Below are positions 1-33,321 of a stretch of DNA of 33,321 nt, one piece after another. Within the stretch, counting starts at the first letter, position 1; each line of letters begins with the position of its first letter. The stretch is from a bacterium (GTDB lineage Bacteria; Actinomycetota; Acidimicrobiia; Acidimicrobiales; Bin134). The stretch covers positions 1 to 33,321 of the forward strand of contig JAPPMA010000081.1 of NCBI GenBank assembly GCA_028819295.1, read 5' to 3'. The notes under the pieces were generated by a model. It saw only the letters and a program-made list of their open reading frames with translations. It made no database searches and had not been told where the DNA came from. The translations under genes were made by a program, and so were the position numbers.

Positions 1-436
1 CACAGTCACCGCCGTGGGCGACTACGGCGCCGCCACCGGCAGCCAGACGGTGACGATCCCCACCTCGGGCAGCGCCACCCTCACAATCGCCACCACCGAC
101 GACAACACCGACGAAACCGACGGCACAGTCACCGCCACCCTCAACACCGGCAGCGACTACACCGTGTCAACCACCGCCGGAAACGCAACCATTGCCGTGG
201 CCGATGACGACGACCCCCCGCCTCCGCCGCCACCACCGCCACCGCCGCCACCGCCGCCGCCACCGCCGCCGCCGAAACCCGAGGTGTCCATCACCGCCGC
301 AGGCGACGTCACCGAGGGAACCGCCGCCGAGTTCACCCTGACCGCATTGCCGGCACCGACGGCTGATCTCAACGTGAGCGTCACAGTCACCGCCGTGGGC
401 GACTACGGCGCCGCCACCGGCAGCCAGACGGTGACG
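1..436 (+). repeat. Direct DNA repeat inside the Calx-beta gene
   Basis: Bases 1-55 and 382-436 are identical, and similarity decays after that. The period of 381 bp (127 codons) is one domain plus the proline linker. Identity at DNA level points to recent duplication or gene conversion between domains, so repeat number may vary between strains and short-read assemblies may collapse here. Confidence 0.85.
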
Positions 437-766
437 GTGCCGACGTCGGGAAACACCATGTTCACAATCGCCACCACCGGTGACTCCACCGACGAGCCCG
501 ACGGCTCGGTCACCGCCACTGTGAACGCCGCCAGCGGCTACACCGTGTCGCCCACCCAGGCCACAGCCACGGTGGCCGTGGCCGATGACGATGACGATTC
601 CAGCAATTCGGGTTCGCCCACCGAGAACGGCGACGTCACGATGCGCCAACTCATGGAAGCGTTCAGCGAGGGCCATTGGTTCGCCTATGAGGACGGGCCG
701 GGCTGCACGTCTTTGGGCCCGGGCATGGCGACAGGCCGAATCGTCTACAAATGCCCCGACAACTGA
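2..766 (+). CDS. Calx-beta repeat surface protein, C-terminal part (5' end outside window)
   Basis: The frame is open from the left edge, so the gene starts upstream. Two Calx-beta type beta-sandwich repeats are visible, each ending in a V-A-V/I-A-D-D-D-D motif. Calx-beta domains bind calcium through such acidic loops and are common in large secreted adhesins. A run of 20 prolines (215-274) links the two repeats. The last ~55 residues are different: a Ser/Asn-rich linker, then a Cys-containing tail (G-C-T-S and Y-K-C-P) that I do not recognise. No anchor or transmembrane segment is visible, so secretion is inferred from the domain type. Composition is Thr/Ala/Asp-rich, as in extracellular repeat proteins. 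Confidence is good for the fold and low for any specific function. Confidence 0.75.
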   Translation, partial: TVTAVGDYGAATGSQTVTIPTSGSATLTIATTDDNTDETDGTVTATLNTGSDYTVSTTAGNATIAVADDDDPPPPPPPPPPPPPPPPPPPPKPEVSITAAGDVTEGTAAEFTLTALPAPTADLNVSVTVTAVGDYGAATGSQTVTVPTSGNTMFTIATTGDSTDEPDGSVTATVNAASGYTVSPTQATATVAVADDDDDSSNSGSPTENGDVTMRQLMEAFSEGHWFAYEDGPGCTSLGPGMATGRIVYKCPDN

Positions 767-996
767 CGACAACCCCCCGGCGCCGCCAACTACAACGCCA
801 AAGGCACCGTAACCTTCACCGACTAACAGCCGACGGGGTGCCCGTGCCCAGCCACCGCTGGTCGGAAATGGCCTCTTACGACATCAAAACGGCCAACTCG
901 TGGTTGTCACCCCACCCCTGCTTGCCGACTGGCTCCGCCGCCGCTTCCCCGTGTGAACCCCACGCGATGCCTGCTAATCCCAGCGTAGCCATGTAG
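767..996. other. Intergenic stretch with decayed coding sequence
   Basis: No convincing gene. Short protein-like strings occur in shifting plus-strand frames: N-Y-N-A-K-G-T-V-T-F-T-D then a stop near 826, and L-V-V-V-T-P-P-L-L-A-D-W-L then a stop near 956. This suggests frameshifted remains of a longer reading frame downstream of the Calx-beta gene. It could equally be chance in GC-rich DNA. Confidence 0.3.
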
Positions 997-2454
997 CTAC
1001 TCAGGGTAGAGGTCGTCCATAGCCCAGCAGATGACCTCGCGAGCGGGGTCGGCGACCTCGTGGAATGAGGGGGCGTAGCCGGCGGCGGAGACGAACCAGA
1101 AGGGCGAATCGGGGGCTAAGGCCTCTTGGGCCCAGCCGAGGCCGCTGTCGGCTAGGCGCTCTAGGGCGGTTATGTGGTCTAGGTAGGTCTTTGCGTCGGC
1201 GGGACGGGTGCGTAACTTGACCGAGCCGGTGACTATCTCGTCGTCGAGGGTGCGGCCGATCAGGTCGATTTCCACCTCGCGGCGAGATCGGTCGCGCCCC
1301 GACCATCTGCCCCACTCAGCTACTGCGGGCAGACTCTGGGCAGGCCCCCAGCGCCGACAGGCCTGGCGGGCCACGTCTTCAAAAACGTGCTGGCCGGCAT
1401 AGGAGGGAAACACTTCTGGCTCAATACGGACCCGCCATGCAGCCTCGGGGCCGAGGACGGCCACCGCCGATTCTGCGGGCAACCCGATGCCGTAGTGGAA
1501 CCGGGCCGCGGGGTCGGCCAGTCGGTAGCGGATCCCCCGCTGGGGTGAGGCCCCGAAGTTGACCTCCCGCACCAGATACGACATGTCTTCGAGCTGGTCG
1601 ACCACTCGCTTCAACGCGGTGTCAGCGCGCTGGCCCATTTTGGCGGCGATCTCACCCACGGTGCGAGAACCCAGACCGATGCTGGCCAGCACCGCCCGAT
1701 AGCGGGCCGTGTTGCGCAATCCCTCCTCCTGGTCGATCTCGGTCGCCAATCGAGACCGGACCACACCGTGGGGCGACAGGAGAAGATCGGCGATGTTCTC
1801 CCCAACCGGACGGGTGTCATCGACCACAGCCAGATTGGCCGGCAGGCCGCCGAACGCCGCGTAGGCGCGAACCCGATCGCGGGACTCATACCGGGGAACC
1901 ATTTGACCGGCGTTGTAGTAGTCGAATGGCTCAAGTGGGATCACGGCATCGAGTCGGCCGTAGAGGGGCGATCCCCCGGTGGCCAGGGCTTCCAGGGTGC
2001 GTACCGCCGACCCGGAGAGCACCACGAGCAGGCCCGCCGAGCGGGGCAAACCCGATTCCCACACCGCGTTGAGCTCCGAGGCGACCTCGCGCAACCCGCT
2101 CTCACCGTCGGCGAGATACTGGAACTCGTCCAACACGATGACGGTCGGCTGCCCGGGACGAAGGCTGGACAGAGTTCTAAACACCGTGCGCCAAGTCGGG
2201 TGATCCTCAGGGCGGATCTCTTCTCCTGACCAGCGGGCCGCTTCTTCAAGCAGCGTCTGGCGGTTGAGCGCCGGAGTAGTGGACGAGGCCGAATAGTGGA
2301 GCACTTGCTCAGGTGGCCAGAGATTGGCCAGAAGATAAGTCTTGCCCACCCGGCGACGGCCGCGCACCAATGCGAGAGCGGGTGTGCCGCGCTCTAGAAG
2401 AGTTCGCAGCGTCGCTGCCTCTGCCTCTCGGTTGACGATCGCCATCGGCTCCAT
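997..2454 (-). CDS. AAA ATPase of the archaeal-ATPase/DUF234 type with C-terminal nuclease-like domain
   Basis: 485 aa. Walker A is G-R-R-R-V-G-K-T at residues 32-39 and Walker B is V-I-V-L-D-E at 105-110, followed by the F-Q-Y-L sensor region typical of this group. The middle looks like winged-helix DNA binding (V-G-E-I-A-A-K-M-G-Q). The C-terminal ~95 residues carry E-I-D-L-I-G (395-400) and G-S-V-K (to 413), matching the PD-(D/E)XK-like DUF234 region, although the usual acidic residue before V-K is Ser here. Such proteins are often linked to mobile or defence DNA, but their role is mostly unknown. The ATG at 2454 fits the promoter: the -10 ends 6 nt upstream, so the mRNA would be leaderless. 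The gene is isolated between a decayed region and the rplT operon, and its AT-rich upstream DNA is unlike the surroundings, which suggests acquisition. Confidence 0.85.
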   Translation of the reverse strand: MEPMAIVNREAEAATLRTLLERGTPALALVRGRRRVGKTYLLANLWPPEQVLHYSASSTTPALNRQTLLEEAARWSGEEIRPEDHPTWRTVFRTLSSLRPGQPTVIVLDEFQYLADGESGLREVASELNAVWESGLPRSAGLLVVLSGSAVRTLEALATGGSPLYGRLDAVIPLEPFDYYNAGQMVPRYESRDRVRAYAAFGGLPANLAVVDDTRPVGENIADLLLSPHGVVRSRLATEIDQEEGLRNTARYRAVLASIGLGSRTVGEIAAKMGQRADTALKRVVDQLEDMSYLVREVNFGASPQRGIRYRLADPAARFHYGIGLPAESAVAVLGPEAAWRVRIEPEVFPSYAGQHVFEDVARQACRRWGPAQSLPAVAEWGRWSGRDRSRREVEIDLIGRTLDDEIVTGSVKLRTRPADAKTYLDHITALERLADSGLGWAQEALAPDSPFWFVSAAGYAPSFHEVADPAREVICWAMDDLYPE

Positions 2455-2460
2455 GCCATG

Positions 2461-2489
2461 ACTGTATCTTTTATTATTATATTAGTCAA
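2461..2489 (-). promoter_or_regulatory. Sigma70-type promoter for the ATPase gene, leaderless
   Basis: On the minus strand the -35 is TTGACT (2489-2484), followed by a 17-bp spacer and the -10 TACAGT (2466-2461). Six bases then separate the -10 from the ATG at 2454, so transcription should begin at or next to the start codon. The -35 lies inside an 18-bp palindrome, so a bound regulator would block RNA polymerase. Confidence 0.65.
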
Positions 2490-2509
2490 CTAATATGTTA
2501 GTTTACTAA
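2479..2509. promoter_or_regulatory. Tandem palindromic operator, TTAGTNNACTAA type
   Basis: The first dyad is ATATTAGTCAACTAATAT (2479-2496), perfect 8+2+8. The second is TTAGTTTACTAA (2498-2509), 5+2+5. They share the TTAGT-NN-ACTAA core and their centres are 16 bp apart. The stems are AT-only except for one G:C pair each, so this is not a terminator. The first dyad covers the -35 and the second overlaps the stop codon of the upstream methyltransferase gene. A dimeric repressor (MarR-like half-site geometry, inferred) or the ATPase itself could bind. Confidence 0.6.
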
Positions 2510-3228
2510 TACATTTGGTGATTGCGGCGTTGGCGGGCGATTTCGAAGCAGAGGACGGCGGCGGCGGAGGCGACGTTGAGGGATTCGACGGAAGCGGCCA
2601 TGGGAATGGACACCCAGCGGTCGATGGCCGCGGCTTGATCGGGCTGATCGAGGCCGTGGGCCTCGTTGCCCACCACCAGGGTGAGGGGGCCAGTGAGATC
2701 GGCCTCGTCGCAGGGGTCGCCCTGGTGGGGATGGGCGCCAATGCGCTCCCCCACTGGTGCTTTCACGGTCAGCGGGACCCGAAACAGCGCGCCGGCCGAC
2801 GCCCGAACGGTCTTGGGATTCCAGGGATCCACTGATCCGGGGCTGAACACCACCGCCTGGACCCCGGCAGCCACCGCGCTGCGCACGATGGTTCCCGCGT
2901 TGCCGGGATCGGCCACCCCGGCCAGCTCAACGATGAGGTCGCCGCCAGCCAAGGGACCCAGATCGGGAATGCGGGCGGTGGCCATGACTCCCTGGGGCGC
3001 GACCACCGAACCCACCTTGGCCAGCACACCGTCGCCCACCGTCCAGACTGGGGCGTCCACTGACACTCCCAGGTCGGCCCACAGGTCGATCACCGGCTCC
3101 ACGAACACGTCCACGATCTCCAAATCGGCGGCCAGCGCCTCGATCAGCAACCGCGGGCCGTCGATGACGAACTTGCCGGCCTCGGTGCGCTCTCGGCGGC
3201 GGTTCACCAGGCGGCGCAGCTCAGCCAC
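2506..3228 (-). CDS. TrmH/SpoU-family RNA 2'-O-methyltransferase
   Basis: 240 aa from the GTG at 3228. The three SPOUT motifs are present: N-A-G-T-I-V-R-S-A (110-118), V-V-G-N-E-A-H-G-L (185-193) and S-L-N-V-A-S-A-A-A (216-224). These form the knotted SAM site and the RNA-binding dimer. The N-terminal domain is the short substrate-binding type found in 23S rRNA or tRNA methylases. The codons upstream of the GTG read L-S-A-R-N-R-R in frame, matching the usual N-terminus of the family, so translation may begin further upstream, for example at CTG 3267, almost touching the rplT stop. It follows rplT, as often seen in actinobacteria. The exact target nucleotide cannot be told. Confidence 0.85.
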   Translation of the reverse strand: MAELRRLVNRRRERTEAGKFVIDGPRLLIEALAADLEIVDVFVEPVIDLWADLGVSVDAPVWTVGDGVLAKVGSVVAPQGVMATARIPDLGPLAGGDLIVELAGVADPGNAGTIVRSAVAAGVQAVVFSPGSVDPWNPKTVRASAGALFRVPLTVKAPVGERIGAHPHQGDPCDEADLTGPLTLVVGNEAHGLDQPDQAAAIDRWVSIPMAASVESLNVASAAAVLCFEIARQRRNHQMY

Positions 3229-3269
3229 CCGGCGATTTCGGGCACTGAGAGGTGTGTTCGGGGGCAGTG

Positions 3270-3719
3270 CTACCCCACCGAGGCGGGCTCTTCTTCGACT
3301 GCGCCCTCGAGTTCATCTACGGCCTCAGCCTCTGCGGGCAGTTCGGCCTTAGGAGTTTGCCCCGCCTCGGACGCAGCCTTGGCCACCTCGACCAGCGCAG
3401 TGAAAGCCGCCGGATCATTCACGGCCATATCGGCCAGGATCTTGCGGTCCACCTCGACTTCGGCCAGCTTCAGGCCGTTGATGAACCGGCTGTAGTTGGT
3501 GCCGTTCTGACGGCAGGCGGCGTTGATGCGCTGGATCCACAGGCGGCGGAACTCGCCCTTGCGGGCCCGGCGATCCCGGAAGGCGTACTGGCCGCTGTGC
3601 ATAAGCTGCTCGTTGGCGCCCCGGAACGTGCGGCTCTTGTTGCCGTAATACCCCTTGGCCCGCTTCAGCACCGCCCGGCGGCGCTTGCGGGCGGTGACGG
3701 CGCGCTTGACTCTGGCCAT
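3270..3719 (-). CDS. rplT: 50S ribosomal protein L20
   Basis: 149 aa. The basic N-terminal half ([15 protein letters not shown]) and the core ([10 protein letters not shown], then [10 protein letters not shown]) are characteristic of L20, which binds 23S rRNA early in 50S assembly. The usual length is about 118-125 residues. The extra ~30 residues form an acidic Ala/Glu-rich tail ([11 protein letters not shown]), as in some actinobacteria. Third gene of infC-rpmI-rplT, 40 nt after rpmI. Confidence 0.97.
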
Positions 3720-3759
3720 CGTGTGATCCTCCTTGGACTCGTGCTCGTGCTATCAGGAC

Positions 3760-3954
3760 CTACAGGCCCAGCTGGCGCTTGACCGCCGGGGCGTCGGCGG
3801 CCGACACCTCGGCCGGACCGCGCAGCTGGCGCTTGCGCTTGGGGGCCTTCTTCTCGAGGATGTGGTTCTTGTAGGCGCTGCGGCGGCGGATCTTGCCGGT
3901 GCCAGTGGTCTTGAACCGCTTGGCCGCGCCTCGGTGGGTTTTCATCTTGGGCAT
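3760..3954 (-). CDS. rpmI: 50S ribosomal protein L35
   Basis: 64 aa, the normal length. [14 protein letters not shown] is the L35 signature, followed by [11 protein letters not shown]. The ATG is at 3954 and the infC stop begins two bases before it, so the genes are translationally coupled. The C-terminus is a little longer and less conserved than in E. coli. Confidence 0.96.
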
Positions 3955-3955
3955 G

Positions 3956-4564
3956 TCAGTTTCCTGCGCTCTGCTGAGCAGATTCGGTGGCCTCGGCCTC
4001 TTCAGCCGGTTGGCGAGCAGCCCTGGCGGCCTGCTTGCGGGACTGCCTCTTCGCCGGCCCCAGCACCATGACCATGTTGCGGCCGTCCAGCCTCGGATAT
4101 ACCTCGACCTTGGCCACTTCTTCCACCTCAGCGGCAATGTCGTCGAGAATGCGCCTCCCCAACTCGGGATGCTGCACCTCGCGGCCGCGGAACATGATCG
4201 TGACCTTTACTTTGTAGCCTTCCTCGAGAAAGCTCCGCACCTTGCGCGTCTTGGTGTGGAAGTCGCCCGGTCCGATCTTGGGCCGGTACTTCATCTCCTT
4301 GACGATGATGTTGGTGCTGTTTCGCCGGGACTCCTTGGCCCGTTGGGCGGCTTCGTACTTGTACTTGCCGTAGTCCATGATCCGGCACACCGGCGGGCTC
4401 GCCTTCTCAGCGACCTCCACCAGGTCTAAGCCGGCTTCACGGGCCATGTCCAACGCCTCTGGCAGCAGGCGAATGCCTATCTGCTGTCCATCCTGATCCA
4501 CGAGCCGAACCTCATGTGCTCTGATCCGGTCGTTGATCCGGGGCTCAGCATCTGCCGAGGCTAT
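3956..4564 (-). CDS. infC: Translation initiation factor IF-3 with non-canonical AUA start
   Basis: IF-3 binds the 30S subunit, blocks 50S joining and rejects start codons other than AUG/GUG/UUG. Opening at the first standard start (GTG 4501) gives 181 aa but removes the conserved beginning of the family. The in-frame codons upstream read [18 protein letters not shown], the classic IF-3 N-terminus. The frame is closed by TGA at 4573-4571, and between it and E-P-R-I-N-D the only start-like codon is ATA (4564-4562), preceded by GGTGA (4575-4571) with a 6-nt gap. That gives 202 aa. The N-domain, lysine-rich linker (Y-G-K-Y-K-Y-E) and C-domain are all present, and the tail is Ala/Glu-rich. An AUA start would let IF-3 repress its own synthesis, as the AUU start does in E. 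coli. Confidence 0.93.
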
Positions 4565-4575
4565 GGCCGATCACC
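4562..4575 (-). promoter_or_regulatory. infC ribosome binding site and AUA start
   Basis: GGTGA (4575-4571) lies 6 nt before ATA (4564-4562). No ATG, GTG or TTG is available between the upstream stop and the conserved E-P-R-I-N-D motif. The arrangement supports AUA initiation and IF-3 feedback control. Confidence 0.6.
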
Positions 4576-4727
4576 GCTCTGCAATGCGCAAAATCCTCTC
4601 TCTCGACTATGGGAATGGCCCGCTGGAATCGGATGCGATTCCGTTTGCGCGCCAAAGTTGCGGGGTAACAGTATCAGCGTTGAGGGACAATCACGCCAGA
4701 CGAGGCAAAAAGGAGTTGTAGACGACC

Positions 4728-5189
4728 ATGAGCACACTGTGGACACCAGGCGGAGAAATACCGGTTGACGACGGCAGGGGGCAGTCGGCGGCGCCCCCGC
4801 CGCAGGCACCTCCCGAGCCGGCGGAGGACCCGCTGGCCGGGCTGAGCGAGGAAGAGAGGGCCCAGGCGGAGGAGCTGGCCCAGCAGCTAGCCGAGGCCCG
4901 GGAGCAGATCGCCCAGACGCCGGCGTCAGTGGTGGTGGGCAACCACGCCATGGGCCTTTATGAACTGGGGGCCATCCACCTGAGCCAGCAGCCGCCCAAC
5001 CTGGACGAGGCCCGGCTGGCCATCGACGCGCTCGGCGCGCTGGTCGACCGTCTCGAGGGTCGCCTCGGCGAGCACGAGGCCACGCTGAAGGACGCCCTTC
5101 ACCAGATCCGCATGGCGTTTGTGCAGGTGTCGCGCCTGGTCGAGGACGCGGACGAGGCGACAGCAGACGAGGGGGCTAGCGGGGAGTAA
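4728..5189 (+). CDS. DUF1844 domain protein
   Basis: 153 aa. The N-terminal ~40 residues are Pro/Ala/Gly-rich and probably disordered. A Glu/Gln-rich helix follows (E-E-R-A-Q-A-E-E-L-A-Q-Q-L). The rest matches DUF1844: V-V-V-G-N-H-A-M-G-L-Y-E-L-G-A-I-H-L, then N-L-D-E-A-R-L-A-I-D-A-L and L-K-D-A-L-H-Q-I-R-M-A-F-V-Q-V. A strong AGGAG lies 8 nt before the ATG. The function of the family is unknown; it often sits near the infC operon in actinobacteria, as here, where it is divergent from infC across 163 bp. Its 3' end overlaps the convergent cold-shock-like gene by 14 bp. Confidence 0.85.
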   Translation: MSTLWTPGGEIPVDDGRGQSAAPPPQAPPEPAEDPLAGLSEEERAQAEELAQQLAEAREQIAQTPASVVVGNHAMGLYELGAIHLSQQPPNLDEARLAIDALGALVDRLEGRLGEHEATLKDALHQIRMAFVQVSRLVEDADEATADEGASGE

Positions 5190-5400
5190 CCCCAGCCGCC
5201 TCCCACAGGCCCCGGTGCCCAGGGGCCAAGTGGAAGGTCACCGCGATGCCGGCCTCGATCACGCGGCTCCCGTCGGCAATCGCCGTGCAGTGGAACGGGT
5301 ATGGGGCCCCGCCTTCAGCTTCCACCACGCCCCAGCCGGTGGCTGCGTCAAAGCCGGCAACCGTGCCGGCGAGGGGAGCGCCGCGGGCGGTCAGGCTCAA
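5176..5400 (-). CDS. Small cold-shock-domain-like protein coupled to hisG
   Basis: 74 aa from a TTG at 5400 that overlaps the hisG stop as TTGA. The sequence has the order of a cold-shock (OB-fold) domain: G-T-V-A-G-F-D, then G-W-G-V-V-E in the place of RNP1 G-F-G-F-I, F-H-C-T-A-I-A-D-G-S-R at the F-V-H-F-S-A-I position, and V-T-F then G-L-W-E-A. The aromatic RNA-binding residues are only partly kept, so nucleic-acid binding is uncertain. There is no Shine-Dalgarno, so expression should depend on translation of hisG. The 3' end is convergent with the DUF1844 gene. The start could be slightly different, but the fold assignment does not depend on it. Confidence 0.7.
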   Translation of the reverse strand: MSLTARGAPLAGTVAGFDAATGWGVVEAEGGAPYPFHCTAIADGSRVIEAGIAVTFHLAPGHRGLWEAAGVTPR

Positions 5401-6272
5401 TGGACGATCTTGGCCAGCGGCAGCTCGATGATGTCGCTGGCCCCGGCGTCGCGCAGATCGGGAATCAACACATTGATGTCGGTCTTGGGCACCACCGTCT
5501 CCACGGCATAGCCGTGTCCTCCGAACAGTTCGTTGACCGTGGGGGCCTTCATGGACGGCAGCAAGTCGATCACCTTGTCCAGGCTGGCCGCGGGCACGTT
5601 CATCTTCACCAGCACCTTGCCCCTGGCCTCCAGCACCCCGCCCAACAAGGTGTGGATCTGCTCCATGGCGTGGCGGCGATGGGGATCGGCGTAGCTGGCC
5701 GGATTGGCCACCAGCTCGGTGTAGGAGGTGAGGATGGTGTGGATGATCTTGAGGCCGGCAGCCCGCAGCGCCCGCCCCGTCTCGGTGATCTCCACCACCG
5801 CATCCACGATGTCGGGCGCCTTGGCCTCGGTGGCCCCATACGACAGGGCGATGTCGGCCTCGATGCCCAGGCCATCGAAGAACTGCTTGGTCAAGGCGGG
5901 GTACTCGCTGGAGATTTTCACGCCCTGGGGCAGGTCGCCCGCGGCCTCCCACGGTGAATCGCCGGGTACCGCCAGCACCATCCGTATGGGCCGGGAGGTG
6001 TTCTTGGAGTATCGCAGCTCCCCCAGCGACACCACTTCGCTGCCGGTCTCGGCCACCCAGTCCCGACCGGTTATGCCCAGATCGAACAGCCCGTCGGCCA
6101 CGTAGCGGGGAATCTCCTGGGGCCGCAGGATGCGGACCTGGTCGATACGAGGGTCGTTGATGGTCCCCTTGTAGGCCACGTCTGAACTGCGCTGCACGGG
6201 GATGTCGGCGGCGTCGAAAAGCTCCAAAGTGGCCTTTTCCAGCGACCCCTTGGGCAGAACCAGCGAGAGCAT
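5397..6272 (-). CDS. hisG: ATP phosphoribosyltransferase (long form)
   Basis: 291 aa. First step of histidine synthesis: ATP + PRPP to phosphoribosyl-ATP. The N-terminus L-S-L-V-L-P-K-G-S-L-E and the motif D-L-G-I-T-G-R-D-W are typical. The PRPP-binding region falls near D-I-V-D-A-V-V-E-I-T-E-T-G. The C-terminal ~75 residues form the HisG_C regulatory domain that senses histidine, so this is the long, allosteric type that needs no HisZ. The ATG at 6272 matches the family start; an in-frame ATG at 6296 would add 8 residues. No other his gene is adjacent. It lies 46 nt after ribD on the same strand. Confidence 0.95.
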   Translation of the reverse strand: MLSLVLPKGSLEKATLELFDAADIPVQRSSDVAYKGTINDPRIDQVRILRPQEIPRYVADGLFDLGITGRDWVAETGSEVVSLGELRYSKNTSRPIRMVLAVPGDSPWEAAGDLPQGVKISSEYPALTKQFFDGLGIEADIALSYGATEAKAPDIVDAVVEITETGRALRAAGLKIIHTILTSYTELVANPASYADPHRRHAMEQIHTLLGGVLEARGKVLVKMNVPAASLDKVIDLLPSMKAPTVNELFGGHGYAVETVVPKTDINVLIPDLRDAGASDIIELPLAKIVH

Positions 6273-6318
6273 GGCCCCAACGCTACCGGGCTGCATGGCG
6301 GGGACTGGGGTCAATAGT

Positions 6319-7356
6319 TCAACCGCCAGCCAATCGGGACCGGAGGTCGATGCGGAGGTCGGAGCCAAGCCGAGTGACGGCGGTGATCTCTCCACGCCAC
6401 AAGTCTGCGATGGTGGAGGCACCGGCGCCGGTGAACATCGGGCGGCTGTCGTCGCCGCCGAACAGGGCCGGGGCCAGATACACGGCATAGTGGTCCGCAA
6501 AACCGGCCCGGTGAAAGGAGGCCGCGGTGGCCGCGCCCCCCTCGACCAGGAGCTGGACCACTCCCCGCTCCCCCAGCTCGCACAGCACCTGTTCCAGCGG
6601 CCCGCCCGTCTCCAGCGCGGGCTGTATGCGGGCGTCGGGCGGGGCTGAGCCCAACACCACTCGCAATGGCTGGCTGGTGCGAGGCGCCACACCGGTGGGC
6701 GGCTGCCAGTCGCGCACCGTCAGCGCAGGATCATCGGCCCGCACGGTGCCCGCTCCCACCAGAACCGCGTCGCTCTCGGCTCGGAGCCGATGGACATCGG
6801 CCCTGGCCTCAGGGCCGGTGATCCAGCGGCTGGTTGCATCGGGGGCGGCGATGCGGCCGTCCAGGGTGGCGGCCAGCTTCAGCACCACCCAGGGAAGCCC
6901 GGTTCGGCGGTGCTTCAGATACGGCGCCAGCAGCTCAGCGGCCTCAGCAGCCCGCACGCCCAGTTCCACGGTGATCCCAGACTCTCGAAGTGCAGCCACG
7001 CCCCGGCCCGAAACGGCGGGGTCGGGGTCCTCAACGGCCACCACCACCCGGGCGACCCCCGCGGCAACGATGGCCTCGGTACACGGACCAGTGCGGCCCC
7101 GGTGAGCGCAGGGCTCCAGAGTGGTGTACAGGTCGGCGCCCCGGGCCAGCGGCCCAGCCGACTCCAAGGCGTTGACCTCGGCGTGATTGCCGCCCGGCGG
7201 CGAGGTGGCTCCGCAGAACTGACGCTCCCCGGTATCGACAACCGCCCCCACCCAAGGATTGGGAGAGGCGACCAGTCGACAGGAGCGGGCCGCCTCCAGG
7301 GCCAAGCCCATCATGCTACCGCTGCGGATTGCTTGGTCGCCTTGAGCGGTAGTCAA
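6319..7356 (-). CDS. ribD: Bifunctional riboflavin deaminase/reductase
   Basis: 345 aa from TTG 7356, which overlaps the mogA stop as TTGA; ATG 7314 would give 331 aa and is an equally reasonable start. The N-terminal deaminase has the zinc site H-A-E-V-N-A-L (His58, Glu60) and P-C-A-H-R-G-R-T-G-P-C (Cys83, Cys92). The C-terminal reductase has K-L-A-A-T-L-D-G-R-I-A and V-G-A-G-T-V-R-A-D-D-P, with L-L-V-E-G-G-A near the end for NADPH. It deaminates and then reduces the pyrimidine made by GTP cyclohydrolase II. No other rib genes are nearby. Both domains look intact. Confidence 0.94.
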   Translation of the reverse strand: MTTAQGDQAIRSGSMMGLALEAARSCRLVASPNPWVGAVVDTGERQFCGATSPPGGNHAEVNALESAGPLARGADLYTTLEPCAHRGRTGPCTEAIVAAGVARVVVAVEDPDPAVSGRGVAALRESGITVELGVRAAEAAELLAPYLKHRRTGLPWVVLKLAATLDGRIAAPDATSRWITGPEARADVHRLRAESDAVLVGAGTVRADDPALTVRDWQPPTGVAPRTSQPLRVVLGSAPPDARIQPALETGGPLEQVLCELGERGVVQLLVEGGAATAASFHRAGFADHYAVYLAPALFGGDDSRPMFTGAGASTIADLWRGEITAVTRLGSDLRIDLRSRLAGG

Positions 7357-7841
7357 TGCTCGGTGGGCTGGTCGGCCAATAGGCGCAGGGCGTGGGGAAC
7401 CACGTCGAGCACTGCACCCAGGCACTCCACCGATCCCTTGGGAGAGCCGGGCAGGTTCACAATCAGCGCCGTGCCCCTGGTGCCGGCGATGGCCCGCGAC
7501 AGGCGCCCGAACGGGCTCACCAGCCGGGAGGCTTCGGCCAAGCCGTCGGCCCGGCGCTCCAACACGGCGGCGGTGCCCTCAGGAGTGAGATCACGGGGTC
7601 CGAAGCCCGTGCCCCCGGTGGTGACGATGAGGCCGGCGAACCCCTCAGACATGTCCACCAGGGCATCGCGCACCGACTCGACGCCGTCCTCAACTGCCCG
7701 GCGGTCGGCAATCTCGTAGCCCTCGCCAGCGAGCATCTCCACCAGGGCATCGCCCGAGCCGTCTTGGCGGGTGCCCGCGATCACGCCGTCCGACACAGTC
7801 AGTACTTTGGCGGCCAGACCCGCCGTTTCAAGATCAGCCAT
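7353..7841 (-). CDS. Molybdopterin adenylyltransferase (MogA/MoaB family)
   Basis: 162 aa, a normal length. The MPT-binding motif T-T-G-G-T-G-F-G-P-R-D-L-T-P-E is at residues 74-88, and L-P-G-S-P-K-G near the C-terminus completes the site. The family activates molybdopterin with AMP before metal insertion, although MoaB-type members can be inactive. MogA and MoaB cannot be separated by eye. ATG at 7841; the 3' end overlaps the proposed ribD start by 4 nt. It is 11 nt after rsmB, so it belongs to the def-fmt-rsmB operon. Confidence 0.9.
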   Translation of the reverse strand: MADLETAGLAAKVLTVSDGVIAGTRQDGSGDALVEMLAGEGYEIADRRAVEDGVESVRDALVDMSEGFAGLIVTTGGTGFGPRDLTPEGTAAVLERRADGLAEASRLVSPFGRLSRAIAGTRGTALIVNLPGSPKGSVECLGAVLDVVPHALRLLADQPTEH

Positions 7842-7852
7842 TGCCGGTCACA

Positions 7853-8989
7853 CTACCCACCGGGAGTCTTGTAGATGACAGCGAACATCCCGTCGGTGCT
7901 GTGGTCTTGGGGAAGGACGAGGGCGCCGCGGCCGTGGGGGCGCCAGCGAGGGGCGGCGATGGGGACTGCGACGGCATCGGGGTGCTCTCGGGCCACCAAT
8001 TGGTCAATGGCCACGGTCTCGGCCTTGGTCATGGTGCAGACGCTGTAGACCACCACTCCCCCCGGGCGGACGAGGCCGAATGCAGCGCAGACCAGCTCTG
8101 CCTGGAGAAGGGCCAGTTCCTCCACATCTTCGGGTGTTATCCGCCAGCGGGCGTCGGCCCGCCGCCCCAGCACGCCCAGTCCCGAGCAGGGGGCGTCCAC
8201 CAGCACCCGGTCGAAAGTGCCGGGGCGAAATGGCGCCTGGAAGCCGTTGGCGGCCACCACTCCCGCCAAAAGAGCGCCGGTCTTGGCGGCGTTGGCCGCC
8301 ACCAATCGGGCCCGATGCCGACGATGATCAGCCGCCACAACTGCGGCTCGACTGCGGGCCATGGCCGTTGCTTTGCCTCCTGGGCCGGCGCACATGTCCA
8401 GCACCCGCTCTCCCGGCTGAGGGTCGACCAACTCGGCCACCCATTGCGAAGCCTGGTCCTGGGTGTAGCCGTCGAGCCGAACGGTGACCGGTGGCGGCCG
8501 GTTCATGTGCTCCAACGCGGCGTGGGCATCGTCAGCACCAAGATCAAGTTCCAGCCGTTCAACAACCCAGTCCGGATAGCTGAGCCGGATCGCCTCGGCA
8601 GGCCAAGCGGCCTCCAGGTCGGCCACCCGCCGCAAGACGGCGTTGACGAATCCCCGTTGGCGGCGGGACGCGGCCTGGACGGTCTCGCTCACCGCGGCAT
8701 AGGCCGGGGTGCCCATCATGTGCAGCTGGTAGGCCCCAACCCGCAGCAGGTTGCGGGTGGCGAGATCAGGCGGGTCGGCCACAAAGCCGTCAATGAGGTG
8801 GTCAAGGGCCCGGCGCATGCGGGTGACCCCGTAGACCAACTCGGTGATGAGCCCGGCATCGCGTTCGGGCAAATCGGCTGAGGCCAATACCAGGTTGGCA
8901 AAAGCGCCGTCGCCCTCAATCCGGTCGAGGAGCTGGGCTGCGACGGCTCGGGCATTCCCCGACGCCCCACCCGATGGGGGGCGGCTCAC
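7853..8989 (-). CDS. rsmB: 16S rRNA m5C967 methyltransferase
   Basis: 378 aa from a GTG that overlaps the fmt stop (GTGA). The N-terminal ~130 residues are the NusB-like RNA-binding domain. The catalytic domain has the SAM motif D-M-C-A-G-P-G-G-K (198-206), V-D-A-P-C-S-G-L-G (Cys268) and Y-S-V-C-T-M (Cys318). The two cysteines are 50 residues apart, as in E. coli RsmB: one attacks C6 and the other releases the product. The frame is also open upstream inside fmt, but that part is a shadow. It is a little shorter than the E. coli enzyme. Confidence 0.94.
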   Translation of the reverse strand: MSRPPSGGASGNARAVAAQLLDRIEGDGAFANLVLASADLPERDAGLITELVYGVTRMRRALDHLIDGFVADPPDLATRNLLRVGAYQLHMMGTPAYAAVSETVQAASRRQRGFVNAVLRRVADLEAAWPAEAIRLSYPDWVVERLELDLGADDAHAALEHMNRPPPVTVRLDGYTQDQASQWVAELVDPQPGERVLDMCAGPGGKATAMARSRAAVVAADHRRHRARLVAANAAKTGALLAGVVAANGFQAPFRPGTFDRVLVDAPCSGLGVLGRRADARWRITPEDVEELALLQAELVCAAFGLVRPGGVVVYSVCTMTKAETVAIDQLVAREHPDAVAVPIAAPRWRPHGRGALVLPQDHSTDGMFAVIYKTPGG

Positions 8990-9867
8990 GACCCGAGCCG
9001 GTCGCTCGGCGTCAGGCGGGCCCCCCGGAGCCAGTCCTCGGCGGCTTGGCGCGCCTTGCCCTCGGCCTGCACTTCGACCAGGCGCAGCAGACCGTGGCCG
9101 GTGCCGACGACAGGTCCTTGGAGTTCGCCCGGCGGATGGGATCCTTCGACTGGGTGGGCCGACCAGACTTTCAAGGTCTTGCCTCGCCACATCGTCCACG
9201 CCCCGCCCACCCGGACTTGGCGATGCAGGAACTCCGCCGGTTGCCCCCAGTCGAGGTGAAGCTCGTCTCGGGTGATCTTGGCGGCGTACACCGGCTCGCC
9301 CTGCTGGGGCTGGGGCGCGCCCAGGCCATCGCGCAGCGCGCTCACCAACATGGGAACCGCGGCGTCCACCAGATCAGCCCGCAGCGATGCCGCGGTCGCG
9401 TCAGGGGCGATGGGCACCTCGACCCGGCGGTACACCCGACCGGTGTCGAGCCTCTCGGCCACCTCCATCAGACACACCCCGGCGGTCTGGTCACCGGCCA
9501 GGATGGCCCGCTCCACCGGGGCCGCCCCCCGCCACCGGGGTAGCAGCGAGAAGTGAACGTTGACCATGGCCAACCGGTTGAGGATGTGAGGCCTGATGAT
9601 CTGCCCGAAGGCCACCACCACCCCCAGGTCGGCATCGGAGCCCAACACGTCGTCCGCTTCGGAGGAAACCGGAATGCCCAGATTCTGAGCCGAGGCCTTC
9701 ACCGGGCTGGGAGTGGGACCGGCCCGCCGCCCGCGGCGCTTGTCGGCCCCGGTCACCGCCAAGGCCACCTCGAATCCGGCCTCCCCCAGCGCCTCCAAGA
9801 ACGGCACCGACTCCTCAGGAGTGCCGAGGTAGACGAGCCGGCGAATGTCCGCCGGCGGGTCGATCAC
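8986..9867 (-). CDS. fmt: Methionyl-tRNA formyltransferase
   Basis: 293 aa. It formylates Met-tRNAfMet using 10-formyl-THF. The catalytic triad is visible: Asn103 and His105 in V-N-V-H-F-S-L-L-P-R-W-R-G-A-A-P, and Asp141 in L-D-T-G-R-V-Y. The N-terminal Rossmann-like strand is L-V-Y-L-G-T-P-E. The C-terminal OB-like tRNA-binding domain is complete. The GTG at 9867 overlaps the def stop as GTGA. The def-fmt pair acts on opposite ends of the same formyl cycle. Confidence 0.96.
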   Translation of the reverse strand: MIDPPADIRRLVYLGTPEESVPFLEALGEAGFEVALAVTGADKRRGRRAGPTPSPVKASAQNLGIPVSSEADDVLGSDADLGVVVAFGQIIRPHILNRLAMVNVHFSLLPRWRGAAPVERAILAGDQTAGVCLMEVAERLDTGRVYRRVEVPIAPDATAASLRADLVDAAVPMLVSALRDGLGAPQPQQGEPVYAAKITRDELHLDWGQPAEFLHRQVRVGGAWTMWRGKTLKVWSAHPVEGSHPPGELQGPVVGTGHGLLRLVEVQAEGKARQAAEDWLRGARLTPSDRLGS

Positions 9868-10397
9868 GGCAGCGACAGCCCGTCGCCGGCACCAGGTGGG
9901 CGGCTCGGCCCACTCATGGCCCGCTCTCGGAGAATGCGCTTGGCCTCCCGGCGCTGGTCCTCGTCCAGGTAGTCGAGCAGGATCTTGCCCGCCAGGTGGT
10001 CGAGCTCGTGCTGGAATAGGCGAGCCTCGAGATCCTCGGCCTCAAGACTTACCTCGTTGCCGTCCAGGTCATAGCCCTTCAAATGGATGCTGCGGGGGCG
10101 GACGATCTCCCACGACAGCTCGGGCACCGACAGGCAGCCCTCGTTGTAGGTCCACTCCCCGTCGCTCTCGGTGATCTCGGGGTTGACCAGCACGCCGGGC
10201 CCCTCCCCGAAGTCGTACACGAAGAACCGCTGCGACACCCCCACCTGCGGTGCGGCCAAGCCGATGCCGGGTGCCTCGTACATGGCGGCGAGCATCTCCT
10301 GGCACAGATCGGCCATGGCGCCGTCGATGTCGGTCACATCTTCGGCCACGCGCCGCAGCACCGGATCGCCATACACCCGTATCCGCAGTGGGGCCAT
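9864..10397 (-). CDS. def: Peptide deformylase
   Basis: 177 aa. It removes the formyl group from nascent proteins. Motif 1 is G-I-G-L-A-A-P-Q (44-51), motif 2 is E-G-C-L-S-V-P-E (86-93; Cys88 binds the metal) and motif 3 is H-E-L-D-H (130-134; two metal His and the catalytic Glu). All three are intact. The C-terminus has a Pro/Gly-rich extension. The ATG at 10397 is only 22 bp from the divergent methyltransferase start, so the two promoters must overlap each other or the coding sequences. Confidence 0.96.
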   Translation of the reverse strand: MAPLRIRVYGDPVLRRVAEDVTDIDGAMADLCQEMLAAMYEAPGIGLAAPQVGVSQRFFVYDFGEGPGVLVNPEITESDGEWTYNEGCLSVPELSWEIVRPRSIHLKGYDLDGNEVSLEAEDLEARLFQHELDHLAGKILLDYLDEDQRREAKRILRERAMSGPSRPPGAGDGLSLP

Positions 10398-10419
10398 CGT
10401 TTCAGGTTACCGTCAATCC

Positions 10420-11019
10420 GTGGGCGACTCGCATTACTTCAGCGCCTCACCGGGCGGGAGACGGCGGCCGGGAACCGTCGGTTTGCGGGTGGGAGATCTG
10501 GATGTGGAATTGGCCACCGACCGAGGGGTGTTCTCCCCCGATGAGCTGGACTTCGGCACTCGATACCTGTTGGCCGAAGCGCCCCGTCCGCCTCAAAACG
10601 GCGCATTGCTGGACCTGGGCTGCGGCTATGGGCCCATTGCGGTGGCACTGGGCCAGTGGGCGCCCCAGGCCCCGCTGTGGGCTGTTGACGTGAACCCCCG
10701 GGCGCTGGAGCTGTGCCGAGCCAACCTGGATCGCCACGGCCGCCCCGACGCCGCGGCGTGCCTTCCCGACGACGTGCCCCCCGATGCGCGCTTTGCCGCC
10801 ATCTACTCCAACCCGCCTATCCGCATCGGCAAGGTCGCCTTGCACGAGGTGCTGGCAACTTGGCTGGGCCGATTGGCCACCGAGGGCCGGGCCTACCTGG
10901 TGGTGAACAAGAACCTGGGCTCCGATTCCCTGGCCCGATGGCTCAGCCAACAGGGCTGGCCCACCACCCGGCTGAGCTCCCGCCGCGGCTACCGGATCCT
11001 GGAGATTAGGAACAGCTAA
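10420..11019 (+). CDS. RsmC-like class I SAM methyltransferase
   Basis: 199 aa from a GTG at 10420. The SAM motif is L-L-D-L-G-C-G-Y-G-P-I-A-V-A, with A-V-D-V-N-P-R-A for the ribose acidic residue and S-N-P-P-I-R-I-G-K as the N-P-P-Y/F/I catalytic motif of amino-N-methylases. The Y-F-S-A-S-P start and D-L-D-V-E-L-A-T-D-R-G-V-F-S motif match the short RsmC-like (m2G of 16S rRNA) proteins of actinobacteria. TACCGT lies 6 nt upstream and could be the -10 of a leaderless message. It is the only plus-strand gene in this block. Its stop overlaps the convergent priA stop by 4 bp. Confidence 0.85.
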   Translation: MGDSHYFSASPGGRRRPGTVGLRVGDLDVELATDRGVFSPDELDFGTRYLLAEAPRPPQNGALLDLGCGYGPIAVALGQWAPQAPLWAVDVNPRALELCRANLDRHGRPDAAACLPDDVPPDARFAAIYSNPPIRIGKVALHEVLATWLGRLATEGRAYLVVNKNLGSDSLARWLSQQGWPTTRLSSRRGYRILEIRNS

Positions 11020-12728
11020 ATCGCCCTGATGGGGTCGACGTCGATGCGGAGCCGGCCGCTTGGGCGCTCCACTGAGGCGAGGGCATCGCAGAGGGTGTTG
11101 TAGTCGGGGGCTCGCAGGAAGAACTGGCCGCCGGGGTCGGGGGCGATCTGAATACCCAACGGGGCGCCGAATCGCGCCATGTATTCCCCGGCCTCCGGCC
11201 CTGAAACCACGGCGATGGCGCCGTAGGGAGGCAGGCCCAGCTCTTGGCGGCGGTCTCGCTCATAGCGGGCCAGCAGCGCCGCGTCAGCCCGGAGCGCGGC
11301 GGTCACCACGGGGTCGTCGGGCAGGCGGGTTTGCAGCACGATCTTCCCGCCAGACTCACGGGGCCCGGTGATCCGGGCGGCTCGGGCAATGAGAGCCAAC
11401 GCCTGCTCTCGGGCCCGGAATCGGGGAGCCAGCAGCTCTTGGTCGAACTCCAGGAAAGCGACCACATCGAACGGTCGGCCCAAGTGCAGCACCGCCTCGG
11501 TGCCCACCACCACCCGGGCCGTGGGCGGGCCGACATAGCCGCCGCCGGTGGCCTCGGCCACTGGCGTGCGAACCAGCGCCTCGATCTCCTCGCGAACCCG
11601 CTTGATCCCGGCCCGCAGGTTGCGCATCGCGGTGCTGCCGCACTCTGCGCACACGGTCGGGCGGCTGTGGCCGGCCGACCGGCACACCAAGCGCTTGTCG
11701 TCGTCCTGGCGCATGGGCGCCCCGCACTCGGCACACACGGCGAGCTCGCCGCACACCCGGCAGGCCAGCAGCAGCGACCGGCCCCGGCGGTTCAGCACGC
11801 AAGCCGCCCGCCCCCCGTCGCGCAGCGCCTGGACCAGCTTCGGCGAGTACAGGCCGGCGCGCCCCGGGTCCTCGCTGCGGCGGTCCACCACATCCACCTG
11901 CGGCCAGCCGGCCCGCTCGGTGCCCCGCGATGGGCGCATCACCGGCCGGGACCGCAGCGCCTCCAAGGAGGGCACCGGCGACAGCAGCACGCAGGGCACG
12001 CCCGCCCGCCGGGCCCGCTCGACGGCGACGTCTCGGCCGCTCCACGTGGGAGCCGACTCTGAGCGATACGACTCGTCGTGCTCGTCAACCACCACCACTG
12101 CGGCCAGATCAGGAGCCGGCGCCCACGCAGCCGACACCGTGCCCACCACGGTGGCCCCCGCCGCGGCCGCGGCCCAGCCTTCCGGGTATCGCACGGCCCA
12201 CACCCCTTCCCTTACCAACCTCCTTGCCAACTCGTCAGCTCGGTCGTGGTCGGGCACCAACACCAGCGCCTGGCCTCGCGACGCGGCGACGAGTGCGATG
12301 GGCAAAGGATCGTCGGAGGGCCCCTGGCGCAGGGTGCGGCCCTCTCCCTCAAAGAGATCGGGGTGGTCGCCTGAGGGCGCTGCCCGCGAGCGCGTGGGCC
12401 GGGGCAGGGCGGCCACCACTCGGGGAGGCGAGGCGGTCCGCAAGAAGTGGGCCCGGCGACCAGCCCATCGCCAGGCCGCCCATTGGCTCAGATCGATGAG
12501 CCCCCGGTCGGGTCCCCGGCTGCTCAGCTTGGCCAGCGGGGCGGGCTCCACCCCTTCGGGGGATTCCACGCCCACTTCGGTGACCCAGCCCCCCACCCGG
12601 CGACCATGCAGCACCACCCGGACCATGGACCCCACCCCGAACCGGGGATCGTCGGTCCAGCCCTTGGGGACCGTGTACGTGAACTCGCGGTCTATGGCAA
12701 CAACGTCGGTCAGAACCCGAACGTTCAC
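11016..12728 (-). CDS. priA: PriA-like primosomal protein without Walker A
   Basis: 570 aa, shorter than the ~730 of E. coli. The N-terminal 3'-DNA-binding domain is present (V-L-T-D-V-V-A-I-D-R-E-F-T-Y-T-V-P). The helicase Walker A loop G-x-T-G-S-G-K-T is missing where it should lie, around residues 130-155, while a Walker B-like V-V-V-V-D-E-H-D-E-S-Y remains. The zinc region has C-R-V-C, C-A-E-C, a single C in L-V-C-R-S-A-G-H and a last C-A-E-C, so seven of the usual eight cysteines. Loss of ATPase motifs is known for actinobacterial PriA, which may act as a scaffold for replication restart instead of a helicase. GTG start, 15 nt after metK. Confidence 0.88.
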   Translation of the reverse strand: MNVRVLTDVVAIDREFTYTVPKGWTDDPRFGVGSMVRVVLHGRRVGGWVTEVGVESPEGVEPAPLAKLSSRGPDRGLIDLSQWAAWRWAGRRAHFLRTASPPRVVAALPRPTRSRAAPSGDHPDLFEGEGRTLRQGPSDDPLPIALVAASRGQALVLVPDHDRADELARRLVREGVWAVRYPEGWAAAAAGATVVGTVSAAWAPAPDLAAVVVVDEHDESYRSESAPTWSGRDVAVERARRAGVPCVLLSPVPSLEALRSRPVMRPSRGTERAGWPQVDVVDRRSEDPGRAGLYSPKLVQALRDGGRAACVLNRRGRSLLLACRVCGELAVCAECGAPMRQDDDKRLVCRSAGHSRPTVCAECGSTAMRNLRAGIKRVREEIEALVRTPVAEATGGGYVGPPTARVVVGTEAVLHLGRPFDVVAFLEFDQELLAPRFRAREQALALIARAARITGPRESGGKIVLQTRLPDDPVVTAALRADAALLARYERDRRQELGLPPYGAIAVVSGPEAGEYMARFGAPLGIQIAPDPGGQFFLRAPDYNTLCDALASVERPSGRLRIDVDPIRAI

Positions 12729-12743
12729 ATGGCCTACACCGAA

Positions 12744-13919
12744 CTAGAGGCCGAGGGCAGAACGGAGGTCGTCCACCCGATCGGCGCGCTCCCAGGTGAA
12801 GATGCTCTCAGGGGTGCGTCCGAAGTGGCCGTACGCCGCTGTGTTCCGGTAGATCGGCCGCAGCAGCTCCAAATCCCGAATGATGGCCGCCGGGCGCAGA
12901 TCGAAGATCTCATTCACCTGGTGGCTGATCTTGGCCGGGTCCACCGCCTCGGTGCCGAAGGTCTCCACCATCACCGACATCGGGCGGGCGATGCCGATGG
13001 CATACGACACCTGCACCTCGCAGCGGGAAGCGGCGCCAGAGGCCACCACGTTCTTGGCCACCCAGCGGGCCGCATACGCCGCCGAGCGGTCCACCTTGCT
13101 GGGATCCTTGCCCGAAAAGGCACCCCCGCCGTGGCGGGCCATGCCCCCGTAGGTGTCGACAATGATCTTGCGCCCGGTCAGGCCGGCATCGGCCACCGGC
13201 CCACCCCTCACGAACTTCCCGGTGGGATTGACCAGCACGTCGTAGTCGTCGTCGCGGAACTGCTCGGGAACCACTGGGTCGATCACCTGCTCTTTGAGGT
13301 CGTCCTTCATCTCGTTGAGATCGGTCCCGTCGCGGTGGTGGGCTGATATCAGCACGGCGCTCAGCCCCACCGCCCTGGTTCCCTCGTACTCAAACGTCAC
13401 CTGGCTCTTGCCGTCGGGCCTCAGGTAGGGCACACACCCCGACCGGCGGACCTCGGTCAGGCGCTCGACCATTCGGTGGGCGATGTGGATGGGCAGCGGC
13501 ATCAGCTCGGGGGTCTCATCGCAGGCGAACCCGAACATCATCCCCTGGTCGCCGGCCCCCTGCTCCAGCGGGTCGAGCCGGTCCACGCCCTGGGCAATGT
13601 CGGGAGACTGGTCGTCGATGGACACCATCACCCCGCAGGTGTTGCCGTCGAAGCCGTAGTCCTCCCGGTCGTACCCGATCCCGGTGATGGTGTCGCGCAC
13701 CACCCGGGGGATGTCGATATACCCGTCGGTGGAGATCTCTCCGGCCACCACCACCAGTCCGGTGGTGACCAGGGTCTCACACGCCACCCGGCTGCCGATG
13801 TCCACGGCCAGCAGGGCATCCAGCACTCCGTCGGATATCTGATCGGCGATCTTGTCGGGATGGCCGCCGGTGACCGACTCAGACGTGAAGCGGTGTCGGC
13901 CATTTGACCCTTGGCTCAT
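12744..13919 (-). CDS. metK: S-adenosylmethionine synthetase
   Basis: 391 aa, full length. It makes SAM from methionine and ATP. Visible motifs are [13 protein letters not shown] at the N-terminus, [10 protein letters not shown] in the methionine/ATP loop and [15 protein letters not shown] (P-loop-like) in the second half. Supplying SAM next to several methyltransferase genes is coincidental but apt. The ATG at 13919 overlaps the coaBC stop as ATGA. Confidence 0.97.
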
Positions 13920-15157
13920 TGATTCTCCTCACGGGCGTCGGCCCGGTCTTCCATCACCAAGTCGAGGACGGCTCGGGCCACCTGGCGTTTGGAGCGCAGT
14001 CCGACCGGCCGGACCCGGCCATCGGAAGCTAGCACCGTCACCTCGTTGGTGTCGCAGGCGAAACCTACGTTCTCGGCCGCCACGTCATTGGCCACGATGT
14101 AGTCGGCGCACTTGCCGCTCAGCTTGGCCGCCGCGTTGTCAGCCACATCGCAGGTCTCGGCGGCAAACCCCACCAAGATCTGGCCCTCCGGCTTGGATGC
14201 CCCCAACCCAGCGAGGATGTCGGGAGTGGGCTCCAGTTGGATGGCGGGCACGCCATCGCTCTTTTTGATCTTCACCCCCGCGGGATCTACCGGGCGGAAA
14301 TCGGCTACCGCCGCAGCCATGATCACCACATCGACTTCCTTGGCGGCCTCAGCGGTGGCCACAGCCATCTCCTCGGCGGTGTTCACTCTCACCACCGTGA
14401 CCCCTGGCGCCACGGTGGGGCCCAGGGGCCCAGGGCGGTCCACGGTGGAGACGAGGGTCACCTCGGCGCCCCGGGCGGCGGCCTCTTCGGCGAAGGCGTA
14501 GCCCTGCTTGCCCGACGACCGGTTCCCGATATAGCGCACCGGATCGATGGGCTCCCGAGTGCCCCCCGCGGTTACCACCACCGACAGACCGCCCATATCG
14601 AGGCGTCGGCCGGAGAAATCGAGCACCCGGTCCACCTCGGCCACTATGTCGGCTGGCGAGCTGAGCCTGCCCGCACCCTCGTCGCCCCCCGCCAAGCGGC
14701 CCGACTCCGGTCCCACAATGGAAACACCCCGCTTGACCAGGGTAGCGATGTTGTCGGCCACCGCCGGGTGCTCCCACATCTCGGTGTGCATGGCCGGACA
14801 GATCACCACCGGCGCCCGGGTGGCGATGAGCGTGGCCGTGAGCAGGTCGGAGCTGATGCCGGCGGCGTAGGCGCCGATCACCCGGGCGGTGGCCGGGGCG
14901 ACGAGCACGCAATCGGCCGTCTGGCCCAGCGTGGTGTGGGGAATGGGGTCGTCCTCGTCGAAGAGGCTCATCCGAACCGGCTCTGAGGCCAGCGCATCGA
15001 AGGTGGCGCGGCCCACAAACCGGGTGGCGCCGTTGGTGAGCACTGGAATCACGTGGGTGCCCGCATCCATCAGCCGGCGGCAGACTTCAACCGCCTTGTA
15101 CGCCGCGATCCCCCCGCTCACGCCGAGCACGATGCGCTTGCCGGCGAGCGAATTCAT
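13916..15157 (-). CDS. coaBC: Bifunctional phosphopantothenoylcysteine decarboxylase/synthetase
   Basis: 413 aa from ATG 15157, 7 nt after the rpoZ stop. The N-terminal CoaC flavoprotein begins [15 protein letters not shown] and has the P-A-M-H-T-E-M-W motif; His in place of the E. coli Asn also occurs in mycobacteria. The C-terminal CoaB has [15 protein letters not shown] and N-R-S-S-G-K-Q-G for CTP binding. It couples cysteine to phosphopantothenate and decarboxylates the product on the way to coenzyme A. Confidence 0.95.
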
Positions 15158-15164
15158 TGGCTTG

Positions 15165-15530
15165 TCAGGACGCAGAGTTGAGATCGGCCTCGGCCTGATC
15201 GGCGCCGTCGCGGTCATCCCCACCGGTCTCGGCTTCACCGGTGGGAATCAAGGTGTCGGCCAGAACCCCCTCTTCGGGCACCTCAGGAGGATCAACCGCA
15301 ACGATCTTGTCCGACGCGATCTCTTCGAAGGCTATGGACAGAGGCTTGCGGGACATGGTAAGCACCTGCGGCGGAACCATCGCCCCCAAGCCCTCGCCGA
15401 GCTGGCCGAAGTAGGAGTTGATCTGGCAGGCCCTCAGCGCTCCCAGGGTAACCAGGCGGAACTTGGAGTCGGTGCGGCCCAGGAGTTCCTCGATGGTCGG
15501 GTACATCATGGTGTCGTGCTGTTCGGTCAT
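15165..15530 (-). CDS. rpoZ: RNA polymerase omega subunit
   Basis: 121 aa. The core M-M-Y-P-T-I-E-E-L-L, S-K-F-R-L-V-T-L-G-A-L-R-A and the later K-P-L-S-I-A-F-E-E-I are typical of actinobacterial omega, which stabilises the beta' subunit. The C-terminal ~40 residues are acidic and poorly conserved. ATG at 15530; ATGs 7 and 8 codons further in would also work. The expected order gmk-rpoZ-coaBC supports the call. Confidence 0.9.
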   Translation of the reverse strand: MTEQHDTMMYPTIEELLGRTDSKFRLVTLGALRACQINSYFGQLGEGLGAMVPPQVLTMSRKPLSIAFEEIASDKIVAVDPPEVPEEGVLADTLIPTGEAETGGDDRDGADQAEADLNSAS

Positions 15531-15616
15531 CAGTGCAGCCTTCTTCCAACAGGTACTGAGAAGAGCGAGCCAATGGTATCAGGGCAGGCTGGCTTAATCG
15601 TCATCGACAAGCCGCC

Positions 15617-15680
15617 CCGACGGGCTTCTTCGATGAGAAGAGCCATCATGGCCGACGGGCTTCTTCGATGAGAAGAGCCA
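15617..15680. repeat. 35-bp-period tandem duplication at the 3' end of gmk
   Basis: Bases 15617-15645 and 15652-15680 are identical (29 bp) with a period of 35, which is not a multiple of three. The copies encode A-L-L-I-E-E-A-R-R twice in different frames, and the gmk stop (15648-15646) lies between them. Read through without the duplication, gmk would run on to a TGA that shares its A with the rpoZ ATG (TGATG). So the duplication may have shortened gmk and uncoupled rpoZ. Confidence 0.8.
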
Positions 15681-16170
15681 CCGCCGCCACCGCTTCGGTA
15701 AGGCTGTCGTTGACGACGTGGACCGCGTTGAGCTCATAGGCCAGGATTCGCTCGGAGTCGGCCAGGGCCAGCCGCTTGGCGATATGAGCCTCCGCATCGC
15801 CCCGGCCGCGCAAACGGGATTCCTGCTCGGCCGCTGATGGCGCTTCCACAAAGATGCACAAGGCATCGGGGTGGCTCTCCCTGACTTGGGCTGCTCCCTG
15901 GACATCGATCTCCAACAAGACATCACAGCCGGCCGGAGGATCGGGTTGTGGCGTTCCGTAGAGGTTTCCGGCGATCTCTGCCCATTCCACGAAGCCCCCC
16001 TCGGCGATCTTGGCCTGGAACTCGGCCTCGTCGGCGAACACATAGGCGGTTTCGGGCTCGTCAGGGCGACGCGCCCGGGTGGTCCATGAGCGGCTGAGCC
16101 ACAATCTGGGGTCCGCGGCCACCAGAGCGGCCGCGATCGTCCCCTTGCCGACCCCGCCGGGGCCGGACAA
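15646..16170 (-). CDS. gmk: Guanylate kinase
   Basis: Phosphorylates GMP to GDP. The P-loop [10 protein letters not shown], the GMP-binding [10 protein letters not shown] and [17 protein letters not shown], and L-E-I-D-V-Q-G-A are all seen. The start is a problem: TTG 16170 begins exactly at the P-loop and would delete its first beta strand, yet the in-frame codons upstream read [10 protein letters not shown], the expected strand. The only start-like codon covering it is CTG 16206, inside the end of mihF. No ATG or GTG is available. The C-terminus is altered by a tandem duplication. Identity is certain; the 5' end is not. Confidence 0.9.
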
Positions 16171-16190
16171 AACGATGACGAGTGGCTGAT

Positions 16191-16511
16191 CTACGAGTCG
16201 CCGCAGCGTGCGAGCAGCGAGGCCCGCTGCTGATCGCCCAGCCCGCGGATGCGACGGCTGTCGGCAATGCCGACCTCGTCCATCATCTTGCGGGCCCGCA
16301 CCTTGCCCATGCCTGGAAGGGATTCCAAGACGGCGAGCACTTTGGTGCCGGCGATTACCTCGTCGGTTTCAGCATCTTCAAGCAGCTGAGCGAGCGTGAT
16401 GGTCTTCATCTTGAGCTTGTGCTTGACGTCGGCGCGCTTGCGGCGCACCTCGCCAGCCTTCTTCAACGCATCTTGACGCTGCTCTGCTGTCAATTGTGGG
16501 GGTCCTGCCAT
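16191..16511 (-). CDS. mihF: Actinobacterial integration host factor
   Basis: 106 aa, as usual for mIHF of actinobacteria, which is unrelated to the alpha/beta IHF of proteobacteria. The helix-turn-helix-like S2TH/HhH core is [21 protein letters not shown], and the N-terminal helix is basic ([11 protein letters not shown]). It bends DNA non-specifically and supports nucleoid structure. First gene of the mihF-gmk-rpoZ group, ATG at 16511. The spacing to gmk is negative if gmk starts at CTG 16206. Confidence 0.95.
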
Positions 16512-16517
16512 TACACC

Positions 16518-16523
16518 ATTGTA
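16518..16523 (-). promoter_or_regulatory. -10 element of mihF, probably leaderless
   Basis: TACAAT on the minus strand ends 6 nt before the mihF ATG, so transcription would start at the codon. No Shine-Dalgarno is seen and no good -35 lies 17-18 bp upstream. The same spacing occurs at the ATPase gene (2461-2466) and at abiEi (21903-21908). Confidence 0.45.
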
Positions 16524-16690
16524 GTTTCAACTTCAAGTCTTGTGGTGGATTTCTGCTGTTATGCCGGGAGACCGCCCTTTTGGCCCAGCAGGTCCTGGTG
16601 GAGCGGGGCGAGATCAGCCCCGGCGCGCCGATAGGGAAAAGGGGGGAAAGACCGTCGGGCGTCCCCCGCCAGCCGCATAATGGGACCGAG

Positions 16691-16829
16691 ATGTGTGGCC
16701 GGTACAGCCTGACCTCCAGCCTGCAAGAGCTGGCCGAAGGGCAATCGCATCCCGTCCTGCGCCATCATCACCACTGAGGCCAACGACGTCCCCGAAGTCA
16801 CCGCGCCGCTGCCCCGGCTCCCCTTCTGA
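16691..16829 (+). pseudogene. SRAP (HMCES/YedK) gene relic with internal deletion
   Basis: M-C-G-R-Y-S-L-T-S-S-L-Q-E-L-A-E (from ATG 16691) is the conserved start of SRAP proteins, whose Cys2 crosslinks to abasic sites in single-stranded DNA. About 20 codons later, in the +1 frame from 16758, comes C-A-I-I-T-T-E-A-N-D-V-P-E-V, a motif from the C-terminal third of the family, ending at a TGA at 16829. The ~400 bp between them is gone. The deleted product cannot be functional. The 179 bp before it (16512-16690) hold nothing beyond the mihF -10. Confidence 0.75.
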
Positions 16830-16846
16830 GCGTGTAGGTTGGGCCT

Positions 16847-17407
16847 GTGCGATTGGAACGGGCCGCGGGGTATGGCGCGCTGACCAGCACCGGCGTGCTC
16901 ATCGCCCACACATTCGGCTATCTGATCGCCTACTCCAGCGCTGCCGACCGCAACATCGCACTGGCCGGGCACGCCTACTTCGGCCCGACAGCCTGGGTGA
17001 TAATCCCGCTGGCCTCGCTGCTCATCGCCGCGGTGGTGGTCCGGGCCGCGGCCCGCAGCGCGGTCACCGGGTTCCAGCCGGGGGTGGTGTCGGCTGCCAC
17101 CATGGGCGGATTCCTCGCTCTCGAGGTACTGGAGCGAGTACCCGCCGGTGAGCACCATGCCGTTATCACTGAGCCCGGCGTGGTGGCCGGCCTGGCTCTG
17201 TCGCTTCCCGTGGGGTGGGTGCTGGCCAAACTCGCCCGAAGCATCGAGCACATCGTCGAGGCCATCGTCAACAGCTCGCGGCGGCAGTGGTCGCGCCACG
17301 CGGCACCGGCCGCCCCAGTCGATGCGCCGGCTGCCGCCATCGGGCAGTTCTTCGGCCTGCTCCCCTCGCCCCGGGGTCCTCCAGGGTTGCGTGTTCTGAC
17401 CATCTGA
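16847..17407 (+). CDS. Small four-helix membrane protein of unknown function
   Basis: 186 aa from GTG 16847. Four hydrophobic segments are likely, around residues 9-27, 48-66, 77-95 and 112-130, followed by a basic, Ala/Pro-rich cytoplasmic tail. His residues occur in the first helix (L-I-A-H-T-F-G) and in the loops (G-H-A-Y-F, G-E-H-H-A), which might bind metal. I do not recognise the family. It lies 31 nt before the lipoprotein gene and 17929 follows closely, so the three are probably one operon for a copper- or redox-related envelope function (inference). Confidence 0.7.
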   Translation: MRLERAAGYGALTSTGVLIAHTFGYLIAYSSAADRNIALAGHAYFGPTAWVIIPLASLLIAAVVVRAAARSAVTGFQPGVVSAATMGGFLALEVLERVPAGEHHAVITEPGVVAGLALSLPVGWVLAKLARSIEHIVEAIVNSSRRQWSRHAAPAAPVDAPAAAIGQFFGLLPSPRGPPGLRVLTI

Positions 17408-17438
17408 CCTGAACACGCCCCAGAGAGAGGAGCCCAAA

Positions 17439-17921
17439 ATGAAATCAACCCGTTATGCGCGGGTGCTGGTCGGCCTGCTGGCCGTTCTCGGCTTGCTGAC
17501 CACCGCCTGCGCCAACGACGACACTGCGGTGCCAGCGGCGACGACCGGCCCCACGATCGTCCCCGAGACCCCGCAGCCCACTGACAGTCATTCCGATGAA
17601 ATGGCCATGGAGGAAACCGACCACGGTCACGCCACGCTGATGGAGATGGATGACAGTGCAGATACAACCATCGAAGTTGAGGTGGCCGGAGGCAAGCCGG
17701 TGGACGGGGTGCAGCGTCACCAGATCGACGCCCGAGACATCGTCACCATTGTGGTGAACGGCGACACCACCGACGAGCTCCACATCCACGGCTACGACCT
17801 CGTAGTGCCCTTCACCCCCGGCCAGCCCGGTTCAATCACTTTCGAGGCCGACATCCCCGGCATCTTCGAGGTGGAGACCCACCACCACGGTGATCTGGTG
17901 ATGGAGCTCCAGGTGGGATGA
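17439..17921 (+). CDS. Cupredoxin-like lipoprotein
   Basis: 160 aa. A lipoprotein signal peptide (V-L-V-G-L-L-A-V-L-G-L-L-T-T-A-C) puts the lipidated Cys at residue 24. An acidic, His/Met-rich linker (S-H-S-D-E-M-A-M-E-E-T-D-H-G-H) follows. The C-terminal ~90 residues have the order of a cupredoxin: D-I-V-T-I-V-V-N, H-I-H-G-Y-D, P-G-Q-P-G-S-I-T-F, then P-G-I-F-E-V-E-T-H-H-H-G-D. The type 1 copper Cys expected after F-E-V/F is absent, so a blue-copper site is unlikely, though Cu(I)/Cu(II) binding by His/Met remains possible. GAGAGGAG lies 8 nt before the ATG. It is followed 7 nt later by the large membrane protein gene, probably its partner. Confidence 0.85.
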   Translation: MKSTRYARVLVGLLAVLGLLTTACANDDTAVPAATTGPTIVPETPQPTDSHSDEMAMEETDHGHATLMEMDDSADTTIEVEVAGGKPVDGVQRHQIDARDIVTIVVNGDTTDELHIHGYDLVVPFTPGQPGSITFEADIPGIFEVETHHHGDLVMELQVG

Positions 17922-17928
17922 TTCTGGC

Positions 17929-19263
17929 GTGACCATGCTGAACACCGTGCTGGCCCACGGGGTGGGGTCGCGGGGCGACTTGCCCCTGCCGTTCTATCTG
18001 TTCGGCATCGGCGCCGCCGTGGCCCTCATGGCCGCCTTCGTCAGCTTGAGCTTCTTCTGGCATCGGGCCTGGCTGCCCGAGGCCGCAACGGGCCGGAGTC
18101 TGGGGATGGCCTTCGGTCGGGTGCTGGATGTGGTGGCCGTACCGGCCCGGCTGGCTTCGCTGGCGTTGTTCGTGCTGGCCCTGGCCAGCAGCGTGAGCGG
18201 CGCCGCGGTGGGAAGCCAGCGGTTCGGACCCCTCACGGTGTATGTGGCGCTGTGGGTGGGGATGGCGATGGTGGCGGCGGTGTTCGGCGATGTATGGCGG
18301 GTGCTCAACCCGTTCGAGACCATCGCCTCCGCCATCGAGTGGACCGCGGGCAAGCTGGACCTGCCCCAGTTCAAAGACACCGGTGAGATCCCCGGCGGCT
18401 ACTGGCCCTCGGTGATCGCGCTGGGATGGTTTCTGTTCTTCGAACTCTGCTACCACAACGGCACCACCAACGATGCGGTGGGCGGGGCCATGATCGCCTA
18501 CACGCTGGGGATGGTCGGCGGTTCGGCGGTGTACGGGCGGCGCTGGCTGCGCCAAGCCGACGGGTTCGGGGTGCTGTTCTCGCTGCTGGCCCAGATGTCG
18601 CCGCTGTACCGAGACGACACCGGGGCGGTGCGGTGCCGGGCACCGCTGTCGGGGCTGACCACCGTTGCCCCCCGCCTCGACCTGCTGGCTGTGCTGCTGG
18701 TGGTGCTGGGCGGCACCACCTTCGACTCGCTGGCCGGCAGCACCCTGTGGCCCAAACTGGTGGGCACCCACCGGGGCTGGACCGCCACCGGCACCAATAC
18801 CCTGGGAATGATCGTCGTCATCGCCATCATGGCGGCGCTCTACTACCTGGGGTCGCTGGCCGTGGGCTGGTTCACCGAGCAGTCCGCCCCCGAGGTGGCC
18901 CGGCGCTTCGCCCACTCCCTGGTGCCCATCGTGTTGGGCTACACCGTGGCCCACTACTTCTCGCTGCTGGTGCTCGACGGTGGCCAGAACTTCCTGCGCC
19001 TGTTGTCGAACCCGTTCGACCGCGGCTCCAACTGGTTCGGGACGGCCGACTGGGCGGTGAACTTCTTTTTGGTCTCCGCCGATGCCATCGCCTGGGTGCA
19101 GTTCTCAGCCATCGTCATCGGCCATATCGCCGCGGTGCTGGTGGCCCACGACCGGGCCGTGGAGACCAGCAAAGCCGACGAAGCTGTCTGGGCCCAGCGT
19201 CCCATGCTCATCGTCATGGTGTTCTACAGCGTGGTCGGCCTCTGGCTCCTCCAAGAAGCCTGA
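17929..19263 (+). CDS. Polytopic membrane protein, partner of the cupredoxin-like lipoprotein
   Basis: 444 aa with about 10 hydrophobic segments. The beginning, L-A-H-G-V-G-S-R-G-D-L-P-L-P-F-Y-L-F, is one I associate with actinobacterial membrane proteins labelled fenitrothion hydrolase-like; that label reflects one substrate and should not be taken as function. Conserved-looking points are W-R-V-L-N-P-F-E-T, F-E-L-C-Y-H-N, T-T-F-D-S-L-A and H-Y-F-S-L-L-V-L-D-G-G-Q. Several His and acidic residues lie in membrane segments, which would suit a metal transporter or membrane-bound enzyme. GTG 17929 or ATG 17935 could be the start; AGGTGG at 17911 suits the GTG. Last gene of the trio. Confidence 0.75.
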   Translation: MTMLNTVLAHGVGSRGDLPLPFYLFGIGAAVALMAAFVSLSFFWHRAWLPEAATGRSLGMAFGRVLDVVAVPARLASLALFVLALASSVSGAAVGSQRFGPLTVYVALWVGMAMVAAVFGDVWRVLNPFETIASAIEWTAGKLDLPQFKDTGEIPGGYWPSVIALGWFLFFELCYHNGTTNDAVGGAMIAYTLGMVGGSAVYGRRWLRQADGFGVLFSLLAQMSPLYRDDTGAVRCRAPLSGLTTVAPRLDLLAVLLVVLGGTTFDSLAGSTLWPKLVGTHRGWTATGTNTLGMIVVIAIMAALYYLGSLAVGWFTEQSAPEVARRFAHSLVPIVLGYTVAHYFSLLVLDGGQNFLRLLSNPFDRGSNWFGTADWAVNFFLVSADAIAWVQFSAIVIGHIAAVLVAHDRAVETSKADEAVWAQRPMLIVMVFYSVVGLWLLQEA

Positions 19264-19383
19264 CCGGGCGCTGTTCCGGCAGGCTCGGAATAGAGTGAGG
19301 CATGGCCGCGCAAACGACGGCGGCTGCCTAGGCACCCTCGACGTGAAGATCCCCGCCGACATGCACGCGACAGAAAAGCTCTG

Positions 19384-19405
19384 AGCGCCCACGGCAGGAT
19401 TCGAA
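19384..19405 (-). repeat. Left attachment site: copy of the tRNA-Arg 3' end
   Basis: 22 bp identical to 31801-31822, in the same orientation. The copy covers the acceptor 3' strand and T-arm of tRNA-Arg(CCT), and the match ends in the T-loop. The rest of the tRNA is absent, so it is not a tRNA gene. This is the footprint of site-specific integration. The distance between copies is 12,417 bp. Confidence 0.8.
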
Positions 19406-19458
19406 TATTCGCCAAACACCCAGGTAGAGACACCAAACGGGCGCTGGCAACTTGCTCT

Positions 19459-19478
19459 TCCCCCACTTTATCCCCCAT
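19459..19478. repeat. Left arm-type integrase motif (candidate)
   Basis: TCCCCCACTTTATCCCCCAT: two CCCCCA boxes 11 bp apart around TTTAT. A near-identical copy lies at 31657-31676 next to the integrase. Both lie just inside the att cores (54 bp and 124 bp away). Integrases of this type bind such paired arm sites on both sides. Confidence 0.5.
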
Positions 19479-19531
19479 TTGTGGCGCGATTGTCGAGATG
19501 GAGAGGGATCGTGGGCAAAGGCTTCCTGCTA

Positions 19532-20098
19532 CTAGTGGTGTGTCGCGGATTTGGTGATCCGGTCGAGGGTTGCTCGTCCTGAGGCGACTTTGTCGATGAT
19601 TTGTTGGGCTGTGCGGGTCCATGTGAAGGGTTCGGGGTTGTCGTTGTAGTGCTCGACCCACCAGTCGATGCGGTTCTCGAGTTCTGCGACTGATGAGAAG
19701 CTGGTGTTCGCGAGGGCTTCGCGGGTCAGCACGCTGAACCAGGCCTCGACGAGGTTCAGCCATGAGGAGCTGGCGGGGGTGAAGTGGAGGTGCCAGCGTT
19801 TTCGCTTGGGGTGGGAGAGCCAGTCGCGAACGGTCTGGGACTTGTGGGCCGAGAGGTTGTCCAAGATGACGTGGAGCTCCAGGTCCTTTGGGACGTGGAG
19901 GTCGATCAGCTTGAAGAACCCCAGCACGTCGCGTCCGGTGTGGCTGCGCCGGGTGTCGTGGAGCACTTCGCCGGTGGCGACGTTGAGCGCGGCGAACAGG
20001 TCCACGGTGCCGTGCCGCTTGTAGTCATGGGCATGGTGCCAGCCCGGCCGGGGACCACCGGCAGCGACGGCTGGGTCTGGTCAGGGTCAATAGGCCCC
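19532..20098 (-). pseudogene. IS630-family transposase, 5'-truncated and frameshifted
   Basis: The C-terminal DDE half is clear: V-D-L-F-A-A-L-N-V-A-T-G-E-V, H-V-I-L-D-N-L-S-A-H-K-S and H-F-T-P-A-S-S-S-W-L-N-L-V-E-A-W-F, with the catalytic Asp and Glu present. Upstream, Q-T-Q-P-S-L-P-V-V-P-G-R-A-G-T is in another frame; a 1-nt loss near 20040 breaks the join to H-D-Y-K-R-H-G-T. The N-terminal helix-turn-helix half is missing beyond a C-rich tract at about 20093-20110. It cannot make a working transposase. Confidence 0.88.
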
Positions 20099-20176
20099 CC
20101 TCCCCCCCTTCATTGAAGCATCTGGGCGGCGGTGACATCCTGCCCGTGAGCCCAGTTCTGGGGGTCAATCCGACGC

Positions 20177-20320
20177 TGGCTGCCAAAAGGCACCGACCTG
20201 CATATCCCAGCTGTGCGCCTGTCCATAATCGAGGACAACCTCAACACCATGCCCCGCAAACTCCACAACTGGAACTCAGCCCAAACCATCTACACCGCCC
20301 TCAACCGCAACCACCGATAG
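20177..20320 (+). pseudogene. IS30-type transposase, C-terminal remnant
   Basis: The plus-strand frame reads W-L-P-K-G-T-D-L, then L-S-I-I-E-D-N-L-N-T-M-P-R-K-L-H-N-W-N-S-A, ending at TAG 20320. P-K-G-T-D-L followed by L-N-x-x-P-R-K and W is the C-terminal signature of IS30 transposases, near the catalytic Glu helix. Only ~47 codons remain and no start is present. Confidence 0.7.
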
Positions 20321-20381
20321 AGCTTGCCCCGTTTCGGAACGACGGGCCCGTGGAGCCGCCGCTTTTAGAATCCGTGGTCGG

Positions 20382-20675
20382 CTAGCTGCACTTGCGGCAA
20401 GTGTCGGCTTCGGCCAGGATCATGTTCACCCGCGCTGAGAACAAAGCCTCCGATGAGTGGTCGTGCTCGGCCACGGCGGAACTCGATTCGGGGTTGTCGG
20501 CTACAGCCTCGTCCGCCAAGGCGTGCTCTTAGAACTCGTCTTGCCAGCGCAGCCCGGCACTCGCCTGCTCGATAGCCGCCTGCTCGCAGCCAGCTTCAGA
20601 CGGCGGTGAACAGGAGAGGGCGAGCATTCCCGCCGCAACAACAACGGCGGGAATGCCTATCCGATAGCACCTCAC
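20382..20675 (-). pseudogene. Small lipoprotein gene with in-frame TAA
   Basis: From GTG 20675 the frame reads R-C-Y-R-I-G-I-P-A-V-V-V-A-A-G-M-L-A-L-S-C, a lipoprotein signal peptide with lipobox A-L-S-C, then 27 residues to a TAA at 20531-20529. The same frame continues with protein-like sequence (E-H-A-L-A-D-E-A-V-A-D-N-P-E) for 48 codons to T-C-R-K-C-S and TAG at 20384-20382. So it is either one ~97-codon lipoprotein gene broken by a nonsense mutation or a 48-aa lipoprotein followed by debris. It lies 9 nt after the small membrane-protein gene, like the last gene of an operon. The family is unknown. Confidence 0.6.
20624..20656. repeat. Perfect 12-bp hairpin within the lipoprotein signal sequence
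   Basis: Arms 20624-20635 and 20645-20656 are perfectly complementary with a 9-nt CAACAACAA loop. The stem is 8/12 GC. It lies inside the region coding for the hydrophobic core of the signal peptide, near the ribosome entry, so it could slow translation or terminate transcription. No U-run follows. Confidence 0.7.
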
Positions 20676-20684
20676 ACAAGCTAC

Positions 20685-20885
20685 CTACGGACTATCGACG
20701 ACCGCGCTCTTGCGGCGGAAGAAACGGGACACAGCCCTTTGCGCTGTCATCACAGATGGCATCACGACCGCCATTGCTATAACCCAGATGAGATTAACGC
20801 TCGTGGTGAAAACCCCCAGCATGACAAAAACCGTCATTCCCGCCGCGGCAATAGCCGCGCGGGCTGCGAACTCCGCTCTTGTCAT
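20685..20885 (-). CDS. Small two-helix membrane protein
   Basis: 66 aa, about two transmembrane helices (F-A-A-R-A-A-I-A-A-A-G-M-T-V-F-V-M-L-G-V-F and V-N-L-I-W-V-I-A-M-A-V-V-M) and a basic tail (R-F-F-R-R-K-S). A GGAG lies just before the ATG. It is 18 nt downstream of the peptide gene and 9 nt before the lipoprotein. No family is recognised. By size and position it could be an immunity-type protein for the upstream peptide, which is inference only. Confidence 0.55.
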   Translation of the reverse strand: MTRAEFAARAAIAAAGMTVFVMLGVFTTSVNLIWVIAMAVVMPSVMTAQRAVSRFFRRKSAVVDSP

Positions 20886-20904
20886 GTCTCCGCTCTTGTC
20901 ATGT
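20871..20904. repeat. 17-bp tandem duplication around the small membrane-protein start
   Basis: CTCCGCTCTTGTCATGT occurs twice head to tail (20871-20887, 20888-20904). It duplicates the ATG; the outer ATG (20902) reads only five more codons before TGA, so 20885 is the usable start. The second copy also reaches the stop codon of the upstream ORF, so the duplication helped set the spacing between the two genes. Confidence 0.8.
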
Positions 20905-21122
20905 CAACAACTCACCATCACTCCGATTTGGGCCCCGGCGCTCGGCGCTGCGACCACTTGGCCTCCGGGGATCAAGCCCGCAACGAGGTTAGCACCCGCC
21001 CATCCCACATGGAGCCACTTATTGCACCTATTCACATGTGATCCGTGATACCAATAGGTAGTCGGCGGCACCCACACTGACACGGTGTAGGTTTCCCAAG
21101 AACTCTGGGTACGAGCGCACAC
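20904..21122 (-). CDS. Small Gly/Ala-rich peptide, possibly secreted
   Basis: 72 aa from a GTG at 21122, and the frame is open for ~40 further codons with no usual start (V-C-A-V-G-G-Y-W-E-S-V-P). The sequence is aromatic- and Cys-containing (S-W-E-T-Y-T-V-S-V-W-V-P-P-T-T-Y-W-Y-H-G) and then turns hydrophobic and Gly-rich (G-A-N-L-V-A-G-L-I-P-G-G-Q-V-V-A-A-P). This composition is reminiscent of a bacteriocin-like peptide, but I cannot assign a family. The 5' end abuts a recombinase fragment on the other strand and may be truncated. No Shine-Dalgarno is seen at the GTG. Confidence 0.35.
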   Translation of the reverse strand: MCARTQSSWETYTVSVWVPPTTYWYHGSHVNRCNKWLHVGWAGANLVAGLIPGGQVVAAPSAGAQIGVMVSC

Positions 21123-21191
21123 CCACGTATCGGTAGCGTAGTCAATCTCGTGCTGTACGCACCGCGACGTGAGCCTAGTTCTGGGTACTGA

Positions 21192-21599
21192 CTCCCAATA
21201 CCCGCCTACGGCGCATACGCGCCCATCTCCCAGTTCGCCTCAAACGCACTCAAGCAAATCAAACCCGCCGACGCTGGCCCCGACGCATTGGTGTTCGACC
21301 TGTCCCACAGCACCGTCGCCCGGCGCCTCAAAGCCGCCGCGAAAGCCGCCGGCATAGACCCCGCTGACATCTCCACCCACTCGCCCCGCGTCGGCATGGC
21401 CCAAGACCTCGCCGCCTCAGGCTTCGACATGGCCGCCATCATGGTCGCAGGCCGCTGGAGCACCCCAGCAATGATCGCCCGATACACCCGACGACTCACC
21501 GCCGCCGACACCGCCATCGCCAAACACCTCCAAACCCGACAACCCCGCCCCAGCCGACAAATGCCCTGTAACACCAACACCACACCCCAAGCCGCATAG
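21192..21599 (+). pseudogene. Tyrosine recombinase, C-terminal fragment
   Basis: The frame opens after a TGA at 21191 and contains box II of the family: H-S-P-R-V-G-M-A-Q-D-L (His-x-x-Arg), G-R-W-S-T-P-A-M-I-A-R-Y-T-R (Trp and the nucleophile Tyr). The first catalytic Arg, core-binding and arm-binding domains are missing. It differs from the P4-type integrase at the right end, so it comes from a second element. Confidence 0.85.
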
Positions 21600-21703
21600 A
21601 CCGCGGGACCAGCCAACGGGGGGAACCTCAGGGGGAACCTCATGGCACTGTCGGGGCGGCCGCGGGTTTTACGGCTGTTGGATTTTTTTCGGTCGTGCAT
21701 TGG

Positions 21704-21762
21704 GGTTGCGACCGGGTGGATGCGGTTTACGACCGGTGCCACGGAGGGTTGCGACCGGTCGC
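21704..21762. repeat. Iteron-like repeats GGTTGCGACCGG x3 with palindrome
   Basis: Copies at 21704-21715 (GGTTGCGACCGG), 21724-21736 (GGTTTACGACCGG) and 21747-21758 (GGTTGCGACCGG), at 20- and 23-bp spacing, i.e. about two helical turns. The last copy merges into the palindrome GCGACCGGTCGC. Such arrays bind replication, partition or recombination proteins. Confidence 0.6.
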
Positions 21763-21879
21763 GACAGGCACGGTGGTACATGATGGCGGTCATGTGCAGG
21801 GTTCTTGGCCTTCTGCGGGCGGTGGGTTGCGGCGGTGCTGCTCGTGTTGGCGGACCAGGGACGCGGGCCGTGGAAGCTG

Positions 21880-21913
21880 TATGTTTCTCAGATCGGCTCT
21901 GGTATATTTCTCA
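21880..21913 (+). promoter_or_regulatory. abiEi promoter with direct-repeat operator
   Basis: TATGTTTCTCA (21880-21890) and TATATTTCTCA (21903-21913) differ by one base and start 23 bp apart. The second contains TATATT (21903-21908), a good -10 located 6 nt before the ATG, so a leaderless mRNA. AbiEi proteins repress their own operon by binding repeats at the promoter; these are the likely sites. Confidence 0.55.
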
Positions 21914-21914
21914 T

Positions 21915-22766
21915 ATGGGCTCTGTCAAGGTTCTGAAGGGTCTGGGACCGGTGTTCTCGACTCGGGAGTTCGAGCGGGCGGCCGGGGTGCGCCCGTCTTC
22001 GGCGTCGCGCGCACTGGGGGAGTTGGCGGCCGGGGGCAGGGTGGAGAAGATTCGCCGGGGGACGTGGCGCAACTTCTGTGTGGAGTGGCCGTCTGCGGCC
22101 GATCAATTGGTCGGCGCCGGCCCGGTGTCGCACCATTGGACTGCGGAATGGGAGGCGGAGCTGGAGGCGGCCTATGGGGGCGCTGTTCGCCGTATCTCGG
22201 GTCTGACCGCGTTGGGAATGGCGGGGGCGGCGCTGATCTGCCGGCCGGAGGTCAGCGTGGCCGGCGCCGTCGCGTTCGACACTGATCCGTTCGGGTTCTC
22301 GTCATGGCGGGAGAGCCCCGAGGCGCTCTTGGTGGGCGCGGCACAGCTGACGGAGCACACCTGGGTGTCGACGCCCGCTCGGGCGATGTTGGAGTGCGCC
22401 CACCACCCTTACCGCTCGCACCGCTGGGAGGAGTATGTGGGCCGCATGTTGGCCTGGCGCTTCGAAGTGTGCGCGCCCGACGAAGTCGCCGAGGTGGCGG
22501 GCGCTTTGGGATGGCGCGCCGGATTGCGGCGGATCTCGTCTTTGGCACAGGGACTGGCCGAGACCCCGGCAGGGCAAAGCCTGGGGTTCGACATCGACCC
22601 CCGGTGGGCTGATCTGGGCTCCGCCGCTCGCCGAGGGGACGACTGGATTCACCTCGCGCCGCTGCACCGCACCGGCGATCCGCCCCGCATCGCCCACCAA
22701 GATGCGGCACGCAAGGTCAACTGGGCGGCGACACCCGAAGCTCTGGCCGCCGCGGTGTCGACATGA
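21915..22766 (+). CDS. AbiEi-type antitoxin/autorepressor
   Basis: 283 aa. The N-terminal winged helix is V-F-S-T-R-E-F-E-R-A-A-G-V-R-P-S-S-A-S-R-A-L-G-E-L, followed by R-V-E-K-I-R-R-G-T-W-R. The middle carries T-P-A-R-A-M-L-E-C-A-H-H-P-Y, typical of the AbiEi C-terminal domain that blocks the toxin. In phage-resistance AbiE systems it is a type IV antitoxin, counteracting a nucleotidyltransferase without binding it. The gene overlaps the abiEii start by 4 nt (ATGA). The ATG at 21915 is chosen by the promoter position and by the domain start. Confidence 0.85.
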   Translation: MGSVKVLKGLGPVFSTREFERAAGVRPSSASRALGELAAGGRVEKIRRGTWRNFCVEWPSAADQLVGAGPVSHHWTAEWEAELEAAYGGAVRRISGLTALGMAGAALICRPEVSVAGAVAFDTDPFGFSSWRESPEALLVGAAQLTEHTWVSTPARAMLECAHHPYRSHRWEEYVGRMLAWRFEVCAPDEVAEVAGALGWRAGLRRISSLAQGLAETPAGQSLGFDIDPRWADLGSAARRGDDWIHLAPLHRTGDPPRIAHQDAARKVNWAATPEALAAAVST

Positions 22767-23130
22767 GCCCCCCGGCGAGCCGGCACAGCCGATGGGAGCC
22801 AGCCGATCTGGTCCAGCACCAAATCGTCTCCGCAATCGCCGCCCGCCAACAAAACGTCCCCCGGGTGGTCTTCAAGGGCGGGACCCTTCTTCGGGTCTGC
22901 TACCGGCACGACTGGCGGTTCTCAGAGGACCTGGACTTCGACTGGATCCACACCGACGACAGCAAGCAAGCCATACACGACTTCCTCGACCGAGTCCTCA
23001 AGGCGGCGTCTAGGGCCTATGGGACCGCGTTCGACACGAAGTGGGGTGCCAACAAGCTCAACATCTACTGGGAGCAGCCCGGAGCTGTCACCGGCGTCAT
23101 CTACACCGACGTCAAACCCCACCACCACTT
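22763..23130 (+). pseudogene. AbiEii-type nucleotidyltransferase toxin, 3'-truncated
   Basis: The N-terminal ~120 residues have the family core: V-F-K-G-G-T-L-L-R-V-C-Y-R-H, then R-F-S-E-D-L-D-F-D-W, the GS..DxD-like motif of nucleotidyltransferases. AbiEii enzymes modify tRNA 3' ends or other targets and halt growth. The frame leaves family sequence after D-V-K-P-H-H-H at about 23130, where an IS5-like remnant begins. The rest of the ORF (to 23725) is antisense of that IS. The toxin is probably inactive. Confidence 0.85.
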
Positions 23131-23152
23131 AGGGGCCGAGCGGATAGGCGGG

Positions 23153-23613
23153 TTATGTGGGGTTGTATCGGTTCCGCCAGTCGATGAGTTTGGCGGTGAT
23201 CAATATGGTGACGGCGAGGCGCAGGGCGGCGTGGCGGCAGTCGGTTCTGCGGTCGGTGTTGCGGCGGAGTTGCCCGTAGTTCGACAGCCAGGAGTTGGCG
23301 GACTCGACGATCCAGCGCTTGCCCAGGGGTTCGGTTCTGGGCCGGCCCCGGGCGTGGCCGGACGGGCGTTTGGGTGTGCGCACGATGTCGTCGATGCCCC
23401 AGCGTCGGCAGGTCTTGGCCACGGGGTCGCCGGTGTAGCCGCGGTCGAGGTGGATGGTCTCTATGTCTGCGATCAGGCCGGTGCGGGAGACGGCGGCCAA
23501 TGTGGGCTCCAACATTGTCTGGTCGTTGACGTTGGCCGCGTCGGCGGCCCAGCCGACGGGGATGCCGTGGCGGTCTGCGGCGATGGACCACTTCCACCCG
23601 AGGCTGCAACGCT
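23153..23613 (-). pseudogene. IS5-like (Transposase_11) transposase, N-terminus lost
   Basis: Residues G-W-K-W-S-I-A-A-D-R-H-G-I-P-V-G-W, then I-H-L-D-R-G-Y-T-G-D-P, and R-W-I-V-E-S-A-N-S-W-L-S-N-Y-G-Q-L-R-R are the middle and C-terminal signatures of DDE transposases of this family, with catalytic Asp and Glu. The first ~100 residues are absent: sequence upstream of ~23613 belongs to a GNAT gene on the same strand. It ends at the junction with abiEii, so both ends of this remnant are recombination points. Confidence 0.87.
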
Positions 23614-23943
23614 GAGTGCCCAGGATTCGACAACATCGACCAGAGCATCGCCAACACCGCCGCCACGAACTTCGGGAGCTACCCACATCGAGAGGAGTTC
23701 AACCTCTTCCTTTCGCTCCGTGTGAGCGCCCGAAGCTTGGCCGACCGGCTCCCCTTGGACGTACGCAACGAAGTTCGCAGCCACGTTGGAGAGTCTCGAC
23801 CTCCAGCGCTCCTCAAGGTCGCCACTGCCTGACCAGTCGTCCAACGAAGAACCGAAGGCTGCCGGAGCTTCTTCAAGAGCCCGTTGGCGAACCTCGCGCC
23901 AGATCCGCCAATCATCAGCAGTCACTCTTCGGATCTCCGGCAC
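23614..23943 (-). pseudogene. GNAT acetyltransferase, 3'-truncated
   Basis: The first 110 residues have GNAT order: I-R-R-V-T-A-D-D-W-R-I-W-R-E-V-R-Q-R-A-L at the start and L-L-S-M-W-V-A-P-E-V-R-G-G-G-V-G-D-A-L-V, the acetyl-CoA P-loop. After E-S-W-A-L (~23614) the frame enters the IS5-like remnant and ends at 23473 as nonsense. The substrate is unknown. The C-terminal beta strands are missing, so a folded enzyme is unlikely. Confidence 0.8.
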
Positions 23944-24272
23944 TCGCTTAGCTTCGCGTTAAATGGCAGCGGGCGCACCCAAGCCTGGTCTCCTTTGCGC
24001 TTACGAGGCGTTTGCCTCGGTCAACCGAACACCGCCGCGAGCGCCTGACGTGCTAGCCTTAGGCTTTACGTTGCACGAGAGTTCGGCAGGTGATCGCTGA
24101 AATGACGTCGAACGAGTCTGCGTCGTCCGAATCAGTCGCACAGACGTTAGCTCGGCCGACCTAGCCGCGCCGCTTGCCCGGCTCTCGCTTGAGCGCCGCA
24201 AGTGACGCGCACGCCGTACTTGACTCGCCATCCCACACGCTGCGCCAACGGATCTAGCGTAACGTGCGGCGG
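23944..24272. other. Intergenic region upstream of galM-like gene
   Basis: No gene found on either strand. The stretch is less GC-rich than the chromosome. TAGCGT (24256-24261) could be a -10 for the gene at 24273. No good -35 is at 17 bp. No terminator or RNA is seen. Confidence 0.5.
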
Positions 24273-25283
24273 ATGAGAGTCAGCCAAGAGACGGTGGGTC
24301 AGGTGGCCCCGAGCGGCACCGGATCGCCCGTCGATGTTCATGCCTTTCGCGTCACGGGCGCCTCGATCGGCGCCGAGCTCCTGACGTACGGGGCGACGCT
24401 CACCGAACTCCGACTACAAGACGCCGACGGGACGATGGTCAACACCGTCCTGCGATATCGGACTCTGGACGAGTACATCGATCCGGATCCGATCGCCTAC
24501 CTCGGTGCTACCACCGGACGGTTCTCCCGGTGCATCGCCGGAGCCGTGCTCCGCATCGACGACGATCAGTACGAACTCGATGCCAACGAATCGGGCCACC
24601 ACTTCCACGGAGGCTCCGGGGGGTTTCATTCCCGTGTCTGGACCGCGGACGCAGAGGCGCACGCGGATACCGCGACGGTGCTGATGACGTTGCAGAGCCC
24701 GGACGGTGATCAGGGCTACCCTGGAACACTTGACGTCGAGTTGGCCGTCACCGTCGGCAACGACCTCACGCTCCGCTTCGACTACACGGCCACAACTGAC
24801 ACCCCGACCATCGTCGATCTCACGAACCACGCCTTCTGGAACCTGGATGGAGGGCGGGCGATCGATCGTCACCATCTGGCCATCAACGCCGCGACCCGCC
24901 TCCCCGTCGATCCGACACTGCTTCCGTCGGGCCCGCCGGTACCTGTCGAGGGCGATCTCGACTATCGGACCGCTGCCGCTATCGGCACATCGAGACTCGA
25001 CCACTGCTTCGCGCTCGACGATCCCTCCTGGGCGGCGGTCCTCACCGCGCCGCGCACGGGACAATGGATGCGGGTCGAGACTGACCAACCGGGACTTCAG
25101 GTATACAGCGGCGATCACCTGAGCCCTAGCCGTTCAGGGTTGGCACTGCAGTGCGGGGCGTGGCCCGATGCGCCCAATCAGCCGAGCTACCCGCCGGCTC
25201 GGCTCGACCCAGGACAAGTTTACCGCCACACGACCGTCCACCAATTCGACGCAACAGGGATGCCCGACAACCTACACCCGTGA
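24273..25283 (+). CDS. Aldose 1-epimerase-like protein with altered catalytic Glu
   Basis: 336 aa from ATG 24273 (an upstream GTG at 24264 adds three codons). The fold signature is clear: G-R-F-S-R-C-I-A-G-A, H-F-H-G-G (His112), L-T-N-H-A-F-W-N-L (His186) and P-D-A-P-N-Q-P. GalM interconverts alpha and beta sugars using two His and one Glu. That Glu lies in the usual L-E-T/P-Q before f-P-D, but here the text is L-A-L-Q-C-G-A-W-P-D (Gln293). Either the base is lost or another residue substitutes, so sugar binding may remain without normal turnover. It is convergent with glnS, with 15 bp between stops. Confidence 0.85.
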   Translation: MRVSQETVGQVAPSGTGSPVDVHAFRVTGASIGAELLTYGATLTELRLQDADGTMVNTVLRYRTLDEYIDPDPIAYLGATTGRFSRCIAGAVLRIDDDQYELDANESGHHFHGGSGGFHSRVWTADAEAHADTATVLMTLQSPDGDQGYPGTLDVELAVTVGNDLTLRFDYTATTDTPTIVDLTNHAFWNLDGGRAIDRHHLAINAATRLPVDPTLLPSGPPVPVEGDLDYRTAAAIGTSRLDHCFALDDPSWAAVLTAPRTGQWMRVETDQPGLQVYSGDHLSPSRSGLALQCGAWPDAPNQPSYPPARLDPGQVYRHTTVHQFDATGMPDNLHP

Positions 25284-25298
25284 GTCATCACGCCGGAC

Positions 25299-26987
25299 TC
25301 ACGACTGTATCTGTGAGGCCTTTGCCTTGGCCTTCTGGATCGCCGCCCACTCATCCCTCAAGCCGGCCGTCTCGTGGAACACCGGACCATCGCCGACATC
25401 GCGGCTGAAGTATCCGACGCGCTCGAACTGAACAACATCGCCGGCCTCCACGTCCTCGAGCGCCGCCTCGAGCTTTGCGCCATACGTCCTGCGTGCGTCG
25501 AGGGCGATCTCGGGATCGTGCGCATCCGGAAGTGATTCGGGGAACAGCCGGTCATAGCGGTGAACGGTCCCGTCGACCGCAGCCGCACAGGAGACCCAAT
25601 GGATCGTCGCCTTCACCTTCCGACCGTCCGGGGCGTTGCCTCCCACGGTCGCCGGATCGTAGGTCGCGTGTACCTCGACCACTTGGCCGTCCTCGTCAAC
25701 GACGTGATCGACAGCCGTCACGAAGTAGGCGTATCGCAACCTAACCTCGCGCCCAGGAGTGAGCCGGTAGTACTTGGGCTCGGCTTGAGCGCGATAGTCA
25801 TCGCGCTCGATCCAGAGGACACCGTCGAAGGGCACCGAGCGGACGCCCGCGTCGGGATCCTCGGGATTGTTGATGGCGTCGACCATCTCCACGACCCCGT
25901 TACCCTCGTCGTCGACAGGCCAGTTCGTGATGATCAGCTTGATCGGATCCAGTACCGCGGCACGACGGAGCGCATAACGGTTGTGCTGACGCCGAACAAA
26001 GGACTCGAGCAGCTCGATCTCGACCACACTGTTGGTCTTGGCGACCCCGACGTGCCGCACGAGCTCGACGATCGCCTCGGCGGGGAAGCCCCGGCGGCGA
26101 GCGGCGCGCAGTGTCGGCATCTGCGGGTCGTCCCAACCGTCGACCATTCCGTTGGCCACTAATCGTCGCAACACCCGCTTTGACATGACGGTGTGGGTGA
26201 AGTTGAGTCGCGCGAACTCGATTTGCTCAGGCCTTGGGTGATCGACACCGGTCGCGTCGAGCAGCCAGTTATAGAGCGGACGGTGGTCCTCGAACTCGAG
26301 CGTGCACAACGAATGGGAGATGCCCTCGATCGCATCGGACAGGCCGTGAGCCCAGTCGTAGGTCGGGTAGATGCACCACATGTCGCCCGTGCGCTGATGG
26401 TGTGAGTGTCGAATCCGGTACAGCACCGGATCCCGCATGGTCATGACCTCATGGGCCATGTCCACCTTCGCCCGCAGCACGGCTTGACCGTCGGCGAGTT
26501 CTGCCGCTCGCATCGTCTGCAGGAGCGCGAGGTTCTCCTCTGGTGCCCGGTCTCGGAATGGACTGTCGACACCTGGCTTGCCGAAGCTGCCGCGCTGAGC
26601 GGAGATGATCTCGGCCGGTTGCTCGTCGACGTAGGCCATACCCCGGCTCACGAGCTGCTCGGCCCACTCATACAGCTGATCGAAGTAGTCGGATGCAAAC
26701 AGGACCGCATCCGGCTCGAATCCGAGCCATCGGACATCCTCGACGATCGCGTCGACGAACTCCTGGTCCTCGGCGTCGGGATTGGTGTCATCGAAGCGGA
26801 GGTTGCACGTACCGCCGTGCTCGCGGGCGATGTCGAAGTTGAGGACGATCGCCTTGGCGTGGCCCAGGTGGAGATAACCGTTCGGCTCGGGTGGGAAGCG
26901 CGTGCGGATCTCCGTCGCACGGCCCGAGGCTTTGTCGTCGAGCACCTTCGCTCGGATGAAATCGGCGGATCTGGCAGCGTGGGACAT
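25299..26987 (-). CDS. glnS: Glutaminyl-tRNA synthetase
   Basis: 562 aa. Class I motif F-P-P-E-P-N-G-Y-L-H-L-G-H-A-K (HLGH at 40-43) and the GlnRS form of KMSKS, V-M-S-K-R (267-271), are intact. The tRNA acceptor-binding segment, L-R-F-D-D-T-N-P-D-A-E, and the anticodon-binding beta-barrels (G-R-E-V-R-L-R-Y-A-Y, F-E-R-V-G-Y-F) are also present. It charges tRNA-Gln directly. Most actinobacteria make Gln-tRNA by GluRS plus GatCAB, so a GlnRS here is unusual. AAAGG lies 6 nt before the ATG. It is 173 nt downstream of the ileS-like gene and on the same strand. Confidence 0.95.
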   Translation of the reverse strand: MSHAARSADFIRAKVLDDKASGRATEIRTRFPPEPNGYLHLGHAKAIVLNFDIAREHGGTCNLRFDDTNPDAEDQEFVDAIVEDVRWLGFEPDAVLFASDYFDQLYEWAEQLVSRGMAYVDEQPAEIISAQRGSFGKPGVDSPFRDRAPEENLALLQTMRAAELADGQAVLRAKVDMAHEVMTMRDPVLYRIRHSHHQRTGDMWCIYPTYDWAHGLSDAIEGISHSLCTLEFEDHRPLYNWLLDATGVDHPRPEQIEFARLNFTHTVMSKRVLRRLVANGMVDGWDDPQMPTLRAARRRGFPAEAIVELVRHVGVAKTNSVVEIELLESFVRRQHNRYALRRAAVLDPIKLIITNWPVDDEGNGVVEMVDAINNPEDPDAGVRSVPFDGVLWIERDDYRAQAEPKYYRLTPGREVRLRYAYFVTAVDHVVDEDGQVVEVHATYDPATVGGNAPDGRKVKATIHWVSCAAAVDGTVHRYDRLFPESLPDAHDPEIALDARRTYGAKLEAALEDVEAGDVVQFERVGYFSRDVGDGPVFHETAGLRDEWAAIQKAKAKASQIQS

Positions 26988-27160
26988 CGTTTGCCTTTCA
27001 GCTCACAGTGTTGGTTGGATTCGGTAGGCGACACCGGACGATCACTTGCAGGCTAGAGGCTCCCGATCGGATCGCCCGAGGGTTGGCGCTGGCCCTTCGT
27101 GGGTCGTCTGCGGATGGGAGGCCGGATGCGTCCGTGCGAGCGGCCACATGCCCCACCGAC

Positions 27161-30100
27161 CTAGCCAGATGTCGGAGCCTCAACCGGCCGAATGATCGTG
27201 TCATCCGAGGAGGCGAGATCGACCGACTCAGCGAGGGTTTCGGCACCGATCCACTCCCGGTGCGGTAGAAGCGATCCGTCGGACTGCGGGAGGGACAGTG
27301 CGATGCGCTGGGTGATCTTGAGACCCATGTCCTTGCGCATCCCGTTGACCCGATGGATAGTGTCGTAGACCCGCGCCTCTAGGAGGAGCTCGTCATCGAG
27401 TTCGGTGTCGATGGCGACCGTGATCCCATCGGCAGACGCAACCGCGAGGTTATCGCCGACGATCCGGTCGATCTGGACCTCCTCAGGCGTGAGCACGTAC
27501 CCGCCGACCTCGAACGAGCCGTCCGCCAACGCTGCGAACTCCCCGCTTGCCAGCAGGTCCTTGATCTTGGGTAGGTCTGAGCCGACCCGCGGACCGAGCG
27601 CACGGAAGTTCGGTCGGACAACTAGCTCGGTTCCCTCGACACCGGCGAACTTGACCTGCTTTATTCGGAGTTCGGATGCGATGAGATTGGCGTGCGCGGC
27701 AGCCTGGTCTGCTCCCTCCACCGTCATGGAGCGAAGCGGTTGCCGGGTTCGCAGCTGCTTGGATTCGCGCACTTGGCGACCGAGCTCCACGACCCGTCGG
27801 GTCGTCGCCATCGAGGCGATGAGGTTCGAGTCCACTGGTCGCTGCTCCGGCCAGCCGCTGAGGAAGACCGAGGAGGGTGCTTCCGGGCTGACCGGCCGCA
27901 CGAGCCGTTGCCAAAGGTGTTCGGTAACGAAGGGCACGATCGGTGCCACGACCCGTAGCGACTGCGCGAGGCAGGTCCACAGCACTTGGAGCGCCGCAGG
28001 ATCGCCGTCCCAGAATCGCCGGCGCGACAGGCGGATGTACCAGTTCGAAAGGTCGTCGACATAGTCCTCGAATGCTCGGAGGACGTCGACGGTCAGGAAC
28101 TCATCGTACGCGGCGGTCGTTTCGGCGACGAGTTGGTCGGTGCGGATCAGGATCCATCGGTCGAGCGTCTCGACCTGCCGGAACGCCTCGACTGACCCCG
28201 CGGACTCCGACAACGACCGTAGATCCGGCGTGAATCCCTCGATCGAAGCGTACCGAACAAAGAACGCCGCCGAGTTCCACCAGGTCAGCAGCTTGCGGCG
28301 GATCTCATTTCCGGGGCCGAACCCGAACAGCAGATTCTGGTGCGGCGGTTGCGCGCAGTACTGCCACCGCATCACGTCGGCACCCATCTCGGCGAAGGCC
28401 TCCTCGGCGCTGATGGCGTTGCCCCAGGAGCCGTGCATCTCCCTGCCCGTCTCGTCGAGCATCTTCTCATAGGAGAGCACGGTCTTGAACGGCGCGACGC
28501 CGGTCAACGTCACCGACATGAACAGCTGGGCGTAGAACCAGAGCCTGATCTGCTCACGCATCTCGGACACCCAGTCGGCAGGGAACCACTCCTCCCAGAA
28601 GTCCTGATCGGGGAGGTCGGCATCGGTGAGTCCACGAGCCGCGCCTGTGCCGTACCCACCGTCGAGCCAGGAGAGGTTCTCCCAACCGAGAGTCGAGAAC
28701 GGGACGATGCCGGCGTCGAGCCAGACGTCGCCGACCTCGAGCACGCGGCTCACCGGTTTGCCGCACGCCTCGCAGCTGATCCGAACATCGTCGATCCACG
28801 GTCGACGCAGCTCCTCGAGATCATCGAGTGGATCCACCGTACGCTGGGCGAGGTCGTCCTTCGATCGGACGACGGTGACGTGTCCACACTTACACGGATA
28901 GAACGGCAACGGGAGGCCGTAATAGCGGCGCCGGGAGATGTTCCAGTCGCCCATGTTGACAAGCCAGTCGTCCATCCGCTTGCCCATGTATTCGGGCACC
29001 CAGGTGACGCTGCGATTGGCGGTCCGCATCTGCTCGCGGATGTCGGTGACCGAGATGAACCAGTCATCGGACAGCCTGAAGATCAGTGGCGTGTGACACC
29101 GCCAACACTCGGGAAACCGGTGGTGGATCGTTCCGGCGGAGACCAGAAGGTCCCGATTGCGAAGATCCTCGAGGATGTCGGGCGCGACCTCCGATGTGGC
29201 CCGTCCAGCGAGCCACCCGAACGACGGGTAGTAACGGCCGGCTTCGTCCACCGGCGAGATCGCCGGGAGGTTCTCTACCAGGCTCAGGTCGAAGTCCTCC
29301 GTGCCGCAGCCCGGAGCGATGTGGACGATGCCGGTGCCTCCGTCCACGGCGACCTCGTCCCAGAGTACCACCCGATGCTCGATCCCCGCTCCCGGGCCGA
29401 GTTCGTCGAAGGGCCCGTGGTAGCGCCACCCCGCGAGATCTCGTCCGAGCAGCGCGCTGTCAGGCACCGGCTGCTCGCCGTCGGCCTCCGGATCGGAGAC
29501 CCAGATCCGCCAGTCACCGTCGCTGGTCGGTGCATACGTCGCGTCGGGGTTGATGGCGGCTGCGACATTGGCCGGAAGGGTCCACGGTGTCGTCGTCCAG
29601 ATGACGATCGACTCGCCCGGCCGGTCGACCAACGGGAACCGGACTTCGATCGCCGGGTCCTCCCGGTCGACATAGCTGCCCACCAACTCGTGCGCCGACA
29701 GCGACGTGCCGCAACGGGGGCACCACTCGGTGGCGCGATGGCCTTGGTACAGCCAGCCGTTATCGTGAACGCGTTCGAGGAAGCGCCAGATGTACTCAAT
29801 GTTCGTATCGGAGAACGTGAAGTAACTCCGGTCCCAGTCCATCCACTGCCCGAGCCGGATCGAGCCCTCGGTCAGCTGTCGAGACGACCGCTCGACCACC
29901 TCGCGACATCGGCGTGCGAACTCTGCGAGTCCGTACGCCTCGACATCGGTCTTGGAGTTCAGGCCGAGCGACTGCTCGACACCGACCTCGATCCACAGCC
30001 CCTGGCAGTCGAACCCGTTCTGGTACCGCTGGTGGTAGCCGCACATCGCCTTGTAGCGCTGGAAGACGTCCTTGAGCGTGCGGCCCCATGCGGTGTGGAC

Positions 30101-30253
30101 ACCGAGGGACTTGTTCGCCGTCACCGGCCCATCGACGAAGCTGAACCGCGGGCCCTCGGTGTTGGCCGCGCGAACCTGCTCGAACGTGGCTTCGCGCTCC
30201 CACTGTTCGAGGATCTGGAGCTCGAGGGCGGGATGATCGGGCTTGTCCGGCAT
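27161..30253 (-). CDS. Isoleucyl-tRNA synthetase-like paralogue with degenerate HIGH and KMSKS
   Basis: 1030 aa. The overall architecture is IleRS: Rossmann halves, the editing domain with W-T-T-T-P-W-T-L-P-A-N and H-I-A-P-G-C-G-T-E-D, several C-x-x-C zinc knuckles (W-C-P-R-C, C-W-R-C, P-C-K-C, C-E-A-C), anticodon domain and a long C-terminal extension. But the HIGH site reads G-V-H-T (51-54, in N-K-S-L-G-V-H-T-A-W-G-R) and KMSKS reads E-M-H-G-S (605-609), while the G-W-F region has Q-I-R-L-W-F. ATP activation in the usual way is doubtful. The reading frame is otherwise intact and well conserved-looking, so it is maintained. Possible roles are a divergent synthetase, editing factor or regulator. 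The ATG at 30253 precedes P-D-K-P-D-H-P-A-L-E, a normal IleRS beginning. TACGCT at 15 nt upstream may be the -10. No T-box leader. Confidence 0.85.
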   Translation of the reverse strand: MPDKPDHPALELQILEQWEREATFEQVRAANTEGPRFSFVDGPVTANKSLGVHTAWGRTLKDVFQRYKAMCGYHQRYQNGFDCQGLWIEVGVEQSLGLNSKTDVEAYGLAEFARRCREVVERSSRQLTEGSIRLGQWMDWDRSYFTFSDTNIEYIWRFLERVHDNGWLYQGHRATEWCPRCGTSLSAHELVGSYVDREDPAIEVRFPLVDRPGESIVIWTTTPWTLPANVAAAINPDATYAPTSDGDWRIWVSDPEADGEQPVPDSALLGRDLAGWRYHGPFDELGPGAGIEHRVVLWDEVAVDGGTGIVHIAPGCGTEDFDLSLVENLPAISPVDEAGRYYPSFGWLAGRATSEVAPDILEDLRNRDLLVSAGTIHHRFPECWRCHTPLIFRLSDDWFISVTDIREQMRTANRSVTWVPEYMGKRMDDWLVNMGDWNISRRRYYGLPLPFYPCKCGHVTVVRSKDDLAQRTVDPLDDLEELRRPWIDDVRISCEACGKPVSRVLEVGDVWLDAGIVPFSTLGWENLSWLDGGYGTGAARGLTDADLPDQDFWEEWFPADWVSEMREQIRLWFYAQLFMSVTLTGVAPFKTVLSYEKMLDETGREMHGSWGNAISAEEAFAEMGADVMRWQYCAQPPHQNLLFGFGPGNEIRRKLLTWWNSAAFFVRYASIEGFTPDLRSLSESAGSVEAFRQVETLDRWILIRTDQLVAETTAAYDEFLTVDVLRAFEDYVDDLSNWYIRLSRRRFWDGDPAALQVLWTCLAQSLRVVAPIVPFVTEHLWQRLVRPVSPEAPSSVFLSGWPEQRPVDSNLIASMATTRRVVELGRQVRESKQLRTRQPLRSMTVEGADQAAAHANLIASELRIKQVKFAGVEGTELVVRPNFRALGPRVGSDLPKIKDLLASGEFAALADGSFEVGGYVLTPEEVQIDRIVGDNLAVASADGITVAIDTELDDELLLEARVYDTIHRVNGMRKDMGLKITQRIALSLPQSDGSLLPHREWIGAETLAESVDLASSDDTIIRPVEAPTSG

Positions 30254-30440
30254 CGGGCTGAACACCGGGTGGAGCGTAGCAGCCAGCCCGGCTGATCCGT
30301 CCGCATCCAGACCCCGATGGCCCGGTCGGCCAGGCCCGTGGAGCCGCCGCCCACCAGGCCAAAGAGTCGGGCCGATTCCCTCAAATAGGGTGCCCGTGGC
30401 CCACACAGACGACCTCGGATCACGCGATACGATCGCCGCT

Positions 30441-30905
30441 ATGGATGACCAATCGAACCTCCGCATCGGCGTCTATGCGCCGCAGGTCGACGTTGCGGCA
30501 GACGTCTACGTGGGACTTGCCGAACGAGCAGAAGCGGTCGGCGTCAACGTCTTCTATACGTTTGATCACATCCGGCCGCCCGATGGCAATCAGGACACCG
30601 CGTGTCTCGACGGACTCGCACTCACCGCGGCAGTCGCGGCCCGCACGACTCGGATGCATGTCGGCTCCCTCGTTCTCGCCACGCCGTATCGCCACCCGAC
30701 GTTGATCGCCCAGTACGCCGCAACGTTGCACAGCCTGACTGGCGGTCGATTCGAACTCGGTCTCGGGGCGGGTGGCGGAGATCTCGCCGTCGCCCAGGGC
30801 GATCTCCGCTTTCCCGAACGCACGAGCCGACGCATCGCGGATCTCGACGAATACTGCACAGTGGTCCGAGGTCTCTTCGACAGCGAGACGACGTCATTCG
30901 CGGGC
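30441..30905 (+). pseudogene. LLM-class flavin-dependent oxidoreductase, 3'-truncated
   Basis: The first ~155 residues are a luciferase-like monooxygenase: I-G-V-Y-A-P-Q, V-F-Y-T-F-D-H-I-R, T-T-R-M-H-V-G-S-L-V-L, P-Y-R-H-P-T-L-I-A-Q-Y-A-A-T-L, and G-R-F-E-L-G-L-G-A-G. Family members use F420 or FMN. After S-E-T-T-S-F-A-G (30903) the frame runs into antisense of the integrase, making a fused 267-aa ORF to 31244. The flavin-binding second half is gone. It is divergent from the ileS-like gene (187 bp). Confidence 0.88.
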
Positions 30906-31652
30906 TGCGAAGTCGATCTCGTCCCATGTCGCGTTGCGGGCCTCACCGGAGCGGGCCGCGGTCAACACCACGAACCGCAGACACAGCTTGGCCGACGAAG
31001 ACGCGCCGGACGCCTCCACTACCGCGAGCGCATCTGCCACATCTGTGTAGGCCAGCGAGCGGAAATGGGACTTGACGCGCGGCATGGGCGGCAGGGCCCC
31101 GTCGATAACCTCGCCGGCCATGTTGAAAGTGACGTAGCCATGCGCCTGGCACCATCTCAGCACCGTGCGGATTCTTTGGCGGACTTTGCGGGCCGTCTCG
31201 GTGCGCGTCGCCCACATTGGCTCCACGCACCTAAGCACGTCTGACTGGGAGATGCGGTCCACCGCCAGATCACCGATGATGGGGAACGCGTGGTTCTCCA
31301 GCGACGCCCACCACAGCCTCGCGGTCCGGTCGCTGCGCCACCTGGCCCGGTTCGCATCCAACACCTTCTTCGCAGCCTCGCGGAACGTCGGCACGTCGCC
31401 CCGGCGCTTGTCGGCCAAAGGATCGCGACCGCTTGCCGCCGCGGCGCGGTGCTCGAACGCCTTTGCGCGGGCGTCGGCCAAGCTCACCTCGGGCCAGCCT
31501 CCCAACCCGATCTCGCGGCGGCGCCCGTCCACAGTGAGGCGCAGAACCCAGCATCTCGACCCGGATTCGTACACTCTCAGAAATAATCCCTGGCCGTCCT
31601 GGTGCTTTCCCACACCGGCGTTCTTGACCTTCGCGGCGGTCAATTGCGGCAT
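30894..31652 (-). pseudogene. P4-type tyrosine integrase, C-terminally truncated
   Basis: The N-terminal arm-binding domain (M-P-Q-L-T-A-A-K-V-K-N-A-G, D-G-Q-G-L-F-L-R-V) and core-binding domain are complete. The catalytic domain begins with L-T-A-A-R-S-G-E-A-R-N-A-T-W-D-E-I-D (first catalytic Arg) and then stops at 30896, where the LLM gene fragment lies on the other strand. His-x-x-Arg and Tyr are missing, so the protein cannot recombine DNA. The ATG at 31652 is preferred; a GTG at 31676 sits in the arm-type motif. It lies 150 bp from tRNA-Arg, as expected for the integrase of an element inserted there. Confidence 0.92.
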
Positions 31653-31656
31653 CCCA

Positions 31657-31676
31657 TCCCCCAATTTATCCCCCAC
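31657..31676. repeat. Right arm-type integrase motif (candidate)
   Basis: TCCCCCAATTTATCCCCCAC matches 19459-19478 except for two bases. It lies just upstream of the integrase ATG, so integrase binding here could also repress its own gene. Confidence 0.5.
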
Positions 31677-31800
31677 TCTTTCGGGGATAGCTCGAACGAT
31701 ACTGGGAACAGTCTACTACCGGCTACTGACATAAACGGTCGTTACGCTGGGGAAATGGGGAACAACACAGACCCACTGGCAACAACAGAAAACTGTCGGC

Positions 31801-31822
31801 AGCGCCCACGGCAGGATTCGAA
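31801..31822 (-). repeat. Right attachment site within tRNA-Arg
   Basis: The right copy of the 22-bp direct repeat shared with 19384-19405. It covers the tRNA 3' end, so integration kept the tRNA intact. Confidence 0.8.
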
Positions 31823-31877
31823 CCTGCGACCTTGGACTTAGGAGGTCCCTGCTCTGTCCTGACTGAGCTACGTGGGC
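31803..31877 (-). tRNA. tRNA-Arg (anticodon CCT)
   Basis: The cloverleaf is complete: acceptor GCCCACG/CGTGGGC, D-stem GCTC/GAGC, anticodon loop CTCCTAA (anticodon CCT, reading AGG), T-arm GCAGG-TTCGAAT-CCTGC. One weak point is the first anticodon-stem pair, G-A. CCA is not encoded. Rare-codon tRNA-Arg genes are common targets of integrases. Confidence 0.93.
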
Positions 31878-32248
31878 GGGGGTGCGCGAATTGCTAGGTG
31901 GCGAATTCTAGGTGGGCAACAGGGGTTTGGGGTGATGGGTTATGGCGCCAAGTGCTGGTGGACGGCGTCGAGAATTGAGATGACCTCGCATCGGCCTTGG
32001 GGGAGGGTGATGGAGGTGTGGGTGTTGGGGTCGCGAGCGATGAGAAGGGTAGCCATGCCCAGGTCTAGGAATGAGCGTCTTTGCGTGAACAGTCATAGAA
32101 AAAACTGAAATTAGGTTAGGCGCAATAGCCTGACCGGAAGGGTGGCTCGGCCCACCCGGTCCGGTCCTTCAACCTTGTACTCGGCACCGGACCGGGATCG
32201 GGCCGAGTCCACCCTACCCCATCGATGCTGGGCCTTCTACCCTGGCTT
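31878..32248. other. Non-coding region between tRNA-Arg and xsc
   Basis: No convincing gene. A 38-codon minus-strand frame (32056-31940; M-A-T-L-L-I-A-R-D-P, ending H-Q-H-L-A-P) looks protein-like but is too short to call. A run of six A's at 32099-32104 and the long hairpin 32139-32215 follow. GC falls around 32060-32130. Confidence 0.4.
32139..32215 (-). terminator. Long hairpin at the 3' end of xsc
   Basis: AGGGTGG + CTCGGCCC + CCCGGTCCGG (32139-32164) pairs with 32187-32215, about 25 bp with small bulges and a 22-nt loop. It starts 34 bases after the xsc stop in the direction of transcription. A U-run on the minus strand lies ~35 nt further on, so it is an atypical terminator or an mRNA-protecting stem. 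Confidence 0.6.
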
Positions 32249-33319
32249 TCAGACGAAGTCCTCGTACTTGTCCAGGTGGCGGGTGGGGCGCTTGAGGGCG
32301 TCTTTGCGGAAGGGGTCGCCCAGTTCCATGGTACACATGGCTTCGATCACGGTGGTGCGGCCGCCGTTCATCTGGGCGTCGATGGCCTTGGTCAGCGCCG
32401 GGCCCACCTCTTCGAGCTCGTTCACCCGCACGCCGTCGGCGCCCATGGCCCGGGCCACCTCCGACCAGTCCTCGCCGCCGTCGAGCTCGCCGGCCACGAA
32501 ACGGCGGCCGTAGAAGTCCACCTGGTTCTTCTTCTCCGCGCCCCACTGTCGGTTGTGGAACACCACCGCGGTCACCGGGATGTTGTGGCGCACCGCGGTC
32601 ATGGTCTCCACCATGCTCATGGCCCACGCCCCGTCGCCAGCGTAGGCCACCGCCGGGCGATCCGGCGCGGCCTTCTTGGCCCCGATGATGGTGGGCAGCG
32701 CATAGCCGCAGTTGCCCCAGCTCATGGCGGCGAAGAACGACCGGGGCTCCTCGAAGCGCAGGTAGCTGTTGGCCACCGAGTTGATGTTGCCGATGTCGGT
32801 GGACACCATCACCCGCTCGGGCATGGCGTTCTCCAGCTCGCGCAGCACCTGGCGGGGATGCATCCAGTTGCAGCGCTCCTCGGCGGCCTGCTTGATCATG
32901 TCGACGCTGAAGTCGTCGGTCTCGTGGATCCAGTCGTCCAGCTCGGCCTCCCAATCCGCCTTGTCGGCCGCGATCTCGGCCGCCCGCTGGACCCGAGTGG
33001 CATCGCAGGCCAACTCCCGACCCTCCAAGCGCTGAAGAAGCGCGGCCACCGCGGCACCGGCATCGCCGCAGATGCCCACATCGATGGGCTTGACCAGCCC
33101 GAGCATCTTGTTGTCGGCGTCCACCTGGATGATCTTGGCCTCGGCGGGCCAGTAGTCCATGTCGTGTTGGGGCAGGGTGCCGAACGGCCCGAGACGGGTG
33201 CCCAGCGCCAGCACCACGTCGGCCCTCGAGATCAGCCGCATGGCCGCCTTGGAGCCCTGGTAGCCGAGCGGCCCGCACCACAGGGGATGCGACGCCGGGA
33301 ACGAGTCGTTGTGCAGGTA
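32249..33319 (-). CDS. xsc: Sulfoacetaldehyde acetyltransferase, 5' end outside window
   Basis: At least 356 aa, open to the right edge (Y-L-H-N-D-S-F-P-A-S-H-P-L-W-C-G-P-L). A ThDP enzyme: sulfoacetaldehyde + phosphate to acetyl phosphate + sulfite, in taurine and sulfonate use. The central domain has L-A-L-G-T-R-L-G-P-F-G-T-L-P and the C-terminal PYR/ThDP domain has Y-A-G-D-G-A-W-A-M-S-M (GDG motif) and V-V-F-H-N-R-Q-W-G-A-E-K-K-N-Q, a segment I know from Xsc. Related acetolactate synthases lack that string. It ends with a basic tail (K-R-P-T-R-H-L-D-K-Y). Partner genes (pta, transporter) would lie outside the window. Confidence 0.9.
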   Translation of the reverse strand, partial: YLHNDSFPASHPLWCGPLGYQGSKAAMRLISRADVVLALGTRLGPFGTLPQHDMDYWPAEAKIIQVDADNKMLGLVKPIDVGICGDAGAAVAALLQRLEGRELACDATRVQRAAEIAADKADWEAELDDWIHETDDFSVDMIKQAAEERCNWMHPRQVLRELENAMPERVMVSTDIGNINSVANSYLRFEEPRSFFAAMSWGNCGYALPTIIGAKKAAPDRPAVAYAGDGAWAMSMVETMTAVRHNIPVTAVVFHNRQWGAEKKNQVDFYGRRFVAGELDGGEDWSEVARAMGADGVRVNELEEVGPALTKAIDAQMNGGRTTVIEAMCTMELGDPFRKDALKRPTRHLDKYEDFV

Positions 33320-33321
33320 GC

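Follow-up and report, generated by a model that had tools for sequence, protein, structure and literature searches.

An isoleucyl-tRNA synthetase with altered HIGH and KMSKS signatures and a putatively rebuilt ATP site, carried on a tRNA-Arg island of an actinobacterial genome

The ileS gene on the minus strand at 27161-30253 of the window (the whole stretch of DNA analysed, 33,321 nucleotides) was found to encode an isoleucyl-tRNA synthetase (IleRS) that contains neither a recognisable HIGH nor a recognisable KMSKS signature. With a probability of roughly 0.8, the protein is a working IleRS2-type synthetase with a rebuilt ATP site, in which a basic residue has moved to position 48, and it is foreign to the genome of the window and most likely still charging tRNA-Ile.

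Results

Altered signature motifs in the window IleRS

The ileS gene and the sites discussed below were located in the window as follows.

27161..30253, minus strand: ileS of the [GA]VHT / xMH[GA]S clade, 1030 aa plus stop, with a TIGR00392 match and an AlphaFold2 fold
30110..30112, minus strand: Lys48 codon (AAG) in the pre-HIGH loop, basic residue gained
30092..30103, minus strand: GVHT (residues 51-54) at the HIGH position, G51-V52-H53-T54
29711..29722, minus strand: CPRC (178-181), CP1 zinc knuckle, with invariant Arg180 as a candidate gamma-phosphate contact by analogy with LeuRS Arg178
28427..28441, minus strand: EMHGS (residues 605-609) at the KMSKS position, with Gly608 in place of the second lysine

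The frame was found to be open from the ATG at 30253 to 27161 with no internal stops, which confirmed the full 1030-residue protein with GVHT and EMHGS that had been read in the original prediction. An ATG at 30466 would give a longer ORF; homologues begin at 30253. The protein scored 641.2 bits against TIGR00392 (isoleucyl-tRNA synthetase), above the curated equivalog cut-off of 621.4, and was found to contain the Pfam domains PF00133, PF08264 and PF19302, with the class I catalytic, CP1 editing, anticodon-binding and C-terminal domains all present. The AlphaFold2 model had a mean pLDDT of 90.7 and its top PDB matches were IleRS in every case, the closest being the IleRS2 of Priestia megaterium (8c8u; Z 41.4, 920 residues aligned). 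The editing domain contained the TTTPWT (220-225) and D320 residues, and Cys pairs were present at 178/181, 383/386 and 494/497. Nearly all of these were invariant or at least 90% conserved in the 55 relatives compared, in agreement with the earlier claim that the editing domain and the zinc knuckles are kept.

The window protein was found to contain GVHT in place of an HXGH signature, and EMHGS in place of a KMSKS signature with its second lysine. The earlier statement that both motifs are replaced holds in that the changes are real, whereas the Gly at the first and the His at the third HIGH position (G51, H53) represent the known GXHH swap of IleRS2 (PMC10485003). The features that appear to be new over the GXHH enzymes are T54, the loss of Lys608 and the basic residue at 48. 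Chance or sequencing error as the source of the motif pair was ruled out, as the same pair was found in more than 40 relatives.

Relatives of the window IleRS

The relatives comprised 80 sequences found by scanning species genomes of bacteria and archaea, together with those from the window's own class. The derived group was found to contain 44 sequences, truncated ones counted, with [GA]VHT (one PVHT and one AMHT) and xMH[GA]S, residue 51 being G or A (P in one) and residue 53 being H. A second group of 44 relatives contained GVHH-type motifs, nearly all together with xMHKS, and the derived clade was nested in the tree within the GVHH/GXHH-type IleRS2 group. By its sequence, the window IleRS belongs to this actinobacterial [GA]VHT plus xMH[GA]S clade. 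The original prediction had raised the possibility of such a clade in other actinobacteria, with no function described for it, and the search for relatives bore this out; a literature search of incomplete coverage found no paper describing GXHT enzymes. Other unusual KMSKS variants (EFHKT/EFHKS) were found in the IleRS of Chloroflexi (L083, L090 and L092), together with GIHH/GVHH.

Brkic et al. (2023) described non-canonical GXHH IleRS2 in which the catalytic His is moved from position 1 to position 3 (PMC10485003), and which is active and mupirocin hyper-resistant (PMC10485003). Their survey discarded sequences 'lacking the catalytic motif' (PMC10485003), and the derived clade may have been dropped by this filter. 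The derived clade shares with the GXHH enzymes the swapped HIGH positions 1 and 3 (G/A and H), the IleRS2 architecture, the sole or housekeeping role and related GVHH sequences in Chloroflexi and Thermoleophilia (PMC10485003), but differs from them in containing Thr for the fourth His, Gly or Ala for the second KMSKS lysine, and Lys or Arg at residue 48. The canonical IleRS2 of Thermus thermophilus (1ILE) and Priestia megaterium (8C8U-8C8W) have the whole fold in common with it, with Z scores of 38-41 and 33-38% identity across 790-920 residues, whereas they contain intact HXGH and KMSKS and a Gly at residue 48.

Coupled change at residues 48, 54 and 608

In the main alignment, residue 48, three positions before HIGH, was found to be Lys or Arg in 40/40 derived sequences and in 0/43 GVHH relatives, which contained mostly Asn. 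Residue 54 was Thr in all 40 derived sequences compared with His in 44/44 others; since the fourth His has given way to T54, the clade is a descendant of the GXHH group and not a member of it by motif. Residue 608 was Gly or Ala in 43/43 derived sequences compared with Lys or Arg in 44/44 others. Within the clade, R48 was found together with A608 (7/7) and K48 together with G608 (32/32).

Part of this association reflects shared ancestry, because K48, T54 and G608 arose on one branch. In a tree built without the columns of the three residues, R48 and A608 arose together three times, independently and on supported branches, and the length-weighted chance of three such co-switches was about 5e-6, conditional on this tree. 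The IleRS of Ca. Gaiellasilicea (L067:7001-10054), nested in the clade (SH-aLRT 99 with L021), was found to contain G48, H54 and K608, so that all three sites appear to have reverted to the ancestral-type state. In L058, which lies inside the R48/A608 subclade but contains G608, K48 was predicted and was then found on reading the frameshifted region. An exception was the partial sequence L220 (G354), which contained N48 with T54 and whose residue 608 lies beyond the contig end.

Presence of the altered IleRS as the only IleRS

The altered-motif protein was found to be the only IleRS in 27 genomes of the derived clade in a profile (HMM) scan for ileS. It was the only ileS above 500 bits in these genomes, the remaining hits being below 220 bits and of the lengths of ValRS and LeuRS; as controls, the profile also picked up the IleRS1 of E. 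coli and the full set of 14 control genomes. The same result was obtained for 30 genomes in a protein search (a set that overlaps the 27), and the extra pieces found were all of the altered type. Three near-complete chromosomes were found to contain the altered IleRS alone, namely Gaiella sp. FR_16 (G299; 3.28-Mb single contig), Gaiellaceae KatS3mg012 (G300; 2.62-Mb single contig) and G479 (5.14-Mb contig, 98% complete). An orthologous exchange was found within one genus, in which G110 contained only a canonical (non-derived) IleRS of 853 bits and G479, G546 and G632 contained only the altered one.

As the sole IleRS of the 27 genomes, the altered protein has to make Ile-tRNA there, and therefore the altered site must work. 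On this indirect evidence the altered protein is read as the housekeeping IleRS in genomes of the derived clade, and the altered-motif IleRS is probably active.

The tRNA-Arg island and its cargo

In the window, the ileS gene was found inside an island with the following features.

19384..19405: left attachment-like site, 22-bp direct repeat AGCGCCCACGGCAGGATTCGAA
19532..20005, minus strand: DDE_3 transposase fragment
21642..22766, plus strand: AbiEi-like antitoxin gene, 86% aa identity to the island of congener G181
22763..23725, plus strand: AbiEii-like toxin gene, homologous in the first ~95 aa only, truncated by the cargo
24264..25283, plus strand: aldose 1-epimerase (galM-like)
25299..26987, minus strand: second glnS, 562 aa
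30441..30893, plus strand: luciferase-like monooxygenase, 5' fragment, cut at the integrase junction
30894..31676, minus strand: tyrosine-type integrase, truncated, 260 aa compared with 391 aa in the full copy of congener G181
31801..31822: right attachment-like site, second copy of the 22-bp repeat, at the 3' end of the tRNA-Arg gene
31802..31877, minus strand: tRNA-Arg (CCT), integration target

The island spans 19384-31822 (12.4 kb); each of its borders (19384 and 31801) was found to carry one copy of a perfect 22-bp direct repeat matching the 3' end of the tRNA, and a tyrosine integrase, though truncated, was found beside the tRNA. The AbiEi-like gene gave no Pfam match and is named from its position before AbiEii. 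The cargo, at about 23.1 to 30.9 kb (~8 kb), contained galM, glnS, ileS and the monooxygenase fragment, and its junctions truncate AbiEii and the integrase. The integrase and the AbiEi-like gene that flank it were 86-94% identical to those of a tRNA-associated island of congener G181. The tetranucleotide distance from the host was 0.32 for the cargo compared with 0.06-0.12 for host segments, a guide only, since the reference includes part of the host segments. Taken together, the ~8-kb segment with galM, glnS and ileS is foreign, horizontally gained and situated inside the tRNA-Arg island.

A canonical ileS, whose presence elsewhere in the genome had been proposed as a check, was found on contig C33 (G000:C33:249-3296). 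It contained HHGH and KLSKK in an intact protein of 1064 aa and lay in conserved synteny. The altered ileS was absent from all 17 congeners searched. Only in this genome is the altered enzyme a second copy, and the two ileS copies are attributed to horizontal acquisition on the tRNA-Arg island and not to an old paralogue pair.

The metK and coaBC genes on the window contig were single-copy and 98% and 92% identical, respectively, to those of congener G252, and window positions 2523-16561 were 86% identical in DNA to the same congener. On the right of the island, xsc and tRNA-Arg were 93-97% identical to a congener. The tRNA-Arg was found in a 97% identical stretch of G252 (G252:C14:36335-36424) without an adjacent integrase, and the DNA left of the left repeat of the window was unmatched in G252. 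The window contig is accordingly regarded as native to the host genome.

Several further observations were made in the window and its relatives. Integrases related to that of the island were found beside other tRNA genes at G181:C25, G181:C11 and G000:C50 (L199, L200 and L201), and the element family is therefore taken to be common in the genus. The second glnS was 61-65% identical to the native glnS, with signature motifs that look canonical (HLGH and VMSKR); the native glnS was split at two contig ends (G000:C27:3361-3990 and G000:C89:2-1075), probably by an assembly break. The 2.8 kb between the host synteny and the left repeat (16561-19384) contained ORFs for which neither a Pfam match nor an equivalent in the compared parts of the congener genomes was found. 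A PriA-like protein of only 570 aa was encoded at 11016-12728 and matched the NCBIfam PriA models below their cut-off; degenerate PriA occurs in other actinobacteria.

Plasmid or viral carriage of the clade was rejected, as nothing close to it was found in plasmids (best 37% identity) or in viral contigs. A conserved ileS-glnS-galM operon was rejected as well, since no glnS or galM homologue was found near ileS in the flanks of the relatives compared or in four order-mates.

Discussion

State and role of the island copy

The window protein was found on the longest branch of the derived clade in the tree and contained 9 private changes at otherwise invariant sites, mostly mild, which leaves room for relaxed constraint in the window host. 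Its nearest relative was 68% identical in protein sequence, and for this reason synonymous sites are presumed to be saturated. The island copy may be a passenger on its way to being lost, intact in sequence and unused in this host, as its branch and the number of its private changes (the most in the clade), the truncated AbiEii, monooxygenase and integrase genes around it and the 17 congeners that lack it would suggest. Such a course is possible though doubtful, given the open frame of 1030 aa, the conserved substrate, editing and zinc residues and the conservative nature of most of the private changes.

It has also to be considered that the island copy confers resistance on the window host, as an additional IleRS that a mupirocin-like natural product does not inhibit, in the manner of plasmid-borne MupA, while the native IleRS does the routine work. 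The mobile context and the second copy fit such a role, among mobile cases MupA is the most similar in kind, and the GXH-type motif is linked to hyper-resistance (PMC10485003). MupA and MupB, the mobile mupirocin-resistant IleRS, resemble the window case as a second IleRS on mobile DNA but were only about 30% identical, and the window protein scored 458.3 and 473.1 bits compared with model cut-offs of 1900. The native HHGH/KLSKK enzyme is itself of type 2 (eukaryote-like) by sequence and hence of a kind usually already less sensitive to mupirocin, the second glnS that travels along is not a mupirocin target, and antibiotic genes were not found nearby in the window; on balance the role is unlikely. 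It is compatible with the preferred reading of an active synthetase and is not an alternative to activity. Under that preferred reading, the window enzyme is probably little affected by inhibitors of the mupirocin type.

Binning contamination or a chimeric contig that brought in the gene of another organism was considered in view of the congeners without the gene, the draft state of the genome (3.82% contamination), the end of the left host synteny with G252 at 16561 and the location of the tRNA-Arg/xsc region of G252 on another contig. As a simple reading it was rejected on account of the native, single-copy metK and coaBC and the cargo bracketed by the congener-type AbiEi-like gene and integrase and by the matching 22-bp repeat; the congener-like xsc and tRNA-Arg on the right also stand against it, two false joins would be required, and it is very improbable.

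A catalytically dead paralogue that has taken up editing, tRNA binding, amino-acid sensing or a ligase side reaction as its new role would account for the loss of both signatures beside a canonical ileS in the same genome, but hardly deserves credence when the same motif pair is found in the only IleRS of 27 genomes, three of them near-complete chromosomes, when the ordered compensatory change at residue 48 and the return of all three sites in L067 suggest that the ATP site has been maintained, and when the editing and tRNA-binding domains are unchanged and not specialised. The maintained paralogue with a new role that had been put forward in the original prediction was thus not supported, the presence of two copies here being due to horizontal acquisition.

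Proposed arrangement of the ATP site

For the working synthetase that is preferred here, the ATP site of LeuRS offers a comparison. In the pre-transition state of LeuRS, three contacts hold the alpha-phosphate, namely the fourth His of HIGH, the second lysine of KMSKS and a backbone N located six residues ahead of HIGH (PMC9424281), the beta-phosphate is bound by the first His and both KMSKS lysines (PMC9424281), and the gamma-phosphate by an Arg of the CP1 hairpin and the last KMSKS Ser (PMC9424281). As its backbone N contacts the alpha-phosphate, the pre-HIGH loop lines the phosphates.

In the derived clade, a first step, known for the GXHH enzymes, would be the shift of the catalytic His from the first HIGH position to the third, where it is H53 in the window protein. 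A second and new step would be that two ligands of the alpha/beta-phosphates, the His at HIGH position 4 and the second lysine of KMSKS, were lost, giving T54 and G/A608, and that a single Lys or Arg at residue 48, from a loop already lining the alpha-phosphate, took their place. Ser609 and probably Arg180 of the CP1 hairpin would keep hold of the gamma-phosphate. We infer that, at the phosphates of ATP, K48 may take over from the second lysine of KMSKS. The wider proposal is that the clade lacks the fourth HIGH His and any KMSKS lysine and relies on the one relocated Lys/Arg48 for alpha/beta-phosphate catalysis, that R48/A608 and K48/G608 are interchangeable, and that the change was fully reversed at least once; we hold this to be an even bet.

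Class I synthetases with weakened motifs include human and archaeal TyrRS (KMSSS), TrpRS (TIGN) and GluRS (HVGG), and these variants make it clear that either the second lysine of KMSKS or the fourth His can be replaced on its own. None of them is known to combine the two losses with a GXH swap and a basic residue gained ahead of HIGH.

Meaning for class I synthetases

HIGH and KMSKS are the textbook markers by which class I synthetases are annotated and paralogues are called 'dead'. A clade that supplies all Ile-tRNA with neither motif recognisable would mean that these markers are not required and that filtering by motif can hide active enzymes. The altered clade would extend the account of mupirocin hyper-resistance given for the GXHH enzymes, and the natural coupled mutations at residues 48, 54 and 608, with both forward and reverse steps, make the movement of a catalytic lysine between loops testable.
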